From positions 513,073 through 577,072 of the forward strand of contig NZ_LT841358.1 in the NCBI RefSeq assembly GCF_900177045.1: a DNA stretch of 64,000 nt. Reading direction: 5' to 3'. The translations under genes and the position numbers were made by a program. How positions within the stretch are numbered: position 1 is the stretch's first letter; every line of letters starts with the position of its first letter. Shown here piece by piece: positions 1 to 64,000 of the stretch. Origin of the DNA: Candidatus Nitrosotalea okcheonensis. GTDB lineage: Archaea > Thermoproteota > Nitrososphaeria > Nitrososphaerales > Nitrosopumilaceae. The notes below the pieces were generated by a model, which was not told the origin of the DNA, searched no databases, and saw only the letters and a program-made list of their open reading frames with translations.

Positions 1-143
1 AGATTCTTGCAAATGAATTTCCAGAATTAAAAACCAAGCTAAAAAAACATAAAGAAATGCAACACAAATCAGTTCTAAAAGAATCAGACGAAATGAAAAA
101 ACTTGGCCTTGTTCGATTTGCAGATAAGAAACTCAAGAAATAG
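1..143 (+). CDS. C-terminal end of an unidentified Lys-rich protein (partial)
   Basis: Only the last 46 codons are in the window, read from base 3 to the TAG at 141-143. More than a quarter of the visible residues are Lys, there is no Cys, and no motif is recognisable. The stop lies one base from the stop of the convergent cyclase gene. The family cannot be assigned from this tail; that it is coding is inferred from the open frame and the tight convergent packing. Confidence 0.55.
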   Translation, partial: ILANEFPELKTKLKKHKEMQHKSVLKESDEMKKLGLVRFADKKLKK

Positions 144-144
144 A

Positions 145-1419
145 TTAGAGGTGATTAGATATCTGCATTACAGGAATTGAAAAGTATATCGGATATATTT
201 TTCCAGTAGTCGGATGTGTATAGTTCCATCTTTTGTCCTGAGGATCAATTTTCATAAACTGTGTGGCCATATCAGACGATAACATTTTGTATGCTTCTTC
301 CCCTATTGTCATCTGGTTTGGTTGTGCAAGAGGTAAAATCTTTGAAGCAATTGTAATGCTGTGTCCAATCAAATCAGGTTCAGAGCCAAGAACAACAATC
401 CTATTTTTTCCAACATCTATTCCAATTCTTACATTGATTTTCGGCAGACCAAAGCTTGCAAACATGGGATTTAGTGAGTGTGTAACCAGCATGTTCATGG
501 ATCGAGCACAACGTACAGCATTTGCTGCCATATTCCCAAAGTCTTTGAGTTCTGGGAAAAATGCAATCACTGCATCTCCTGTATACTTTAGAACAAAACC
601 TGCATGCTTTGATACTACTACTGACATCTCTTCAGAAAATACCTTGATCAGCCCAGAAAGATCATCGGAGCTAAGTGATGTTGCAATTTTGGTAGATCCT
701 ACAATATCAACATATAGAATGGCTGTATTGATTTCGTTTTCAGGCCACAGACTCAAGAATCTGTTTGAGACGTATTTGAGAAATGCTTGAGAATATGAAT
801 CACTTTGTTTCCTCTTGTATAACGAAAAGTTTCTTTGTATTCTGGTTAGACTTTGAATCACAAATGCGTCATCAGGAGTAAGAATTTGAAAACTTTCAAC
901 CGGTTTTACTTGAGATATTACAGACTCTAAGCTTTCAAGTGGAACAAACTTCTTTTCTATAACATCATAATACCCTTTTTCCCCCTCTATTACTTGTGGC
1001 TCAAGTTTTACTTTGCTAGTGGTAAGACCAAAAGGAAATGATGTTTTTTGTTTATTTGCCGCAATTAGTATGACACTATCATATTCACTTAATGCTAATC
1101 CTTGTTCATTTTCTACTCCTGAACTAATATCAATTATACGAGAGATTGGAAATATTGAAATTTTTCCAGTGTTTGAGTTTGCCCTTATTACTTCAATTAC
1201 ATCATGTTCTGAGTTATCAGATACAGTTGTTTGGAGAATGAACTTGTCCCTGAATTCAGAACGATACATACCAGTACCCTTTGCTGCATGGACTTCAGAG
1301 CCAACCGTGGTTCCCCTACTCTTAACTTTGACAACATTTACGGTAATTCCCATCATGTCAAGAGCGTCAGTTACTGCAGTAAGGTCATTTCTTGGCAACT
1401 CTGCCTCTATTCGTATCAT
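145..1419 (-). CDS. P-II-like domain fused to class III adenylate/guanylate cyclase
   Basis: This 424-residue protein would make a cyclic nucleotide from ATP or GTP. Residues 1-110 read like a P-II (GlnB/GlnK) signal protein: the opening strand and helix (IEAELPRNDLTAVTDAL), a shortened T-loop region around 36-58, the TGKI...IFP segment at 84-91 and the RIIDISSG turn at 94-101. P-II proteins normally sense 2-oxoglutarate and ATP/ADP. Residues 110-225 are an unassigned linker. Residues 232-385 are the cyclase homology domain, with metal ligands D238 (YVDIVGST) and D282 (KYTGD) and a base-selecting Lys at 278. In the later motif (SITIASK, 355-360) the usual Asn and Arg are Thr and Lys, so activity may be weak or altered. 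ATG start at 1419. No membrane segment is visible, so it is probably cytoplasmic. The cyclase assignment is firm; the P-II reading is by eye. Confidence 0.8.
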   Translation of the reverse strand: MIRIEAELPRNDLTAVTDALDMMGITVNVVKVKSRGTTVGSEVHAAKGTGMYRSEFRDKFILQTTVSDNSEHDVIEVIRANSNTGKISIFPISRIIDISSGVENEQGLALSEYDSVILIAANKQKTSFPFGLTTSKVKLEPQVIEGEKGYYDVIEKKFVPLESLESVISQVKPVESFQILTPDDAFVIQSLTRIQRNFSLYKRKQSDSYSQAFLKYVSNRFLSLWPENEINTAILYVDIVGSTKIATSLSSDDLSGLIKVFSEEMSVVVSKHAGFVLKYTGDAVIAFFPELKDFGNMAANAVRCARSMNMLVTHSLNPMFASFGLPKINVRIGIDVGKNRIVVLGSEPDLIGHSITIASKILPLAQPNQMTIGEEAYKMLSSDMATQFMKIDPQDKRWNYTHPTTGKIYPIYFSIPVMQISNHL

Positions 1420-1512
1420 TCTAGTCCTAGATCGTTTATTATAATTAGTAATTTAAACTAGTTTTTTAATTTGCATTTAGTGCCACTTTTAATCACAACT
1501 TTAATTTACGAT

Positions 1513-2070
1513 ATGCCAAATAGTGATGTCTTGGAACTAAGCGAGATTCTGCCCAATATCATTTCAGAGTATGGAGAACAGAGAATACTTTCAGACATAG
1601 TACAAGGCGAAAGCACAGAAGTCATAAAAAGCATTTTTGAACATTGCATGTCAAAAATAGAAAAAACAGACGGAATAAAACCAGACACTTGCATTACAGT
1701 TTCAGAAGGGTTACTACACTATTTGCTTACAATTACCATGATTCCAAGTAAGCGAAAAACTATGTTCCATTCAGTTGATATCGACATTGCAATTCCTGAT
1801 ACCATAACACTTGGAACATCCCCGCAAGATGTCATCGTGATCTCTTTTCCAAAAACAAATGATGTGAATACAATAAAGTCTCAGATTGAAAACATAAAAA
1901 AAGTTCAACCAAACAAAGATAACATATGGGTAGTTCTTGAGGAAGACATGCAGTGCGGTGCAAAAGTATACACGTTAAGTGGTTCTATGACATTTGCAAA
2001 CATAATAAATGATTTAATTAGTTTTGCATCAAATAAGAAACAATCCAAGTTAAAAATTTTCAAGATATAA
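1513..2070 (+). CDS. Conserved-looking hypothetical protein
   Basis: A 185-residue protein of unknown function. I start it at the ATG at 1513; an upstream TTG at 1471 would add 14 residues with no coding look. It is acidic, has no signal peptide or membrane helix, and contains alternating hydrophobic/acidic strands around SVDIDIAIPD and DVIVISFPK that resemble a Rossmann-like or nuclease-like core, but no catalytic motif can be assigned. It is divergent from the cyclase gene and its end overlaps the end of bioD by 11 bases, so it abuts the biotin genes without an evident role in them. Confidence 0.7.
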   Translation: MPNSDVLELSEILPNIISEYGEQRILSDIVQGESTEVIKSIFEHCMSKIEKTDGIKPDTCITVSEGLLHYLLTITMIPSKRKTMFHSVDIDIAIPDTITLGTSPQDVIVISFPKTNDVNTIKSQIENIKKVQPNKDNIWVVLEEDMQCGAKVYTLSGSMTFANIINDLISFASNKKQSKLKIFKI

Positions 2071-2752
2071 GAGATTTCAAATTTATATTTCTTTCAATGT
2101 GTGGAATCATTGTTTCATAGTTTTCATAATCTTTCACAAATGGTAACACACCCAAAATTGGAATGCCTGTAATTTCATGTATCGTGGTTGGTGCATTTAT
2201 TTCTTCAGGTCCGCCATTCTCATCATAGTTATTTACAATAATTCCCATGATTGGAATTTTGTAATTGTGACATGTATTGACTGTCATCACAGTATGGTTC
2301 AGAGTTCCAAGAGTAGGTCGTGTGATTATGATTGTTTCAAGGTCCAATTCTTTTATCAAATCAGCTACAAAGTAATCCCTACTTAGAGGAGTCATTATCC
2401 CCCCTATACCTTCAACAAGCATCAGGTCATGCTTGCTTTTCAATTTTGCAAACTTTTCAAAGATTATTTTTTTATCAAACTTGAGATCAAGTATTTTGCT
2501 TGCGTCATATGGAGAAACTGGCAACGGCATAAATATTGGATTTATTTCGTCCTCAGGATCATCCACCTCAGCAGCACGATGTAAGATTGAAACATCGGAT
2601 GACTTGAAGCCAATTTTTTGGACAATCCCGGTTGCAATCGGCTTCATAACACCAACATCTATTCCCAATTTTTGCATACATGCTGCCAATGCAGATGTGA
2701 TAGTGGTCTTACCAACACCAGTATCAGTGGCAGTAATAAAATATGATTTCAT
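2060..2752 (-). CDS. bioD: Dethiobiotin synthetase
   Basis: BioD closes the ureido ring of dethiobiotin from 7,8-diaminopelargonic acid, CO2 and ATP, the penultimate step of biotin synthesis. The N-terminus carries the P-loop TATDTGVGKTT, and a second conserved stretch (LVEGIGGIMTPLSRDY) matches the family's substrate loop. At about 230 residues it has normal family length. I use the ATG at 2752; a TTG at 2761 adds three residues. It is divergent from bioA with about 70 bases between starts, an arrangement that suggests shared control of the biotin genes. Confidence 0.95.
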   Translation of the reverse strand: MKSYFITATDTGVGKTTITSALAACMQKLGIDVGVMKPIATGIVQKIGFKSSDVSILHRAAEVDDPEDEINPIFMPLPVSPYDASKILDLKFDKKIIFEKFAKLKSKHDLMLVEGIGGIMTPLSRDYFVADLIKELDLETIIITRPTLGTLNHTVMTVNTCHNYKIPIMGIIVNNYDENGGPEEINAPTTIHEITGIPILGVLPFVKDYENYETMIPHIERNINLKSLIS

Positions 2753-2821
2753 GAGAGACAATCGTTAATGTTGTTTAATAACCCACCCTATCATTATTAA
2801 TTCGATTTGTTGAAAAATTCA

Positions 2822-4132
2822 ATGCATAGTTTTGTCTGGCATCCTTATACTCAGATGAAGGACTGGAAAAAATTTGACATAATCACAGAAGGCAGAGGAA
2901 TGTGGCTTCATGACACGCATGGTAATGCCCTAATGGACGGCGTTGCAAGCATGTGGTGCAATGTATGGGGTCATTCCAATAAAGAATTGATAAAGACTAT
3001 CAAAAAACAAGCAGAAAAACTACAACATTCCTCATTATTTAATTTAACAAACGACAAGGCAGAAGATCTTGCAGAAAAATTAGTAAAACTAGCCCCCGAG
3101 ATGTACAGAGTATTCTATTCTGATGATGGTTCCACTGCAATGGAGATTTCTGCAAAAATGGCTTTGCAATACTGGAGTAACATGGGTGAGAAAAAGACAA
3201 AATTTGTGTCACTTGAAAACGGATACCATGGTGATACAATAGGTGCCATGTCACTTGGATATGTACCCCTTTTCTTTTCTAAATTCAAGTCTTCATTGTT
3301 TCCAGTTTTAAGAACTCCATCACCAAACAGATATCGAATTCCCAAAGGTTATTCATTTGAGGATTATCAAGAATTTTGCCTAGAAAGAATTGAGCAAGTT
3401 TTTTCAAAAAATGACAATATTGCGGCATTTGTAATGGAAAGCGGGGCACAGATAGCTGGAGGCGTCATCATATATCCAAATGGATTTCAAAAAAAGATCA
3501 GTAAAATATGCAAGAGACACAACGTCTTATTCATACTTGATGAAATTGCAACAGGATTTGGAAGACTTGGATCAATGATCGAATACAAAAACCAAGAAAG
3601 CATTCCAGACATAGTATCATTTGGCAAGATGTTATCTGGAGGATATTTACCTCTTGCAGCAACACTTGCAAGCAAGAAAATCTATGACTCTTTTCTTGGA
3701 GAGTATAAAGACATGAAGCATTTTTTCCACGGACATACATTTACTGGAAATCCCTTGGCATGTGCAACCGCTCTTACAAACATTTCATTATACGAAAAAT
3801 ACAATCTAATATCAAAGATCAAAAAACGCGCATCCCAGATGGAATCACGCATCAAGGAAATTTCCAACATGGATCTAGTAGGAGATGTAAGACATACAGG
3901 CATGTTGATGGGAATTGAGCTTGTATCAAATAAAAAGACAAAAACTCCAATATCTCCCAAGAAACGATTTCCACAAAAGATCTTTGTAGAGGCAAAAAAA
4001 CATGGAATTTACCAAAGAACACTAGGGCACATAGTAATGGTCATTCCACCACTTGCAATATCAGAAAAAGAATTAGATTTTCTGCTAGATGGTACTATTA
4101 CAACAATAAAAAATGTCTCATCACAAATGTAA
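2822..4132 (+). CDS. bioA: Adenosylmethionine-8-amino-7-oxononanoate aminotransferase
   Basis: BioA transfers an amino group from S-adenosylmethionine to KAPA to give diaminopelargonate. It is a class III PLP aminotransferase. Visible signatures are the N-terminal FVWHPYTQMKDW typical of BioA, the LDEIATGFGR segment with the PLP-contacting Asp at about residue 240, and the Schiff-base Lys in SFGKMLSGGY at about 269. The ATG at 2822 is preferred because the BioA N-terminal motif begins right after it; TTG codons lie just upstream. It is 436 residues, normal for the family. The gene is followed by a small zinc protein and then bioB and bioF on the same strand. Confidence 0.96.
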   Translation: MHSFVWHPYTQMKDWKKFDIITEGRGMWLHDTHGNALMDGVASMWCNVWGHSNKELIKTIKKQAEKLQHSSLFNLTNDKAEDLAEKLVKLAPEMYRVFYSDDGSTAMEISAKMALQYWSNMGEKKTKFVSLENGYHGDTIGAMSLGYVPLFFSKFKSSLFPVLRTPSPNRYRIPKGYSFEDYQEFCLERIEQVFSKNDNIAAFVMESGAQIAGGVIIYPNGFQKKISKICKRHNVLFILDEIATGFGRLGSMIEYKNQESIPDIVSFGKMLSGGYLPLAATLASKKIYDSFLGEYKDMKHFFHGHTFTGNPLACATALTNISLYEKYNLISKIKKRASQMESRIKEISNMDLVGDVRHTGMLMGIELVSNKKTKTPISPKKRFPQKIFVEAKKHGIYQRTLGHIVMVIPPLAISEKELDFLLDGTITTIKNVSSQM

Positions 4133-4195
4133 AAACCACATTCATTCTAGCACGAGACACAAATTATTATATCAGCAACACCAGATCATATCCAA

Positions 4196-4351
4196 ATGCC
4201 ACAGATTCGAATTTGCCCAACATGTAACAAAGTCTTACAAACCGGTGAGACTCACAAGTGTTCCCATATAGCTTCAGAATATGCCACATGTGAAAAGTGT
4301 GGTGAAAAATACCTAAAATCAAGACAGCATATTTGTACCACAAGAGTTTAG
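4196..4351 (+). CDS. Small two-zinc-ribbon protein
   Basis: A 51-residue protein with two metal-binding halves: CPTC followed by HKCSH, then CEKC followed by HIC. The spacing looks like two small treble-clef or zinc-finger units. It sits between bioA and bioB in the same orientation, with 63 bases before it and 78 after, so it could be transcribed with the biotin genes. Function is unknown; nucleic-acid binding or metal handling are possible. The regular Cys/His pattern and open frame support a real gene despite its size. Confidence 0.6.
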   Translation: MPQIRICPTCNKVLQTGETHKCSHIASEYATCEKCGEKYLKSRQHICTTRV

Positions 4352-4429
4352 ATCTATTGTAAACCATTACGCTACACAAGGTTTACAGTTAAAATAATCT
4401 TAATTAATGGATTTAAAACAGAGGAATCA

Positions 4430-5410
4430 TTGACTAGCGAAACTGATTTTATAATTTCATGCAAGGACAGAGTCTTATCAGGACATACCATTTCCCAAGG
4501 TGAAGCTGAAAGACTTATCAACGTGTCAGATGATTCGTTGCACACTTTATCTGATGCTGCCAATGAAATTACCAGAAAACTGTGTGGAAACATGGTTGAT
4601 GTAGAAGCCTTGATAAATGCAAAAAAAGGCAAGTGTCAAGAAGATTGTTCATTTTGTTCCCAGTCTGCATTTTTCAAGACAGGTATTGACACATACAAGC
4701 TGCTGCCACCAGAAACAATAGTACAAAATGCCATGCTTGCAAAAGAGGACGGAGTGAAAAGTTTTTGTCTAGTATGCGCATGGCGTGGTCCTACAGAGAA
4801 AGACTTTGAACAGATTTCGTCAATCATAGAGAAAATAAACCGTGAGGTTGGAATAGAGGTCAACTGCTCACTTGGTTTTATCAATGAAGAGATGGCTATA
4901 AAATTAAAAAAACTAGGGGTGAAACGTTACAACCACAATCTAGAGACACCGAGAAGTTTTTTTGAAAAAATATGCACAACCCACACGTATGATGACAGGA
5001 TGAAGACAAATCTGACTGTAAAAAAGGTAGGCCTTGAATTATGCTGTGGTGGAATAATTGGCATGGGAGAAACAAGAATGCAACGATTAGAGTTAGGACT
5101 TGATCTTGCAGGACTTGAACCAGAGGAATGTCCAATCAATATGTTAGTACCTCAGAAAGGAACACCACTCGAACTTCAGACAAGACTCTCAATATCTGAG
5201 ATACTACGAACTATAGCTGTTTTTAGATTTTTGATGCCAAAAACAATACTCAAGATTGCAGGTGGAAGAGAAGTCTACCTCATAAATGACCAAGAAAGAG
5301 TTCTCTTGGGCGGTGCAAACGGAATCATTACTGGGGGATATCTCACCATAGGCGGAAACAAACCGACAGATGATTTTCAAATGATATCAAAGATAGGCCT
5401 TGAAGCCTAG
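4430..5410 (+). CDS. bioB: Biotin synthase (radical SAM)
   Basis: BioB inserts sulfur into dethiobiotin using a radical SAM [4Fe-4S] cluster and a sacrificial auxiliary cluster. The radical SAM motif CxxxCxxC is present (C69, C73, C76; GKCQEDCSFCSQS). Later segments LGFINEEMAIKLKKLG, YNHNLET and GGIIGMGET are characteristic of BioB. At 326 residues it has normal length. The start is a TTG at 4430, preceded by GAGG at 4421-4424, a plausible ribosome binding site. Its last bases overlap the start of bioF, so the two are translationally coupled. Confidence 0.96.
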   Translation: MTSETDFIISCKDRVLSGHTISQGEAERLINVSDDSLHTLSDAANEITRKLCGNMVDVEALINAKKGKCQEDCSFCSQSAFFKTGIDTYKLLPPETIVQNAMLAKEDGVKSFCLVCAWRGPTEKDFEQISSIIEKINREVGIEVNCSLGFINEEMAIKLKKLGVKRYNHNLETPRSFFEKICTTHTYDDRMKTNLTVKKVGLELCCGGIIGMGETRMQRLELGLDLAGLEPEECPINMLVPQKGTPLELQTRLSISEILRTIAVFRFLMPKTILKIAGGREVYLINDQERVLLGGANGIITGGYLTIGGNKPTDDFQMISKIGLEA

Positions 5411-6527
5411 AACCAGTTTCATCAGCAAAAGATTAGAACAGATAAAGAAGGCAAATCTGTACAGAACACTGGTTTACAACAAGGTATCAGGTCCATACAT
5501 TACAATTAAAGGAAAAAAATTGATCAATTTATCATCGAATGATTACTTGGGATTAAATTCTACGCCCACTCTATCACAAATACAATCAAGTTCTAGATTA
5601 ATTTCAGGGAATGATGTATCTTTTAAAAAACTTGAAAACAATCTCGCACGCCACAAATCAAAAAATGCCGCACTGGTTTTTCCAACAGGCTACATGGCAA
5701 ACCTCGGTGCAATCTCAATTTTAACACAAAAAAATGATTTAATTTTAAGTGATGAATTCAATCATGCAAGTATAATTGATGCATGTAGATTATCAAATGC
5801 AAAAAAAACAATCTACAAACATAACGATGTCTCAGATTTAGAAAAAAAACTGCGCAAAAAAGCACAGCGTAAGTTTGTGGTAACTGAGGGAATATTTTCA
5901 ATGAATGGTGACTTTGCCAGACTTGATGAAATAACGAAACTATGTCAAGAAAATAATGCGTTTCTCTTGCTTGACGATGCACATGGCGACTTTGTAGCAG
6001 GTAAAGATGGAAAAGGTTCTGCAGATCATTTCAGAGTTACAAAAAATGTTGATATATACACAAGCAGTATGAGCAAGGCACTGGGAGTATTTGGTGGCTA
6101 TATTGCTGCAAGCAACGACATAATCGATCTTGCTGTAAACACCTCGCGGCCATTCATTTACACTTCTGCACTACCAAGTTTTTTAGCAGACATGGCACTG
6201 AAGAGATTTTTGTCAGATAGAGAAAAGAAGCGACTAGAATTATGGAGTAAGATAGAACAATTCAGCAAGGGTTTGCAGTCAATTGGATACAAAATGGAAT
6301 CACCAAGCCAGATAATGCCAGTCATAATAGGATCCGAGAGAAAGGCACTTGAGTTTGGTAAGTATTTGAAAAATAATGGCATATTTGCCCAGCCGATACG
6401 CTATCCCACCGTGAGTTTAGGTTCTGCCAGAATAAGGATATCTGTCACAAATTGGCTTTCCGAAGACATGATATCAAAAGCATTAGACATATTTGAAAAA
6501 GCTGGCAAGAAATTTGGTATAACGTAA
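5400..6527 (+). CDS. bioF: 8-amino-7-oxononanoate synthase (KAPA synthase)
   Basis: BioF condenses pimeloyl-CoA (or its ACP form) with alanine to give KAPA, the substrate of BioA. It is an alpha-oxoamine synthase with PLP. Family signatures are the N-terminal LSSNDYLGL segment, the substrate loop around FPTGYMANLG, the LLDDAHGDF Asp-His motif and the PLP Lys in TSSMSKALGVFGGY. It is 375 residues, as expected. The TTG start at 5400 lies inside the last codons of bioB. With BioF, BioA, BioD and BioB present, the biotin ring pathway is complete here, but no bioC, bioH or bioW for pimelate supply is in the window. Confidence 0.95.
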   Translation: MKPRTSFISKRLEQIKKANLYRTLVYNKVSGPYITIKGKKLINLSSNDYLGLNSTPTLSQIQSSSRLISGNDVSFKKLENNLARHKSKNAALVFPTGYMANLGAISILTQKNDLILSDEFNHASIIDACRLSNAKKTIYKHNDVSDLEKKLRKKAQRKFVVTEGIFSMNGDFARLDEITKLCQENNAFLLLDDAHGDFVAGKDGKGSADHFRVTKNVDIYTSSMSKALGVFGGYIAASNDIIDLAVNTSRPFIYTSALPSFLADMALKRFLSDREKKRLELWSKIEQFSKGLQSIGYKMESPSQIMPVIIGSERKALEFGKYLKNNGIFAQPIRYPTVSLGSARIRISVTNWLSEDMISKALDIFEKAGKKFGIT

Positions 6528-6586
6528 CCACAGTTTGAAACAGATTTTGAACAAGGTATTAATAAAAAAACAGCGTCAATTGAACC

Positions 6587-6894
6587 ATGGTAGAACTGAC
6601 CATGGGAATTGCAGCCATAGCAGAACTCGGTCATTTCTTGCACTGTGCATATTGCCAGTGATTCCTGCATTTCTTGCACATATTTCAGGCACTATATTGA
6701 CAGAACTCCAAAGAAACAATGAAATGATAACATTGTCACAAGCGATGATGCAGATCAAGATACCAAATGTGGTAGTAGCCGTAATTTCAGAAAATAGGTT
6801 ATACAACATCATTTTGTCAAAGCAGGCAGGTTCTCACACTCTTACCATAATAGGCCACCCTGGCTTTCAAATCTACACGTTTACCTTCGGATAA
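6587..6894 (+). pseudogene. Collapsed ccdA/thioredoxin pseudogene
   Basis: The segment starts like the cytochrome c biogenesis membrane protein CcdA encoded at 35644-36375: MVELTMGIAAIAELG in one frame, then after a frameshift SFLALCILPVIPAF and ISGTILTELQRNN. About 50 codons in, it jumps directly to the last 40 residues of the membrane thioredoxin encoded at 34494-35639 (SENRLYN, AGSHTLT, GFQIYTFTFG). So a ccdA-thioredoxin pair seems to have lost most of both genes in one deletion, plus one frame change. A continuous frame from 6535 to 6894 runs through most of it but cannot make a functional protein. It lies directly after bioF. Confidence 0.8.
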
Positions 6895-6904
6895 TCATTA
6901 TATA

Positions 6905-6932
6905 ATGTTTCTAAATTCGAATTTAGAAACAT
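6905..6932. repeat. 28-bp perfect palindrome (copy 1)
   Basis: Perfect inverted repeat with no loop, centred on TTCGAA at 6916-6921; each arm is ATGTTTCTAAATTC or its complement. The core TTTCTAAATTC/GAATTTAGAAA recurs at 10138-10167. It lies between the ccdA/thioredoxin remnant and cdvB, 115 bases upstream of cdvB. Zero-loop symmetry fits a dimeric protein binding site better than an RNA hairpin. Confidence 0.7.
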
Positions 6933-7046
6933 ATTGAATCATCATTTCAGGTCTAGACTGTAACCCCTGTCAGCTGTCACTATAGTTACACATCAAGTAA
7001 GAACATGGTTGTTTAAAATAACATTTCAAATCAAGGCACAGTAAAA

Positions 7047-7685
7047 ATGAATTTTACAAACAAATGGAATGTGCAAAAAGAGAGTATATCTCAAAAGGTA
7101 ATAGACAAGGTAAAGCCAGATGCTCCACTCAAGCCCAAAATTGATGAGGCACAAAAGAAATTACAATTACAAATTATAAAACTTGATTCCATCGCAAAGA
7201 AATTAAAGGAAAAAGATGAATTTATCTTCAAAAAAGTAGTCGAGGCAGTAAGATCACATAATAAGTCATATTCTAATGCATATGCTACCGAATTACACGA
7301 GATTAGAAAAATGAATAACATGGTTACAGGTGCAAAATTAGCCATGGAGCAAATTCAGCTACGATTAAACACGATATCAGAACTTGGAGATGTAGTAGTA
7401 ACACTCAGTCCTTGCATGTCAATAATAAAAGGACTCGGGACAGGCCTAAATGGATTAATGCCAGCAGCAGATTCATCCATGGCAGACTTGTCAAACATAT
7501 TAGGAGAAATAATGTCAGGCGCATCTGTAAACGGCGACAATTCATTTGTCACAGACGTATCAAACTCAGAGACAAACCAGATATTGGAAGAGGCAAACGC
7601 AATATTAGAAGGGCATGTAAGACAGAGTATCCCAGATCTTCCCCCAACATTGGGTTCTACAACAAAAGCGCCAGAGCCTATCTAG
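7047..7685 (+). CDS. cdvB: CdvB-type ESCRT-III-like cell division protein
   Basis: A 212-residue, mostly helical Snf7/ESCRT-III-fold protein. CdvB homologues polymerise at the membrane during archaeal cell division and are remodelled by the CdvC ATPase. The hallmark is the helical stretch AMEQIQLRLNTISELGD followed by VVVTLSPCMSIIKGLG, typical of archaeal CdvB paralogues; the N-terminal half is basic and coiled. The acidic C-terminus (residues about 170-212) ends in a Pro-rich tail (SIPDLPP) that may be a CdvC-interacting region. ATG start at 7047. No cdvA or cdvC is adjacent, so this is probably one of several paralogues. Its end overlaps the end of the next gene on the other strand by 8 bases. 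Confidence 0.85.
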   Translation: MNFTNKWNVQKESISQKVIDKVKPDAPLKPKIDEAQKKLQLQIIKLDSIAKKLKEKDEFIFKKVVEAVRSHNKSYSNAYATELHEIRKMNNMVTGAKLAMEQIQLRLNTISELGDVVVTLSPCMSIIKGLGTGLNGLMPAADSSMADLSNILGEIMSGASVNGDNSFVTDVSNSETNQILEEANAILEGHVRQSIPDLPPTLGSTTKAPEPI

Positions 7686-8019
7686 AGCGCTTTTTACTCA
7701 ACTCTACAAAGTGTTTCTTGATTCTAGATATTGTAGGATAACTATACCCTAGTTTTCTATAATTTGCAATCATCATCTTCCAGTTTTTCAACCTCCATTG
7801 GGCCTGCTCAGAAGTCACAGAATGGATCTCCTTGTTTATTATACTCTTCCTGCCCACCTTGAGTACTCCTGCATCTTTTGCAGTCCATCTACTGTTTGCA
7901 AAATTCAGACCTGACAGGATTTCCTCTACAGGCATTTCAGCAAAGTGCTCCTGCAACTTTTGTATTTGTGCAATTGTGGGTTTTTTGTTTACAATGAGGC
8001 TTATTTCAAATCTTTCCAT
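7678..8019 (-). CDS. Hypothetical basic protein, possible DNA binder
   Basis: A 113-residue basic protein with no recognisable family. The C-terminal third (YRKLGYSYPTISRIKKHF) could fold as a helix-turn-helix, and aromatic plus basic residues (SRWTAKDAG, QAQWRLKNWKMM) suggest nucleic-acid contact; both are inferences. The ATG at 8019 sits directly below a half-copy of the palindrome seen at 6905 and 10138 (CTCGAATTTTGAAATATC, 8021-8038), so this protein could bind or be controlled through that element. It converges on cdvB. Confidence 0.65.
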   Translation of the reverse strand: MERFEISLIVNKKPTIAQIQKLQEHFAEMPVEEILSGLNFANSRWTAKDAGVLKVGRKSIINKEIHSVTSEQAQWRLKNWKMMIANYRKLGYSYPTISRIKKHFVELSKKRSR

Positions 8020-8020
8020 A

Positions 8021-8038
8021 CTCGAATTTTGAAATATC
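8021..8038. promoter_or_regulatory. Half-copy of the TTCGAA palindrome
   Basis: CTCGAATTTTGAAATATC resembles the right arm of the 10138-10167 palindrome (one internal A/T change, first base T to C). It lies immediately upstream of the ATG of the minus-strand gene starting at 8019, where a leaderless promoter or operator would be expected. The left arm is not conserved. Confidence 0.4.
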
Positions 8039-8178
8039 CTTCCTAATTAGTGTGAGGGTAAAAACATCTCTTCTTTTTGTTTAAAACTTCACCAGACAGC
8101 ACCACGGAATACAGGACAATTCAAAGAGAATTAAGCAAGTGAATGATTCTTAAATTATAGTAATAATAAATTTGCAAC

Positions 8179-8475
8179 ATGGATGAAAAAGACATACGTG
8201 CAAATCGGGTTCCAAAAGGATTTTTACACAAGGAGAGAAAATGTGAAAGCCCCAAGTGTCATAAGGAGGGCATCTATTCTTCAAAAAGAGGATATTTTTG
8301 TCTTGATCACATATTAGATTACAACATGTCATGCCCCAATCAAGACTGTCCAAGACATGGTCTTGTCATGGACAGACTAATTTCAAAAATAGAAAAAGAC
8401 ATCAAGGGAGATTTGCATCAGGCATTCCAGTGTCCATCATGTAATCACAGACATGATCATACAGTTCATGTCTAG
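8179..8475 (+). CDS. Cys/His-rich zinc-binding hypothetical protein
   Basis: A 98-residue protein with three Cys clusters: CESPKCH followed by FCLDH, then CPNQDCPRH, then CPSCNHRHDH. This pattern suggests two or three bound zinc ions. There is no signal peptide or membrane helix. ATG at 8179, with an AT-rich box (TATAGTAATAATAAA) about 20-25 bases upstream. The family is unknown; the Cys/His pattern and length argue for a real structured protein, possibly nucleic-acid binding. Confidence 0.75.
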   Translation: MDEKDIRANRVPKGFLHKERKCESPKCHKEGIYSSKRGYFCLDHILDYNMSCPNQDCPRHGLVMDRLISKIEKDIKGDLHQAFQCPSCNHRHDHTVHV

Positions 8476-8595
8476 TACGCGACAAGTACAACTTTGAAAA
8501 AAATTGAGCTAAAACATCCACAAAGTTCTACTTGAGACTTAAGATATTATCACATCAATTCACTAAATGGCTACCCATAACTGACCAGGCCTAGA

Positions 8596-8626
8596 ATCGT
8601 GAGGGTTTTTGTGCCTCTCTCACGAT
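8596..8626. repeat. Inverted repeat (stem-loop)
   Basis: ATCGTGAG at 8596-8603 pairs with CTCACGAT at 8619-8626; one G-T and one G-C pair extend the stem inward to about 10 pairs around a T-rich loop. It lies about 120 bases after the zinc-protein gene ending at 8475, too far for a tight terminator and without a clear T-run after it. Confidence 0.5.
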
Positions 8627-8823
8627 AATATACTTATCAGTAAAGTTACAAGACCAGAATTTCTACAAGTTTGAAAATCACGTAACATGAGTTTATTCAT
8701 TCCTACATGGATCTAAAAACCCACCAAGTGAAACTGTGATCAAACAAGTCAAGAATTAGAAAAATGTTGAATCCAATTATAACACCATATTCAAAATACG
8801 ATTGTTTAGCAGCAGAATGTTAT

Positions 8824-8933
8824 TACGAGATTTTAGAATCTGCCTTACAGATGGCACATTCACAGTCAAACATACATGCCTTACCCATGCACTGACCATG
8901 TTTCTCCTCAAAGCATTTCAGACAAAGAACCAT
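8824..8933 (-). pseudogene. Possible frameshifted Cys-rich microprotein
   Basis: From the ATG at 8933 the frame reads MVLCLKCFEEKHGQCMGK; one base out of phase the next codons read CMFDCECAICKADSKIS before a TAA at 8824-8826. Joined by a one-base insertion these give a roughly 36-residue protein with seven Cys, the sort of small metal-binding protein common in this window. As written, the frame instead runs on without further Cys motifs. Reading it as a decayed gene is an inference from the Cys spacing only. Confidence 0.3.
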
Positions 8934-9150
8934 CTATTTTCAACTTTTAGGATGTTTTGGGGTTATTTTTACCCCCGTATTATCATCAAACTTACCAAGA
9001 TCAACAGTTATTTTAACTCAAAAAAACGGCTGAAAATAATCAATTTTTAAAAATATCATTTTTTCCTGACTTGTGTTTGAAAGTTAAACCCCCTAACATT
9101 TTCAAACAATTAGGCATAGCATGATTTTTTCAAAAATGGTCAATTTTAGG

Positions 9151-9202
9151 GGGGGTGTAACACTTGTGCGTACTAATAGCAGCCAAGGGTCAAAACACCC
9201 CC
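9151..9202. repeat. GC-rich inverted repeat
   Basis: GGGGGTGT at 9151-9158 is the exact complement of ACACCCCC at 9195-9202, enclosing about 36 bases. The pair stands out against the AT-rich surroundings and could form the base of an RNA hairpin. No gene boundary explains it. Confidence 0.45.
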
Positions 9203-9604
9203 ATTGCCTAGTAAGAGTCTTGTTTTCTTTTTTGGCAGCGAATAAAAGCTAAACCCCAGTTTTTATTCCAGATTTTGGAACTCTAAAAAATGATCAAACG
9301 TACACAGGCATGAAAAACATGAAAAGTTTGGTAAGTTTATGTCCTAAAACCAGGGGGTTTTGAACCAAAAGTAAGTGGAAAAAACATCAAAAAATAGCGG
9401 GTGATGTCGTTACGACAAGTTTGTTGATTGTGCCAGAGAAAGTTTTTCAATTTGCGAACATTCCAAATACCGTACTACTCGTTTTTACAGTGGTAAAAAA
9501 ATTAAAGTCTAGATTCACAGATTAGCCAAATCCTTTGTCAAGGTTTCAGTCTTCTTTTTTCATTATTTATTGGACACAAGACTTTCAATTGTTAGATATG
9601 CAAC

Positions 9605-9627
9605 CCTACACTTGTAAATGGTGTAGG
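9605..9627. repeat. Inverted repeat downstream of a zinc-ribbon gene
   Basis: CCTACAC (9605-9611) and GTGTAGG (9621-9627) form a seven-pair stem with a nine-base loop. It lies about 75 bases beyond the stop of the minus-strand gene ending at 9701 and could mark its transcript end, but no clear T-run follows on that strand. Confidence 0.35.
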
Positions 9628-9700
9628 AAGACGTCTCTAACAACAATCGCTGTCTTTCTAAGAAAGATCAACTAGATTTCATGATATATCCAGTATTTTA

Positions 9701-9967
9701 TCAGACAGTAGTGGAGGTCTTTACCAATTCTGGTATTTTCTCCCTGGCTTGAACAATCTCTATTTCTACTGTTTCTAACGGTTCATCTACCACATTTCGT
9801 TTGATTGAGAACATCTTTGGTTTATCAAAATCTTTAGTGCAGTCGGGACAAGCATAAACCAGAACCCTGTATTCGTTAGGAGCTTTTGGGTTTGAAAGGC
9901 GAGGATAGTAAACTAATCTACCCCCACAATCCACGCAGTATCTATTTGCGCGTCTTGTTCTGGCCAA
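9701..9967 (-). CDS. Zinc-ribbon hypothetical protein
   Basis: An 88-residue protein. The N-terminus is basic (MARTRRANRY) and runs into a zinc ribbon made of CVDCGG (residues 11-16) and CPDC (residues 40-43), 26 residues apart. The C-terminal half is acidic and probably forms a strand and helix. No family name is recognised; small zinc ribbons of this type often bind nucleic acid or are ribosome-associated. ATG at 9967, with a separate transcript from the downstream tRNA and ribosomal genes likely because of the 200-base gap. Confidence 0.75.
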   Translation of the reverse strand: MARTRRANRYCVDCGGRLVYYPRLSNPKAPNEYRVLVYACPDCTKDFDKPKMFSIKRNVVDEPLETVEIEIVQAREKIPELVKTSTTV

Positions 9968-10068
9968 TGCGGACCTCCTGCATACATCATCATCATATGA
10001 TCGGTATTAGATCCATATTGTCTAATAGAATAAACTAAAGCGTGATCGCATTTACAATATTGCACAAC

Positions 10069-10086
10069 TCGAATTTAGAAATATAA
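10069..10086. promoter_or_regulatory. Second half-copy of the TTCGAA palindrome
   Basis: CTCGAATTTAGAAATATA matches the right arm of the full palindrome 60 bases away at 10138-10167, and shares the variant leading base C with the half-site at 8021-8038. It lies about 100 bases upstream of the start of the zinc-ribbon gene at 9967. Confidence 0.45.
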
Positions 10087-10137
10087 TATCTTACGACCTG
10101 TGAATTTCATACCTATGAAGTTCCCTAGTCAAAAATA

Positions 10138-10167
10138 AATATTTCTAAATTCGAATTTAGAAATATT
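10138..10167. repeat. 30-bp perfect palindrome (copy 2)
   Basis: Perfect loop-less inverted repeat centred on TTCGAA at 10150-10155; each arm is AATATTTCTAAATTC or its complement. It shares a 22-base core with the palindrome at 6905-6932 and starts five bases past the 3' end of tRNA-Asn. It could be an operator, a transcript end or a mobile-element remnant. Confidence 0.7.
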
Positions 10168-10171
10168 AGAG

Positions 10172-10245
10172 CGCCGCCCGCCAGACTTGAACTGGCGACC
10201 CGCTGGTTAACAGCCAGCTGCTCTACCACGCTGAGCTAGGGCGGC
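10172..10245 (-). tRNA. tRNA-Asn (anticodon GTT)
   Basis: Complete cloverleaf on the minus strand: acceptor GCCGCCC paired with GGGCGGC, D arm GCTC...GAGC, anticodon stem GCTGG/CCAGC with loop CTGTTAA (anticodon GTT), T arm GCCAG-TTCAAGT-CTGGC, discriminator G. No intron and no encoded CCA. It lies just downstream of L6 in the direction of transcription of the ribosomal operon. Confidence 0.95.
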
Positions 10246-10289
10246 AATAAACTTGTTCGTAGAATAAGCGGATTTATTCCTTGCTGAAT

Positions 10290-10847
10290 CTATTTTTCGA
10301 TCTTGTCAAGTTTCTCAAAAAGATAAAGACCGTCAAGAAAGACTCTATGATCTTTGTTTTTGACTTTGGTATTTTGTTGTAGACTTCCAGCAGTCTGTGA
10401 CACATCAGTCAATACAGGCCCAGTTATTATCACGTCGTCACCTTTTGGAACTACTTTGGTATCTCCAAATATTTTTGAGACTCGGGCAGCACGTTCACCT
10501 TGAAAGTTCTCCACGTGAATATTGCCATCTTTTACCTTTACAGTGATTGGAAAGTGTGCGTATACAATTTTCATTTTAAAAGTATAACCAGTTTGAACAC
10601 CCGTGATCAGTGTATTTATTATGGATTCAGCAGTCTTGAATATTGCATAGTCTCTTTTACGAATTCCAACAGATTTTAAGATGACATTCTTACCTTCAAC
10701 TTGCAATTCTACAGGTATTTTTTTGAATGTTTTTCGTGTTTTCCCTAACGGACCTTGTACATGCAATATCTTGTGACTTACAGATGCTTTTACGGCATCA
10801 GGAATTGGTATTGTTACTTCGTGTATTTCAACTGTTTTAGTAGACAA
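10290..10847 (-). CDS. rpl6: Ribosomal protein L6 (uL6)
   Basis: Large-subunit protein L6, 185 residues, binding near the sarcin-ricin loop and the GTPase centre. The archaeal signature is visible in VQGPLGKTRKTF near the N-terminus and in the second repeat's GERAARVSKIFGDTKV and VFLDGLY tail. ATG start at 10847 overlaps the end of S8 by 11 bases. It is the last gene of the minus-strand ribosomal operon here; the usual next genes (L32e, L19e, L18, S5, L30, L15) are absent and tRNA-Asn follows instead. Confidence 0.96.
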   Translation of the reverse strand: MSTKTVEIHEVTIPIPDAVKASVSHKILHVQGPLGKTRKTFKKIPVELQVEGKNVILKSVGIRKRDYAIFKTAESIINTLITGVQTGYTFKMKIVYAHFPITVKVKDGNIHVENFQGERAARVSKIFGDTKVVPKGDDVIITGPVLTDVSQTAGSLQQNTKVKNKDHRVFLDGLYLFEKLDKIEK

Positions 10848-11229
10848 ATCCTATCAATAGCCCTCCCAAGCCACTCTTTATTGCTTCGTGATGAGACATC
10901 ACTCCTTTGTTTGTAGTTACTATCAACATACCACGTGAGTATGATGGCAGATATTGTTGTTCCCATTTAGCATAACCATCTTTTTTTACCTTGAACCTAG
11001 GCGTAATTGCACCGCATTTAGTAATTTTTGCCAATAGTTGAATCTTAAACTTGCCACCTTTTTTGTCATCCACGTGTTCAAATTCTCCAATATAATTATG
11101 AGTTTGGAGTGTCTTCAATACGTCTGTTGCAAGTTTTGAAGTTGGCAATACAACACATTCTCCTTTTCTTCTTGCCTCAGTATTATACAAGGTTACAAAC
11201 ATGTTTGCTAGAATATTAGTTGCTGGCAT
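10837..11229 (-). CDS. rps8: Ribosomal protein S8 (uS8)
   Basis: Small-subunit protein S8, 130 residues, a primary 16S rRNA binder in the central domain. The archaeal N-terminus (MPATNILANMFVTLYNTEA) and the C-terminal block SRGMLIVTTNKGVMSHHEA are diagnostic. ATG at 11229 lies six bases past the S14 stop, and the end overlaps L6, showing tight operon packing. Confidence 0.97.
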   Translation of the reverse strand: MPATNILANMFVTLYNTEARRKGECVVLPTSKLATDVLKTLQTHNYIGEFEHVDDKKGGKFKIQLLAKITKCGAITPRFKVKKDGYAKWEQQYLPSYSRGMLIVTTNKGVMSHHEAIKSGLGGLLIGFVY

Positions 11230-11235
11230 AATCTA

Positions 11236-11412
11236 TCACTTGAACTTCCTAAACCCTAACGAGTCTGCTACTTCTCTGAAACATCGTCTGCAAAGATCCA
11301 GATCATATTTTTGAATTACTGCGTTATAGTCACCACATCTTTTACACCATCTTGAACCCTTTCCAAATTTATGGACAGTCCTTCCAGTTACTTTGTAATC
11401 ACGATTTTTCAT
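11236..11412 (-). CDS. rps14: Ribosomal protein S14 (uS14), zinc type
   Basis: A 58-residue zinc-binding S14. The reading frame gives [11 protein letters not shown], then CKRC (residues 23-26) and CRRC (41-44), the four-Cys zinc site of archaeal/eukaryotic S14, ending LGFRKFK. It binds 16S rRNA in the head of the small subunit. ATG at 11412 is one base after the L5 stop at 11414, and the gene runs straight into S8. It is short and easily missed by automated calling. Confidence 0.95.
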
Positions 11413-11413
11413 T

Positions 11414-11935
11414 TTATACTACCTGAATTCCAAACTCACGGGTTAGAAATGCTTTTGCTTCTTCCGAGGTAATTATGTGAGTACGTCCAACACTAGCTTT
11501 GTGTTTACTTCTTACTCTAATACTAAAACCTGGTCTTGTAAGTGAAATTGCAATATCAAGACCCAGGATTCCATCCTGTGGATCATATTTTACACCTGGA
11601 ATGTCTATGTGTTCTTTGATACCAAATGAAAGATTACCAAAATTATCAAACGATGAGCCCTTCATCTGATTACCCTTTGCAGCAAACAATCTCTTGATGA
11701 GTTGAATTGCGGGCTCATTTCTCACTGTAACTGCAACGCCGATTGGTTCACCTTTGTGTACGCCCCAGTCACGTTGAGTAGCCTTGGCATATCTAGGAGA
11801 TGGTTGTTGACCTGAAATGTGTTTTAGTGCACGTTTTGCTTTTTCAATTGGTTCACCAGATTTACCGACGCCCATGTTTAAAACCACCTTTGCAATTGAA
11901 ATTTTCTTCATTGGAGATTCTGTTTGTTGTGCCAT
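11414..11935 (-). CDS. rpl5: Ribosomal protein L5 (uL5)
   Basis: Large-subunit protein L5, about 173 residues, a 5S rRNA binder of the central protuberance. Signatures are [18 protein letters not shown] at the N-terminus, the basic [18 protein letters not shown] region and [19 protein letters not shown] start at the ATG at 11935; a GTG at 11944 would overlap the S4e stop and add three residues. Confidence 0.96.
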
Positions 11936-11940
11936 ATTTA

Positions 11941-12657
11941 TCACTGGATTTGAATAACAGGTTTGTCTTTTCCTACTGCCATTACCAAGTCTGCTGGAAT
12001 TTCGATTTGTCTGTCGCCCAAGTCAACATCTGCTCTTTTTGGTAAGATGAATGTTCCTGGTTTAAGTTCTGTGAGTTTACCCATACGTCCTGCGTTTACT
12101 CCACTTGTAATTATGACCTGAACTCCTTTTTCGAGTGGTATTATGTCAAGAATTTTTGTTCCCGGGACCTCAACTACACATGTATCTCCTACACTTACCT
12201 TCGTGTCAGAAACTAGTGTTCTGCCGTCATGAAATCCGAGTTGGGTTTTTTTGTCTTTGATTGTTACCTTTTTAGTAACTTTGAGTAATTTCTTTGATTT
12301 TTCAGAAGAGTTGATCTTAATTGGTCTTAAGACAGTCAAATCTTTTGGAACAAGTCTGTATATATCAGATACACCATCTAGTTCTACAACATCCATCAAA
12401 CCAATTCCATGATGAAGTGAGTTCCTTACAATGCCGTCTACTTTGACTTTACCACCATAGATTACAGATTTTGCTTCTCTTAGAGAAGTAGCAAGTTTTA
12501 GTGTATCACGGAGGAATACCGCAGTTGGTATTGATACATCTTTTTTATGGCCACCAGGTCTTACTGTTACTACAAATCTTTTGTCTTTTCTTGTAATCCC
12601 CCAGAAAAGCGGAGCCATTTGTCTTTTTAGTTTTTTACTGCCTGAAATGCTAACCAT
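11941..12657 (-). CDS. rps4e: Ribosomal protein S4e (eS4)
   Basis: Archaeal/eukaryotic small-subunit protein S4e, 238 residues, absent from bacteria. It has an N-terminal basic block (KKLKRQMAPLFWGITRKD), an S4-like RNA-binding stretch (SLREAKSVIYGGKVKVDG) and a C-terminal KOW-like region. ATG at 12657 overlaps the L24 end by one base. Its place between L24 and L5 is the normal archaeal order. Confidence 0.96.
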   Translation of the reverse strand: MVSISGSKKLKRQMAPLFWGITRKDKRFVVTVRPGGHKKDVSIPTAVFLRDTLKLATSLREAKSVIYGGKVKVDGIVRNSLHHGIGLMDVVELDGVSDIYRLVPKDLTVLRPIKINSSEKSKKLLKVTKKVTIKDKKTQLGFHDGRTLVSDTKVSVGDTCVVEVPGTKILDIIPLEKGVQVIITSGVNAGRMGKLTELKPGTFILPKRADVDLGDRQIEIPADLVMAVGKDKPVIQIQ

Positions 12658-13148
12658 TACTTAGTCCCCTTTTTTTCAATTTTTGATTTATCTTTTTTAT
12701 CATCTAGTTTTACTTCCTTTGGTTTTTCCTTGCTAGCCTCTTTTTGTTCTTTTGGTTTTACCTCTTTTGTTTCTGGCGGAGTAATTTTTACAGTCTTGGG
12801 CTTTTGTCCTTCAAGTCTGCTTTGTCTCCACTTGTCTTCAAGATTCAATGAAGTAATAAGCACATTTGATGGGTGAATGTAAATATCGACATTGCCGCCT
12901 TTGAGTTTTTCACGTTTTATACCTTCTATTGCAACACCTCTTTTTTCAGTAGATATACGAGTAACTTTACCTTCAATTCCTTTGAATTCTCCGCGTAATA
13001 CTTTGACACTGTCACCCTCTATTACACGCATACTTTTACAATGATATTTTTCTTTAAGATCTTTTGACAAGTGAGAGCCAAGTTGTTTGCTAAGTAGATG
13101 TTGTGATGCAGTATACAACATTCTTTTGCGTATCTTTGTTGGCTTCAT
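12657..13148 (-). CDS. rpl24: Ribosomal protein L24 (uL24) with charged tail
   Basis: Large-subunit protein L24, a KOW-domain protein that starts 50S assembly. The KOW motif is in GDSVKVLRGEFKGIEGKV (residues about 46-63). The globular part ends near residue 115; the remaining ~48 residues are almost all Lys, Glu, Asp and Pro, an unusually long low-complexity extension that could bind rRNA or be disordered. ATG at 13148 follows the L14 stop by one base. Confidence 0.95.
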   Translation of the reverse strand: MKPTKIRKRMLYTASQHLLSKQLGSHLSKDLKEKYHCKSMRVIEGDSVKVLRGEFKGIEGKVTRISTEKRGVAIEGIKREKLKGGNVDIYIHPSNVLITSLNLEDKWRQSRLEGQKPKTVKITPPETKEVKPKEQKEASKEKPKEVKLDDKKDKSKIEKKGTK

Positions 13149-13149
13149 A

Positions 13150-13587
13150 TCATACCACCATCGATGCCAGGTTTGCTATTCTGGGATATTTTTCAGCTGC
13201 TTCTACTGCTACTGGTCCCTTGATTTCGGTGCCTTTTATTTCACCTTCAGGCGTTACAAGTACTGCTGCATTGTCTTCAAATGTTACTCGCACCCCGCTT
13301 AATCTCCGTACAGCATATTTTTGTCTAACAATAACAGCACCAAATATTTGTCCCCTTAGTTCACCAGGACCTTTCTTTACTACAACATTACAAAAGTCTC
13401 CAACAGCCGCCGATGGATAACGAGCAACTCTAGTCTTTGTTTTTTGAACCATTACAATTTCTAAGATCTTTGCACCAGTGTTATCAGCACATACCACTTG
13501 CGCTCCAAGTGGAAGAGCTCTTGTAACATATGGTCGGAATTCTTGAACGCCTTTTGCTGAAACTGCACGACTCTTTGTTGCTGCCAT
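13150..13587 (-). CDS. rpl14: Ribosomal protein L14 (uL14)
   Basis: Large-subunit protein L14, 145 residues, at the subunit interface near the factor-binding site. Signatures are VVCADNTGAKILEIV, the basic PSAAVGDFCNVVVKKGP segment and FGAVIVRQKY. Its ATG at 13587 overlaps the S17 stop by one base, consistent with coupled translation in the S17-L14-L24 order. Confidence 0.97.
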   Translation of the reverse strand: MAATKSRAVSAKGVQEFRPYVTRALPLGAQVVCADNTGAKILEIVMVQKTKTRVARYPSAAVGDFCNVVVKKGPGELRGQIFGAVIVRQKYAVRRLSGVRVTFEDNAAVLVTPEGEIKGTEIKGPVAVEAAEKYPRIANLASMVV

Positions 13588-13910
13588 TATGATACTACCT
13601 CAACTACAACAAAAGAAACACTCTTTGAAAGTGGTCTGCATTCAGCAGTAAGAACAACATCTCCTTCTTTTACATCCATACATTGTGGTCTGTGTGCATG
13701 CAATTTGCTTTGACTACGTGCATATCTCTTGTATTTAATATCAAGTCTTGGAAACTCTTGCTGTACAACAATTGTTTTTGGTGCTCGAGCACTTACCACT
13801 TTGCCTTGAACTAGCTTACCTCTAATACTCAAAGTTCCGTGGAAAGGGCAAAGATCATCATGACATTCTGATTTTGGTGCTTTGACTTGAAGTCCTATGT
13901 TTCTAGTCAT
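13587..13910 (-). CDS. rps17: Ribosomal protein S17 (uS17)
   Basis: Small-subunit protein S17, 107 residues, a primary 16S binder. The archaeal N-terminal extension with CHDDLCPFHG precedes the OB-fold core (GKVVSARAPKTIVVQQE, PQCMDVKEGDVV). ATG at 13910 overlaps the end of the RNase P gene by four bases. The Cys pair and His in the extension could bind a metal, as in some archaeal S17. Confidence 0.96.
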   Translation of the reverse strand: MTRNIGLQVKAPKSECHDDLCPFHGTLSIRGKLVQGKVVSARAPKTIVVQQEFPRLDIKYKRYARSQSKLHAHRPQCMDVKEGDVVLTAECRPLSKSVSFVVVEVVS

Positions 13911-14173
13911 GCCTTTACTCCCATCCTTTCAAAAGATCTTTTTGCAATTGTGTTCCCATCTACAAAAGTAGACATTTCATCAAGGTTGAATTGCCAGATC
14001 GAATTTTGCTTAGGTATTGTCTTTACCCCTGTTGCAGTTTCAATTGCAAACATGGATTTTGTTTCGTCAATTATCTTTCCGTGTAACCCCACTATTTGGG
14101 AATTGTTAGATTTTACAATAGAAGTTTCAAGTCCGATTAATTCATGACGTGTGATATTCTCTGCCGTAATCAT
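13907..14173 (-). CDS. rnp1: Ribonuclease P protein component 1 (Rpp29/Pop4-like)
   Basis: An 88-residue archaeal RNase P subunit that helps the catalytic RNA cleave tRNA 5' leaders. The compact Sm-like barrel shows in the GLETSIVKSNNSQIVGLHGK and IIDETKSMFAIET strands and the WQFNLDE stretch. In archaea it is commonly encoded between L29 and S17, exactly as here. ATG at 14173 overlaps the L29 end by four bases. Confidence 0.9.
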   Translation of the reverse strand: MITAENITRHELIGLETSIVKSNNSQIVGLHGKIIDETKSMFAIETATGVKTIPKQNSIWQFNLDEMSTFVDGNTIAKRSFERMGVKA

Positions 14174-14373
14174 TTAGATTTCATCTCATTTAGTCTAGTT
14201 AATACTCTTGCGATGTCTCTTCGAAGAGGTTTTACCTTTCCGCTATCTTTTCTCAATGTTCCTTTAGATGCTTCAATCTTTAGTTTGGTTAATTCTAAAC
14301 GCAATTGTTCCAATCTATCTTTAAGATCAGTCTCGTTGAACTCTCGAACTGTTTTCATCTTTATTCGGGCCAT
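14170..14373 (-). CDS. rpl29: Ribosomal protein L29 (uL29)
   Basis: A 67-residue helical-hairpin protein near the polypeptide exit tunnel. The sequence is Leu/Lys/Glu-rich, with DRLEQLRLELTKLKIEAS and a C-terminal RRDIARVLTRLNE, as in archaeal L29. ATG at 14373 overlaps the S3 stop by one base. Confidence 0.96.
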   Translation of the reverse strand: MARIKMKTVREFNETDLKDRLEQLRLELTKLKIEASKGTLRKDSGKVKPLRRDIARVLTRLNEMKSK

Positions 14374-15134
14374 TACTTGAGTTCCTCCTCTACTTCTTCA
14401 AATGTTTCCACTTTTTCTATCAATTTCTCTTCAAGTTCAATTACTTCACTTTCAGTACGTGGTTTGGTTGGATCAATTTGTGTCTCTTCAACAATTTCAA
14501 TTTCCTGTGGAAGTTCCTCAACTTTTTGTTTTGTATCTTTCTGGATTGCCTTTAGTTCAAATTCTGGTATGAATCTCTCTTTTCTTGCAATGCGTATTCT
14601 AACTCCAATAAGACCCATTTTTGTTGGTACATGAACTATATCTTCTGAAACTATGACTGTTGCTTGGTGTCCGGCTCGTGGAAGCACACCCTTACTGTGT
14701 TTTTCAAAACTAGAACGATCGCCCCTTAGTTTACCAGAAGTTGTTATTTGTACACCCATCGCTCCTGCTTCCATTATTGTTTGCATTGTCCACATGACTG
14801 CACGTCTAAATGCAGTTCCTCTTGCAAGGTGTTGAGACATTCTGTTGCACATCACACTAGGTTCAAGCTCTGGTTTTGTTATTTCGATGACAGATATCTG
14901 CGGGTTTTTGAGGCCAAAGTCTGTTTCTAAAACTTTTGTGAGATCTCGTATCCCACTTCCTTTTCTTCCTATTACTATACCAGGCCTTGTTACATGCAAT
15001 CCAACTCTAGTTCCTGTTGGAGTTTTTTGAATATCAACTCCTGAAAAACCAGCTTCTTTGATTGCCTCTCTTAGATAATCTTTCAAGAGCATCAGTTTGT
15101 AACTATCATTGATTACATTTTTCACTGAAGACAT
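14373..15134 (-). CDS. rps3: Ribosomal protein S3 (uS3) with acidic tail
   Basis: Small-subunit protein S3, 253 residues, at the mRNA entry channel. An N-terminal KH domain carries [20 protein letters not shown]; the C-terminal S3 domain carries [18 protein letters not shown] and [15 protein letters not shown]. The last ~45 residues are strongly acidic (Glu-rich), a common archaeal tail. ATG at 15134, two bases after L22. Confidence 0.97.
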
Positions 15135-15136
15135 GT

Positions 15137-15592
15137 TTATAGTTCCTGAGCTACCAGCTCAACATGAGTAAGAATATCCACTTTTGGTGATGCACGTCCC
15201 ATTGCACGAGGAGTGAATCGTTCAAGTTTTCTCCCCTTGTGCACTGTAGCATTAATTATTTTTAACCTGTCAAGATCCATTCCACGATATTCTGCATTTG
15301 ATTCCAAGTTATCAAGCAGTCTGATGAATTCTCCTGCTGCTTTTTCAGGATATCTCCCAGACATGACGCCAGTATCTGACTTGTGACCTATTTCATTATG
15401 ATATCTCTTAAATGGCACAGCGCGTTCCAAATTGGTAACAGATTGTAAGTAACTTCGTGCAGATTCAATCGACATCCCCTTTATCTTGTGTGCAATTTCT
15501 CTTGCATGTTTGTGTGAGATTGTTTTTTCTCGCAATGCGGCACGAACGTGTCTTGTTTTATCATAATTTTGGAAAGCGTAGCTAAAATGCAT
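15137..15592 (-). CDS. rpl22: Ribosomal protein L22 (uL22)
   Basis: Large-subunit protein L22, about 151 residues, lining the exit tunnel. Archaeal signatures are the [16 protein letters not shown]-terminus, [24 protein letters not shown] and RAMGRASPK near the end. I choose the ATG at 15592; a GTG at 15601 overlaps the S19 stop and adds three residues. It lies between S19 and S3 as usual. Confidence 0.96.
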
Positions 15593-15597
15593 ATGTA

Positions 15598-15993
15598 TCA
15601 CTTCAATGGTACGTACAAGCTTGACCTGGATGCCCCTACACCAGGTGCACCATGTATGACTCGTTTATTGGTTCGTACAAATTCTCCAAGGTAGTGTCCT
15701 ACCATTTCTTGTCTAATTGTGACTGGCAAGAACTCCTTTCCTGAATAAACATGAATTGTAAGACCGACAAAATATGGTAGAATGATTACATCTCTTAGAT
15801 GTGTCTTGATTTGTGTGTTAGATTTACCTGCTTTGACAGACTTTACCTCTTCCAGGAGTTTTCGTTTGCCATCTGTAATACCCCTTGTAAGTGATCGTCG
15901 TGCTCTAGATGGTAAAAGCTCAAAGAGTTTTTCTAATGAAAGACCTTGAATCTCTTCAAGTGCAAGACCTCTATACTTGTATTCTTTAACCAT
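15598..15993 (-). CDS. rps19: Ribosomal protein S19 (uS19)
   Basis: Small-subunit head protein S19, 131 residues. Signatures are the N-terminal EYKYRGLALEEIQGLSLEK found in archaeal/eukaryotic S19, LPSRARRSLTRG, and the conserved block LPYFVGLTIHVYSGKEF and HYLGEFVRTNKRVIHGAPG. ATG at 15993. Only 41 bases separate it from L23, the place where L2 normally lies. Confidence 0.97.
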   Translation of the reverse strand: MVKEYKYRGLALEEIQGLSLEKLFELLPSRARRSLTRGITDGKRKLLEEVKSVKAGKSNTQIKTHLRDVIILPYFVGLTIHVYSGKEFLPVTIRQEMVGHYLGEFVRTNKRVIHGAPGVGASRSSLYVPLK

Positions 15994-16034
15994 TTATTTT
16001 CACCATCACTTTAGTTGATTCACGATTGACCATA

Positions 16035-16301
16035 TTATAGCATTCCTATCTTTGTAGCCAAGTCTCTTGCTTTTTCAATCGTCTGGAATTTTACAAAAGC
16101 TTTCTTACCATATACTGTTCTGCACACGTTCAACCCGATTGGATCTTCTTTGTATAGAAGTTTAATCGCTTCAATTATTTTTGGTTTGGTTGCCTCTTCT
16201 CTTACCAAGAAACAGATTCTGCTTTCATTTTCAACTAGTGCGAATGTCTTTTCAGTAATATACGGTTTGAGTATTATGTGATTTGCTTCTTCAACGTTCA
16301 T
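16035..16301 (-). CDS. rpl23: Ribosomal protein L23 (uL23)
   Basis: Large-subunit protein L23, 88 residues, docking site for SRP at the tunnel exit. The ILKPYITEKTFALVEN N-terminus and the FLVREEATKPKIIEAIKLLY helix are standard for the archaeal form. ATG at 16301 overlaps the end of L4 by four bases. The expected next gene, L2, is missing. Confidence 0.97.
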   Translation of the reverse strand: MNVEEANHIILKPYITEKTFALVENESRICFLVREEATKPKIIEAIKLLYKEDPIGLNVCRTVYGKKAFVKFQTIEKARDLATKIGML

Positions 16302-17113
16302 TTGTTGATCACCATGATTTCAAGATGAGGAGACTTTATTTTAGAAATCTCATCAATTGCACCCTTTGAAAATACTGTCAATCGTATAGGTTGTGCACCA
16401 GGGGCCAAGTCAAGTACACTAAGATTCTTTACGTTTACTACATCTACTCCCAAAAGTGAGCTTGATGCCTTTGAAAGATTCTTGGAATCTTTTACTACAA
16501 GCAATACACTCTTGCCCACCTTGGTTTTCCTGCCTCTGAGCAGTGGTTTTCCGGAACGGCCCTTTAGTCTGCTTTTCAGCCTGTCCACATCTTGTGACAA
16601 ATTTAGGGCATCTAAAACTTTGACTAGTTCTTTCGATTTTACTACTGATTCAATTTGATCAGATATGACTACTGGAAATGATTCAATCTTGTCTACTTTG
16701 TGGCCTCGAAGTTTTATCAATGCTGCAGATGCTGTTGCTGCCAATGCAGAACAAAGAGCAAGACGGTTTTCTTTCTTGTTTAGCATTTTATGTATAACTC
16801 GCTCAGATGTTGGCGGGTGTGCTTGCCTTCCTTTACGTGTCATTGCAACTCCACCAGCCTGACCTTGTCTTCCACCTCCACCGCCAGCCATTCTTGCAAC
16901 TCTTGCTTGGTGATGACCTGTTGGAGGACTGTTAGATTCTGCAACTACATCCATACCAGCATTTGGATATCTGCCCTGTCTTTGAAAAGAGTGAGATTCC
17001 AAGTGGACATATGCTTTGTGAATTAGCTCATTTCTAACCGGAGTTGAAAATACATGTGGCAATTCAACTTCGCCATCTTTTGAACCGGTTGTTGTAAAGA
17101 CTGGAACTTTCAT
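16298..17113 (-). CDS. rpl4: Ribosomal protein L4 (uL4, archaeal L1e type)
   Basis: Large-subunit protein L4, 271 residues. The tunnel-lining loop is the Gly/Arg-rich stretch ARMAGGGGGRQGQAGGVAM; the globular part includes RALCSALAATASAAL-like helices and SVLLVVKDSKNLSKASSSL. Length and motifs match archaeal L4 rather than the shorter bacterial form. ATG at 17113 overlaps the L3 stop by four bases. Confidence 0.97.
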   Translation of the reverse strand: MKVPVFTTTGSKDGEVELPHVFSTPVRNELIHKAYVHLESHSFQRQGRYPNAGMDVVAESNSPPTGHHQARVARMAGGGGGRQGQAGGVAMTRKGRQAHPPTSERVIHKMLNKKENRLALCSALAATASAALIKLRGHKVDKIESFPVVISDQIESVVKSKELVKVLDALNLSQDVDRLKSRLKGRSGKPLLRGRKTKVGKSVLLVVKDSKNLSKASSSLLGVDVVNVKNLSVLDLAPGAQPIRLTVFSKGAIDEISKIKSPHLEIMVINK

Positions 17114-18102
17114 ATCATAATCTCCAAGATCTTTGGTTGTGTGACCTTTGTCAATTTTGGTCTTACCGGCGCACGAAGTTTTACAAGTCTGCGATAAGTT
17201 CCCGGGATCGAACCGCGTATTACAACATAATCACCTTGCACCAAACCAAAATGTTTGTAACCACCAGGAGGATTGATTTTTAGTTCATCGTTTTGAGTAT
17301 TGCTTACTATCATGATTCTACTATTGTACTGAGTTCTTTGATGAAATCCTCGTTGACCTGCTCTTGGAACAGAGTACATGATTGTGGCAGGACTGATTGG
17401 ACCTAATGTACCAAGAGCTCTGACACTTTTTCTTGATTTGTGTTGTTTCTTTTTGACACCCCATCTTGCAATTGGACCTTCGATACCTTTTCCTTTTGTA
17501 ATTGCTGCAATATCAACTTCAACCCCTTTTTGAAAAACTTGATCTACTTTGACTTCTTTTCCCATGAGATCTTTCAAGAATGCAAATTGTTTTACAATAT
17601 CTCCGCCCTTTACTGCAACTTCAAAGACATAGGGTTTTTTTTGTTCAAGTCCTGCTTTTCTTGGAAGAATAGCTGCAATTGCAAAGAGTTCGTCAATTTG
17701 TGCAAGTGATTTTTCTGCTTTTTCTATTGCTTTTTCATCCAGTTTTGTTTTGAATAATCTTGAAAGTTCTTTTGGTAAATCTTTTGCATAAACGTCAAAA
17801 GTAGAATCTATTCCATACCTATCTCTAGAGTAACCCCTGATTCCAATTATCGACATTGGCGGGGTCACTACAACAGTGCCAAGTCCAACAAGTTGTTTTC
17901 CAAAGTTAGGAGTTTTTTCTCGATCGTCAATACTTGCTATGCGCATACAAGCTGCTTTGAATCCGGCATATCCTAGAAGTTTTGGTTGCTCTGATTTTAC
18001 ATCGGGCCAAGTTCTAATTCTGGCTTCCATGCTCTTCGCTCGTGCCCTTGGCAAATATGCAAGGCTTCCCCTCCTAGGCTGACTATGCTTCCTATGGCCC
18101 AT
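17110..18102 (-). CDS. rpl3: Ribosomal protein L3 (uL3)
   Basis: Large-subunit protein L3, 330 residues, reaching into the peptidyl transferase centre. The archaeal N-terminus MGHRKHSQPRRGSLAYLPRA and the core VDIAAITKGKGIEGPIARWG, RRLVKLRAPVRP are diagnostic. It is the first gene of the operon: ATG at 18102, with a TATA-like box at 18131-18136 about 30 bases upstream, so transcription probably begins near the start codon. Confidence 0.97.
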   Translation of the reverse strand: MGHRKHSQPRRGSLAYLPRARAKSMEARIRTWPDVKSEQPKLLGYAGFKAACMRIASIDDREKTPNFGKQLVGLGTVVVTPPMSIIGIRGYSRDRYGIDSTFDVYAKDLPKELSRLFKTKLDEKAIEKAEKSLAQIDELFAIAAILPRKAGLEQKKPYVFEVAVKGGDIVKQFAFLKDLMGKEVKVDQVFQKGVEVDIAAITKGKGIEGPIARWGVKKKQHKSRKSVRALGTLGPISPATIMYSVPRAGQRGFHQRTQYNSRIMIVSNTQNDELKINPPGGYKHFGLVQGDYVVIRGSIPGTYRRLVKLRAPVRPKLTKVTQPKILEIMI

Positions 18103-18127
18103 TGTTAAACAAAATTGTCGAAAAGCC

Positions 18128-18138
18128 CATTATAAGTC
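18128..18138 (-). promoter_or_regulatory. TATA-like box of the ribosomal operon
   Basis: On the minus strand CTTATAATGGG lies about 30 bases before the L3 ATG. The spacing fits an archaeal TATA box driving a nearly leaderless mRNA for the whole L3-to-L6 operon. Confidence 0.5.
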
Positions 18139-18180
18139 TATAATTAGAGGATGATTGGTTTTATTTTAAAAATTTAGATC

Positions 18181-18300
18181 CTAGTGTAAGAAATGCATCA
18201 CACTATTTACCATAAGTATGCCGCCAATTATTACTCCTGCAATACCTGCAATGATGCCAAAAAGTAAAAACTTCTTTTTGTCTAATGTTTTCTTGTCCAA
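18181..18300 (-). CDS. Small single-pass membrane protein
   Basis: A 39-residue frame from a TTG at 18300: a basic start (MDKKTLDKKKF), then one hydrophobic helix rich in Gly and Ile (residues 11-34), then a short C-terminal end. An in-frame stop 30 bases upstream limits the N-terminus. The composition is typical of a genuine membrane microprotein with Lys inside. It lies between the SPOUT gene and L3 on the same strand. Function unknown; the start codon is uncertain. Confidence 0.45.
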   Translation of the reverse strand: MDKKTLDKKKFLLFGIIAGIAGVIIGGILMVNSVMHFLH

Positions 18301-18330
18301 TGTTCTGCCACCGACGATCCCGTATTAAAA

Positions 18331-19146
18331 CTAGTTACGGGTCAGGGTGTTCAAAACTGCAAGAGTTCCAAGAATTGCTTCTTCCAGTCTGACTGTTTCG
18401 GTTGCCTGATCTGAAAAGAAATTTAGTACCTGAGATTTAGGAATGTGACCAATATTTTTTCCCAGGATCTCATGAACTCCTTTTTTCGGCGAGCCAAAAA
18501 TGAGCAATATGTGTTCGTGTGAGATCTCATCAAAGTATTTTTGTGTCTTGTGGATTGATTTCCCCTTTCTTGATGTGAGTATAACAGTAGATCCCCAAGT
18601 AGTAAGAAATGTGTATAGATTTGACACTTCTTTTACGTCATATCCCCAATATTGTGAGATCTCTTCTTTTTCGATCTGTTTTACTGTCAATGCTGGATAT
18701 CCTTCCTTGAATTTGACGATTATTCTTTTTCCATCATCATCTTTGCTGTAAAATGGAATAAGTTGTTCAAAACCCACATTTACGAATTTTTTTCCTTTGT
18801 ATTGTACCACAACTCCATCTCTGACATCTCCTGCCCTGATTTTTTTCGGATCAGATGTTTGTATATGAGATGGGATCTTGAGCGGACTCAGACTTCCTGC
18901 AAACTGGAATTCATCGCTTATTGGATAAAGTATTCTGCGTAAATATTGCGGGGTTTCAAGATAACGAAGTAGATTTCTAAGTAATGATCTATCTCGGTCA
19001 GAACCGCTTTGTTCCTTGTAGATGTAAATTGTATCTATATGAAATATTGAACATGCCCTTGCAATCTGAGATATTTTCATTGCCTTGTCAAGCGGAGTTG
19101 GTTCTTCAGAAAGTGATGAGTCTGGAATAGCTATTGAAACTTTCAA
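18331..19146 (-). CDS. SPOUT-class RNA methyltransferase (COG2106 type)
   Basis: A 271-residue protein of the SPOUT superfamily that archaea usually encode next to L3. It starts MKVSIAIPDSSLSEE, a typical opening of the family, then has RNLLRYLETPQYLRR and a C-terminal knot region with ILLIFGSPKKGVHEILG and SQATETVRLEEAILGTLAVLN-like elements that bind SAM. Likely an rRNA methylase (uridine N3 is the activity proposed for relatives); the exact target is an inference. ATG at 19146. Confidence 0.85.
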   Translation of the reverse strand: MKVSIAIPDSSLSEEPTPLDKAMKISQIARACSIFHIDTIYIYKEQSGSDRDRSLLRNLLRYLETPQYLRRILYPISDEFQFAGSLSPLKIPSHIQTSDPKKIRAGDVRDGVVVQYKGKKFVNVGFEQLIPFYSKDDDGKRIIVKFKEGYPALTVKQIEKEEISQYWGYDVKEVSNLYTFLTTWGSTVILTSRKGKSIHKTQKYFDEISHEHILLIFGSPKKGVHEILGKNIGHIPKSQVLNFFSDQATETVRLEEAILGTLAVLNTLTRN

Positions 19147-19184
19147 TGTATGTCCTAGATTATTGTGCTATAAAATATTAGATG

Positions 19185-19934
19185 CTACTTGGGTCTCTTG
19201 GCAATATTTTCTTTTGCCTTGACAGCAAATTGTTCAATATCTTTTTCGCTTGTTCTCGTCAACTGTTTTGTGGCAATTGGAATTTGTGACATTTTGATGT
19301 GTTTGGTGCCTTCTTTTTCTTCGCTGACAAGATAGATAGACTCGATTGCCATAGCTGCTGCATCTTCAACAGACATGTCCTTTTTGTAATTCTTTTCCAA
19401 AAATTCTGTAACTTGATCTGCACCTGCTCCAATAGCCACTGCATCATATGAGATGTATGTTCCACTTGGGTCAGTCAAGTATATCATGCTACCACTTTTG
19501 TCAATTCCTGCAATTATGAGTGCAACACCAAATGGTCTCACACCTGCGTATTGAGTATATTGTTGGGCTTGATCTGCCAAGTGTTTTGCTACTGCCTCTA
19601 CCTCTATTGGTTCATCATATATCATTCTGTTACTTTGCGAAAAGAATCGTGCGTTATCAACTTGGGATCTTGCATCAGGAATGTAACCTGCTGCTGCCAC
19701 TCCAATGTGATCATCGACTTGAAATATTTTTTGAGTAACATCAGAATTTTGTAATTTTCGTGGCTTTTCTTCCACTGCAAGTATTATGCCATCTTTGCTC
19801 TTGATACCAATTGCAAGAGTGCCTCTTCGTACTGTTTCTATTGCATATTCTACTTGGTAAAGTCTGCCATCAGGAGAAAAGACTGTAATTGCCCTATCAT
19901 AACCTGCTGCAGCTGGTAGCATTTCAAAATTCAT
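19185..19934 (-). CDS. psmA: Proteasome subunit alpha
   Basis: Alpha subunit of the archaeal 20S proteasome, forming the outer gating rings. The diagnostic N-terminus GYDRAITVFSPDGRLYQVEY is present, followed by KSKDGIILAVEEKP and the substrate-channel helices. Family length is about 240-250 residues. Possible ATGs are at 19934 and 19922; I take 19934 because an AT-rich box at about 19950-19960 gives roughly the archaeal TATA distance. It is divergent from the DUF371 gene with about 40 bases between starts. Confidence 0.95.
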   Translation of the reverse strand: MNFEMLPAAAGYDRAITVFSPDGRLYQVEYAIETVRRGTLAIGIKSKDGIILAVEEKPRKLQNSDVTQKIFQVDDHIGVAAAGYIPDARSQVDNARFFSQSNRMIYDEPIEVEAVAKHLADQAQQYTQYAGVRPFGVALIIAGIDKSGSMIYLTDPSGTYISYDAVAIGAGADQVTEFLEKNYKKDMSVEDAAAMAIESIYLVSEEKEGTKHIKMSQIPIATKQLTRTSEKDIEQFAVKAKENIAKRPK

Positions 19935-19973
19935 CCTTTGAAGGTTTAATTTAAGTTTATACAACTTGAAAGC

Positions 19974-20390
19974 GTGCGTTTTGAGATCTCATTTCATGGT
20001 CACAAAAATGTAAGATCACTTCATCCAAAATCAATCGAGATAACAACTGATCCAGATCTTACGGTAAATGGAGATTGTATTGTAGGCGTAGGAGCTTCAT
20101 GTGGTTGTCTTGGAATTCCAGATGAAATGAAAATACTGTTAAGAAAGCCTCAATCAAAGGTTACATGTACCATACTTGTTGAAGATCTTTCATTTAAGAT
20201 CACAGGAAGTGGTAGTGAAAAACTTACTCTGGCAAACCCACATGACATTGTTATTAGAAAAAGCAATTTCACATGTCCTAGGACATTGTCAATCGGATGC
20301 GATATTGCATCAGATGCAATTCCCCGTCAAATGATAAAGGCCTTGCAGAACCCATGGACCATAGGAATTTTTAGAATAGAAGTAAAGTGA
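19974..20390 (+). CDS. DUF371 family protein
   Basis: A 138-residue archaeal protein of unknown function. Family traits are FHGHKNVRSLHPKSIEIT near the N-terminus, the Cys-Gly stretch GASCGCLGI and the C-terminal NPHDIVIRKSNFTCPRTLSI, which is highly conserved in DUF371. It starts with GTG at 19974. It is divergent from the proteasome alpha gene, a neighbourhood that does not reveal its job. Cytoplasmic by appearance. Confidence 0.85.
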   Translation: MRFEISFHGHKNVRSLHPKSIEITTDPDLTVNGDCIVGVGASCGCLGIPDEMKILLRKPQSKVTCTILVEDLSFKITGSGSEKLTLANPHDIVIRKSNFTCPRTLSIGCDIASDAIPRQMIKALQNPWTIGIFRIEVK

Positions 20391-20395
20391 AGAAT

Positions 20396-20932
20396 TTATT
20401 TTTGCAAAAGCAATTGCCCGTTATTTTCAAACACTCTAGTCATTGCCCTGTTAACAATCTCCATCACGATTTGTTCCTCATAATTCGATTCGGCAGTGAC
20501 ATTCTTGGAATTTTTTTTCTTTATTTTTGATCCAGTGTTCTCTGCAATATTTTTTATTACTTTTTCCAGTTTGACTGAAGTGTCTGCAATTGTCTTTGAA
20601 AACTCGGTTTCAAAATTGGCAGGAAGTTTTGTTCCCATGACCCGAACAGATGTACCATAATATTTCATTACTGCGCCCCGGACTTCTTCCATTTTTACAA
20701 TTTCGATCAGTCCTGCATTTTTTAGGATATCAAGATGATGTCTTATGGTGGTGGTTGCTTTTCTATATCCAATCTTGTTAAGTTCCTCAACAATCTGTTC
20801 TGTAGCAAATTGCTTATGATACAAGATTTGTAGAATCTTTATTCTTGCAGCATCATCAAGGGCTTTTGCTTGATCTGCATTAGTGCTAAGTATTTTGCTT
20901 ATTTTGAGTTCTTTTTGTAGCAGTGTAGACAT
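20396..20932 (-). CDS. Winged-helix transcriptional regulator (ArsR-like)
   Basis: A 178-residue regulator. Residues about 20-90 form a winged helix: DDAARIKILQILYHKQFATEQIVEEL, recognition helix KATTTIRHHLDILKNAGLIEI and a wing with YYGTSVRV. The rest is helical and basic with no metal-binding Cys set, so the ligand is unknown. ATG at 20932. Its end is five bases from the end of the convergent DUF371 gene. The 336-base gap upstream contains a palindrome at 21145-21158. Confidence 0.85.
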   Translation of the reverse strand: MSTLLQKELKISKILSTNADQAKALDDAARIKILQILYHKQFATEQIVEELNKIGYRKATTTIRHHLDILKNAGLIEIVKMEEVRGAVMKYYGTSVRVMGTKLPANFETEFSKTIADTSVKLEKVIKNIAENTGSKIKKKNSKNVTAESNYEEQIVMEIVNRAMTRVFENNGQLLLQK

Positions 20933-21268
20933 TTTACAGACTCTACTTTTGTAGTTATCCTAAAAGATCAAGAGATCATATTTTTTTGTCCATTACGTAA
21001 CTTTTTTTTATGTTCCAAGTTTGGTCAATTCACAGCAATGTTTCCAGATACGATACCATAAACTATGGCATATACTAATTCAAATCATAATAGTATCAAC
21101 AAATCAATAACAGTGTCATGTAGATCATACCATTACTAGTGTAATTGTACCGGTACAAAAAATACTAAAAATTTAAAAAAAATGAAAAAATGAAAAACTT
21201 GCAAAAATATAACATCAAACGAGCAGCAAGAAACAAAAAATACGGACGACCCAAATCAGAAATTCGAG
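20933..21268. other. Intergenic region with palindromes and a very short basic ORF
   Basis: AT-rich, between the winged-helix gene and purC. It holds ATTAC-TAGT-GTAAT at 21132-21145 and the perfect palindrome at 21145-21158. A 29-codon plus-strand frame at 21190-21279 encodes a very basic peptide (MKNLQKYNIKRAARNKKYG at its start) and runs 11 bases into the end of purC; whether it is expressed cannot be told. Confidence 0.4.
21145..21158. promoter_or_regulatory. 14-bp palindrome, possible operator
   Basis: TTGTACCGGTACAA is a perfect inverted repeat, directly abutting another inverted repeat (ATTAC...GTAAT, 21132-21145). It is about 210 bases upstream of the winged-helix gene start at 20932 and 32 bases upstream of the short basic ORF at 21190. 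A regulator site is likely from its symmetry; its owner is unknown. Confidence 0.4.
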
Positions 21269-22108
21269 TTAAAACTTGATTCCAGTTATCTTTTCGTATG
21301 CAGTAATGTATCTTGATGACAATTCAAGACATAGTGCATCAGAGAGTGGTGGTGCAATTGGTTCTTTTCCAGCATCCCTGTCATCTTCAAACTTTTTTTG
21401 ATATCCGTTTGATGCAAGCCAATCACGCAATAGCTGTTTGTCAAAACTTTCTTGAATGTGTCCTATATGATACGATTCTTTTGGCCACAATCGGTATTCG
21501 TCAGGTCCAATTGAATCGCCAAGTAAAATCTCATCTCCCACCTTACCAAACTCTAGCTTCAGGTCAGCTAGAACAAATCCTGCAGCATCTGCAATTTTAA
21601 ACATCTGTCCATAAATCTCAAGTGACGTGGTTTCAAGCCACTCATACTCGTTTTTACTTACAAGGTTTCTATCAATTGCATCCTGCTTTGATATTGGAAC
21701 ATCATGTGTTTCGGATTTTGTAGTAGGATCAAAGATCGGAGTGGGTAGTTTTGCTGCAAGTTGTGAAATAAAACCGTCTGGCAACTTGACTTTACCATCT
21801 TTCCATCTTTGAACCAGGCTACCGTAAAAATATCCACGTACCACACATTCAATTGGAATCATTTGCATTTTTTTTACCACAATTTTGTACTTTCCTTCTG
21901 TTCGGACGTAATGATTTTTTGTCGGTAGTTTTTTGAACCAAAATTCAGCAAACCTGCACAACACCTCACCTTTTCGTGGAATCGGAGTTGGGAATTTTAC
22001 ATCAAATGCAGACACCCTGTCTGAGAAATGAAATAAAATATTGCCGTCTGGAAGCTCGTAAATGTCTTTTACCTTTCCTGAGCGTAAAAACTTCAAACAG
22101 GCGGTCAT
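21269..22108 (-). CDS. purC: SAICAR synthetase
   Basis: PurC joins aspartate to CAIR using ATP in purine synthesis. Signatures are GKVKDIYELPDGNILFHFSD at the N-terminus, IPIECVVRGYFYGSL, and TKSETHDVPISKQ followed by DFKLE-type DLKLEFG. At 279 residues it is a normal single-domain PurC. ATG at 22108. It is the last of the minus-strand purQ-purL-purF-RAM-purC series, 70 bases after the RAM gene. Confidence 0.96.
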   Translation of the reverse strand: MTACLKFLRSGKVKDIYELPDGNILFHFSDRVSAFDVKFPTPIPRKGEVLCRFAEFWFKKLPTKNHYVRTEGKYKIVVKKMQMIPIECVVRGYFYGSLVQRWKDGKVKLPDGFISQLAAKLPTPIFDPTTKSETHDVPISKQDAIDRNLVSKNEYEWLETTSLEIYGQMFKIADAAGFVLADLKLEFGKVGDEILLGDSIGPDEYRLWPKESYHIGHIQESFDKQLLRDWLASNGYQKKFEDDRDAGKEPIAPPLSDALCLELSSRYITAYEKITGIKF

Positions 22109-22178
22109 TGAACTGGCTGGGATTTAAACTGATATACATTCAAGATTTCCGATAATCAAAAAGAGGGTTAATTCTCGC

Positions 22179-22433
22179 TTATTTTGTGTTCTTGCCAGCA
22201 AGTGCAGGTAGAGTAGTGGTAGAAAGAACGTTTTGCACCATGCGGATTTTTTTTGTAATGATCTTATCCAATTCTGGTCTTGTAGGAGCCTGAACCTTGA
22301 CAAATATATCATACTGCCCAAATGTTCCTGTCGCTTCTTTTACTCCATCAATCTTGAGAATATCGTTCATGACATCCATTTCATGCCCCATCTTGCTTTT
22401 CACCAAGACAAATGAGAGTTCCATATCATTCAC
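22179..22433 (-). CDS. Lrp/AsnC ligand-binding (RAM) domain protein without HTH
   Basis: An 84-residue stand-alone RAM domain, the effector-binding half of Lrp/AsnC regulators: LSFVLVKSKMGHEMDVMNDI, VKEATGTFGQYDIFVKVQAP and a final beta strand. With no helix-turn-helix it cannot bind DNA itself; such proteins bind amino acids or pair with full Lrp proteins. Its start overlaps the purF end by eight bases, so it is co-translated with purine genes. A relative lies at 32199-32429. Confidence 0.88.
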   Translation of the reverse strand: MNDMELSFVLVKSKMGHEMDVMNDILKIDGVKEATGTFGQYDIFVKVQAPTRPELDKIITKKIRMVQNVLSTTTLPALAGKNTK

Positions 22434-23862
22434 CTTTGATTTCTGCCCTTGTTTTAAACATAGGCTTTATTCCCAGTGTAGAATAGTCTCCGCTTGAGCA
22501 AGTAAAACACATTGAGTTAGAATCCATTCCAACTGCATCTGCGAGGTTCTTTGCATCATTATAACCAAGAAAATCTGCCCCAATAAGCTGCCTTACTTTT
22601 TCAGTAATTTCATCTTCAGTGTATTTTTTTCCATCACCCATGTATGTTACAAGTTCATCTTGTGATGGAAAGTCAATTCCAGCATAACATGGGAATTGAA
22701 TTTGTGGGAATGTTATCACCATGCTTATCTTTTTTGCACCTGCTCTACGCAGAGCCTTGATGATTGCCTTTGAGCTAGTACCTCGAACAAGACTATCATC
22801 AACAACAACTACATGTTTTCCGGATATGACCTGTGTGATTGGAATTATCCAGCGATTAATTTCAACTCTATCTGCCTGATGTGGTTCAATAAAGCTGCGC
22901 AATGGGCCCTTTCGGCTATACCTATCTTTGAGTAATCCTTCTTCAAATGGCACTCCAAGCTCTTGTGCATATCCAAGTGCTGCAGGCCTTGCAGAATCAG
23001 GAACCGGGATTACAATATCTGCATCCTTTATTGCAAACTTGCGAGCAAGAAATTGCCCAATCCTTTTTCTTGCCAGATAAATGTTAGAGCCCTCCATTAC
23101 ACTTGAGGGATGTGCAAAATAGGTAAATTCGAACGAACAGTGAGCTGGTTTTTTTTCTTCTGAAAACATTTCAGATTCCAAACCAGTATTACTGATTTTC
23201 AATAGTTCACCAGGTTTTACATCACGGATAAGTTGTGCTCCCACTGCAGAAAGTGCTGCAGATTCGGAAGCAACAATGTATGTATTATTATCTTTTCTAT
23301 ATCCTAAAACCATCGGTCTGAATCCTTTTGGATCACGTGCTGCATAAACAGCATTGTCATCAGATACAAATGTAAAACAGAACGAGCCAACCATTTCATT
23401 TTTTAAAATAGATAATGCATTTCCAAGCTTTCCATTATCTGCCATCAGTGTAACAAGCCTCTGGGCTGCAATCAGCGTATCACTGACATTTTGAGGAGTA
23501 AAGGTGCATCCCCCTACCATTCCGGTGAGTTCTTCTACGTTAGAAATAGTACCATTGTGAGCAACACATAGGTCTTTTACCTTGAGCGGTTGAGCATTTT
23601 CCAAGTTACTTTTGCCCATGGTAGAATATCTGACATGACCTATTGCCGCAGGTGATTCGTACTCACGTGTAACTTTGTCAAACTCTGATATTGCCGAGGA
23701 GACAAGTCCAATCTGTTTATGCGGTTGTTTTTTTGGTATTGCTACGCCCCATGCTTCCTGGCCCCTGTGTTGAAGTGCACGCAGTGAATCAATCACCATC
23801 GGAATAACATTTACACCATCCAGACTAAATATTCCGACTACACCACAGTTTTCCTTAACCAT
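22426..23862 (-). CDS. purF: Amidophosphoribosyltransferase
   Basis: PurF makes phosphoribosylamine from PRPP and glutamine, the first committed purine step. The N-terminal glutaminase nucleophile is Cys6 (ENCGVVGIF), implying removal of a five-residue propeptide. RALQHRGQEAWG and HNGTISNVEEL belong to the glutaminase domain; the PRPP-binding loop is VVVDDSLVRGTSSK. 478 residues, normal. ATG at 23862 overlaps purL by eight bases. Confidence 0.97.
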   Translation of the reverse strand: MVKENCGVVGIFSLDGVNVIPMVIDSLRALQHRGQEAWGVAIPKKQPHKQIGLVSSAISEFDKVTREYESPAAIGHVRYSTMGKSNLENAQPLKVKDLCVAHNGTISNVEELTGMVGGCTFTPQNVSDTLIAAQRLVTLMADNGKLGNALSILKNEMVGSFCFTFVSDDNAVYAARDPKGFRPMVLGYRKDNNTYIVASESAALSAVGAQLIRDVKPGELLKISNTGLESEMFSEEKKPAHCSFEFTYFAHPSSVMEGSNIYLARKRIGQFLARKFAIKDADIVIPVPDSARPAALGYAQELGVPFEEGLLKDRYSRKGPLRSFIEPHQADRVEINRWIIPITQVISGKHVVVVDDSLVRGTSSKAIIKALRRAGAKKISMVITFPQIQFPCYAGIDFPSQDELVTYMGDGKKYTEDEITEKVRQLIGADFLGYNDAKNLADAVGMDSNSMCFTCSSGDYSTLGIKPMFKTRAEIKGE

Positions 23863-26020
23863 GTGTTACAAGTTCCCCCAACGAGTTTAACCATTTTTCT
23901 TGTGCTTTATCAACCCTTACTCTAGCTACAGTATTTGTTTTTTCTTTGAATATAATGTCCTTGCCTGAAAATATTCCAATACGTGCATGTGTGATTCCCC
24001 TTTGTTTGAGGATTGACAAAGTTTGTTTTTCATTTTGTGGCTGTATTACAAGTAGAAATCGTGAATGAGATTCTGAGAACAACAATTCATCATGATGTAA
24101 TTTTTCTGAAGGAATTTTTTCAACTGAAATAGTACATCCGGTATTATTCATGATGCAGATCTTTGACACTGCAACTGCAATGCCTCCCTTGGAGCAATCA
24201 TGTGCAATTTTTACAGTATCCTGCTGTACTAATTCCAATACAGCATCCTGTATTTTCTTGGATGATCTCATATCAACTACAGGACACTTTCCACCAACTA
24301 GTTCATGAATATATTCATAATATTCAGATCCTCCAAGTTCGTCTTTTGTAATTCCAAGTATGATAAGCAAGTCTCCATTTTCAATTTTTTGTGAAACTAG
24401 TGGTTTTTCATCTATGAGACCAAGCACACCAATAAGAGGAGTTGGTTTGATTGGGCCCTCATTAGTTTCATTATACAGACTTACTTTTCCCCCAACACAA
24501 GGAATTTCAAAATATCTGGCATAATCAGTGATTGCCTGGACTGACTCTTTGAATGTCCAAAAAATTTCAGGATCTTCTGGATTTCCGAATTGTAGATGAT
24601 CAACCATTCCTATTGGTTTTGCACCAGTGCAAACTATGTTTCTACAAGCCTCATCAAAACATCCAATGATGCCATCCCTTGGATTTACGTAACAATGTTT
24701 TGAATTCCCATCAATTTTTGCAGCCAAAAATTTACCATTGTCTAGCCTCAGTACGGCACCGTCATTTCCTGGCTTGACAACTGTTCTTATTCCCACTTCA
24801 TGATCATACTGTGTGTATACCCACTGTTTGCTTGCAATGTTTGGATTTGAAAGCATTCTCAAGAGTGTCTGTGAGAGATCTTTTGGTACTTTTGGTTTTT
24901 CTATTTTTTCAATATTACCCAGATATTTTGGTTTAGAGGATGGTCTATCAAGAAGTGGTGCGTTTGCAACTATCTGACTTGGAAGTTTTGCAACCGTATT
25001 TTTGTCCAATTTCACCTCCATCAAAGTATCACTTTTTATTCGTCCGATTACAGAGTATGGGACTCTGAACTTGTCACATATTTTTTTTAGTGTATCAAGT
25101 TTTTTCAGATCAGTAATCACGAGCATTCTTTCTTGTGATTCAGATATCATTATCTCAGAAGGAGACATGTTTTGTTCTCTAGTGTGGACAAGTGATAGAT
25201 CAAGTTCAATTCCTACACCCAGTGCATCAGCAGTCTCAGATATAGCACATGACAACCCTCCGCCCCCTAAATCTTTCATTGCCTTGATGCATTTTTGATT
25301 TCGTGCCTCCAAGATCACCTCGATTACTAGTTTTTCAATAAATGGATCAGGAATTTGTACCGCAGAACGGTTTTCTGCTTCAAGTTTATCAGAGGCAAAT
25401 TGTGACCCACCTACTCCATCGCGTCCAGTAGAACCTCCAATTAGAACGACATAATCACCCTTTTCTGCCTTGTTTCTGATCAGGTTTTCTTTTTTGCCAA
25501 ATCCAATTGATGCTACATCAACTAGAGCATAATTTGTAAAACACTTGTCAAACTCAATCTCGCCACCAATTGTCGGGATTCCAAGACAGTTACCATAGTC
25601 TGCAATTCCCCGTACTGCATTTTTGAAGAGCCATTGAGCATGACGATCTTTTTCAATATTCCCAAAACGTAACCCATCCAAGAGTGCAATCGGTCTTGTC
25701 CCAGCAGACAATATGTCTCGGATTACTCCACCAACGCCAGTAGCAGCACCGCCATATGGTTCCACTGCAGACGGATGATTATGACTTTCAATGTGTACTG
25801 TGACAACATAGCCGTCTCCAACATCAAGCACACCAGAATCATAACCTGGTCCAGATATCACACGTTTTCCCTCTTTTGGTAAAATTCTAAGATGTTTCTT
25901 AGAAGACTTGTAGGAGCAGTGTTCTGACCACTCTGCTGCGACAATCTGTAGTTCTAAATGGTTAGGTTTTCTGCCTATTTTTTTTTCGAGGTATTCAGAC
26001 TCGTGAGGAGTGAGGCTCAT
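23855..26020 (-). CDS. purL: FGAM synthase, large subunit
   Basis: PurL converts FGAR to FGAM with ATP and ammonia channelled from PurQ, with PurS as the third subunit. It is the small (721-residue) PurL that requires separate PurQ and PurS. Signatures are LQIVAAEWSEHCSYKSSK with its catalytic His, IESHNHPSAVEPYGGAATGVG and DLGGGGLSCAISE. ATG at 26020 overlaps purQ by four bases. Confidence 0.97.
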   Translation of the reverse strand: MSLTPHESEYLEKKIGRKPNHLELQIVAAEWSEHCSYKSSKKHLRILPKEGKRVISGPGYDSGVLDVGDGYVVTVHIESHNHPSAVEPYGGAATGVGGVIRDILSAGTRPIALLDGLRFGNIEKDRHAQWLFKNAVRGIADYGNCLGIPTIGGEIEFDKCFTNYALVDVASIGFGKKENLIRNKAEKGDYVVLIGGSTGRDGVGGSQFASDKLEAENRSAVQIPDPFIEKLVIEVILEARNQKCIKAMKDLGGGGLSCAISETADALGVGIELDLSLVHTREQNMSPSEIMISESQERMLVITDLKKLDTLKKICDKFRVPYSVIGRIKSDTLMEVKLDKNTVAKLPSQIVANAPLLDRPSSKPKYLGNIEKIEKPKVPKDLSQTLLRMLSNPNIASKQWVYTQYDHEVGIRTVVKPGNDGAVLRLDNGKFLAAKIDGNSKHCYVNPRDGIIGCFDEACRNIVCTGAKPIGMVDHLQFGNPEDPEIFWTFKESVQAITDYARYFEIPCVGGKVSLYNETNEGPIKPTPLIGVLGLIDEKPLVSQKIENGDLLIILGITKDELGGSEYYEYIHELVGGKCPVVDMRSSKKIQDAVLELVQQDTVKIAHDCSKGGIAVAVSKICIMNNTGCTISVEKIPSEKLHHDELLFSESHSRFLLVIQPQNEKQTLSILKQRGITHARIGIFSGKDIIFKEKTNTVARVRVDKAQEKWLNSLGELVTHG

Positions 26021-26697
26021 GCTGTTATGCCCAGTGTATTCAAAAGTGATTCAAAAATTAATGATGCAGGCTTTGAATCATTTGGATTTATGATTTGTTC
26101 AGCAGACCTTTCAGGATGTGGCATCATTCCAACTACATTCCCTGCCTTGTTTGATATTCCAGCTATGTCAAGAGAGGCACCGTTAACTTTTTCAGAATAG
26201 GTAAACACGATTTGATTATTTTTTTTCAATAATGCGAGAGTTTTAGCATCCGCATAGTATCTACCCTCGCCGTTTGCTATTGCAATAGGGATTCTCTGGT
26301 TTAGTTTGAACTTGTTTGTAAAAGGAGTCTTGTTGTTTTTGACAATTATTTCAGTCCACTTGCACATAAAATTTAAAGAGGTATTTTTTAGCAGTGCACC
26401 AGGTAAAAGACCAGATTCGACCAATATTTGAAAGCCGTTACACACTCCAAGAACAGGCATGCCCTTTTCAGCCATCTTCTTTACGTCTTTTATGACAGGG
26501 CTATGTGCAGCAATCACTCCTGCCCGTAGTCTGTCGCCATACGAGAACCCTCCCGGCAATACTATGGCATCCACATTCTTGGGTAGCTCATCAGTATGCC
26601 ACACAAGCTTGGACTCTAAATGAAAAACATCTGTTAAAACATGATGCATGTCACGATCGCAATTACTACCAGGAAATACGATTATTGCAACCTTCAC
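26017..26697 (-). CDS. purQ: FGAM synthase, glutaminase subunit
   Basis: PurQ is a class I glutaminase feeding ammonia to PurL. The nucleophile Cys is in VLGVCNGFQILVESG, the oxyanion region in LPGGFSYGDRLRAG, and the catalytic His-x-Glu in MMPHPERSAE. 226 residues, normal. ATG at 26697. It heads the minus-strand purine series; purS, often adjacent, is 1.3 kb upstream at 28045-28305. Confidence 0.96.
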   Translation of the reverse strand: MKVAIIVFPGSNCDRDMHHVLTDVFHLESKLVWHTDELPKNVDAIVLPGGFSYGDRLRAGVIAAHSPVIKDVKKMAEKGMPVLGVCNGFQILVESGLLPGALLKNTSLNFMCKWTEIIVKNNKTPFTNKFKLNQRIPIAIANGEGRYYADAKTLALLKKNNQIVFTYSEKVNGASLDIAGISNKAGNVVGMMPHPERSAEQIINPNDSKPASLIFESLLNTLGITA

Positions 26698-26875
26698 GAA
26701 TTACATTACTTTTCAGACATATTAAATTGAATCGACAATAATTTTTTTTAAAACTAATTGGGAATTATCACACTTTATCTAGGTATACCTGATCGCATGG
26801 TGGATATATCGATCAAAATGTAGACCGTAGTATTTTGCCCCATCGTTTTATTATGGCAACCAGGTTTCAAGAAGA

Positions 26876-27481
26876 ATGCTAAAACTTGGTGTTCCTCCAC
26901 CCGTTACTACAACACTGGTTGTTGTAAATATTCTAGTTTTTGCATACGGCATCCTTAGTAACTCACAAAATGTAATGATTTCCCAGTACGGGTTTGTTCC
27001 AAACGGTTTGTTCAAGGATGGCTATCTCGAAGATAGTATTTTGAGACTATTTACATCAATGTTCATCCATGCAGGCATTGCACACATTGCATTCAACATG
27101 TTTGCATTGGCATACATGGGTGGATTTGCGGAGAGAGCCATAGGCAAGCCAAAATATATTGCACTATATCTATTAGCAGGACTTGGAGGAGCGCTATTTC
27201 ACGGAGTTGTTGCATCATATGCACTTGGAAATGGAGATTCTGTGCTCATCGGAGCGTCAGGAGCAATCTCTGGGATTCTTGGAATTTCGGCAGCGATGGG
27301 AGACATAAGAGGGTATTATTGGTTTGTAATTCAAATACTCTTTGTATTCATAGGCTCTATTGCATCACTTTCAATAGCATTTGCTGCACATGTTGGTGGA
27401 TTTATCACAGGACTTGTTCTGACAAAACTTTTGATCGAGCTGGAACGTAGCAAGAGAAATCCATATCGAGGGTTGACTTGA
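26876..27481 (+). CDS. Rhomboid family intramembrane serine protease
   Basis: A 201-residue six-helix rhomboid. The catalytic Ser128 is in IGASGAISGILG and the catalytic His172 in FAAHVGGFITG; the HxxxN motif (H70, N74) is in HIAFNM. It cleaves membrane proteins within or near the bilayer; substrates are unknown. ATG at 26876. An AT-rich box (TTTTATTATGG, about 26847-26857) gives a leaderless start. It separates purQ from purS together with the CBS gene. Confidence 0.93.
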   Translation: MLKLGVPPPVTTTLVVVNILVFAYGILSNSQNVMISQYGFVPNGLFKDGYLEDSILRLFTSMFIHAGIAHIAFNMFALAYMGGFAERAIGKPKYIALYLLAGLGGALFHGVVASYALGNGDSVLIGASGAISGILGISAAMGDIRGYYWFVIQILFVFIGSIASLSIAFAAHVGGFITGLVLTKLLIELERSKRNPYRGLT

Positions 27482-27607
27482 TTATAGTGTAACAAGATTT
27501 TCAAAAAAGTGGTTCAGTTCAGAAAAATATTCCAGACACATTTTCAAGTTATTTTGTTTGCAAAAAGAGTGGAATCGTTTTTATTCTAATATCCGTTGGT
27601 ACTAGCT

Positions 27608-28048
27608 ATGGGCCTAGTTCGTGACATCATGGTTCGTACTGTGATTACTATTGAGCATGACAAGAATGCAAAGGATGTGGCGCTGCTCTTTGCAGAAAAA
27701 GGAATTAGTTCGCTTGTGGTGGTCAAAGACGGCAAGCCAATCGGACTTGTGACTGAGAGAGATCTTGCTCGTAAAATCTCAACAACTGATAGAAAAAGTG
27801 CAGAGGTTCCACTATCAGAGATAATGTCAGCCAACTTTAGATGGGTTGAGCCAATGACTCTGATCGAAGACGCTGTCCAAAAGATGTTAAACAAGAATGT
27901 GCGAAGACTGCTGGTTTTAGACAATAACAGCTTGGTGGGAATCATAACAGAGACAGACCTTGCAAAATACTTGCGAAGCAAGTTGCTCATAGACGGAGCC
28001 TTGGACGACGTTACTGCCCTTAACAGAAAAGTGATAAAAAGTGGCTAG
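27608..28048 (+). CDS. CBS-domain pair protein
   Basis: About 146 residues forming two CBS domains, which usually bind adenosine nucleotides and regulate partners. The repeats read MVRTVITIEHDKNAKDVALL with GISSLVVVKDGKPIGLVTE, and FRWVEPMTLIEDAVQKML with NVRRLLVLDNNSLVGIITE. I take the ATG at 27608; the frame is open 12 bases further up. Its stop overlaps the purS stop by four bases. Its ligand and target are not evident. Confidence 0.9.
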   Translation: MGLVRDIMVRTVITIEHDKNAKDVALLFAEKGISSLVVVKDGKPIGLVTERDLARKISTTDRKSAEVPLSEIMSANFRWVEPMTLIEDAVQKMLNKNVRRLLVLDNNSLVGIITETDLAKYLRSKLLIDGALDDVTALNRKVIKSG

Positions 28049-28305
28049 GAATCTAGCGTCTCAGTTGATACTTTACTTACAAGCGGATTGAATATTCTAA
28101 ATTCATTACATATTCCAAGTACTGTCTTTTCTGCAGACTCTTTGTTTTTTGCATCTATCACAAATCTGAGCATCTTAGCAGAACGAACCTTTTTGATGCT
28201 AGTCTTTTTGTCTTTTAGAATCAAGTCGTTTAAGATTGTATCGCCTTCAGGATCTACAATTTCAGGTTTGTTTTCAATTATTACATTGACTTTAAAGGAA
28301 GGCAT
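28045..28305 (-). CDS. purS: FGAM synthase, PurS subunit
   Basis: An 86-residue protein matching PurS, the small subunit bridging PurQ and PurL. It opens FKVNVIIENKPEIVDPEGDT, the expected strand with a Pro-Glu-Gly turn, continues IKKVRSAKMLRFVIDAKNKE and ends with the helix TVLGICNEFRIFNPLVSKV. It is on the same strand as purQLF but displaced from purQ by about 1.3 kb, behind two plus-strand genes. ATG at 28305; the promoter must lie within the 5' end of the divergent methyltransferase region. Confidence 0.85.
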   Translation of the reverse strand: MPSFKVNVIIENKPEIVDPEGDTILNDLILKDKKTSIKKVRSAKMLRFVIDAKNKESAEKTVLGICNEFRIFNPLVSKVSTETLDS

Positions 28306-28356
28306 AAAATGCGTTCAGTTACAATCAATTTAAGCTTTGAGAAAGACCATAAGGAA

Positions 28357-29202
28357 ATGAAACCGATTTTTGATCCAATACAATACAAGATAACTGTCAA
28401 GACAAACTGGAATACAGTAGCTTCAGAATACCATTACAACTGGGCAGATAAAAAGATCGGACCATTCAAGTCCACCATGGAAATCATAAAATTGTCAAGC
28501 ATCAAACCTGACAACAAGATACTAGATGTTGCTTGCGGCACAGGCGTTGTATCAAAAGAGATTTCTCAAGTGCTTGGTCCAAAAGGTCTCTTGGTTGGAA
28601 TTGATTTGTCCAGAACAGCACTTGACATAGCAAGAGGATCAATATCATACCAGAATTCAATCTTTATTGAGATGGATGCAGAAAACATGGGATTTAATTT
28701 TAAGTTTGATAAAGTTACATGCCAGTATGGTCTTATGTTTTTTCCAGATTCAAGAAAAGTTTTAGAGTCAATTAGAAAAATTTTGAAGCATGATGGAGTG
28801 CTAGTTGTTGCAGTACATGGGCTTGCAGAGGATGTGCCGTATTTCAGTACCATAATGAAACCGGTTTTGGAGCACATTCCAGACATTAGACCGTATGGAA
28901 CACCCACAGTACACAGATTTGGCAATCCAAAGGATTTAGAGTCAGAGTTATCAGGAGCAGGTTTTGAAGATGTCATCATAACAAGGCATGATTTTGTCTA
29001 CGAACCTGGAACCTTTGAAGAGTATTGGACAGATTATATGAACTCTACTGCAAATTCTATCAAAACAAAGATGGAAAGCTATGGACAAGAGATCATGGAC
29101 AAGATAAAACAGGATGCAAAGAAAAATGCATCACAATATGAAAGAAACGGTAACTTGATGTTCCCTTGGACTGTACTTATTGCATCCGGGATCAATCATT
29201 GA
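28357..29202 (+). CDS. SAM-dependent methyltransferase (UbiE-like)
   Basis: A class I methyltransferase of about 281 residues. The SAM site is ILDVACGTGVVSKEISQVLG, followed by LVGIDLSRTALDIARG and VTCQYGLMFFPDSRKVLESI, as in UbiE/Coq5-like enzymes; the substrate is unknown. An ATG at 28309 would leave only three bases to the purS start, so I prefer the ATG at 28357, which lies about 25 bases after an ATTTAAGC box at 28327-28334. The box is nearly symmetric and may serve purS as well. Confidence 0.85.
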   Translation: MKPIFDPIQYKITVKTNWNTVASEYHYNWADKKIGPFKSTMEIIKLSSIKPDNKILDVACGTGVVSKEISQVLGPKGLLVGIDLSRTALDIARGSISYQNSIFIEMDAENMGFNFKFDKVTCQYGLMFFPDSRKVLESIRKILKHDGVLVVAVHGLAEDVPYFSTIMKPVLEHIPDIRPYGTPTVHRFGNPKDLESELSGAGFEDVIITRHDFVYEPGTFEEYWTDYMNSTANSIKTKMESYGQEIMDKIKQDAKKNASQYERNGNLMFPWTVLIASGINH

Positions 29203-29203
29203 G

Positions 29204-29692
29204 TTATTTTATTTTTGTGGCATACGATTCAAAATCAGATTCATACCAGATTGTTTGTGCTTCTTTTGCTTTTTCTGTAAATATGTTAAGTGCTATATGA
29301 GCAAAGTTTTTTCCCTTTATGGCACCATGCCAGTGTAAAATATTTTTAGGAATGAAAACAATATCGCCTTTTGTAAGACTCGACTCTGAGAGTTTTTTTA
29401 TCCGGACTTTATCTCTGTTGATGTTAGTTTTTTTGTAAATCACAAGTATTCCTGTACCCTTTGTGACCACAAGAATTTGTCCGCCTTGGTGATAATGCAC
29501 CTTGGTCCTTGCACCGTTACTAAAATTCGCAAGGTATGTTTTTTCCCCTTGGATTTTCAGATGGGCTGAAATGTCACTTAGCCATGCATTTCCCACAAAA
29601 TATCTTTTTTTACTTTTGACAAGTGCCTTGTCGGGTCCTAGTTTCAAAGTGTTTATTTTTTTCACATCAATACAACTCCTACAGTCTACCAA
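29204..29692 (-). CDS. Cupin-domain protein
   Basis: A 162-residue protein with a single cupin barrel: TKVHYHQGGQILVVTKGTG (first cupin motif with two His and Gln/Glu) and GDIVFIPKNILHWHGAI (second motif with His). The N-terminal MVDCRSCIDVKK carries two Cys that could bind metal. The start is a TTG at 29692 overlapping the end of the next gene upstream, or a GTG a few codons later. Its enzymatic role is not determinable. Confidence 0.82.
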   Translation of the reverse strand: MVDCRSCIDVKKINTLKLGPDKALVKSKKRYFVGNAWLSDISAHLKIQGEKTYLANFSNGARTKVHYHQGGQILVVTKGTGILVIYKKTNINRDKVRIKKLSESSLTKGDIVFIPKNILHWHGAIKGKNFAHIALNIFTEKAKEAQTIWYESDFESYATKIK

Positions 29693-30319
29693 ACTCGTAA
29701 GATGTCGAAATGGACGTCGGCATATCTCCCGACACTAGAACAATTTCATCATGTGCAAATAAGGGTATGACATCATAGTGATCAGTTATCTCAGTCCCAT
29801 TTACAAATACCTTGAGGTTTTTGTCTCCATGAGTCAGTTCTTCAAACGTATGTGATATTTCAGGCGTACTGTCCCAGACTTGTACGAACTGGCCTAACGT
29901 AAACTTGTTTTGCGTTGGTGATTCTATGTGAATTACACCAGAGGTGTCGTGAGTATGAAGCCAGCAGAGACATTCATTTTGTTTGATTCCAATTCCAGTA
30001 GGAATTGTAATTTGTTTTGAATCAACAATCATGTCAAGGTGTGTGTGAACATGAAAGACCGTACCCTCGGATGGATCACATTCTACCCCCTGGATGTTTC
30101 CAGTAGGTGCAGATGGAGTATCAGAAAAATACACCATAAGAACAATTATCACTGCGGCCACAACCACAATTCCTGTAGCCTGGTATTGCTAAGATTGGGA
30201 GGTCTTTGGCCTTCCAGTAGAATTCTTTTTTTATGAGATTCCTTGTGTTGAGATAGTTTATTTGAACTTTCAAATTTACTTCCACAAATATCACATTTTT
30301 TTTCAGTGGCTTTCAACAC
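29679..30319 (-). pseudogene. Frameshifted C2H2 zinc finger / membrane / His-motif protein
   Basis: Two frames appear to belong to one gene. From a GTG/TTG at 30319/30316 the first frame reads a classical C2H2 zinc finger (CDICGSKFESSNKLSQHKESH minus its last residues fits C-x2-C-x12-H-x3-H), then a basic linker; it is closed by a TGA at 30149-30151. The second frame, open to 29679, gives a membrane helix (VVVAAVIIVLMVYF) and an outside domain with HVHTHLD and LHTHDTSGVIHIES, ending FGRL. A TATA-like AATTTATAT near 30340-30349 supports transcription from the zinc-finger start. The domain is shared with 36429-36953 and the broken 44610-45174. The second frame alone (GTG at 30167) might still be expressed. 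Confidence 0.6.
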
Positions 30320-30440
30320 CAAAATCAACAGATCAGGATATAAATTTCGTTTGATATTGCAGTATTTGACAAGAATTAGATCAGATCATTTTGTAAGTTT
30401 GATAACATTTTAAACCACCTTCCCAAGTCCATAACCTAAT

Positions 30441-30515
30441 GCCAACGTAGCTCAGCCTGGCTAGAGCATCTGACTTGTAATCAGAAGGTCGAGGGTCCAA
30501 ATCCCTTCGTTGGCT
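30441..30515 (+). tRNA. tRNA-Thr (anticodon TGT)
   Basis: Complete cloverleaf: acceptor GCCAACG with CGTTGGC, D arm GCTC...GAGC, anticodon stem TCTGA/TCAGA with loop CTTGTAA (anticodon TGT), T arm GAGGG-TCCAAAT-CCCTT, discriminator T. No intron, no encoded CCA. Confidence 0.95.
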
Positions 30516-30558
30516 TGAACTTTAATCAAGAATCAGAATTTTTGTACCACTTTCACGG

Positions 30559-31212
30559 CTACTGGCTTAACGCAGTATCAGAGTCAAATGGTACAGAATG
30601 CGCGACCTGGTATAGAATAAATCTAAGAAATGCAGACAGTGGTTTTCTCATCCAGTGTTTTTTATTCCATTCTAAGATAAGATCATGGTAGAATTTCCAT
30701 TCATCATCATCTTTTTTGAGATGTGTTTTCATCATTGTTTCAAATTCTCTTGTATTCCAATCAGCAGGACACATTTTATCACTCATTTGAGTTAGTTTTC
30801 CATCTTTCATCTGAAATGGATATGATTTGCACACACCAGGTTTGAATTCATTTACAGTGCATCGAAAGACATCTTTTGATTCAACAAGAAATGTACATGC
30901 ATCATTTTTTTGTTTCAAAGCCAGATCAACTAGGCCTTCTTTTACCTTAATTCCCAGATCGAAATCTTTTGCACCATATATATCAAGAAAATTCTCAGGG
31001 TCCAACCCTAACCCGATTGAAAGTCGGTAAACGTCATGTGCATTAACAAATATCACATATTCTTTGCAACAGTTTGTATGGCATGAGACACATGGGTATT
31101 CCCGAGTATCATTTCCTGTTGAAACATCCAAGTTACGTTTTTCATTTTGCCCGGCTTTATTCCTATGGACAGTGAATGTTTTATCTACCAAATGTAAATT
31201 ACAATATATCAT
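30559..31212 (-). CDS. YkgJ/UPF0153-type Cys-cluster protein
   Basis: A 217-residue protein with the Cys pattern of the YkgJ family, thought to bind zinc or an Fe-S cluster: CVSCHTNCCKEYVIFV near residue 40, then CTFL, FRCTVNEFKPGVCKSYPF and CPADW. The family role is poorly known. The C-terminal half is Trp-rich and helical. ATG at 31212, only 20 bases from the divergent gene at 31233, so the true start may be somewhat further in. Confidence 0.8.
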   Translation of the reverse strand: MIYCNLHLVDKTFTVHRNKAGQNEKRNLDVSTGNDTREYPCVSCHTNCCKEYVIFVNAHDVYRLSIGLGLDPENFLDIYGAKDFDLGIKVKEGLVDLALKQKNDACTFLVESKDVFRCTVNEFKPGVCKSYPFQMKDGKLTQMSDKMCPADWNTREFETMMKTHLKKDDDEWKFYHDLILEWNKKHWMRKPLSAFLRFILYQVAHSVPFDSDTALSQ

Positions 31213-31232
31213 AGGATTGTAACTATAATATC

Positions 31233-32141
31233 ATGCGCAAGATTATGTACTTCGTATCAATCGCCAGTGCAATCTTTGTAATTGCAGTAGTTGGCGACAT
31301 TGAATTTTACTACATGACGGGACAAAATGAAAAATCGTCTGTCGTAAAATCAATCTCCCAGTCAAACATACAAAATATTAATCTTGTAAACGACTGTATG
31401 CAATTTCAGAGCCTGGACAGCCTTACAAGTTGTAAGATATCCATTGCCCAACTAAAGCAAGACTGTAAGAAACCAGACTATCAAGATTCAGAAATTTGCA
31501 AGGACTCAAGAATTGATCAGTTTCTAGACACGGTAGACTACAAGATAACGTCTGCCCAGAACCAAATGGCCGAAGTGTCTTCTGAGCTTGATAGTTCAAT
31601 TTCCAATTTAGTTAACCTGTGCACACATGCAGATATTCCAACGTGTCAGTCAACAATGATAGAACTAAAACAAGAGTGTTCTGCTAGAAAACTGGACCAG
31701 ATCAAATCTTGTACAGACCCAAGAATTGATCAGATAATTTCCAAGGATATCAATTACACTTCAACCAGTTCAGCATATTTCCAAGACCAAGTCTTGTCAT
31801 TTATTGACACATGTTCCAAAGCAAGCTGGAATGATTCCATTTCAACATGCACTACCACTGCAAGACAGGTAATGAGCCTGTGCCAGTCTAGTCTTGCCCC
31901 TGCTTGCAATGACAACAGATTGCAGCAAATAGCAAACATGGGCCTCAACGCTGTAATAATATCAAAGATAGAACAACTAAATAGTAGACTTCAGACTGTT
32001 CTTGACAAGTGTTCTAGCAAAATATTAAACAAGACAGAGTGCCTGGATTCTGAAAGCACCATAGCCGAATCATGCAATGGAAATTTCAAGCCATATTTCC
32101 CAATATGCTATGATCCAAGAATTCAGAATTTAACAAGATGA
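31233..32141 (+). CDS. Secreted or anchored Cys-repeat protein
   Basis: A 302-residue protein. An N-terminal hydrophobic helix (residues 4-21) is a signal or anchor. The outside part has four copies of a roughly 45-residue unit, each with four Cys: 55/67/78/89, 130/138/149/160, 194/206/217/225 and 260/270/281/292. Each unit ends C-x-D-x-R-[IL] (for example CTDPRIDQI, CYDPRIQNL). The even Cys count suggests two disulfides per unit. No family name is recognised. ATG at 31233. Confidence 0.8.
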   Translation: MRKIMYFVSIASAIFVIAVVGDIEFYYMTGQNEKSSVVKSISQSNIQNINLVNDCMQFQSLDSLTSCKISIAQLKQDCKKPDYQDSEICKDSRIDQFLDTVDYKITSAQNQMAEVSSELDSSISNLVNLCTHADIPTCQSTMIELKQECSARKLDQIKSCTDPRIDQIISKDINYTSTSSAYFQDQVLSFIDTCSKASWNDSISTCTTTARQVMSLCQSSLAPACNDNRLQQIANMGLNAVIISKIEQLNSRLQTVLDKCSSKILNKTECLDSESTIAESCNGNFKPYFPICYDPRIQNLTR

Positions 32142-32198
32142 AATACTATTGTATAAAAATTAACAAAAGTTAAGTAACGTAAATGAGACCAAAACATA

Positions 32199-32429
32199 AT
32201 GGAAAAGGGATTTATTTTAATCAATTGTGAACTAGGTGCAGAAGATTACATAATAGAGGAGCTCAAGACGATACCACAAGTAAAAAGTGCCCATGTCACA
32301 TTTGGAGCCTACGATGTCATAGCAGAGATCCAGGCCGCAAATTCACAAGAGTTTGATACAATATTATCTCAAAAAATACGCTCGTTAACACAGGTAATGA
32401 GTACAATGACCCTAAAAGCCACTACTTGA
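32199..32429 (+). CDS. Lrp/AsnC ligand-binding (RAM) domain protein without HTH
   Basis: A 76-residue stand-alone RAM domain: GFILINCELGAEDYIIEEL, VKSAHVTFGAYDVIAEIQA and a C-terminal strand TQVMSTMTLKA. It resembles the protein at 22179-22433 and likely forms oligomers that bind an amino acid. A full Lrp regulator lies 150 bases downstream, and hetero-assembly between them is possible but unproven. ATG at 32199. Confidence 0.88.
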   Translation: MEKGFILINCELGAEDYIIEELKTIPQVKSAHVTFGAYDVIAEIQAANSQEFDTILSQKIRSLTQVMSTMTLKATT

Positions 32430-32578
32430 CTGCAAAAAAATATTTTCCTAAAAAATAGTGTAGAAACATGATTCACAGATAGTAGATACCCAGATTACAG
32501 AAAATTGTAAGACGTGATTAGCTTGTTCAAATTATCATTCCACATGCTCAAGTGCGTTTTGGCAGATAGTACCATCAG

Positions 32579-33076
32579 ATGTCAGACGCATTTTTGACGG
32601 TAGTTGACAAGATAGACCGGAGAATAATAGAATTGCTCATGGAAAATGCAAGGATTCCAGCTCGCCAGATAGCTATCAAGCTAAGAAACGAAGGTCACGA
32701 TATTCAAGATAGGGCAGTTGCGTACAGGATAGAACGGCTTGAAAAAAAGCAAATAATCAAGGGTTATGAGACAATTCTTCGACAATCACTTGTTGAGGAC
32801 TTTGAAGCCCTGTATCTCAGATTCAAGGCAAGCAAATCATCAGACATCATAACGGACAAGATTTGTAATTTCGTGAAAGATTTACCAAATTGTTTGCTGA
32901 CTGCAACAGTTAGTGGAAACTGGAATCTTTTGATATTGACTGCAAAAGACGAACATGGTAAAAAGTGTGAGAGACAGATAATTGAGAAATTTTGTGATCA
33001 TATTGAGGATTACAGAATTTGCAACTTGAAATTTGAATCCATCAATACGCTTAACATGCAATCAGTCATGATATAG
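32579..33076 (+). CDS. Lrp/AsnC family transcriptional regulator
   Basis: A 165-residue regulator with an N-terminal helix-turn-helix (VDKIDRRIIELLMENARIPA, then QIAIKLRNEGHDIQDRAVAY) and a C-terminal RAM-like domain (DFEALYLRFKASKSSDIITD, CLLTATVSGNWNLLILTAKD). The HTH carries a few more residues than a standard Lrp. ATG at 32579. Its target genes are not obvious; the nearest downstream gap (33077-33655) has no gene. Confidence 0.9.
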   Translation: MSDAFLTVVDKIDRRIIELLMENARIPARQIAIKLRNEGHDIQDRAVAYRIERLEKKQIIKGYETILRQSLVEDFEALYLRFKASKSSDIITDKICNFVKDLPNCLLTATVSGNWNLLILTAKDEHGKKCERQIIEKFCDHIEDYRICNLKFESINTLNMQSVMI

Positions 33077-33655
33077 AAAATAAAAACATATTCAAGATTT
33101 GATCAAAATATCTTTCTAATGTATCATCAACCCAATTGTTTCATAAGTGAACACATTGAGAACAAAGTAAAAAAGACAAAACTTATCCGGTAATCCCTAT
33201 CATGTAGACGAAAGTTTATCATTTTATCTTCTTTATGATTATTAGAAAATATGTGAAAAATAACCCAAATTTGAGTTTAATATATTCCAATTAAAGTACA
33301 ATGAATGAATAATCAATAAGATGTGTGAATGAAAATCAGATAATGGGTGGATTTGTCATGCAAGTTGTCACACTGGTTTTAACTAGTCATAACTAAGATT
33401 TTTTACAACAAGTCTATTAGTGTTATTTTAGTGGTTTCTTTGACTTAATATTATGATACTAGCAAAGCAATATCATTCATTCTTTACTATCTTGGATTTT
33501 TACACCTGCATTATTCATTGGTTCATGCAGCCACTAACTCCACCTGATGGTCTTTTACAATAATCAAAACTGATGAAGATATACAAAAACCCTATCCACC
33601 AACCAAAAGTAACAGCGACATAAATCAACAAAAACGATCTACAGGATGTAGTTTC
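33077..33655. other. Intergenic stretch, no gene seen
   Basis: About 580 AT-rich bases between the Lrp regulator and the Met-rich secreted protein. I see no coding frame with protein-like composition on either strand, no tRNA and no strong hairpin. The TTTACAAWTGTAAA element that marks the copper region is not present here. Confidence 0.5.
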
Positions 33656-34189
33656 CTATTTTGCAATCAATCCAATGTCTTCGTGATTATTCATCATTGA
33701 CATCATGGATTTTCCTGCAGGTATGACATGCGTGTGCAACGTGTAATAGCCTGGCTTGTCAAGAATAAAACTCACAACATACTTGCCGTTTCCAATGTTC
33801 TTTGCGTCAAACATCGGTCCTAGCATATCCATTGTACTCATAGGTGCACCTCTCTCGATTCCAACTACGATTCGGGCATCTGTCAAGGGCCTGCTAGTTG
33901 TTTTGTCCAGAACAAGAAGCGTTATTGACTGTATTTTCCCAACAGATACTGCTTGACTGGATTTTATCTTTATTATAACATCTTGTGGAGAATCACTCAT
34001 CATTTTACAATTCATTCCAGAACCGGAACCGCCCATCGTGTTGCCGGACATCATGTTTTTCATCATGGAATCCATGTTACCAGAGCTCATCATCGAATAA
34101 GCGTCGATGTTGTTTTGCGATACCAGGACAAAAACACTTGCTGCAAACACTCCTAATGTAACAATAGATATGATTGTCCGTTTTCCCAT
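33656..34189 (-). CDS. Met-rich secreted protein, probable copper binder
   Basis: A 177-residue exported protein. A signal peptide (MGKRTIISIVTLGVFAASVF) is followed by a Met/Asn/Gly/Ser-rich segment (residues about 32-66; MMSSGNMDSMMKNMMSG) of the kind that binds Cu(I) outside the cell, then a beta-sandwich resembling FixH/YtkA-like domains (VLDKTTSRPLTDARIVVGIE and GKYVVSFILDKPGYYTLHTH). A cluster of Met and His closes the protein. ATG at 34189. The operator at 34235-34248 and an ATTCATATAT box (34218-34227) lie just upstream, placing it in the copper regulon. Confidence 0.8.
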   Translation of the reverse strand: MGKRTIISIVTLGVFAASVFVLVSQNNIDAYSMMSSGNMDSMMKNMMSGNTMGGSGSGMNCKMMSDSPQDVIIKIKSSQAVSVGKIQSITLLVLDKTTSRPLTDARIVVGIERGAPMSTMDMLGPMFDAKNIGNGKYVVSFILDKPGYYTLHTHVIPAGKSMMSMMNNHEDIGLIAK

Positions 34190-34234
34190 TTCTACAATCT
34201 GTTCTACTCACGCGAGATATATGAATACAACATT

Positions 34235-34248
34235 TTACAAATGTAAAG
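34235..34248. promoter_or_regulatory. Copper-regulon operator, site 1
   Basis: Perfect palindrome TTTACAAATGTAAA between the divergent Met-rich gene (start 34189) and YHS gene (start 34285). On both sides an AT-rich TATA-like box follows within about 5-8 bases. The core TACAnnTGTA is the same as the cop box of bacterial CopY, although no CopY is present here. Confidence 0.8.
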
Positions 34249-34284
34249 TACTGAATTTATCTATCACTTTTCTGTAATACGCCC

Positions 34285-34422
34285 ATGGCTAGAGATCCAG
34301 TATGTAAAATGGAAGTGGATGAAAAGAGTGCGCCCTCATCAAATCACGGAGGTCAGACCTACTATTTTTGCTGTCCATCCTGCAAAGGCGCATTCGAGAA
34401 GAATCCTACCAAATATGCTTGA
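34285..34422 (+). CDS. YHS/TRASH small metal-binding protein
   Basis: A 45-residue protein with the YHS/TRASH signature: DPVCKMEVDE near the N-terminus, then YYFCCPSCKGAFEKNP. The Cys set (C7, C29, C30, C33) suits Cu(I) or another soft metal. ATG at 34285 lies about 25 bases after AATTTAT (34255-34261), which follows the operator at 34235-34248. It is probably a metallochaperone or sensor part of the copper response. Confidence 0.85.
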   Translation: MARDPVCKMEVDEKSAPSSNHGGQTYYFCCPSCKGAFEKNPTKYA

Positions 34423-34493
34423 ACGCAGCAACTCCCAACAGAAGATGTAGTAAATTTGCCAGAAAATTCTTTTTATTCTACTCCATTTCTGGC

Positions 34494-35639
34494 CTAGCCA
34501 AAAGTAAATGTGTAGATCTGAAAGCCTGACTGTGCTGTGATTGTGAGTGTGTGTGAGCCGGCAGTGCTACTGGAGACCAGATTGTAGAGTCTGTTTTCTG
34601 AAACATGAACAGTACCGTTTTGAACATCTGCGCCTGCATCACTCGCACTTATTGGATTTCCGTCTAACAGGATATGAAGGTCAGCTTTGTTTGCAGCCAC
34701 TATATGGACATCCTTTGCAAAGTATGGTAAAACTATCTTACCACTTTGTGACACAAGCTTCATGCTGTCTGCAAGGTTCTGCCACTGTCCTTCCAGATAG
34801 AAATGATCTTGTTGCAGATCAGATGGTAGTGAATAGCTCACAGTCTCCTCGGGCTTGAAGCCTTCAGAGTTTCCAATGAAGCTTCTGCCAGTCACAAAAC
34901 TGTATCCAAAGTAGAGCTCTGGTGTCTGTTGGTTTGCAAACTGGTGCTCTTTTATGTTGACAAGGGATTGGTCTACGTTAATGCCCAGCCCAAGACGCTG
35001 GCTGCGTTCATCTAAAAGCTGCTGTATTGCTTTTTCAGTCTCATTATAATCTCCCTCTCCAAAATGAGTGTGTCTTATGTGCCCAGTTGAATCTGCAAGA
35101 TATTCAGCAGGCCAATATCTGTTACCAAAGGCATTCCATGTGGCATGGTCATTGTCAAGCACAACAGGATATTGTAATCCATATTTTGCTACTGCCATCT
35201 TGACATTGTTGATATCCTTTTCAAACTCAAATTCCGGGGAATGAACTCCTATAATCAATAGCCCCTTGTCTGAATATTTTTCGTTCCATGCTTTTAGATA
35301 TGGAAATGTCCTAATGCAGTTGATGCAGCTATACGTCCAGAAATCGTAGAGAACCACTTTGTCTTTCATTGCAGCTTTGAGGTTTTCTGGTGTCGTGTTG
35401 ACATATCCTGATATGCCTGTAAGATCTGGCGCTATTGGATACTGACTTTCATCTATTTGCGTAGTCTTTGTACTAGATGCGCTGGAATCTACGTTTGTAG
35501 ATCCCTGTTTGTTATTGTTTGTAGGTACTTGGGTTACAACTTTTGGTTTGTCAAGTGTTGTAAAGTAATAACCAATTCCTCCAATTCCTACTGAAACAAC
35601 TATCGCAATTATTATGGCTGTTTTTATCTCGGTTCTCAT
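34494..35639 (-). CDS. Membrane-anchored thioredoxin-like protein (DipZ C-terminal type)
   Basis: A 381-residue protein anchored by an N-terminal helix (residues 8-27) with an outside thioredoxin-like domain: VVLYDFWTYSCINCIRTFPY contains the redox CxxC. Conserved GVHSPEFEFEKD and YPVVLDNDHATWNAFGNRYW match the AhpC/TlpA-like domain of DipZ proteins. The C-terminal ~150 residues form a beta-rich domain ending GFQIYTFTFG. It lies four bases after ccdA and is likely reduced by it. A collapsed copy of this pair is at 6587-6894. Confidence 0.9.
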   Translation of the reverse strand: MRTEIKTAIIIAIVVSVGIGGIGYYFTTLDKPKVVTQVPTNNNKQGSTNVDSSASSTKTTQIDESQYPIAPDLTGISGYVNTTPENLKAAMKDKVVLYDFWTYSCINCIRTFPYLKAWNEKYSDKGLLIIGVHSPEFEFEKDINNVKMAVAKYGLQYPVVLDNDHATWNAFGNRYWPAEYLADSTGHIRHTHFGEGDYNETEKAIQQLLDERSQRLGLGINVDQSLVNIKEHQFANQQTPELYFGYSFVTGRSFIGNSEGFKPEETVSYSLPSDLQQDHFYLEGQWQNLADSMKLVSQSGKIVLPYFAKDVHIVAANKADLHILLDGNPISASDAGADVQNGTVHVSENRLYNLVSSSTAGSHTLTITAQSGFQIYTFTFG

Positions 35640-35643
35640 GATA

Positions 35644-36375
35644 TCAACTCAAAAGAAGATTATTCAAAAGTGGAAAACTTGCTATTGCTGCAAGCTGGTT
35701 GGTAAACACCAGTACTCCAAGTATCACTATGAGCGATCCCATTGCAACAGAATAGTACTTGAGATGTTTGCTTATGTATTTTATCAATCTGGTAAATCTG
35801 GAAAAGAATAACCCCATCAAGACAAATGGAACTCCAAGACCTGCTGAATAACCTAGTAACAATACAAAAGCGTGGCTTGGAGTAGTAGCTGCCAAAGTAA
35901 GAATGCTTCCAAGAATAGGACCTATGCACGGAGTCCAACAAGTAGCAAATGCCAATCCAAAAACAAAAGAGAGCGGATAGCTAACTTTGGTTCTGTTTGG
36001 GAGAATTTTCTTTTCAAAATTTAATCTTGTGATTTTTGTTGACAATAGCATGAATGCGCCAAAGCTTATTATGATTATACCTCCAACATGATTGAGATCC
36101 GAGGTAATGCCAGAAGCTACTTTTGAAAGTACGCTGTTTAAAATCACACCAAATATTGAGAACACTACGGAAAATCCTAGGACAAAAAATATCGTATTCA
36201 TCAAGATATTGAGCCTATTGGCTGCAAGATTTACTATGCCGTTGTTTCTTTGAAGTTCAGTTATGGTAGTGCCTGATATGTATGCAATAAACGCAGGTAT
36301 TACAGGCAGTATACATGGAGCTAGAAAAGATCCCAGACCTGCTAAAGCCGCAATTGCAATGGTAATCTCCTGCAT
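35644..36375 (-). CDS. ccdA: CcdA-like thiol:disulfide transmembrane protein
   Basis: A 243-residue membrane protein with six helices. The redox Cys are in SFLAPCILPVIPAF (residues about 16-29) and FATCWTPCIGPILGS, the CcdA/DsbD-beta pattern that passes electrons from cytoplasmic thioredoxin to the outside. It is the middle gene of a minus-strand set (36429-36953, ccdA, thioredoxin) whose operator is at 37001-37014. ATG at 36375. Confidence 0.92.
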   Translation of the reverse strand: MQEITIAIAALAGLGSFLAPCILPVIPAFIAYISGTTITELQRNNGIVNLAANRLNILMNTIFFVLGFSVVFSIFGVILNSVLSKVASGITSDLNHVGGIIIISFGAFMLLSTKITRLNFEKKILPNRTKVSYPLSFVFGLAFATCWTPCIGPILGSILTLAATTPSHAFVLLLGYSAGLGVPFVLMGLFFSRFTRLIKYISKHLKYYSVAMGSLIVILGVLVFTNQLAAIASFPLLNNLLLS

Positions 36376-36428
36376 GACTTCAGGTCTTCATCATTTTATT
36401 AAGACTTTGTTCCAAATCTCTTCCAAAA

Positions 36429-36953
36429 CTATTTTGTGTTGAAAGAAAGTGTGATCTTGTCGCCATCCTTGAAGACATAGTTTTGATAATCCGGGAATGG
36501 TTGTCCGTTTACAGTCAATGTTACCTGTTTGTAATCACTCAGATTTAGGCCCCAGATGGCGAGCAACTGGCCAAGGTAATAGTCCTTGACCTTGTATGAC
36601 TCTACATGTATCATACCAGAAGTGTCATGCGTGTGTAGGGGAGCCATGCCTGTCATGCCGTATGAATCAAGCGAATGATCATTCCACAGTGTGGAATCAA
36701 TTCCAATCTGTGCCGGTACTGTAGTATCTTTTCCGTCTATCACAAGCGTGAGATGCGTGTGCAGGTGCATCATACCCATGGAATCAATAGGCACAGAACC
36801 GCTAGGTGTCTTGGAAGCAGGCGAGCTAGATGTAAGCATAATCAAGCTAACGCCGATTGCCAACGCCGCTAAAATTCCAATTGCCACGAACGCTTTGATT
36901 TTTTTCTTCGAGTTTCCAAAGTTGCTTTTTGGTTCTTGTCCATCGTGCTTCAT
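36429..36953 (-). CDS. Membrane-anchored His-motif protein (HTHDTSG family)
   Basis: A 174-residue protein: a charged cytoplasmic start, one membrane helix (residues about 24-43), then an outside domain with MMHLHTHLTLVIDGKD and PLHTHDTSGMIHVES, followed by YYLGQLLAIWG. The repeated His motifs suggest metal binding outside the cell. Relatives are at 29679-30319 (frameshifted) and 44610-45174 (broken). No family name is recognised. ATG at 36953, about 30 bases below ATAAATAT (36982-36989), with the operator at 37001-37014. It begins the ccdA/thioredoxin operon. Confidence 0.8.
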   Translation of the reverse strand: MKHDGQEPKSNFGNSKKKIKAFVAIGILAALAIGVSLIMLTSSSPASKTPSGSVPIDSMGMMHLHTHLTLVIDGKDTTVPAQIGIDSTLWNDHSLDSYGMTGMAPLHTHDTSGMIHVESYKVKDYYLGQLLAIWGLNLSDYKQVTLTVNGQPFPDYQNYVFKDGDKITLSFNTK

Positions 36954-37000
36954 TTTATCTTCAATGGACTACAGGTGGTGTGGATATTTATCACTGGTAG

Positions 37001-37014
37001 TTTACAATTGTAAA
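37001..37014. promoter_or_regulatory. Copper-regulon operator, site 2
   Basis: Perfect palindrome TTTACAATTGTAAA, 11 bases upstream of the TATA-like box of the minus-strand operon starting at 36953. Confidence 0.8.
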
Positions 37015-37099
37015 ATCAATGTAGATGTTAAGCACAATCTAAAATTCGTCTTACAATAACTCTGATTATAAAAATTGAATGAATCTATTTTGGATTTAA

Positions 37100-37270
37100 T
37101 TAACAGCAGCAACCGCTGCCTTGATCCTCATCCTTCTGTCTTGTCATTTGCATATCTGTATATTTTTGTGCATGTTCATCAGAACAAAAAGATTTTCCAA
37201 ACCTTTTGAATGGAGTGTCTTTCTTGACATCCATTCCACAAACAGGACAGTGTTTTGTCATTCCAAACAT
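37100..37270 (-). CDS. copM: TRASH-domain small protein (CopM-like)
   Basis: A 56-residue protein with a TRASH metal-binding domain: HCPVCGMDVKKD near the N-terminus and KSFCSDEHAQKY at 27-38, and an unusual C-terminal GSGCCC. In Sulfolobus a 59-residue TRASH protein, CopM, is encoded beside the CopA ATPase and the CopT/CopR regulator; the same three kinds of gene are neighbours here. It is probably a copper chaperone. ATG at 37270, leaderless from ATTAAAATAT (37293-37300), with the operator at 37309-37322. The symbol is by analogy. Confidence 0.78.
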   Translation of the reverse strand: MFGMTKHCPVCGMDVKKDTPFKRFGKSFCSDEHAQKYTDMQMTRQKDEDQGSGCCC

Positions 37271-37308
37271 GTCTTTACTAGAAAACTTATGATATTTTAA
37301 TGTGGAAG

Positions 37309-37322
37309 TTTACAAATGTAAA
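37309..37322. promoter_or_regulatory. Copper-regulon operator, site 3
   Basis: Perfect palindrome TTTACAAATGTAAA, eight bases upstream of the TATA-like box of the CopM-like gene starting at 37270. Confidence 0.8.
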
Positions 37323-37458
37323 AAATTTTTCAGGAACATGTGATGGAGTAGACAGGCCCGCAACGGTCATTTCTTGTGATGGAACAACCATAGGGAAATC
37401 TGGCCTGAAATCAGTTTGACACAATAATATAAAGAGATTTTTCCAAATCAATTCAAAA

Positions 37459-39909
37459 TCAGTTGTTCTTTCTTCTAGGAGTCCATCTCTTCATAGCAAG
37501 CGAGCTCATGGTGACAGAGACAGAGCTTGCTGCCATGGCAACTCCTGCAAGTGCAGGATACAATAATCCTATTGCGGCAACGGGTATGAGAACAGCGTTA
37601 TACATGAAAGCATAAGCTAGATTTTGTTTTATCTTGCCTACTGTCTTCTTTGCAATCTCTATTGCGGTGACCACATCGCGGATATCGTCCCTGACTAGTA
37701 TGACTTTGCCAGATTCTATTGCTATGTCCGTGCCAGAACCTATTGCCATCCCTACATCTGCAGCAGTAAGGGCAGGAGCATCGTTGACTCCATCCCCTAT
37801 CATGGCGACCTTCTTGCCTTCGGTTTGGATCTTTTTTACAACATTAACCTTTCCAGACGGCAAGACATCTGCAAATATTCTCTCTATTCCTATCATCTGA
37901 GCAACCTTTCTAGCAGTCTTTTCATTATCTCCTGTAAGCATAATCGATTCTATTCCCATGGACTTTAAGATCGATACAGCTTCCTTTGCTCCTTGCTTTG
38001 GTGTGTCAAGCAATCCTATGACTCCAAGAACAGCGTTGTCAACTGAAACTATCACCGCAGTCTTTCCCTCTTCCTGAAGTTTCTCAACTGTCTGTTTCGA
38101 AGATGTTGTGTCTATGTTCTGGTTTTGCATGAATGACAAATTGCCTACTTTCAAATTCAAATCATTGTATGCTGCCATCACTCCAAGCCCTGCAACTGCT
38201 TCAAAGTATGATGGGTCGTATACCTTCACTCCCTGATTTTGTGCATGTATAACTATTGCCTTAGCCAGTGGGTGCTCGGAACCTTTCTCTGCCACTGCAG
38301 CAAGAGACAAAGTTGTGATTCCATTTTTGCTACCGTCAGTACTAGTTATGGTGGCAAGCTCTTTTATTTCTATGACATCAGTTACTTGTGGTTTTCCCTG
38401 CGTTAATGTTCCAGTCTTGTCAAATATCGCAACAGAAGTCTTGTTGAGCAACTCCATTGCTTCTCCACCCTTGAATATCACACCATTTGATGCTCCCTTA
38501 CTCATACCTACCATGATTGCAGTTGGAGTTGCAAGACCCAGAGCGCATGGACAAGCAACTACTAGCACAGCTACTGCTGGAATCATTGCGCTTGCGATAG
38601 CTCCATGTGCCACAACAAAATACCAGATAAGAAAAGTTGACAGGGAAACAATCATCACGGCATATGCAAAATATCCTGCAACTTTGTCCACCATCTTTTG
38701 TAAAACTGGTTTTTTGCCCATTGCTTCTTCTACAAGCTTGACTACTTGCGAAAGAAAAGAGTCTGACCCAACCTTAGTTGCTTTTACTAGAATCATTCCT
38801 TCTCTGTTTATTGTTCCCCCTATCACACCGTCTCCAACTTTCTTTGTCACAGGGACAGATTCCCCAGTTACCATGGATTCATCCACTGCGGATGCTCCAA
38901 GAACGACAACAGAATCAACTGGAATCTTCTCCCCAGGTCTTACCACGAGAATGTCTCCAGGTTGGATAAGTTCTATTGCTACCTCAGTCTCCTCGCCGTC
39001 CTCTTTTCTGATTCTTGCAGTTTTTGGTTGGAGCTCAAGCATCTTTCTGATTATAGAACTAGTCTTGCCCTTTGTCTTGAGTTCCATCCATTTTCCTAAA
39101 ATTATGAAAGTGACAACAACAGCTGCTGCATCGTAATACATGTTGTGCCAGATAGGGGATGGAAACGTGTAGAATGCACTAAATACGTAGGCAGTAGTAG
39201 TACCAAGCACTACGAGTGTGTCCATGTTTGCAGATCTCATCTTTGCAATTCGAAATGCGCCAGTGTAGAATCTGTTTCCGGTGACAAACTGAACTACTGA
39301 CGCAAATGCAAACATGGCATATGCGATAATACTTGTACCAGCAAACGGCAAAAATTTGAAGATCTCGGGATAACTGAACAACATCACAGGAACCGTGAAA
39401 ATGACTCCTATGATGAACAGGTGTTTGAGTTTCTTTGCCTCTATGTCTTGTGATGATATTCCAAGATCCTCGCTTAGTACCTCGTATCCAAGTTCTGTAA
39501 TCTTCTTTCGAATGTCAGCAAGTGACAGTAGGGCAGAATTGTATTCTATATTAAATTGCGAACTTCCATAATTAACTGAAGCAGATTTAATTCCGTCTAG
39601 GTGTAATCTTTGCTCAAGTCTTTCAGCATCGGTGGAATCAGAAATTCCACCCAACTTCAAAGTTAATTTTTCATAAACTACCTTGTAACCTATTTCTTCA
39701 ATTGCTTTTTCAATTGAATCCAGCCCAACTTTTGTTTGATCAAATTCTAAGGTAGCCTTTTCGGTAGCAAGGTTTACCTCCACCTTGTTTACACCCGGCA
39801 CCTCTGAAACTGATCTCTGGATGGAGCTAACACATCCAGCGCAGTGCATGCCGCCTATCTTTAGCACGGTGCGCTTTGTGCTTTCTTGCTTGGATACCTC
39901 TATTGTCAA
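37459..39909 (-). CDS. copA: Copper-exporting P1B-type ATPase
   Basis: An 816-residue Cu(I) pump. An N-terminal HMA domain binds copper through C23 and C26 (GMHCAGC); a second HMA-like domain (about 81-145) lacks the CxxC. The membrane metal site is CPC at 453-455 ([15 protein letters not shown]), the phosphorylated Asp is D497 (DKTGTLT), the actuator has MVTGESVP, and [16 protein letters not shown] is the hinge. The YN and MxxSS residues of the last helices match Cu(I) pumps. TTG start at 39909, with TATA-like TTAAGTAAAT at 39931-39940 and the operator at 39950-39963. It is divergent from the HTH-TRASH regulator. Confidence 0.96.
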
Positions 39910-39949
39910 ACGGTATCATATACCACTGACATTTACTTAACTATGGGAC

Positions 39950-39963
39950 TTTACAATTGTAAA
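39950..39963. promoter_or_regulatory. Copper-regulon operator, site 4
   Basis: Perfect palindrome TTTACAATTGTAAA between copA (minus) and the HTH-TRASH regulator (plus). TATA-like boxes flank it at nine bases (copA side, 39931-39940) and eight bases (regulator side, 39971-39978), so one site could serve both promoters. Confidence 0.85.
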
Positions 39964-40000
39964 GTGTACAAGATATACATCCATGAGACGTAATCTAATC

Positions 40001-40438
40001 ATGCCATTTAGGTTGGACGATGTCGACATTGCGGTATTGGAATCTCTGTTAAAAGACGGAAGAAAGTCCTTCAGGCAGATCTCAAGGGAGATAGGTGCAA
40101 GCACCCCTACTGTGAAGCAGCGATACGAGAAACTGGTCAGCATGGGCCTAATCAAGGCGGTAATGCCAATCGTAGACATGGACATGATTGAGAACAAAGA
40201 AAGTGAGAAGCTTGATCAGATAAGGCACGAAACAATCAAGCATCACAGCGTCAAGATCAGCAAGACCATGATGATAAAGATGGTCTGCGATTATTGCAAG
40301 GGTCCGATACACGAGAAACCACACATGTTGAAATTTGCAAACCTTGAAAGATTTTTCTGCTGTACATCGTGCAAGTCATTATACAAGGAAAAATACAAAG
40401 GAAGAATAGATTCGCTTGAGAATAAAAACAATTTCTAG
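40001..40438 (+). CDS. copT: HTH-TRASH copper-responsive regulator (CopT/CopR-like)
   Basis: A regulator of about 145 residues: an Lrp-type helix-turn-helix (DDVDIAVLESLLKDGRKSFR, then ISREIGASTPTVKQRYEKL) followed, after a linker, by a C-terminal TRASH domain (CDYCKGPIHEKP and FFCCTSCKSLY) that should bind Cu(I). This is the layout of archaeal CopT/CopR. The ATG at 40001 lies about 26 bases after GATATAC (39972-39978), fitting a leaderless start; an ATG at 39983 adds six residues. It is divergent from copA across an operator and is the natural candidate to bind all seven operators. The symbol is by analogy. Confidence 0.88.
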   Translation: MPFRLDDVDIAVLESLLKDGRKSFRQISREIGASTPTVKQRYEKLVSMGLIKAVMPIVDMDMIENKESEKLDQIRHETIKHHSVKISKTMMIKMVCDYCKGPIHEKPHMLKFANLERFFCCTSCKSLYKEKYKGRIDSLENKNNF

Positions 40439-40483
40439 GACAAACGGTCAATGCATAAATAAGTTCCACCTGTATATACGACA

Positions 40484-40876
40484 ATGTCTGACGATATTTC
40501 TGTGAACGAGCTTGACAACATACAGAAAACCATGCAGTCATACATCAACAATTTTGATGAGATCGACAAAGAGATTTGCAATCTATTACAAAATTCAAAT
40601 GCTAATGCAACTGCACTAGAAGAACATTCGGTAGAAACACAAAAATCTATACTTGATGGGAGGGACAAAGCCCTGTCCATTGGATTCATAGCAATATCCG
40701 CAGTTGCCCTTATCATCAGGAGATTTCGTACTGCGTCAAAATTGGTAGATCTTTTCATTCATCTGGTCAATCGTTTTGTTTCGCTCATCACACGATACGA
40801 GAAACTTTTCAAGATAAACTCTATTCAGGTCACAATCAGCCTCACTCCGTCTGTAGTAGTTACTTTCAAACCGTAA
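40484..40876 (+). CDS. Hypothetical protein with one membrane helix
   Basis: A 130-residue protein: an acidic coiled N-terminal half (residues 1-58), one hydrophobic helix (ALSIGFIAISAVALIIRRF, about 64-82) with Arg at its end, then an amphipathic basic C-terminus. The family is not recognised. ATG at 40484, after an ATAAATAA box near 40456. No operator is present, so although it lies inside the copper region its control may differ. Confidence 0.65.
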   Translation: MSDDISVNELDNIQKTMQSYINNFDEIDKEICNLLQNSNANATALEEHSVETQKSILDGRDKALSIGFIAISAVALIIRRFRTASKLVDLFIHLVNRFVSLITRYEKLFKINSIQVTISLTPSVVVTFKP

Positions 40877-40935
40877 AATGTTCTGGTGCAATTCTGCACA
40901 AATATTATTAACGGGAACAAAATACAGCTGCTCAT

Positions 40936-41163
40936 ATGATGTCTTGCGGCACAGGAAAAATGTCAAAAAAGAAAATTGCAATCTTTTCAGCAGCAGGTAT
41001 TGGAACAGCAACAATATTTTATTTTACATTTGCAACACACAATCCAACTCTTGCGGCAATGGCGCCGACATTTCTTACACTGGGCCTGTGTCCTGCAATG
41101 TGTGCTGCTATGGGTGGAGCAATGTGGTTTGGCAACAAATTTGCCAAGAAAAAGAAAAATTAG
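40936..41163 (+). CDS. Small membrane protein with Cys/Met helix
   Basis: A 75-residue protein with an N-terminal MMSCGTGKM, one helix near residues 15-32, and a second helix whose sequence LGLCPAMCAAMGGAMWFG places a C-x3-C and several Met within the membrane, suiting Cu(I) passage or binding. It ends in a Lys-rich tail. ATG at 40936 or 40939. It lacks its own operator; one begins six bases after its stop and serves the next gene. The copper role is an inference. Confidence 0.65.
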   Translation: MMSCGTGKMSKKKIAIFSAAGIGTATIFYFTFATHNPTLAAMAPTFLTLGLCPAMCAAMGGAMWFGNKFAKKKKN

Positions 41164-41168
41164 TTTTC

Positions 41169-41180
41169 TTACAAATGTAA
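41169..41180. promoter_or_regulatory. Copper-regulon operator, site 5
   Basis: Core TTACAAATGTAA (the outermost pair is C/A rather than T/A), nine bases upstream of a TTAAAATA box at 41190-41197 that precedes the rhodanese ATG at 41221. Confidence 0.75.
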
Positions 41181-41220
41181 AGGTTTGTATTAAAATATCT
41201 CGCCTTTAGAAGGATATACA

Positions 41221-42066
41221 ATGAATTATGTGAATCCAGAAGTTTTAACTGATACAGAAACAGTTGCAAAAAATCTAAACAACAAGTCATTGAAAATTGT
41301 TGAGGTGGATTACGATCCAGAAAATGCCTACAAGCAGAGCCATTTACAGGAAGCTGCTCTGATTTGGTGGAAGAGAGACATCAACGATCCTGTCACACGT
41401 GACATCATCAATAAATCGCAATTTGAGGAATTAATGTCCAAGAATGGAATAACGCCAGAATCCGAAGTTGTCCTCTACGGCGATTTCAACAACTGGTTTG
41501 CTGCATTTGTCTTTTGGATCTTCAAGTACTATGGACATGAAAAAGTGAAGATAATGAACGGTGGAAGAAAGAAATGGGAACTAGAAAAAAGATCATATAC
41601 AAAGGAAGAACCACAAATTCAGAGAACAAAGTATGTCTCACAGCCTCCAAACGAAGGACTGAGGGCGTATCTCTTTGATGTAAAACGAGCCCTTCAGAGA
41701 AAGGATACAATACTAGTTGATGTTCGCTCTCCAAAGGAGTTCTCAGGGGAAATTACTGCACCAGCAGAATATCCCATGGAGCATGCCCAGAGAGGAGGAC
41801 ACATTCCGGGAGCCAATAACATCCCGTGGGCTACTGCTGTAAATGATGTAGACGGGACATTCAAGTCTGTTGAGGAACTAAAGAAGATCTACGAATCAAA
41901 AGGGGTCACTCAGGACAAGGATATCATCTGTTATTGCAGGATTGGTGAAAGATCATCTCATACATGGTTTGTGCTCAAATATCTGCTTGGGTATACACAG
42001 GTCCGAAATTATGATGGATCGTGGACAGAGTGGGGAAACATGATTGGAAATCCAGTAGAAAAATAA
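41221..42066 (+). CDS. Two-domain rhodanese (sulfurtransferase)
   Basis: A 281-residue thiosulfate/3-mercaptopyruvate sulfurtransferase type protein. The first rhodanese domain (1-120) has no active Cys (VVLYGDFNNWFAAF); the second has the catalytic loop CRIGERSSHTW with Cys239, DVRSPKEFSGE, and GHIPGANNIPWATA. It moves sulfane sulfur and could repair or detoxify copper-damaged thiols. ATG at 41221, about 27 bases below a TATA-like box and 41 bases below the operator at 41169-41180. It forms a unit with the propeller gene that follows. Confidence 0.9.
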   Translation: MNYVNPEVLTDTETVAKNLNNKSLKIVEVDYDPENAYKQSHLQEAALIWWKRDINDPVTRDIINKSQFEELMSKNGITPESEVVLYGDFNNWFAAFVFWIFKYYGHEKVKIMNGGRKKWELEKRSYTKEEPQIQRTKYVSQPPNEGLRAYLFDVKRALQRKDTILVDVRSPKEFSGEITAPAEYPMEHAQRGGHIPGANNIPWATAVNDVDGTFKSVEELKKIYESKGVTQDKDIICYCRIGERSSHTWFVLKYLLGYTQVRNYDGSWTEWGNMIGNPVEK

Positions 42067-42068
42067 CA

Positions 42069-43670
42069 TTGACTTTTAAAAAAATCATAGGCATAGCGGC
42101 TTTCATAACGGTAATTGTGTTAGCTACAATTTTGTTTAGCAACTTGGAAACTCAAATTATGACAGAAAATAAAAAAACAACCGATGAGAGATCTGCAAGC
42201 GAGCTAACTTTACAAAATGTCAACATTTCAAAGAATATTCCAGATTCCGTATTCAAAAGCAAATATGTGACAATCTATTCACTTCCAAATAAAACTGGGC
42301 CAAACGGAATTTTAGTCGATAGAAACGATGTGGTTTGGACATCTGGATCGTTTTCGCAGTCATTGTTTAGATTAGACCCTAGAGATGGCAATTTGACTTC
42401 ATACCTCATACCAGAAGAAAAACATAGTAACACAATGGTTTGGTCTATGGTGGAAGACAAAGATGGAAACATCTGGTTCTCTCAATTTGGTTCAAACCCT
42501 CTCTGGTTGTTTGATCCTCACATAAAAAAATTCAATTCTTACCACACAAGTTATCCTCCGTTTCAGATGAAAGTAGACAATACAACAGGCGACATTTGGT
42601 TTACCACCCTGATCGGAAATACCGTAGGCGTAATTCAAAAAGTTGAAAATAAAACAGAATCTTCATACAAGATAATTGAATTTCCATTAGGAGCTAGTAC
42701 AACTCCAAGCGGTTTATTTCTCAAAGATGATGCTGTATGGGTAGCAGAATTGAGTACCGGAAAGATAATCAAGTTTAAGATTCTCAGAAATAATGACGGT
42801 CTTGTTGTCAACATAATAAAGACATTGGAGTTACCGCAGCCTGATAAAATCAGATTTTCTTCACCCATTGATGTTCTGGTTCAAAATAACGAAACAATAT
42901 GGGTGACAGAACATGCACCTAGCACAATTTCTGAATATGATATAAAGTCAAACAGTTGGAAAAGATTTTCAACTGCCAGAACAATTCCGCCTATACCTAC
43001 ATTGCCATTTTGGATGAGAGAAAGCCTAGACCACAAAGGCATATGGTTCAACGAACATCAAGGAGACAGGATAGCATTCCTCAACATAACAGATCACATT
43101 CTCACTGAATTTAACATACCCAACAATCAAGTGCCCGATCCATCCCCATACATGATCAATAATCCAATATCAAGACAGAACATAGCTGCACAAAATGACT
43201 ACTATTCAACAATATTCACGCTGAATCTATCACTTGATCCTACAAATCCTAACAAATTTTGGTTCTCACAGTGGGACAATAACAAAGTAGGCATGGTAGA
43301 CCGTACAGAGATTGTGCCATTTGACATACACTCTGATCTTACAAAGATCATATTTTCTGACAACAATACCACTCAAACTGCAATAATCAATGCAGTGGTC
43401 TTGGGGAAAAATATCACTATACCAAACAAGGATAACCACAATGTGATTTTTCTTAGTGCATCAAGCTCAATGAGAACTGATGGAGGATTTGAAAAAATAG
43501 TTGCAAACTTTACCACCAATACCGTTTCTTTATCAAGATCTGATCAAACAGTCCCTGTTCAACTGGTATTACAAAATGAGGGTGCAAAACCTGGAAACTA
43601 TACGGTTGGCATCAGTGCAAGCAATGGCTTGGTAACAAAAACAACATTTGTTGATTTAGAAATACGCTAG
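42069..43670 (+). CDS. Membrane-anchored beta-propeller (streptogramin-lyase-like)
   Basis: About 533 residues. An N-terminal helix (residues about 5-27) anchors it outside. The body has repeated blades with NGILVDRNDVVWTSG, MVEDKDGNIWFSQFG, DNTTGDIWFTTLIG and PSGLFLKDDAVWVAELSTG, the Trp-rich pattern of Vgb/NHL-like propellers; many N-x-S/T sequons indicate glycosylation. The ~100-residue C-terminus is beta-rich. Real virginiamycin lyase activity is unlikely. I start at a TTG at 42069, two bases after the rhodanese stop; the frame is open upstream into that gene. Function in the copper unit is unknown. Confidence 0.8.
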   Translation: MTFKKIIGIAAFITVIVLATILFSNLETQIMTENKKTTDERSASELTLQNVNISKNIPDSVFKSKYVTIYSLPNKTGPNGILVDRNDVVWTSGSFSQSLFRLDPRDGNLTSYLIPEEKHSNTMVWSMVEDKDGNIWFSQFGSNPLWLFDPHIKKFNSYHTSYPPFQMKVDNTTGDIWFTTLIGNTVGVIQKVENKTESSYKIIEFPLGASTTPSGLFLKDDAVWVAELSTGKIIKFKILRNNDGLVVNIIKTLELPQPDKIRFSSPIDVLVQNNETIWVTEHAPSTISEYDIKSNSWKRFSTARTIPPIPTLPFWMRESLDHKGIWFNEHQGDRIAFLNITDHILTEFNIPNNQVPDPSPYMINNPISRQNIAAQNDYYSTIFTLNLSLDPTNPNKFWFSQWDNNKVGMVDRTEIVPFDIHSDLTKIIFSDNNTTQTAIINAVVLGKNITIPNKDNHNVIFLSASSSMRTDGGFEKIVANFTTNTVSLSRSDQTVPVQLVLQNEGAKPGNYTVGISASNGLVTKTTFVDLEIR

Positions 43671-43682
43671 TTGAGTTAATTT

Positions 43683-43696
43683 TTTACAAATGTAAG
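43683..43696. promoter_or_regulatory. Copper-regulon operator, site 6
   Basis: TTTACAAATGTAAG, symmetric except for the outermost pair, eight bases upstream of ATTAAATA (43704-43711) in front of the membrane-protein gene at 43766. Confidence 0.75.
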
Positions 43697-43765
43697 GATC
43701 TACATTAAATACCTACGACGTGATCAAGGATACAATTTAATATTAAGAAAGCGGCCTTTGAGCAG

Positions 43766-44602
43766 TTGGAAAAACAAGCTGCTGTCCAGCGTTCTCACAA
43801 GGTGCTTATAATTATAGGATCTCTAGCCATGCTAGTCTCATTTCTCGCGTACTGGAACAACCATTCACTCATAATTACACCTGCTGCTATGCCAGCACTT
43901 CAAAGGCTTGCAGTAGTAACATACGTGATCATGTTCCTGTCTTTTGGTTCAATTGGATGGGGCTTGTATAGATTCTACAGAACAAAGATAAGAAATGCCG
44001 ATGATTCTACTTCTTCCATAATTTCAACTGTGATAAACAGCAGGAGATCAAAACAAATCTTTCTAGCAAGTGCGATAGGATATGGATTGTTTTTTGCAGT
44101 GGGCTCCGGCATAATACTCTACAAACCAGAACTGAACTTCACTGATTTTGGCCTTGCAGTTCCAATGGCAGAACTATCTCCATGCTGTGGTTTGCCCGGA
44201 CAGATGCCCATGATTCTTTCCACATTTACAGAGCACCTAGGCTTTCAACTGATACCGCTCAACTTGGTGTTGTGGATAGTGGTATCTTTCTTGGTTGGTC
44301 TGAACTTTACCATGATGGCAAAGGCATTTTCAATTGCAAAAAAGAGCAAGGGGCTTGGAATATTTGGGGCAGCAACAGGCTGTTTCGTGGGCTGCCCTAC
44401 ATGCGCTGGGACAATATTCTTTTTGCTTACTAACCTGGGAGTTACTGCTACCACCACTGCAACCACAATATTTCTTACATCATACGGGCTGCAACTTCAA
44501 AGCCTCTTCATGGCCATATCGATTCCAGCACTAGTAGCAACTCCATACATAATGGCAAAGGCAATCAGAAAATCTTCCCAAGAATCATGTTCGATAAAAT
44601 AG
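43766..44602 (+). CDS. Polytopic membrane protein with intramembrane CxxC
   Basis: A 278-residue protein with about six helices. Cys-rich motifs are ELSPCCGLPGQMPM on one side and ATGCFVGCPTCAGTIFFLL near or in a helix. The pattern G-x-F-x3-C-x2-C-x2-T is repeated in the protein at 46056-46592, so the two are probably related. A role in copper or electron transfer is suggested by the context, not proven. TTG start at 43766; the transcript may begin near 43735 after the operator at 43683 and its TATA-like box. Confidence 0.75.
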   Translation: MEKQAAVQRSHKVLIIIGSLAMLVSFLAYWNNHSLIITPAAMPALQRLAVVTYVIMFLSFGSIGWGLYRFYRTKIRNADDSTSSIISTVINSRRSKQIFLASAIGYGLFFAVGSGIILYKPELNFTDFGLAVPMAELSPCCGLPGQMPMILSTFTEHLGFQLIPLNLVLWIVVSFLVGLNFTMMAKAFSIAKKSKGLGIFGAATGCFVGCPTCAGTIFFLLTNLGVTATTTATTIFLTSYGLQLQSLFMAISIPALVATPYIMAKAIRKSSQESCSIK

Positions 44603-44609
44603 GTTTGAG

Positions 44610-45174
44610 CTATTCGCCCTCTTTGAATTGGTGAATTGACAGTATGAATGAAGGTGTATTTCCATATGCCACTACAATTTCATCGTGTTCTCCAATCTTA
44701 GTTTCATTCAAGCCTGTATTGACAATCTGCCCATTGACAAATATTTTTGGCAAAGCTCCAGAAACTGGAAAGTTCTCCGAAGCCCTCCAAATATCAAAGA
44801 ACTGACCTAGAGTAAAATCTCTAGATTTTGGCGATTCCATGCGTATCACTCCGCTGGTATCATGCGTATGCAGCCAATATAGACACGTATTGCCTACAAA
44901 TCCGATTTGTGCAGGAAACCGTTAGTGGATTTCCGTTGACATAAAAATCAAGATGCGCATGACTGTGGAGAACTACAAATTCCTTTGTGTTACATTCTAT
45001 TCCGTCTATTGATGACGCAGTGCTGACTTGCTTTGAACCAAGATCATGGCTGACATATGCTAACGCAGCAACTATGCCTGCAATAATTCCTATTGTAATC
45101 AGTTTGTTTCAATGTTTGTTAGGAGTCTGTCCGATTTCGTCTCTTCGTTTTTCCTGTTCTTTTTCCTTAACCAT
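44610..45174 (-). pseudogene. Broken HTHDTSG-family membrane protein
   Basis: The third copy of the family at 36429-36953. From the ATG at 45174 the frame reads MVKEKEQEKRRDE, meets an in-frame TGA after 21 codons, then shows the membrane helix (LITIGIIAGIVAALAY) and VLHSHAHLDFYVNG. After LTVS the frame shifts; the rest (QIGFVGNTCLYWLHTHDTSG, then FTLGQFFDIWRASE) is in another frame and ends at 44610. It thus has one nonsense codon and one frameshift. The operator at 45225-45238 and a TATA-like box (45207-45215) are still intact. Confidence 0.75.
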
Positions 45175-45224
45175 TTTCCTAGCAACAAAAAATCCAGCTA
45201 ATTGATGATATATTAGTCTGGCAG

Positions 45225-45238
45225 TTTACAATTGTAAA
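45225..45238. promoter_or_regulatory. Copper-regulon operator, site 7
   Basis: Perfect palindrome TTTACAATTGTAAA between the broken HTHDTSG gene (minus) and the DsbA-like gene (plus). The minus side has the standard nine-base spacing to a TATA-like box; on the plus side the nearest box (ATTTAAAC, about 45260) is about 20 bases away. Confidence 0.8.
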
Positions 45239-45405
45239 ATTTTTCTTTTGGACAAAAGCATTTAAACTGCAAATTATGTAAAACAATTACAGGTTACACT
45301 AGGTGAAAAAATATTTCAGAAGGAACAAAAAAAGTCACAATTGAGATTACAAAGGGGACAGTTCTTCTCTTTGCCGTTTTTCTTGTCACAGGATATTTCA
45401 TAGGA

Positions 45406-46053
45406 GTGGTGTTCCCGGTTAACAACATAGGAGTTACAAAAGGATCCAACATTCCTCTCGAACCGCAACAGCCGTTGCATCAGCAAGCGCAGCAACAACT
45501 TGCAAAATTGCAGATACCGTCATTTGCACAGTACAGAGGATCTAATTCGGCTCAACTAAACATAGTGGAGTTTGGAGACTATCAATGTCCATTCTGTGAA
45601 AAGTTCTTCCAGCAAAACGAGCCACAGATTCTACAGGATTACATAAATAATGGAAAAGCAAAATTCTACTTCCTCGACTTCCAGTTTCTTGGTCCAGATT
45701 CTCTCACGCTTGGAGAGGGAGCATGGTGCGCAAACGAGCAGGGAAAGTACTATGATTATCATGATTACATTTACTCGCATCAGGGACAGGAGAACTCTGG
45801 TTGGGCTACACCGGACAAGGTCAAGGCACTGGCTGTAGACATTTCCGGTCTTGATGCTACAAAGTTCAATTCCTGCCTTGACAGCAAAAAATACGAGTCG
45901 CGAGTACAGCAGCTCACACAGTATGGCCAGAGCCTAGGGGTGAGCGGAACGCCTACAATTTTCATAGGAAACGATCAAAAGGGCTACCTCTCTGCGGTAG
46001 GAGCACAGCCCTACGACGTCTTCAAGCAGATAATAGACAAGCAGAGGGGTTGA
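45406..46053 (+). CDS. DsbA-like thioredoxin-fold oxidoreductase
   Basis: A DsbA/DSBA-like protein with the redox motif in VEFGDYQCPFCEKFFQ, YFLDFQFLGPDSLTLGEGAW and the cis-Pro loop VSGTPTIFIGND. It should form or shuffle disulfides outside the cell. The intact frame begins at GTG 45406, but coding sequence continues upstream through a clear membrane/signal segment (GTVLLFAVFLVTGYFIG) to a TGA at 45304. A GTG at 45303 is followed by six A residues; with five it would be in frame, so a one-base homopolymer difference, or an ATT start at 45313, is likely. The next gene follows at once. Confidence 0.88.
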   Translation: MVFPVNNIGVTKGSNIPLEPQQPLHQQAQQQLAKLQIPSFAQYRGSNSAQLNIVEFGDYQCPFCEKFFQQNEPQILQDYINNGKAKFYFLDFQFLGPDSLTLGEGAWCANEQGKYYDYHDYIYSHQGQENSGWATPDKVKALAVDISGLDATKFNSCLDSKKYESRVQQLTQYGQSLGVSGTPTIFIGNDQKGYLSAVGAQPYDVFKQIIDKQRG

Positions 46054-46055
46054 AC

Positions 46056-46592
46056 ATGGATGCTATCGTGATGAAAAATGCGCTTCAAAGCGTTTTCCGA
46101 AATCCAAGATATGTGGTAATATCGATCCTGATTTCTGTCTTCACGTTTTTTATTTTCATTTTTGTCAACAACTTTTCTACGTTTGTTACAGCGATTAGTC
46201 TTGGCGCCTCTCCAACATTACTCCTCGCTGTAACGACAAACGGTGCTGTAAACATATTTGACGCATCAGGTGCAGCCATGTTTACATCGATAATTGTTAT
46301 TTCCATACTTTCAGGCATCACGATCTCCATGATAATATATCAGCTGCGGGTCACTGGGTCATTGGGAGGAAAGAAAAACCTTGCAAGTTTTGGAGGAATT
46401 TTTGGTGGCGCATTTTCTTCTGCGTGCTCGGCCTGTTCTACTACACTTGCATCAATATTGGGTGCCGCAGGAGGACTCGCAATATTTCCACTGAAGGGAC
46501 TGGAGTTTAGCTTACCTAGCATAGGCATACTTGTTGCATCCATGTATTTCATTTCCAAAGGATTGATGAAATCAGGAAAGTGCAAGATATGA
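46056..46592 (+). CDS. Membrane protein with intramembrane CxxC
   Basis: About 178 residues and four helices. The motif GGAFSSACSACSTTLASIL shares the G-x-F-x3-C-x2-C-x2-T pattern with the protein at 43766-44602. I use the ATG at 46056, preceded by AGGGG; a TTG at 46050 overlaps the DsbA-like stop. The C-terminus ends KSGKCKI. Its stop overlaps the next ATG (ATGA), so DsbA-like, this protein and the CCCHC protein form an operon. It could exchange electrons with the DsbA-like protein, an inference from order. Confidence 0.75.
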   Translation: MDAIVMKNALQSVFRNPRYVVISILISVFTFFIFIFVNNFSTFVTAISLGASPTLLLAVTTNGAVNIFDASGAAMFTSIIVISILSGITISMIIYQLRVTGSLGGKKNLASFGGIFGGAFSSACSACSTTLASILGAAGGLAIFPLKGLEFSLPSIGILVASMYFISKGLMKSGKCKI

Positions 46593-47296
46593 AATTGGAG
46601 ATACCTACAAAATACTTTGCAATAGGAGGAGCAATAGGGGCGCTTGCGATAATTTCATTTGTATTGATTAGTTACCACGAGACTTCAACTTCGGAGTCAA
46701 TGCCTCTTCAACACACAGACAACAAACTGCTTGATATTTACAATTCAATTCCGACTCAGACAGGAAAGGGCATCTTCATGGTCCAGAGTAAGAATCTGAC
46801 AAAACCGGTGGATCCTGAGCTTGTTGATCTGGACAGCCAGATAATTTCATGCAGCCCTAACGTTGATGGTCTGCTGACTTCATCACCAAACATAGGTGGT
46901 AGTTGTACAGGACCAAACGTCAATCTTGCCAGTGTAAAAGGAAAATATCTTAGCGGCCAATGTTGTGGCATTCTTCAAAACACAACAGAATATCACAAAC
47001 ATCTTGAAAAACTACAACAATATTCAAACATACCAGATATTCCTCTAAACCCATACAAAACCTCAGTAGATGTGGCAAAGAAGTGGATAGACTATGACAG
47101 CAAGACTACTCTTAACACCTCAGAACAAGCAGTATATGACAAGGCGATGAAAATCTCAACAGAGGGGCCGTGCTGCTGTCACTGCTGGCATTATTATGTA
47201 AACGAGGGAATTGCAAAAAAAATGATCCGCGATTACGAGTACAACGCACATCAAGTTGCAGATTTTTGGGACGTGTCTGACATCTGTGGGATATGA
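46589..47296 (+). CDS. Membrane-anchored Cys-rich CCCHC protein
   Basis: A 235-residue protein with an N-terminal helix (residues about 9-28) and an outside domain. Cys residues are concentrated in QCCGIL (about 124-128) and GPCCCHCWHYYVNEGIAKKM (about 193-212), where three adjacent Cys, a His and a fourth Cys make a dense metal site; a lone Cys is next to the C-terminus. The family is not recognised. The ATG at 46589 overlaps the previous stop. As the last gene of a copper-region operon it could bind copper or carry an Fe-S or heme-like cofactor; this is inference. Confidence 0.75.
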   Translation: MKLEIPTKYFAIGGAIGALAIISFVLISYHETSTSESMPLQHTDNKLLDIYNSIPTQTGKGIFMVQSKNLTKPVDPELVDLDSQIISCSPNVDGLLTSSPNIGGSCTGPNVNLASVKGKYLSGQCCGILQNTTEYHKHLEKLQQYSNIPDIPLNPYKTSVDVAKKWIDYDSKTTLNTSEQAVYDKAMKISTEGPCCCHCWHYYVNEGIAKKMIRDYEYNAHQVADFWDVSDICGI

Positions 47297-47738
47297 AAAT
47301 GAATGTGGAATAACCTTACTTCAGAATTTTAGCGAGATAATGAAACTCTTCTCAATGCATTAGTCCCATGATATGATGCCAAATTAGATCATATTCGTAT
47401 TAATTTTCATCAATGTCAATCATGTTAGTATCTTTTCCATATCAAAAAGTGCAAATCAAAATCCATAATGTGGGTATACTTCAAAGGATAGTCTCCTTCT
47501 TGTTTCTTGTATACGTCCTAGAATAGATCTGCCACAAAAGAAATGCTATGAAATACCTGTCTTGTGATACTGTCCTTGATTTGTGTAATTTTATTCGCCT
47601 ATAATCATAGGAAAAATGGTATTTCAAAAAATCATAATGTCCGATTTTTTGTCTTTTTAAGATCTCATGAACATTATTCGTAATCATAATGTCCGATTAG
47701 GACATACTAATTATACTAGTAAATTGGAGTGTTATTAG
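47297..47738. other. Intergenic stretch with a direct repeat
   Basis: About 440 AT-rich bases with no convincing gene. The notable content is the AATCATAATGTCCGATT repeat at 47630-47699 described separately. A minus-strand frame at 47481-47687 has random-looking composition and is not accepted. Confidence 0.45.
47630..47699. repeat. Direct repeat upstream of gene at 47739
   Basis: AATCATAATGTCCGATT occurs at 47630-47646 and again at 47682-47698, 52 bases apart (about five DNA turns). The second copy runs into GTCCGATTAGGAC, a GTCC...GGAC inverted repeat (47691-47703), just ahead of an AT-rich promoter-like stretch. The spacing on one DNA face suggests cooperative binding of a regulator. Confidence 0.55.
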
Positions 47739-48026
47739 TTGGACAAAATCGAATACGAGGGCACCGTTTGGGCAATAAACCACGGTTTGCCGCAACCATT
47801 GCTTGATCATTGCATAAAGAAACTGGTTGATTATGGAGTCAAAAAAGAAGACATTCAGATCACTGACGCTCCATCAGATGTAAAGGTTGGAACAATCGTA
47901 GTGGATGTGTATCCATATCACATTGAAGTAGGACGAGTGAGAACCACCCGAAATGATTCATACATAAGCGGCAGCATAATGATAATAGAGCTAAAGGCAG
48001 ATCCGGAAGGAAAATACATTGACTAG
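47739..48026 (+). CDS. Hypothetical protein, possibly regulated
   Basis: A 95-residue acidic protein of unknown family, with alternating strands (GTIVVDVYPYHIEVGRVRTT, SISGSIMIIEL-like end). No signal peptide or Cys. TTG start at 47739. A paired direct repeat 40-110 bases upstream suggests dedicated control. Downstream is a gap of about 120 bases and then a membrane-anchored protein. Confidence 0.6.
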   Translation: MDKIEYEGTVWAINHGLPQPLLDHCIKKLVDYGVKKEDIQITDAPSDVKVGTIVVDVYPYHIEVGRVRTTRNDSYISGSIMIIELKADPEGKYID

Positions 48027-48143
48027 AGTTTGTACAAATTACGCTATTAACTTGTCAGACCGAGACAGAAGATCCAAAAGCCAAAAGAGCAATAGATTTT
48101 GATTTTCAAATAGATTTATCTCATATCAAATTCTGGTTTTGGT

Positions 48144-48653
48144 GTGAGACGAAAAAAGGCTCCAGGTAAAAGCCATGTCATGCCAATAGCAATTGGCACA
48201 GGTATAACAATAATAGTAATTGTAATACTTGTCAACTATTATCTTGACCAGATGAGTATTGCAGGTCAACGATTTGGAGACCAACTGGCACAGATCCAGT
48301 CAGATCTTAAAAACGAGACCCAGAGTTTTGATGCAAACTTTACGCAGTACAAACATGGACAGATTTCAAAAGATCAGATGTTAAAGATAACTGATGCTCA
48401 TATACTTGCAGTCAAGAATATACTTCCACGATACGATGGGTTGAATGCCCCAGAGTTATTCAAACCATCATTACAGTTATTCAGACTGTCTACTGAGACC
48501 CAGATTGAAAGTGATGAAGCACTAAGAGAGTGGGTTACAACAGGAAACAATGCAACCATTGCAAAATCCGACCAGTTGTTACAGCAATCATTCCAGTATG
48601 AAATGAATGCACTCCAGTCATATGAAAGTGCAAAAACTGGCAGCTCACAGTAG
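48144..48653 (+). CDS. Membrane-anchored helical hypothetical protein
   Basis: A 169-residue protein: basic start, one helix (AIGTGITIIVIVILVNYYL, about 12-31), then a Gln/Asp-rich outside region that should be helical or coiled. There is no catalytic motif. GTG start at 48144, about 25 bases below a TTATCTCATATC box. Its last nine bases overlap the convergent gene. Confidence 0.65.
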   Translation: MRRKKAPGKSHVMPIAIGTGITIIVIVILVNYYLDQMSIAGQRFGDQLAQIQSDLKNETQSFDANFTQYKHGQISKDQMLKITDAHILAVKNILPRYDGLNAPELFKPSLQLFRLSTETQIESDEALREWVTTGNNATIAKSDQLLQQSFQYEMNALQSYESAKTGSSQ

Positions 48654-49100
48654 ACCTTTTTTATTAGCAAAATCCAATATGTTTCCCAAGTTGCTAAGGA
48701 TCTCTTTTTTCTCAAGCAGAACATTTGATGGAAAAATTATCCCAAGTGTGATGCTTAGCATATCATGATCCGTATGAGATATCAAAATTTTATGGTGTGC
48801 AATGCCTTTTTCAGTCAATAGATTTCTCCAAGCAAGAATTCGGTCATGTACATGGCGTATCTGTTGCTCAACATAATCAAGATTCATTTCCACACCATCT
48901 TCAAATATTCCAAACTTGACAAATGGCACCATCAAATAACCACCCTTTATGGGATCATGATTTTTTAGCATTTCCTGAATCATTTTATCAGCCTTGTCTT
49001 CTGGCTGGATATCACCATACTCTGGCGCAAAATAGCCTACCAGTGTCTTATTGGCATCATAGATCTTAAAATAAGCATCTTCTTGATCAATAGTCCACAT
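48645..49100 (-). CDS. Conserved-looking hypothetical protein
   Basis: A 151-residue soluble protein of unknown family. It opens MWTIDQEDAYFKIYDANKTL, continues with YLMVPFVKFGIFEDGVEMN and a His-rich stretch (GIAHHKILISHTDHDML). The mix of strands and helices looks like a globular domain. ATG at 49100. It is followed upstream by a small zinc ribbon gene on the same strand with four bases between, so the two may act together. Confidence 0.65.
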   Translation of the reverse strand: MWTIDQEDAYFKIYDANKTLVGYFAPEYGDIQPEDKADKMIQEMLKNHDPIKGGYLMVPFVKFGIFEDGVEMNLDYVEQQIRHVHDRILAWRNLLTEKGIAHHKILISHTDHDMLSITLGIIFPSNVLLEKKEILSNLGNILDFANKKGLL

Positions 49101-49104
49101 TGTA

Positions 49105-49290
49105 TTATACTGCTATCTTTTCTGCCACCTGATTTATTTTAAACGTAGCAAGACACTTGCCGCAGAAATACTCTTTTCCTGTGTTAAAGATAGTTGGATT
49201 TTTGCACTTTGGGCATTCCTTGTTTACACGGTTAACTTCAATTGGCACGATAAGGCTTGGGATCAATTCTTCAAAAATACATGTGGTCAA
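49105..49290 (-). CDS. Small zinc-ribbon protein
   Basis: A 61-residue protein with one zinc ribbon: CPKCKNP (about 26-32) and FCGKCLATF (about 42-50). The N-terminus is hydrophobic (IFEELIPSLIVPIEV). It may bind nucleic acid or act as a subunit of the protein encoded just downstream. ATG at 49290. No family name. Confidence 0.65.
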   Translation of the reverse strand: MTTCIFEELIPSLIVPIEVNRVNKECPKCKNPTIFNTGKEYFCGKCLATFKINQVAEKIAV

Positions 49291-49381
49291 ATTTAATTTG
49301 CAAGTTCTCTAATTACATCAGATCTTACACCGGGAATTGTGAAAATCAAACATTATAAACAATGCAAGGAAAAATCTATTC

Positions 49382-49663
49382 GTGATTCCCTCGACAACAC
49401 GAAAATTCATTGACAGCCTAATTGATTACTACATAAGCGAGGCTGCATCGTACAAGCAACTGGCAAAGGCATACTCTGACGAGGTTGAAGATATAAATGC
49501 AAACGCGTTTGGAATCATAGTTGGCTGCATCTATTCAGCTTTTCTTCAAGCATATCAGAACCAAAAATTAAAGCCGTTGTTAGAAGACACCCAAGAATTT
49601 ACACAGATGATCAAAATCAGAGCAGCCCAGATAAAACGCGGCATACTCGATGCCAAGGTCTGA
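49382..49663 (+). CDS. Hypothetical helical protein
   Basis: A 93-residue, predominantly helical protein (IDSLIDYYISEAASYKQLAK and MIKIRAAQIKRGILD) without Cys, signal or motif. GTG start at 49382. It ends nine bases before the metalloprotease gene and could be co-transcribed with it. Function unknown. Confidence 0.6.
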   Translation: MIPSTTRKFIDSLIDYYISEAASYKQLAKAYSDEVEDINANAFGIIVGCIYSAFLQAYQNQKLKPLLEDTQEFTQMIKIRAAQIKRGILDAKV

Positions 49664-49671
49664 CACATTTC

Positions 49672-51051
49672 ATGAAAAAAACAATTCCAACCATTGCCTT
49701 GATTGTTTTATTTTCATGGTCTGTTTTTGTACCAACAGTAGTTCCTGCTTTTGCAACAGGCCAATTTTTGCAAATGCCAATAAGAGTTCATCATGGTCCA
49801 ATAATTTGTGCCATAGAACCACATGCAGATCCAAATTTTCCAACTGTTGGAAAACAATTACTGGATGAAACAGAATATGCAGTGATTGACTGGAAGGCAA
49901 AATTAAACCAAGGTCTTGGAAGACATCCAGTTTGGAACATCACTCTAGTCAAGGTTCCAATTTCTCAGCAAAATAGTTTTAATTATACAGAGTGTGATAT
50001 TACAATAAAATATTTTCCACAGCCACAAAAAAATTCTAATGGATTTATTGCTACAGGGGTAACAATACCAAACTTTGAAACTGGTAAAACCAACATTGAG
50101 ATTTATTATTTAGACGTAGAGCCAAACTGGATCAAAAAAGAATGGACGGTCGGCGGCCAGATGTATTATACATATGTAGACGAGCCACAATATACAGGTC
50201 TTGTTGCCACAAGTACACAGTTAGATTCCACCATCAGGCATGAGATTGGCCACTCATTTGGTCTTGGACATTATATTGTACCATATGACAGATTACGCAA
50301 CATCATCAATGGGTTAGAGGACATGCCATCAATCATGATAGACGCAGTAACTATTCTTGGTGTAAAACATTACGATATAACACCACTTGATGTTGCCCAA
50401 GTCAAATCAACATACGGTGATGGAGGATTTGACAATCCAATACAGAAAAAAGATTACCACCACATGGTACATCAGATTAGCATGTCCAAGCAGTATTACC
50501 AACCAGGTGAGGAAGTAACATTGGATGTCAATACCGGCATGTTTGATGACAAGTCATTTGCAGAAATTCTCGTAATTGATTCCAATAATACCATGATAGA
50601 AAATATTGGAATTTCAAAATTAAACTCCACAATACCATTAGGAAATGCATACCAGAAAAACGAAAAATATCTTGCAGAAATGATCAATCCAATTACCGGA
50701 GACTGGGATTTTGCCAGTTTTACTGTTGGAGTTCCGATTTCACAGATAACAAATATGAATCAAAATATTCCAGTCTTACAGACACAGATTCCATCATGGG
50801 TAAAAAACAATGCAAAACTATGGTCTCAGAATTTGATTCCAGATGAAGAGTTTGTAAAAGGACTCGAATTTTTGTCAGTCCAAGGCATGATAAAGATACC
50901 TCATAGTATAGATGAAAACAATCTGGGTCGCATTCCAGTATGGATAAAGACAGCTGCAAAATTGTGGTCAACCGGAGAAATATCAGACGATGAGTTTGTC
51001 AGAGGACTCCAATATTTGACAGACAATGGGATCATTCCAGCTCAAAAATAG
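49672..51051 (+). CDS. Secreted matrixin-type zinc metalloprotease
   Basis: A 459-residue exported protease. A signal peptide (residues 1-29) precedes the catalytic domain with HEIGHSFGLGH (H190, E191, H194, H200), the HExxHxxGxxH zinc motif, and a Met-turn candidate at MPSIMID (about 223-229). A beta-rich domain follows (about 260-360). The C-terminus has two copies of a ~35-residue module (PSWVKNNAKLWSQNLIPDEE and PVWIKTAAKLWSTGEISDDE) also found twice in the protein at 53530-54435. It probably cleaves surface or extracellular proteins. ATG at 49672. Confidence 0.88.
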   Translation: MKKTIPTIALIVLFSWSVFVPTVVPAFATGQFLQMPIRVHHGPIICAIEPHADPNFPTVGKQLLDETEYAVIDWKAKLNQGLGRHPVWNITLVKVPISQQNSFNYTECDITIKYFPQPQKNSNGFIATGVTIPNFETGKTNIEIYYLDVEPNWIKKEWTVGGQMYYTYVDEPQYTGLVATSTQLDSTIRHEIGHSFGLGHYIVPYDRLRNIINGLEDMPSIMIDAVTILGVKHYDITPLDVAQVKSTYGDGGFDNPIQKKDYHHMVHQISMSKQYYQPGEEVTLDVNTGMFDDKSFAEILVIDSNNTMIENIGISKLNSTIPLGNAYQKNEKYLAEMINPITGDWDFASFTVGVPISQITNMNQNIPVLQTQIPSWVKNNAKLWSQNLIPDEEFVKGLEFLSVQGMIKIPHSIDENNLGRIPVWIKTAAKLWSTGEISDDEFVRGLQYLTDNGIIPAQK

Positions 51052-51120
51052 AAAACCTAGACACAAAACAGGACCAAGAGTTGTGAAAAGTTAAATTGCA
51101 ACATTTTTAACGATATCTCA

Positions 51121-51441
51121 ATGTCGGAGCTAATCCATTACCAGATACAGCAGTTAATTGACAATGGACAGACAGTACAGTTGACACTTGCCGAAGATGT
51201 CCAGACAGAGCCAGTTTCTCAAAAGCAGCTGATGCTTGATGCAATAAACCGTAAATTAGACCCAGAACTACGAGACCAGATTGCTCCATTTATAGAGGCA
51301 ATACTTCAAGCCCAGCCAACTATTGCAATCAAAAGTTATGCCCAGACATCAATCACCATAACCATGCCCAAACGAAGATATGAAAAAATGGGCAGTCCTG
51401 CAGTAGGCCAAAGACTTGAAATTAACATGAGAAAAATCTAG
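51121..51441 (+). CDS. Hypothetical protein
   Basis: A 106-residue protein rich in Gln, without membrane helix or Cys. It combines helical segments ([20 protein letters not shown]) with a basic C-terminus ([20 protein letters not shown]) that could contact nucleic acid. The family is unknown. ATG at 51121. Its stop overlaps the end of the convergent DUF255 gene by four bases. Confidence 0.6.
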
Positions 51442-53465
51442 ACCAGTTTTTCAATTTCAGATACAGTCTCAAGAGGCAAGGAACATGTAAAATCCCTGCA
51501 GACATAGACTTTGGTTTTGGCGTCTTCAAATTCTTTTCCTGTAAAAAACTGCAGATCTTTTAGATTTTCAAGATCCTCTTTTTTAGATATCATGACAAGA
51601 ATTGCTTCTGGTATGAATTTTTTTAAGAGATAATTTTTAATATTATGATTTATCGTGTTTACCAGTGTAATTTCTACTGGCTTTTGCAGGTATGCATACA
51701 TTGTATTTAGCAATTGTCCAAACCCAAATGGATTTTCCGCAGCCATCACTGCAAGTGATTCCATGACTTTGATAGATATGTCAAGATATTTTTTTTCTTG
51801 TGTGAGATGATATAGCCGCAGCATAACCCATGCTGTAACAGAATTCCCAGACGGCAGGGACAAGTCGTAAATGTTTTTTGTCCTTATGATTAGCTTCTCG
51901 TGATTGTCAGCAGTAAAGAAAAAGCTTTTTTGGTTTTCATCCCAGAAATGCTCAATTAAATAATTTGCATAATATACTGCAAGATCAAGATGTTTTTTTG
52001 ACGGTGCAATCTCAAAATAGTCAAGCAATGAATTTACAAAATATGCATAATCATCAAGATATGCCCTAAGCTTAGAGTGACCATTTTTGTATGTGTGAAG
52101 CAACTCGCCATCTCGGGTCAGTTGTGATTCAATGAATTCAATGCAGTTTGTGGCAGCCTGGAAAAAGTCCCACTCTCCTGTAACACGATATCCTTTGATA
52201 AATGCAGTAATCATGAGTGAATTCCAGTTGGTCATTATCTTGTCATCTCGGCCCGGTGGAACTCGCTGTACCCGTACTGCATAGAGTTTTTCTCTGGATT
52301 GTTGTAGAATTTGCTTTATTTCCGATTCACTCTTGCCAAAGTGAAATGCTATTGATGACAGGTTCATGTTGTTATACAAGATAGTGTGTCCCTCAAAGTT
52401 GCCACCATCTGTAACATCATAGTACAGACAGAAAATGTCTGCGTCTTTTCCCAATATCTCTTGGATCTCTTTTTTCTTCCAGACGTAGAATTTCCCTTCC
52501 TCGCCCTCAGAGTCTGCATCTTCTGCAGAGTAGAATCCCCCTTGGGGCGATGTCATATGTCCTAAAACATATCGCAGCGTGCCATTTATGACCTCAAGGT
52601 ATCTTGGATCTTTAGAAATCTGGTACGCCTCGGCATAGACCGGAGGCAAAAGTGCATTATCATATAACATCTTTTCAAAATGCGGTACTAGCCATCTGGC
52701 ATCAGTAGAATACCGGTGAAATCCGCCGCCAAGTTGATCATACATTCCGCCATTTGCCATTTTGGTCAGAGTCTTAAATGCAAACTCCTGAAACTTGGCA
52801 ATTCCAGATAGTTTAGAATACCTTAGAACAAAGGATATGTTTGATGCATTTGGAAATTTTGGTGCTTGACCAAATCCGCCATTTGTTGTATCTGCAATTG
52901 ATAATAAATTCATCGCTGCTTCATCAAGGATTGACCTTTCCAATTTGGAATCAAGTGAAATAGACTCGGTTTTTTGTAGTGTGTTGATAAAACTTTCAGC
53001 AGCTTGCTCTACATTACCAGGCTTTTCTTTCCAGGCTTGTGCAAGCTGTAATACAATGCTTCCAAATCCTGGCCTTCCATAGTTATCAAGTGGTGGAAAA
53101 TATGTGCCGACATAAAATGGTCTTTGATCAGGGGTCAGAAACACGCTAAGAGGCCAGCCACCGCTTCCAGTAGTCATCTGACAAACTTTTTGATAGATAT
53201 CATCAATATCTGGTCTCTCTTCCCTATCTACTTTGATATTGATGAAATTCTCGTTCATTGCTTTTGCAATTTCTTCGCTTTCAAATGATTCATGAGCCAT
53301 GACGTGACACCAATGACATGCACTATATCCTATACTTAGAAAGATTGGCTTGTTTTCTTGTTTTGCCTTGTCTAGTGCCTCTTCTCCCCACGCATACCAC
53401 TGGACAGGATTGTTAGCATGTTGTAAAAGATATGGGCTGGACTCTTTTATCAAATTGTTTGGCAA
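51438..53465 (-). CDS. DUF255 thioredoxin-domain protein (YyaL/SPATA20 family)
   Basis: A 675-residue protein of a family found in all domains. The N-terminal thioredoxin-like domain has [20 protein letters not shown] and [20 protein letters not shown] with CxxC; the remainder resembles an (alpha/alpha)6 barrel ([29 protein letters not shown]). No firm substrate is known; relatives have been proposed as sugar or disulfide enzymes. ATG at 53465. It is not preceded by the copper operator. Confidence 0.92.
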
Positions 53466-53529
53466 TACACATCATACAAGAAAATTACAGTATTTGTATT
53501 AATCTCTTTAACAGAAAGAATAATGTTAC

Positions 53530-54435
53530 ATGTTTTCACGTCAAAATCAAGTAATGCAATCTAGTATGATATTTCTTGTTTTGTCAATTTTGGTATTGGG
53601 TGTTACAATACCTACAGGATATGCATTTTCACAACAGCCCAATGTGTGCAATCCTCATACCATTTGTGCTCATCCCGGAGACATGCTCAGATACAATATT
53701 ACAATAAGAGACATGAACAGCTCCCAGACATACAATTTTGGTTCCATGCCTGATGCAAACACCATCAATATCATACAAAGTCAGGACGACATCAAGGGTA
53801 TCCAAAATTCCACACTAGTTCTCAACCTAAAGACCGGCTTTGCGCATGGTGTACAAGATGCCAATGCAGTTCAGCCATTTCTTGAGATGTTAGCATCACC
53901 AATAGATTATAACCAGTCAGATACTTCAGTGACACCAGTTATAACAGACTTTAATGGATTCAAAAGAACTTCTCTTGTTGCGTTCCACTCTACTGAAAAC
54001 AGTACATCAAAAATTGTATATGATATTGAGACAGGAATTCTGTTAGAAGAGCAGTCCACATCAATTATTTCGATCAATGGTAATCCAGAAGTTATTAATT
54101 TTGCAGACAAGCTATCTGATACTAATATGATAAATTCAGACTCGGGTTCCACCAACACTCAAAGCCAGATATCAATACCAAAGTGGGTCAAAAATACTGC
54201 CAGATCATGGTCCCAAGGAGACATACGGGATTCAGAGTTTACAAATGCAATCCAGTATCTCATATCAAATGGCATAATGCACATACCACATGGTACATCT
54301 GGTGTAAATTCTTCCCAGTCAATTCCAGCGTGGATAAAGCAAAGTACTGGAATGTGGGCAGGAGGTCAGATTACAGACAATGAGTTTGTGCAAGGCATCC
54401 AGTGGCTTATTACAAAAGGCATAATCCAGGTCTGA
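53530..54435 (+). CDS. Secreted protein with C-terminal WxxG-EF repeats
   Basis: A 301-residue exported protein. A signal peptide covers about residues 10-35 (IFLVLSILVLGVTIPTGYAF). The middle is beta-rich with several N-x-S/T sequons. The C-terminus has two copies of the module seen in the protease at 49672-51051: PKWVKNTARSWSQGDIRDSE and PAWIKQSTGMWAGGQITDNE, each followed by a YL..GI helix. ATG at 53530. Function is unknown; the shared module suggests a common surface-binding role. Confidence 0.75.
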   Translation: MFSRQNQVMQSSMIFLVLSILVLGVTIPTGYAFSQQPNVCNPHTICAHPGDMLRYNITIRDMNSSQTYNFGSMPDANTINIIQSQDDIKGIQNSTLVLNLKTGFAHGVQDANAVQPFLEMLASPIDYNQSDTSVTPVITDFNGFKRTSLVAFHSTENSTSKIVYDIETGILLEEQSTSIISINGNPEVINFADKLSDTNMINSDSGSTNTQSQISIPKWVKNTARSWSQGDIRDSEFTNAIQYLISNGIMHIPHGTSGVNSSQSIPAWIKQSTGMWAGGQITDNEFVQGIQWLITKGIIQV

Positions 54436-54473
54436 AACCAGCAAGTTAAATAAAACAAGGAAATGTTTCAGTT

Positions 54474-54626
54474 ATGAATTGTAAGAGGTGTCATCATACA
54501 AGTGACGCGCATATGCCATCTGAAGAAAGCAAGTCTCTAGTAAAATTTGGCAAGTGCATCATAAGGACTTGCGCATGTTCACAATTTATCGAGCCCATTG
54601 AAGAGATTGACGATGATCTAGTCTAA
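54474..54626 (+). CDS. Small Cys-rich protein
   Basis: A 50-residue protein: MNCKRCHHTSDAH at the start (C3, C6, H7, H8, H13) and CIIRTCACSQFIEP further on (C28, C33, C35), then an acidic tail. The spacing fits one zinc site. ATG at 54474. Too short for most gene finders; the Cys pattern and acidic end support it. Confidence 0.6.
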   Translation: MNCKRCHHTSDAHMPSEESKSLVKFGKCIIRTCACSQFIEPIEEIDDDLV

Positions 54627-54629
54627 GTT

Positions 54630-55670
54630 TTATTTAGTGACAGTATTTATTTTGAGATTTTCTGACAGGGAGATTGTTTTTGCATTGTTTGAAGTAGTGT
54701 TTGAAATTGTCATTGTGTGATTTGAGGAACCAGTTGCTGTAGCATTTGCAGTCATAGAAATAGTATCTGCCTTAGTCTCAGCAGTCATGTTTGATTTTGT
54801 ACTATTACCAGTGGAAGTACTTGTGTTAATCGTCATCTTCCCTGTAGAATTTACAGTTGCGTTAACCGGGGCTACAACACTTGTACTGGTTGTCATTTTT
54901 ACAGTAGCATTTACCACAGTTGCGTTAACAGGAGATGCAATACTTGTAGTATTTTGTATAACAGGAGCAGGTGGTGGAGGAGGAATTAATTTTGGCGGTG
55001 TTGATGTAATCTGGTTAATATTTTCAGATTCTAGAGTCGGAGTATAACTTGAGCCAAGTATCTGCTTGAGGTTGTCATCAAACGATGAAGTAAATGTAAG
55101 TATCCGTACTTGAGGATCAGCATTTGCTGTCGCGTATCTTGCAGAATCATTAGTTGCTGCACCAAGTGAAGGGTCCAGTGTTTGAGGAGAAAGCCTTGCA
55201 CCAACAGGCATCATAGTGTTAAATGACACAATATTATACCCAGAAGTAGGAGTCATTGCATACACCTCTGCAAGAGAGACTGAGTTTGTATTGTTTACAG
55301 TTGATGTGTCAAAGATTAGGACTTGGCCTTTCTGACCGTTGTAATTTGGCATGTATTGATTTCTCAGTTGTACGGCATCAGCAAAGTTGCTTGCAGCACC
55401 CAAGAGTTGAATCTTGGCACCTACTGGTTGAGTATAATCAAATGCAACTATCGTGTAACCGTGTTTTGGCGTCATGGCAGTAATCTCTTGTTTTGCCATT
55501 ATGTCACCTGAAAAATGATAATTGCCACCTATTTCCAACACCAATAAACCGATGAGTACTAGAGATACTGAAATTACAATTAGTGAATAACCGACTTTTC
55601 TATAATTGTGAGGATTTTTGTCTTTTACAACCGGTGGTGTGCTGTTCGATGGTTCGGGAGTATGAGACAT
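54630..55670 (-). CDS. Membrane-anchored surface protein with Thr/Asn-rich stalk
   Basis: A 346-residue protein: cytoplasmic N-terminus, one helix (about 29-48), then two related segments (AMTPKHGYTIVAFDYTQPVG at ~64-83, and AMTPTSGYNIVSFNTMMPVG at ~137-156) each followed by a beta/helix stretch; a PPPPPAP turn at ~232; and a ~110-residue tail made of Thr, Ser, Asn, Val with many N-x-S/T sequons. This looks like a glycosylated stalk projecting from the cell. Which end carries the function is unclear. ATG at 55670. Confidence 0.7.
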   Translation of the reverse strand: MSHTPEPSNSTPPVVKDKNPHNYRKVGYSLIVISVSLVLIGLLVLEIGGNYHFSGDIMAKQEITAMTPKHGYTIVAFDYTQPVGAKIQLLGAASNFADAVQLRNQYMPNYNGQKGQVLIFDTSTVNNTNSVSLAEVYAMTPTSGYNIVSFNTMMPVGARLSPQTLDPSLGAATNDSARYATANADPQVRILTFTSSFDDNLKQILGSSYTPTLESENINQITSTPPKLIPPPPPAPVIQNTTSIASPVNATVVNATVKMTTSTSVVAPVNATVNSTGKMTINTSTSTGNSTKSNMTAETKADTISMTANATATGSSNHTMTISNTTSNNAKTISLSENLKINTVTK

Positions 55671-55745
55671 TTGTTTCCCAACAATTGGGGGCTGAATTTA
55701 ATCTTTTATTGTCACAAAGATACAGAATACAATACTACGATAACG

Positions 55746-55979
55746 TCACTTTTTGGCTTGGTCTACTTTGAAGATCTGTATCATCATCAGATCTAGTGCT
55801 TTTTTGATGTGCTCTGACTCGTCAACGATGTGTTTTTGATTTTCTGCAAGTATCTTTAACACTCCCATCATGGATTTTTTTTCTCGATCAGTTGACGATG
55901 CCTCCAATGCACTTATTCTAGATATCAAAACATCTAGTTCTTTTTTGAGTTCCTGGCCATGAGACTTGGTCTTGTCCAT
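55746..55979 (-). CDS. Short coiled-coil hypothetical protein
   Basis: A 77-residue, charged, helical protein with heptad-like hydrophobic spacing (LKKELDVLISRISALE and LKILAENQKHIVDESEHIKK). No Cys or membrane helix. ATG at 55979, about 66 bases from the start of the divergent RidA gene. Unknown function; possibly an assembly or adaptor protein. Confidence 0.6.
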   Translation of the reverse strand: MDKTKSHGQELKKELDVLISRISALEASSTDREKKSMMGVLKILAENQKHIVDESEHIKKALDLMMIQIFKVDQAKK

Positions 55980-56045
55980 GGAGATGGTTTTTCATATCAT
56001 CATATATCAATATATTAAAATCACGACCATGCAAGAGAGGTTACC

Positions 56046-56501
56046 GTGATCGAAGAAAACCTAGCGTCATTGGGTATTTTGCTTCCAACACCACCCAAGC
56101 CTGCTGGCTCGTACATCCCAGTTGTAAGAACAGGCAATCTCATCTTTGTATCAGGACAAATACCAATGAAGGATGGACAGGTGCAATTCAAGGGACAGGT
56201 TCCAACAAGCATCTCCATAGAAGATGCTCAAAAGGCAGCCAAGTTATGCATTACAAATGTTTTAGCACAGATTAAAGCAGAGATTGGTACTCTGGACAAA
56301 ATAACAAAGATTGTGAAAGTTTCAGGATTTGTCAACAGTTCTCCAGAATTTTACGAGCATCCAAAAATAATCAATGCAGCATCTGATCTTTTGTTTGCAA
56401 TTTTTGGAGAAAAGGGAAAGCATGCAAGAATTGCAGTAGGAGTTGCGAGTTTGCCTCTAAATTCAGCAGTAGAAATTGATCTGGTAGCAGAAACTACTTG
56501 A
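56046..56501 (+). CDS. RidA/YjgF-type enamine deaminase family protein
   Basis: A 151-residue member of the RidA/YjgF/UK114 superfamily, which hydrolyses reactive enamines/imines from amino acid metabolism. Signatures are PPKPAGSYIPVVRTGNLIFV, SGQIPMKDGQ, EDAQKAAKLCITNVLAQI and RIAVGVASLPLNSAVEI. The canonical catalytic Arg may be the R in ARIAVGVASLPLN. It looks closest to the YjgF subgroup with a longer N-terminus (RutC-like). GTG start at 56046. Its end overlaps the convergent DHH gene by eight bases. Confidence 0.88.
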   Translation: MIEENLASLGILLPTPPKPAGSYIPVVRTGNLIFVSGQIPMKDGQVQFKGQVPTSISIEDAQKAAKLCITNVLAQIKAEIGTLDKITKIVKVSGFVNSSPEFYEHPKIINAASDLLFAIFGEKGKHARIAVGVASLPLNSAVEIDLVAETT

Positions 56502-57474
56502 GTTTTGAATTAAATTTTTTCAGGAATATGCCCATTTTTTCTTTCGGTATGACCGCACCACATGCTTTATCATGTCCCCCGCCAGAACCGCCAAGCTCTG
56601 TTGCCAATTGGTTTACAATCCTGCCAAGATGTATCTTGCATGACTTTGCACCTCTTACTGATACTGCATAGATTCCTTGTTCCTCCCGTAACTTGTATGA
56701 CACACCTACTTCTTTTCCGGACAAACCCAAGACAAAGTTTACTGCCATGCTTGCACCAGAGTCTGTGACTTCCATATAGGAGAGATTTTTCATTTTTTTC
56801 ATATTGTCTTTGACTTTTTGTATCACGCCAGAGATTCTCTCTGCTTGTATTCTTGCAAATTCAAACGTATTGTTTATCTGATGCGGGTATTTTGAATCAC
56901 TGAGCTCATCCACCAGATATAGAAGAAATTCCGGATCCTTTTGGTGGCTGGTAATTGTAAATGTGAGAACTGTCGCTTCCAGCAATACAAACTGCCTGTC
57001 AAATCTTTGCAACTGTGCAGCACCAATTGGCCTGTCTTCCATATAATCAGTTACTGCAGCACATGCTGCAAGAAAAGAGCCATAGTCTGACAATTTGGGC
57101 TTGAATGCATTATACACCTGAACGGTTGTACACTCGTTAATAGTATGAATTAGTTTCACTTTTAATGCCTTGATCTTCTTTTTTATGGATTCTTCAATAT
57201 CATGATGGTCAATGTATGTTATTGTTACCTTATTTTTTCTCAATGCCTTTAACAGTTCAATGAACTGGTCTTGATTTGACTTGCTCAGCCCAAGGTCACA
57301 TATGTATAATGTCTTTAGTTTTTCATCACTTTTTAGCGCTTCAAGCTCATTCATTAGTCCGGGATAGTCCACTAGCTTTGTTTCTCCGCCAAATGCTTTT
57401 CTGATTAGTGATGCAGAGCTTATGCCATCAGCATCTTCTTTATGTGAGACACAGACAACTCTAGTTCTTGCCAT
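56494..57474 (-). CDS. DHH/DHHA1 phosphoesterase (RecJ/NrnA-like)
   Basis: A 326-residue DHH-superfamily enzyme. Metal ligands are in VCVSHKEDADGISSASL (motif I), YICDLG (II) and ITYIDHHDIEE (the DHH motif); the C-terminal DHHA1 domain has GGSGGGHDKACGAVIP. Such proteins hydrolyse short oligonucleotides, cyclic dinucleotides or pAp; archaeal relatives act as nanoRNases or RecJ-like exonucleases. Exact substrate is not determinable. ATG at 57474. Confidence 0.9.
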   Translation of the reverse strand: MARTRVVCVSHKEDADGISSASLIRKAFGGETKLVDYPGLMNELEALKSDEKLKTLYICDLGLSKSNQDQFIELLKALRKNKVTITYIDHHDIEESIKKKIKALKVKLIHTINECTTVQVYNAFKPKLSDYGSFLAACAAVTDYMEDRPIGAAQLQRFDRQFVLLEATVLTFTITSHQKDPEFLLYLVDELSDSKYPHQINNTFEFARIQAERISGVIQKVKDNMKKMKNLSYMEVTDSGASMAVNFVLGLSGKEVGVSYKLREEQGIYAVSVRGAKSCKIHLGRIVNQLATELGGSGGGHDKACGAVIPKEKMGIFLKKFNSKLK

Positions 57475-57508
57475 GGATTATTCACGGGATAGAACACCCT
57501 CATTTAAA

Positions 57509-57739
57509 CTAAAAAACAGGCCTAGCCTTTTTCAAGCTCATATATGTTTTAAATTCCGCAACAAGTGTCTGATGCCCCTTTACATCTTGCAATACTACAC
57601 AATACATATCATAAAACGATATTCCAAGCAACCTAGACTCCCGGTCAAGATCAGAAATCTCTTGTAAGATTCTAGGATCCTTTGTCTCCACCACAAAATT
57701 ATCCACCATGCGTACAAATTCGTCATCCCACTGGCTCAT
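57509..57739 (-). CDS. Small helical hypothetical protein (paralogue of 59761-59967)
   Basis: A 76-residue protein starting at the ATG at 57739. MVDNFVVETKDPRILQEIS is followed by RLLGISFYDMYCVVLQDVKG, matching the pattern MVDELV...GITFYEMVFHVLHRH in the protein at 59761-59967. No cofactor or DNA-binding motif is visible. It is divergent from citrate synthase, about 135 bases away. The two paralogues flank the citrate synthase region. Confidence 0.65.
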   Translation of the reverse strand: MSQWDDEFVRMVDNFVVETKDPRILQEISDLDRESRLLGISFYDMYCVVLQDVKGHQTLVAEFKTYMSLKKARPVF

Positions 57740-57875
57740 TTCTAAGGAAAATAGGATAAATTTTGCTATAATTGCCAAAGTTGTTAGATTAGACCAACTG
57801 CTTAATTTTTTATTTACAAATTAGGATACTAACAAATTAGCAATAATTTAATACATATTTTTTCCATTATAACCC

Positions 57876-59048
57876 GTGCAGACAAAGAATATCGGACTTC
57901 GAAATATCGAGGTGGCAGATACCAAGATTTCTGCAATAGATGGCATAAATGGAAAGCTCATCTATAGAGGCTATGATGTTTTAGACTTGGTAAAAAAATC
58001 AACCTTTGAGGAGACAGCGTGTCTTTTGCTCAACGACGACCTGCCAACTCAAGATGTACTGTCTTTATTTTCAGAGAAATTGGTAACAACCCGTGAGATT
58101 CCAGAGGGCTTGGAAAAAATGTTAAGAAGTATGCCCAAGGCTGCAAATCCAATGGATGTACTCCAATCTACCGTATCCATGATGGCAGTGCATGATACCG
58201 AAAAAGTAGATGATAGGATAACTAACTATAGCAGGGCCATCAATTTGATTTCAAAGATTCCAATCATTGTGGCATGTTGGGACAGGATTAGAAACGGCCA
58301 AGAGATAATCCAACCGTCAAAAAAGCTAAATCATGCCGGCAATTTTCTATACATGCTTACAGGAAAAGAGCCAGATACAGAGACTGCAAGAATTTTTGAT
58401 ATTTGTCTGATATTGCATGCAGAGCACAGTTTTAACGCGTCAACATTTGCGGCACGCGAGGTAGCATCAACACGTGCAAATATGTATGCGGCAGTCAGTG
58501 CTGCAGTTGGTGCACTAAGCGGAGAACTGCATGGTGGTGCAAACTTTCAGGTAATGAAGATGCTCTTAGAGATTGGATCTGAGGAAAAAGTCGAACCGTG
58601 GATAAAAAACAGGCTGGAAAAGAGTCAGAAGATAATGGGCATGGGTCATGCGGTATACAAGACATTTGATCCAAGAGCAGAAGTTCTCCGAGAGTTGTCA
58701 AGAAGACTTGCAGAAAAGACAGGACAGCCATGGTATGCCATTACAAAAAGAGTTGAAGAAGTCACAGAGGAGGAGATGAAAAAAATCAAGAGTTCGGATA
58801 TTTTTCCAAATGTTGACCTGTACAGCGCATCAGTATATTACATGTTAGGCATCCCAATGGATCTCAACACGCCAATATTTGCAATATCTCGCGTGTCAGG
58901 GTGGACATCTCATATAATAGAAGAGAAATTTGCAGAGGCTGCACCAAAACCAATGCTTTACAGGCCAAAGGCAGTGTACGTTGGGAAATATTGTGGACCA
59001 TCAGGATGCGAGTATGTGTCCATCGAAAAACGCCTGACACAAATTTAG
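57876..59048 (+). CDS. gltA: Citrate synthase
   Basis: A 390-residue citrate synthase that condenses acetyl-CoA and oxaloacetate. Catalytic region signatures are HAEHSFNASTFAAREVAST, ELHGGANFQVMKML and GMGHAVYKTFDPRAEVL with their conserved His, and RVSGWTSHIIEE near the end. The length is that of archaeal/Gram-positive-type enzymes. GTG start at 57876. No TCA-cycle partner lies beside it; it may be 2-methylcitrate-capable, which sequence alone cannot exclude. Confidence 0.95.
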   Translation: MQTKNIGLRNIEVADTKISAIDGINGKLIYRGYDVLDLVKKSTFEETACLLLNDDLPTQDVLSLFSEKLVTTREIPEGLEKMLRSMPKAANPMDVLQSTVSMMAVHDTEKVDDRITNYSRAINLISKIPIIVACWDRIRNGQEIIQPSKKLNHAGNFLYMLTGKEPDTETARIFDICLILHAEHSFNASTFAAREVASTRANMYAAVSAAVGALSGELHGGANFQVMKMLLEIGSEEKVEPWIKNRLEKSQKIMGMGHAVYKTFDPRAEVLRELSRRLAEKTGQPWYAITKRVEEVTEEEMKKIKSSDIFPNVDLYSASVYYMLGIPMDLNTPIFAISRVSGWTSHIIEEKFAEAAPKPMLYRPKAVYVGKYCGPSGCEYVSIEKRLTQI

Positions 59049-59160
59049 ACAGCAATTCAATTTCCTAGTCTTTAGTTTCAAAAAAACACAGATGCATAAT
59101 GTATGCAAACTATAGAAAAATCTCACTGCGTCTTTAGATAGATCAAAAACAGTATAGATA

Positions 59161-59670
59161 ATGTTGGAAAACGCATTTGGAACAAAACCCATTCCTGGCA
59201 AAAGTATGCTTGCATTGGTGTTTATTTCCATCTTGTTTGCATCACTTGGCATATCAACAAGTCAAGCATTTGCAATGGGTCAAGCACCATCAACATGCTC
59301 CAACCGATATGATGGAACAATCACCGCCATGAAAATAATTGTAGGACATAGAACATATGATCCAATAACAAATCCAGATACAACATTTCAGTTGAGAAAT
59401 GACCGATCATATACGGTAACATTCACCATCCACACAACAAATCAAAGCTCTCAGAATAACACGCTTGCTGGAGACACATGGTATGACACCAGTTCTCCAG
59501 GATACCAATTAGGTGAGTGTGTCACAGGTGCAGGTTCAAATCAAGATGTCGCAGTGACTGTAACTGAAACACATCCAGGCAACATTGCACCACAGACAAT
59601 ACAGAATGTTTCATGGAAGACTCTGATGCCAGGAGATATAACATATAACATAAAATGGATCAATCCCTAG
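59161..59670 (+). CDS. Secreted hypothetical protein
   Basis: A 169-residue exported protein. A signal peptide (hydrophobic stretch about 15-38, ending SQAFAMG) precedes a beta-rich domain with a single Cys pair (C46, and Cys in LGECVTGAG) likely forming a disulfide, and several N-x-S/T sequons (NQSS, NVS). No family is recognised. ATG at 59161. Probably a surface or extracellular protein. Confidence 0.65.
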   Translation: MLENAFGTKPIPGKSMLALVFISILFASLGISTSQAFAMGQAPSTCSNRYDGTITAMKIIVGHRTYDPITNPDTTFQLRNDRSYTVTFTIHTTNQSSQNNTLAGDTWYDTSSPGYQLGECVTGAGSNQDVAVTVTETHPGNIAPQTIQNVSWKTLMPGDITYNIKWINP

Positions 59671-59760
59671 TATGTCACGGATGAGTCCTACCAATTTTAA
59701 TTTTTATTTGAGCAATCAAATCGGTGATAATATTTTTTAAAAATCAAGTGAATGAATTGG

Positions 59761-59967
59761 CTAGTTTCTATTTGCAAGCCAGTCTTTTGCTTTAGAATCT
59801 ACATCATGTCGATGCAATACATGAAACACCATTTCATAAAATGTGATTCCTCTTTTTTGTGCCTCGCAGTCAATCCATTTTAATCCCTCTGCAAGCTCTG
59901 GATCATATTCTGAGAAATCAACAAGTTCGTCCACCATGTTTGTAAAAAATGAATTTGCTTCTAACAC
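59761..59967 (-). CDS. Small hypothetical protein (paralogue of 57509-57739)
   Basis: About 68 residues. From a GTG at 59967 it starts (M)LEANSFFTNMVDELV, giving ten residues before MVDELV, the same spacing as its paralogue's MSQWDDEFVRMVDN; an ATG at 59937 is the alternative. The core QKRGITFYEMVFHVLHRH is shared with the paralogue. No enzymatic motif. It is divergent from the next gene with overlapping promoter DNA. Confidence 0.6.
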   Translation of the reverse strand: MLEANSFFTNMVDELVDFSEYDPELAEGLKWIDCEAQKRGITFYEMVFHVLHRHDVDSKAKDWLANRN

Positions 59968-60041
59968 GGTTAACAAGTTTTCATTTTTCTTATTCAGTAG
60001 TATACAGAAAATATATTGACATATTTGGTAAATATGTTGAC

Positions 60042-60428
60042 ATGGAGCACATTTATTTTTTTGACGGTGATCAAAAAAAGATCTCTTGGATAATTGAAAA
60101 CATTCAATCAAGATCAAAAGAGAATAGAATACATGCAGAATATTTTTACAATGTTGTTACACCGGAGCAATCAAAATACATCGCATTACATGTTGGAATT
60201 TTTTGGGGAATTGGGAGATTTATAATAAAAAAAGGTGACGTGATCAAAGTAATGCTGGATCACAAATCAATGTTTGATCGTCTTGCGAAAAAGGAACTAA
60301 CTGATGATATTTTCATAGAAAGAAGAATTAAATTCATTGATCAGATAATCAAACAAAGAGATCTCGATGTCAGATACCAATCAATAGATCCAAACGAAAA
60401 CAAGGCAACCAAGTTACTATTTTCGTAA
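60042..60428 (+). CDS. Hypothetical protein
   Basis: A 128-residue soluble protein of unknown family with a basic, helical C-terminal half (KFIDQIIKQRDLDVRYQS). The start is placed at the ATG at 60042 because AAAATATATT (about 60007-60016) lies at the TATA distance and the frame upstream looks non-coding. Its end overlaps the glycerate kinase end by 12 bases. Confidence 0.6.
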   Translation: MEHIYFFDGDQKKISWIIENIQSRSKENRIHAEYFYNVVTPEQSKYIALHVGIFWGIGRFIIKKGDVIKVMLDHKSMFDRLAKKELTDDIFIERRIKFIDQIIKQRDLDVRYQSIDPNENKATKLLFS

Positions 60429-61640
60429 CACAAGACCAATATCCATCAAGTTGGTTCCGGTAGAACCAGTGAAAACAAGTCCGCCATATTTTTTGAAAAA
60501 GTTGTACGAGTTGTTATTATCAAGATATCGTTCCATGGAGTCTATTTTTTTACCAGATTGCCAAATTGCGCCAGCACATTTGGTAGTACCGTCAATTCCA
60601 TCAGTACCAACTGATGTAATTACAATGTCATTTCCTTTCTTTGATAGATCAAGGGTACAATGTAAAACTAATTCCTGATTTCGTCCGCCTTTTCCTTTTC
60701 CAGTTACAACAACAGTGCTTTCTCCGCCAAAGATCATACAATTTTTTTTGTTACCAGAAAATGCTCCAGATATTTTTGAGCCAAGATCTTTTACATTATC
60801 AGAAACACAACCGAGAATTTTAGTAGAGTAGTCAAGATCTTTTGCGCGCAATTTCATCACTTCAAGACAGTCTTTGTTTGTTGCAATGACATAATTTTGT
60901 ATTTTTACTTTCTTAGGAGTTTCTTTGATCTTTCCTTTGACTCCAAGATCCACATGATACAATACTCTCTTTGGAACAAGTTTTTCAACATGGTATTTTT
61001 TTAGAATCTTTTTTGCATCTGCAAACGTTGTTTTATCATAGTATGTCATTCCAGATGCAATACTAGATGGATCATCGCCCACCACATCAGACATGATAAG
61101 AGACACAGCGTCAGATCTTAGATATGTCACCATCTTGCCACCCTTTATCTTTGAGAGGTGTTTTCTGACACAGTTGATCTCATGTATACTAGCACCACAT
61201 TTTAGCAAAAGACTTGTTGTTGCCTGCTTTTGTCCAAGTGTTATACCATCAGGCATGCAAACAAGCGACGACGCCCCACCAGATATTAAAAATATCAAAA
61301 GATCGTTCGGTGTTGTTTTTCCAAGAAACTCTACGATCTTTTTTGCTGCAATCAGGCTGTTCTTGTTTGGGATTGGATGACCTGCTACGATCATCCTGAA
61401 TTTTTTGTCCATTACCTTGATTTTATTCGGAACTACCAATATCCCACCGTCAATACGAGTCAGCAAATCAACTGCACTTGTCATAGAATAGGCTGCTTTA
61501 CCCATTGCAACGACAAGGACACGATCATACTTTTCAAGATCAATCTTTCTGCCAGGCAAAATCAAGACATCATCTTGAATGATTTTTTCAAGATACCGTC
61601 TCGGATTTGCAGCATCAAGGCCTGCTTCAATTATAGACAA
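60417..61640 (-). CDS. Glycerate 2-kinase (GckA/MOFRL type)
   Basis: A 407-residue D-glycerate 2-kinase, making 2-phosphoglycerate for lower glycolysis. The first domain has LLIFLISGGASSLVCMPDG and the second (MOFRL) region has GGESTVVVTGKGKGGRNQEL and TSVGTDGIDGTTKCAGAI, both diagnostic. TTG start at 61640; the in-frame residues above it look coding (K-K-D-A-L) but offer no start codon. No glycolytic neighbour is visible. Confidence 0.92.
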   Translation of the reverse strand: MSIIEAGLDAANPRRYLEKIIQDDVLILPGRKIDLEKYDRVLVVAMGKAAYSMTSAVDLLTRIDGGILVVPNKIKVMDKKFRMIVAGHPIPNKNSLIAAKKIVEFLGKTTPNDLLIFLISGGASSLVCMPDGITLGQKQATTSLLLKCGASIHEINCVRKHLSKIKGGKMVTYLRSDAVSLIMSDVVGDDPSSIASGMTYYDKTTFADAKKILKKYHVEKLVPKRVLYHVDLGVKGKIKETPKKVKIQNYVIATNKDCLEVMKLRAKDLDYSTKILGCVSDNVKDLGSKISGAFSGNKKNCMIFGGESTVVVTGKGKGGRNQELVLHCTLDLSKKGNDIVITSVGTDGIDGTTKCAGAIWQSGKKIDSMERYLDNNNSYNFFKKYGGLVFTGSTGTNLMDIGLVLRK

Positions 61641-61819
61641 GGCGTCTTTTTTTGCAGAATTTGTTGATAAAGAGCGGAAATTTTTAATTATCGTTTATTG
61701 TCACCGTACAACAAATAAAATTTGGCTAATTTTGAGTCTTTTTGTTTCTATTTTGGAAAAATTTGAGTTCATTACCTTTGTTACACTTTTTTTATATATC
61801 CCAGCCTACAAGCCATATC

Positions 61820-62341
61820 GTGTCAAAGTCTAGAAATGGTGCAAAGGCATCAATATTTGGCGTACTAGGAGCTTTGGCCATCATGACAGTAATCCTAGTC
61901 CCTGCTTATGCAGACCCGATTGTTAAACCAACCAGTGCTGGAACACTAAACATCAGTTTTGAAACAAATCCTGCAACTCCAAATCCGGGAGATCAGACAG
62001 AGCTTAAGATTAGTTTTCTAAACAAGCAGAATACAGTTCAGCAGCACATTGACTACAGGGTTTCTATGACACAGGGAGGTAACCAGGTATTTGGAACACA
62101 GGTGACACATACAGCAGAGGGTTCAGTTAGCATTCCTTTCCAGTTTCAATCAGCAGGAACATACCAAGTCACAGTTGAAGTTCAAGGAATATTATTCCAG
62201 CCTATTCCTCCAGAGGCAGCAAGTTTCACAGTTGTGGTTGGCCCATCAGTGCCAGAATTTGGCCCGCTGGCAGGAATGATCATTGCAGTAGCAATAACCA
62301 GTGTCATAATAATATCAAAGAAAACCCATCTCCACATCTAG
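61820..62341 (+). CDS. Secreted protein with PEFG-type C-terminal sorting tail
   Basis: About 173 residues. A signal peptide/N-terminal helix (ASIFGVLGALAIMTVILVPA) precedes a beta-sandwich domain. The C-terminus reads VPEFGPLAGMIIAVAITSVI then a basic end, the Pro-Glu-Phe-Gly plus helix plus Lys pattern of thaumarchaeal PEFG-CTERM proteins that an archaeosortase is thought to process. GTG start at 61820, right at the expected start for a TTTTTATATATC box at 61789-61800; a frame open from 61742 is longer but lacks a signal-like start. Confidence 0.85.
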   Translation: MSKSRNGAKASIFGVLGALAIMTVILVPAYADPIVKPTSAGTLNISFETNPATPNPGDQTELKISFLNKQNTVQQHIDYRVSMTQGGNQVFGTQVTHTAEGSVSIPFQFQSAGTYQVTVEVQGILFQPIPPEAASFTVVVGPSVPEFGPLAGMIIAVAITSVIIISKKTHLHI

Positions 62342-62389
62342 ACCGCAAAAAAGGCATGGTATAATAATTGTAGTAGGCGTAGTTTTTCC

Positions 62390-63334
62390 ATGAATACAGT
62401 TCGAATGCCAAAGACAATTAATTTCGGTAAAGACGCTTTATCGGAAACACAATATCCAAAGAATGCCCTAGTTGTAACAACAGCACCACCGGATGTATCT
62501 GCCAAGTGGCTTGCAAGGATGAATATTCAAGATTACATGTTATATGACAAGGTAGAACCTGAACCATCAATTGAAACAGTGAACAAGGTGATGGCAGAAT
62601 TCAAGCCAAAGAATCCATCTGTAATAATCGGTCTTGGTGGAGGAAGTTCTCTTGATGTTGCAAAATATGCCGGAATGGAGATGAAGATTCCAAAAATACT
62701 CATCCCAACAACATTTGGAACCGGTGCAGAAATGACAACATATTGTGTACTAAAATTTGATGGAAAGAAAAAGCTCTTGCAGGATGAACGATTCCTTGCA
62801 GATATGGCAGTAATTGATGCCTATTTCATGGATGGTACACCAGAAGCAATTGTCAAAAACTCCGTCTGTGATGCATGTGCTCAGGCAACAGAAGGATACG
62901 ACAGTAAGCGAGGAAACGAATTTACCAAGATGTTGTGCAAATCAGCATTTGATGTTCTCTATGATGCAATAATGAACAACAAACCAGAAAACTATCCATT
63001 CGGGTCAATGCTTTCAGGTGTCGGATTTGGAAACGCGTCCACAACACTTGGACATGCATTATCATATGTATTTTCAAACGAAGGTGTTCCACATGGATAC
63101 TCGTTATCATCATGCACTACAATAGCACATAGATTCAACAAGTCCGTCTTTTATGACAGATTCAAAGAGGTCATTGAAAAACTAAAGTTTGACAAACTAA
63201 CATTAAAGGCACCATTTGATCAGGCGGCAGATGTTGTCATGACAGACAAGGGCCACTTGGATCCAAATCCACTGCCGGTTTCAAAACAAGATGTCATCCA
63301 ACTTTTGAAGGACATAGTAGACGGTAAACTCTAG
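62390..63334 (+). CDS. Iron-type (class IV) alcohol dehydrogenase
   Basis: A 314-residue Fe-ADH family protein: VIIGLGGGSSLDVAKYAGM binds NAD(P), PTTFGTGAEMT lies at the cofactor site, and the metal ligands are expected in DACAQATEGY and LGHALSY...GVPHGYSLS. In Nitrosopumilus maritimus enzymes of this kind were linked to malonic/succinic semialdehyde reduction in the 3HP/4HB carbon-fixation cycle, which I recall from the literature; assignment here is inference. It is shorter than most Fe-ADHs (~380). ATG at 62390. Confidence 0.85.
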   Translation: MNTVRMPKTINFGKDALSETQYPKNALVVTTAPPDVSAKWLARMNIQDYMLYDKVEPEPSIETVNKVMAEFKPKNPSVIIGLGGGSSLDVAKYAGMEMKIPKILIPTTFGTGAEMTTYCVLKFDGKKKLLQDERFLADMAVIDAYFMDGTPEAIVKNSVCDACAQATEGYDSKRGNEFTKMLCKSAFDVLYDAIMNNKPENYPFGSMLSGVGFGNASTTLGHALSYVFSNEGVPHGYSLSSCTTIAHRFNKSVFYDRFKEVIEKLKFDKLTLKAPFDQAADVVMTDKGHLDPNPLPVSKQDVIQLLKDIVDGKL

Positions 63335-63477
63335 TCTACTTTTTCCCTTTATTTTTCAAATTCAGAATATCATTTCATTTTTTTTAGAGTTATAGATACA
63401 CCAAATCTACAATCATTATCACAATATTACTAAACTTAAATACACCCAATTTGAGACAACAGTGAAGGATTTCGCAA

Positions 63478-64000
63478 ATGCTAAAGTTTGGAATTCAACA
63501 GGGACTCAATGTTGCAAGACTTGGATTAAACGAGGATCAAATAATCACTGCTTGTGTTTTAGCAGACAAGACAGGTTATGATTCCATTTGGTATATGGAC
63601 CACAGCAATGTTCCGCAGTGGGACAAGGCCACAGTAAACGATCCATGGGTCATGCTTTCTGCAATAGCAGCAGTCACACAAAGAGTGGAACTTGGAACCT
63701 GTGTAACCGATGCAGTAAGACGACATCCATCAAATATTGCACTTGCGTCAATTACACTTGACAGAGTATCACATGGAAGAGGAACGTTGGGCATAGGTGC
63801 AGGAGAAGCACAAAACCTCAAGGAATTCAAGATCCAGTGGGACAAACCAGTAGGAAGATTTGAAGAACAGTTACAAGTCATCAAATTACTTTATGAGTCA
63901 TCACCTTCTCACAGAGTCAATTTCAAGGGTGAGTTTTACCAGTTAGAAGAAGCGTGTTTGCAGGCAAAGAGTGTTCGCAAGCCAGCACCACCAATCTACA
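63478..64000 (+). CDS. F420-dependent luciferase-like oxidoreductase (partial)
   Basis: N-terminal 174 residues of a luciferase-like (LLM) flavin/F420 oxidoreductase, cut by the window end. Signatures are KFGIQQGLNVARLG, ADKTGYDSIWYMDHSNVP, VMLSAIAAVTQRVELGTCV, DRVSHGRGTLGIGAGE and the F420-site region LYESS. ATG at 63478, after AAACTTAAATAC near the TATA distance. Its substrate is unknown; related archaeal proteins include F420-dependent reductases. Confidence 0.88.
   Translation, partial: MLKFGIQQGLNVARLGLNEDQIITACVLADKTGYDSIWYMDHSNVPQWDKATVNDPWVMLSAIAAVTQRVELGTCVTDAVRRHPSNIALASITLDRVSHGRGTLGIGAGEAQNLKEFKIQWDKPVGRFEEQLQVIKLLYESSPSHRVNFKGEFYQLEEACLQAKSVRKPAPPIY

Follow-up and report, generated by a model that had tools for sequence, protein, structure and literature searches.

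A collapsed ccdA-thioredoxin pair beside bioF in Candidatus Nitrosotalea okcheonensis and its probable displacement by an island-borne homologue

Introduction

How does a genome come to hold one intact ccdA-thioredoxin pair and, 28 kb away, only the two ends of another? CcdA/DsbD-type pairs move electrons through the membrane to thiol-redox partners on its outer side. We analyzed a stretch of 64,000 nucleotides from Candidatus Nitrosotalea okcheonensis (assembly GCF_900177045.1, contig NZ_LT841358.1, positions 513,073 to 577,072, forward strand), hereafter the window, whose coordinates are used throughout. The window genome is a single contig of 1,972,585 bases, 99.8% complete, and among the search matches its nearest named relatives are Candidatus Nitrosotalea genomes. 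The initial annotation had read the short stretch at 6587-6894 as a ccdA start fused to the tail of a membrane thioredoxin, with nearly everything between deleted and one frameshift, and had concluded that the intact pair at 34494-36375 once had a second copy here. Here we ask what this stretch is, which of the two pairs is native and how the other may have come in.

Results

The stretch after bioF is a pseudogene of a collapsed ccdA-trx pair

The remnant joins the first ~50 codons of ccdA, from an ATG at 6587, to the final stretch (roughly 50 codons) of a gene for a DipZ-like membrane thioredoxin (trx), which ends with a stop codon at 6892-6894. Its parts are the following:

6587-6745, plus strand: ccdA remnant, 5' end of the gene (about 50 codons), with frame breaks at 6630/6631 and 6720/6721
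6735-6742, plus strand: deletion junction, sole surviving copy of the direct repeat GTYACAAG, with 1571 bp missing relative to loci L052 and L053
6743-6894, plus strand: trx remnant, 3' end of the DipZ-like thioredoxin gene (Thioredoxin_10 C-terminal domain), with an extra base at about 6768-6776

Using tblastn, each intact protein of the window matched the remnant separately. CcdA residues 16-91 gave an E value of 1e-12, driven by the segment SFLAxCILPVIPAFxAxISGTxxTELQRNN, while Trx residues 346-381 matched with 72% identity and an E value of 6e-12. The trx part also scores above the Pfam cut-off for Thioredoxin_10 (8e-07). At the nucleotide level (blastn), the intact pair aligned with the remnant at 72% over 188 nt, ~50 nt 5' of the start codon included, and in a second match at 74% over 68 nt. 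The match is due neither to low-complexity sequence nor to chance, and the proposed join of the two genes is confirmed. The annotated damage to the frame also stands, but it consists of three single-base indels rather than one: the losses at 6630/6631 and 6720/6721 and the gain near the start of the trx part. In addition, the conserved PC motif of CcdA reads LC. Because the lengths of the three indels and the 1571-bp deletion add up, by coincidence, to a multiple of three, the late part of the remnant lies in one open frame. Close relatives have an intact orthologue at the same site (L052 in genome G003, L053 in genome G006 and about 25 members of the genus); together with the lesions and the loss of domains, this makes 6587-6894 a pseudogene formed by deletion.

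The missing segment was flanked by short direct repeats

The intact pairs of L052 and L053 hold the 8-mer GTTACAAG twice, once in ccdA (offset 151, counted from the start of this gene) and once in trx (offset 1722 on the same count). In the window a single copy is left, GTCACAAG, at 6735, preceded by ccdA sequence and followed by trx sequence; nearly everything between the two ends is gone, as annotated. We computed the chance of a random deletion ending in such an 8-mer repeat as about 3e-4; hence, the segment was probably lost by slippage or recombination between the repeats.

The codons that remain show an excess of amino-acid changes. Among window-specific codon changes, 7 of 16 are nonsynonymous, whereas the two relatives with an intact pair have 1 of 15 and 1 of 16, and dN is 0.052 in the remnant versus 0.011, a pattern of relaxed selection in a small sample. 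The dS between the remnant and its relatives (0.35-0.41) is similar to that of the neighboring bioF (0.37-0.45). Taken together, the similar dS and the excess of amino-acid changes in the window place the decay of the pair after the split from G003 and G006.

The remnant sits at the conserved site of the pair

The remnant is flanked by two genes that keep their place in the relatives:

5400-6527, plus strand: bioF-like gene (class I/II aminotransferase; Pfam Aminotran_1_2, 3e-55), left neighbor, the same in 80 loci
7047-7685, plus strand: cdvB-type ESCRT-III gene (solved archaeal CdvB/CdvB2 chains, E 1e-31 and 9e-20), right neighbor, the same in relatives

An intact pair after bioF, which the initial annotation suggested looking for in related strains, turned out to be the rule: bioF, ccdA, trx and cdvB follow one another on one strand in 60 of the 80 bioF loci, and 12 further loci end at a contig edge or show part of this order. 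The intact pair is present in Ca. Nitrosotalea devanaterra (L058) and in G003 and G006, the two nearest relatives, which are sisters of the window genome in the bioF tree (SH-aLRT 99). The same-site pairs of these two match the remnant at 87-89% on both sides of the junction (246 and about 328 nt), as against 72-74% for the window's own intact pair. From these values and the shared flanks, the remnant is the resident, vertically inherited pair and not a copy of 34494-36375.

Other loci have also lost the pair. Downstream of bioF, it is eroded or absent, with differing remains, at L063 (G024), L073 (G062), L077 (G063), L080, L094, L120, L121 and L128. In G063 and in five more distant genomes, cdvB lies downstream of bioF with no pair between them, showing that the ancestral site can be lost without the island cassette described below.

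The interval between the end of trx and cdvB contains a perfect 22-bp palindrome, TTTCTAAATTCGAATTTAGAAA, at 6908-6929. Allowing up to 3 mismatches, the genome holds just one more copy, at 10142-10163 next to tRNA-Asn, 3.2 kb from the first; a diverged form lies at 8013-8034. Most genomes of the genus have 2-5 copies, the majority of them grouped at this locus in a span of about 4-5 kb, and where ccdA-trx is eroded or deleted, the one preceding cdvB is still there. This palindrome may act as a cdvB operator or as some other local site of DNA-protein contact. At about 6955-7025, before cdvB, a TGTAAC...GTTACA dyad is followed by a TTTAAA box, both kept in nearly all relatives.

The intact pair lies on a copper/thiol-redox island

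The intact genes, hereafter pair 2, have the same domain make-up as the resident pair:

34494-35639, minus strand: DipZ-like membrane thioredoxin (Thioredoxin_10 4e-34, Redoxin 6e-12; M. tuberculosis DipZ 3e-62)
35644-36375, minus strand: ccdA (DsbD_TM 8e-08)

Among solved structures, the pair-2 Trx matches PDB 2hyx and 5cyy (E 3e-62). In the CcdA tree, the pair-2 protein of the window forms a clade with those of G005, G024 and G062 (SH-aLRT 99), separate from the group of the 27 ancestral-site CcdA proteins of the genus (SH-aLRT 99), which gives the two pairs different ancestries. The Trx tree groups the four pair-2 proteins less cleanly. Relative to the ancestral-type proteins in close relatives of the window genome, identity is 77-79% for CcdA and 62-66% for Trx. 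The carriers of pair 2 are scattered on the bioF tree: the window genome (G000) groups with G003 and G006, G005 with G018 and G062 with L075 and G063, while G024 stands alone.

Pair 2 is part of a larger block, delimited by comparison with relatives and by Pfam families:

33117-47685: genomic island of ~14.5 kb with pair 2 and copper/redox genes
33656-34189: YtkA-like protein
37459-39909: P-type copper-type ATPase
39983-40438: HTH+TRASH regulator
41221-42066: rhodanese
45406-46053: DsbA-like protein

The island also encodes proteins with no assigned family. Up to 33.1 kb and again from 47.7 kb on, the window can be aligned to relatives; the interval between these borders is 207 bp long in G031 and 64 bp long in the complete chromosome of G035. 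G005 and G062 share most of the island genes and their order, with different neighbors. G+C content is 39.9% in the island, and 37.4 and 38.3% in the flanks. We saw no integrase-like family in the island and no direct repeats of at least 10 bases at its ends. Given the empty site in G031 and G035, the other neighbors in other carriers and the scattered distribution, the best explanation is that pair 2 is a foreign-looking replacement, horizontally acquired on the island. The roles given in the initial annotation are thereby exchanged: the supposed second copy is the resident pair, and the pair at 34494-36375 the newcomer.

In the nearest relative, G003, the island site is occupied by different sequence with no match, at least 1 kb long (L158 positions 1-1030, contig C60), so this site may be a hotspot.

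The ancestral pair is eroded in two other carriers

Among the other carriers of pair 2, only G005 has both pairs intact. At the ancestral site of G024, only Trx residues 265-381 are left, and in G062 only residues 323-381, with no part of ccdA in either. These two genomes and the window genome lie on three separate branches and their breakpoints differ, which implies separate losses or at least separate final deletions. Among genomes of the genus with a readable site, the ancestral pair is eroded in three of the four carriers and in none of the 25 non-carriers (Fisher p about 0.001), a test that ignores kinship and includes several incomplete MAGs. The p value becomes 0.004 when G063, with no trx at all, is added as a non-carrier loss, and 0.009 when G008 is counted as a carrier that kept its pair.

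G008 was left out of the main count: its second trx, on contig C44, has no cassette neighbors and falls outside the pair-2 group, and the bin is 7% contaminated. This extra DipZ-like protein (L144) is 71% identical to that of the window and is perhaps a third type or contamination. A 99% complete member of the genus, G011, has a fragment of the cassette at a contig end (L146, contig C60, positions 1-7699) with the C-terminal part of trx, YHS and a YtkA-like gene; no bioF match was found in this genome.

From the pattern at the ancestral site, the genus seems to have undergone the same swap of the resident for the island pair on at least three occasions. We lean slightly towards a broader reading, in which repeated, independent losses of the deeply conserved ccdA-trx operon in Nitrosotalea are driven by a mobile copper/thiol-redox cassette, a replicated natural experiment in which G005 would have been caught before the loss.

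Discussion

We propose that the acquired pair made the resident one redundant and that the latter decayed into the pseudogene at 6587-6894, to which we give a probability of roughly 0.85. The island with its related ccdA-trx would have entered the lineage after the split from the nearest known relatives and before the loss. Pair 2 would then have supplied the function of the resident pair, with CcdA passing electrons across the membrane to the extracytoplasmic DipZ-like thioredoxin; such a substitution is suggested by the shared domains and the pattern of loss. Since pair 2 would supply the same function, selection on the resident pair would have been relaxed, and this pair would have gained point changes and indels and lost 1571 bp between the two copies of GTYACAAG by recombination or replication slippage. 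Against this proposal, G005 retains both pairs, so that redundancy need not end in loss, or has not yet done so there.

One could argue that the two pairs arose by duplication. A duplication within this lineage, after which one copy died, would explain the identical gene order and the similarity that reaches the region just 5' of ccdA. Yet the remnant is far closer to the same-site pairs of the sister species than to the intact pair of its own genome, the pair-2 CcdA belongs to a separate clade common to distant relatives, and close relatives do not have the island. The trees refute a recent duplication, and we find this origin quite improbable. Unlikely too is an older duplication, in which both pairs would be ancient in the genus and differentially lost with no horizontal transfer. 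The presence of both in some genomes (G005) and the pair-2 Trx proteins, which are not cleanly monophyletic, agree with it. Nevertheless, pair 2 would have to be lost in some 25 lineages, and neither the scattered cassette, with its different neighbors in G000, G005 and G062, nor the near-empty island site of G031 and of the complete G035 chromosome is what it would lead one to expect.

Two further readings concern the remnant itself. An open frame of 119 codons spans the join and its trx end still matches Thioredoxin_10, as a functional small fused protein might; but the frame starts at a TTG upstream of ccdA, leaves the first ccdA codons out of frame, and includes neither most of CcdA nor the thioredoxin active site. 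Besides, the fused frame is absent from all the other genomes among the 61 searched, and the excess of amino-acid changes speaks against a protein under constraint. We regard such a protein as highly improbable. The other reading is an artifact of sequencing or assembly, as an assembler could in principle slip at short repeats and so create a deletion; the three further indels and the excess missense changes in the remaining pieces, however, fit real decay, the genome is a nearly complete single contig, and a second intact pair of the ancestral type is found nowhere in it. An error of this kind is hardly credible.

What the analysis adds is that the native and the borrowed pair can be told apart, correcting the view of a simple duplicate. 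A pseudogene left after an apparent xenologous displacement is a known kind of event, and such pseudogenes are ordinary; only the recurrence at one conserved site may be worth following for a specialist. If the association holds in more genomes, one could test on several independent branches whether the acquisition of a redox module with its own copper transporter makes the conserved resident operon dispensable in acid-soil ammonia oxidizers.

Within the literature searched, no paper on CcdA in Nitrosotalea was found. A large gene-content reconstruction (PMC7554672) describes the Trx and Dsb families as acquired repeatedly and continuously across AOA lineages, which fits the acquisition of pair 2 on an island; in its account of these families, this displacement and its remnants do not appear. 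As in xenologous (non-orthologous) gene displacement, an acquired homologue elsewhere coincides here with the loss of the resident, and a remnant stays at the old site. What differs is that here one cassette seems tied to the disappearance of the same resident pair in three distinct branches. Regarding the proteins, the pair resembles DipZ/CcdA-TlpA systems (M. tuberculosis DipZ, PDB 2hyx and 5cyy), with a CcdA-type membrane protein and a thioredoxin ending in Thioredoxin_10, but these archaea encode the halves in two genes that lie side by side. Nor is the remnant a fusion of the DipZ type: such a protein would join complete domains, whereas the remnant keeps just the opening of CcdA and the tail of the thioredoxin.
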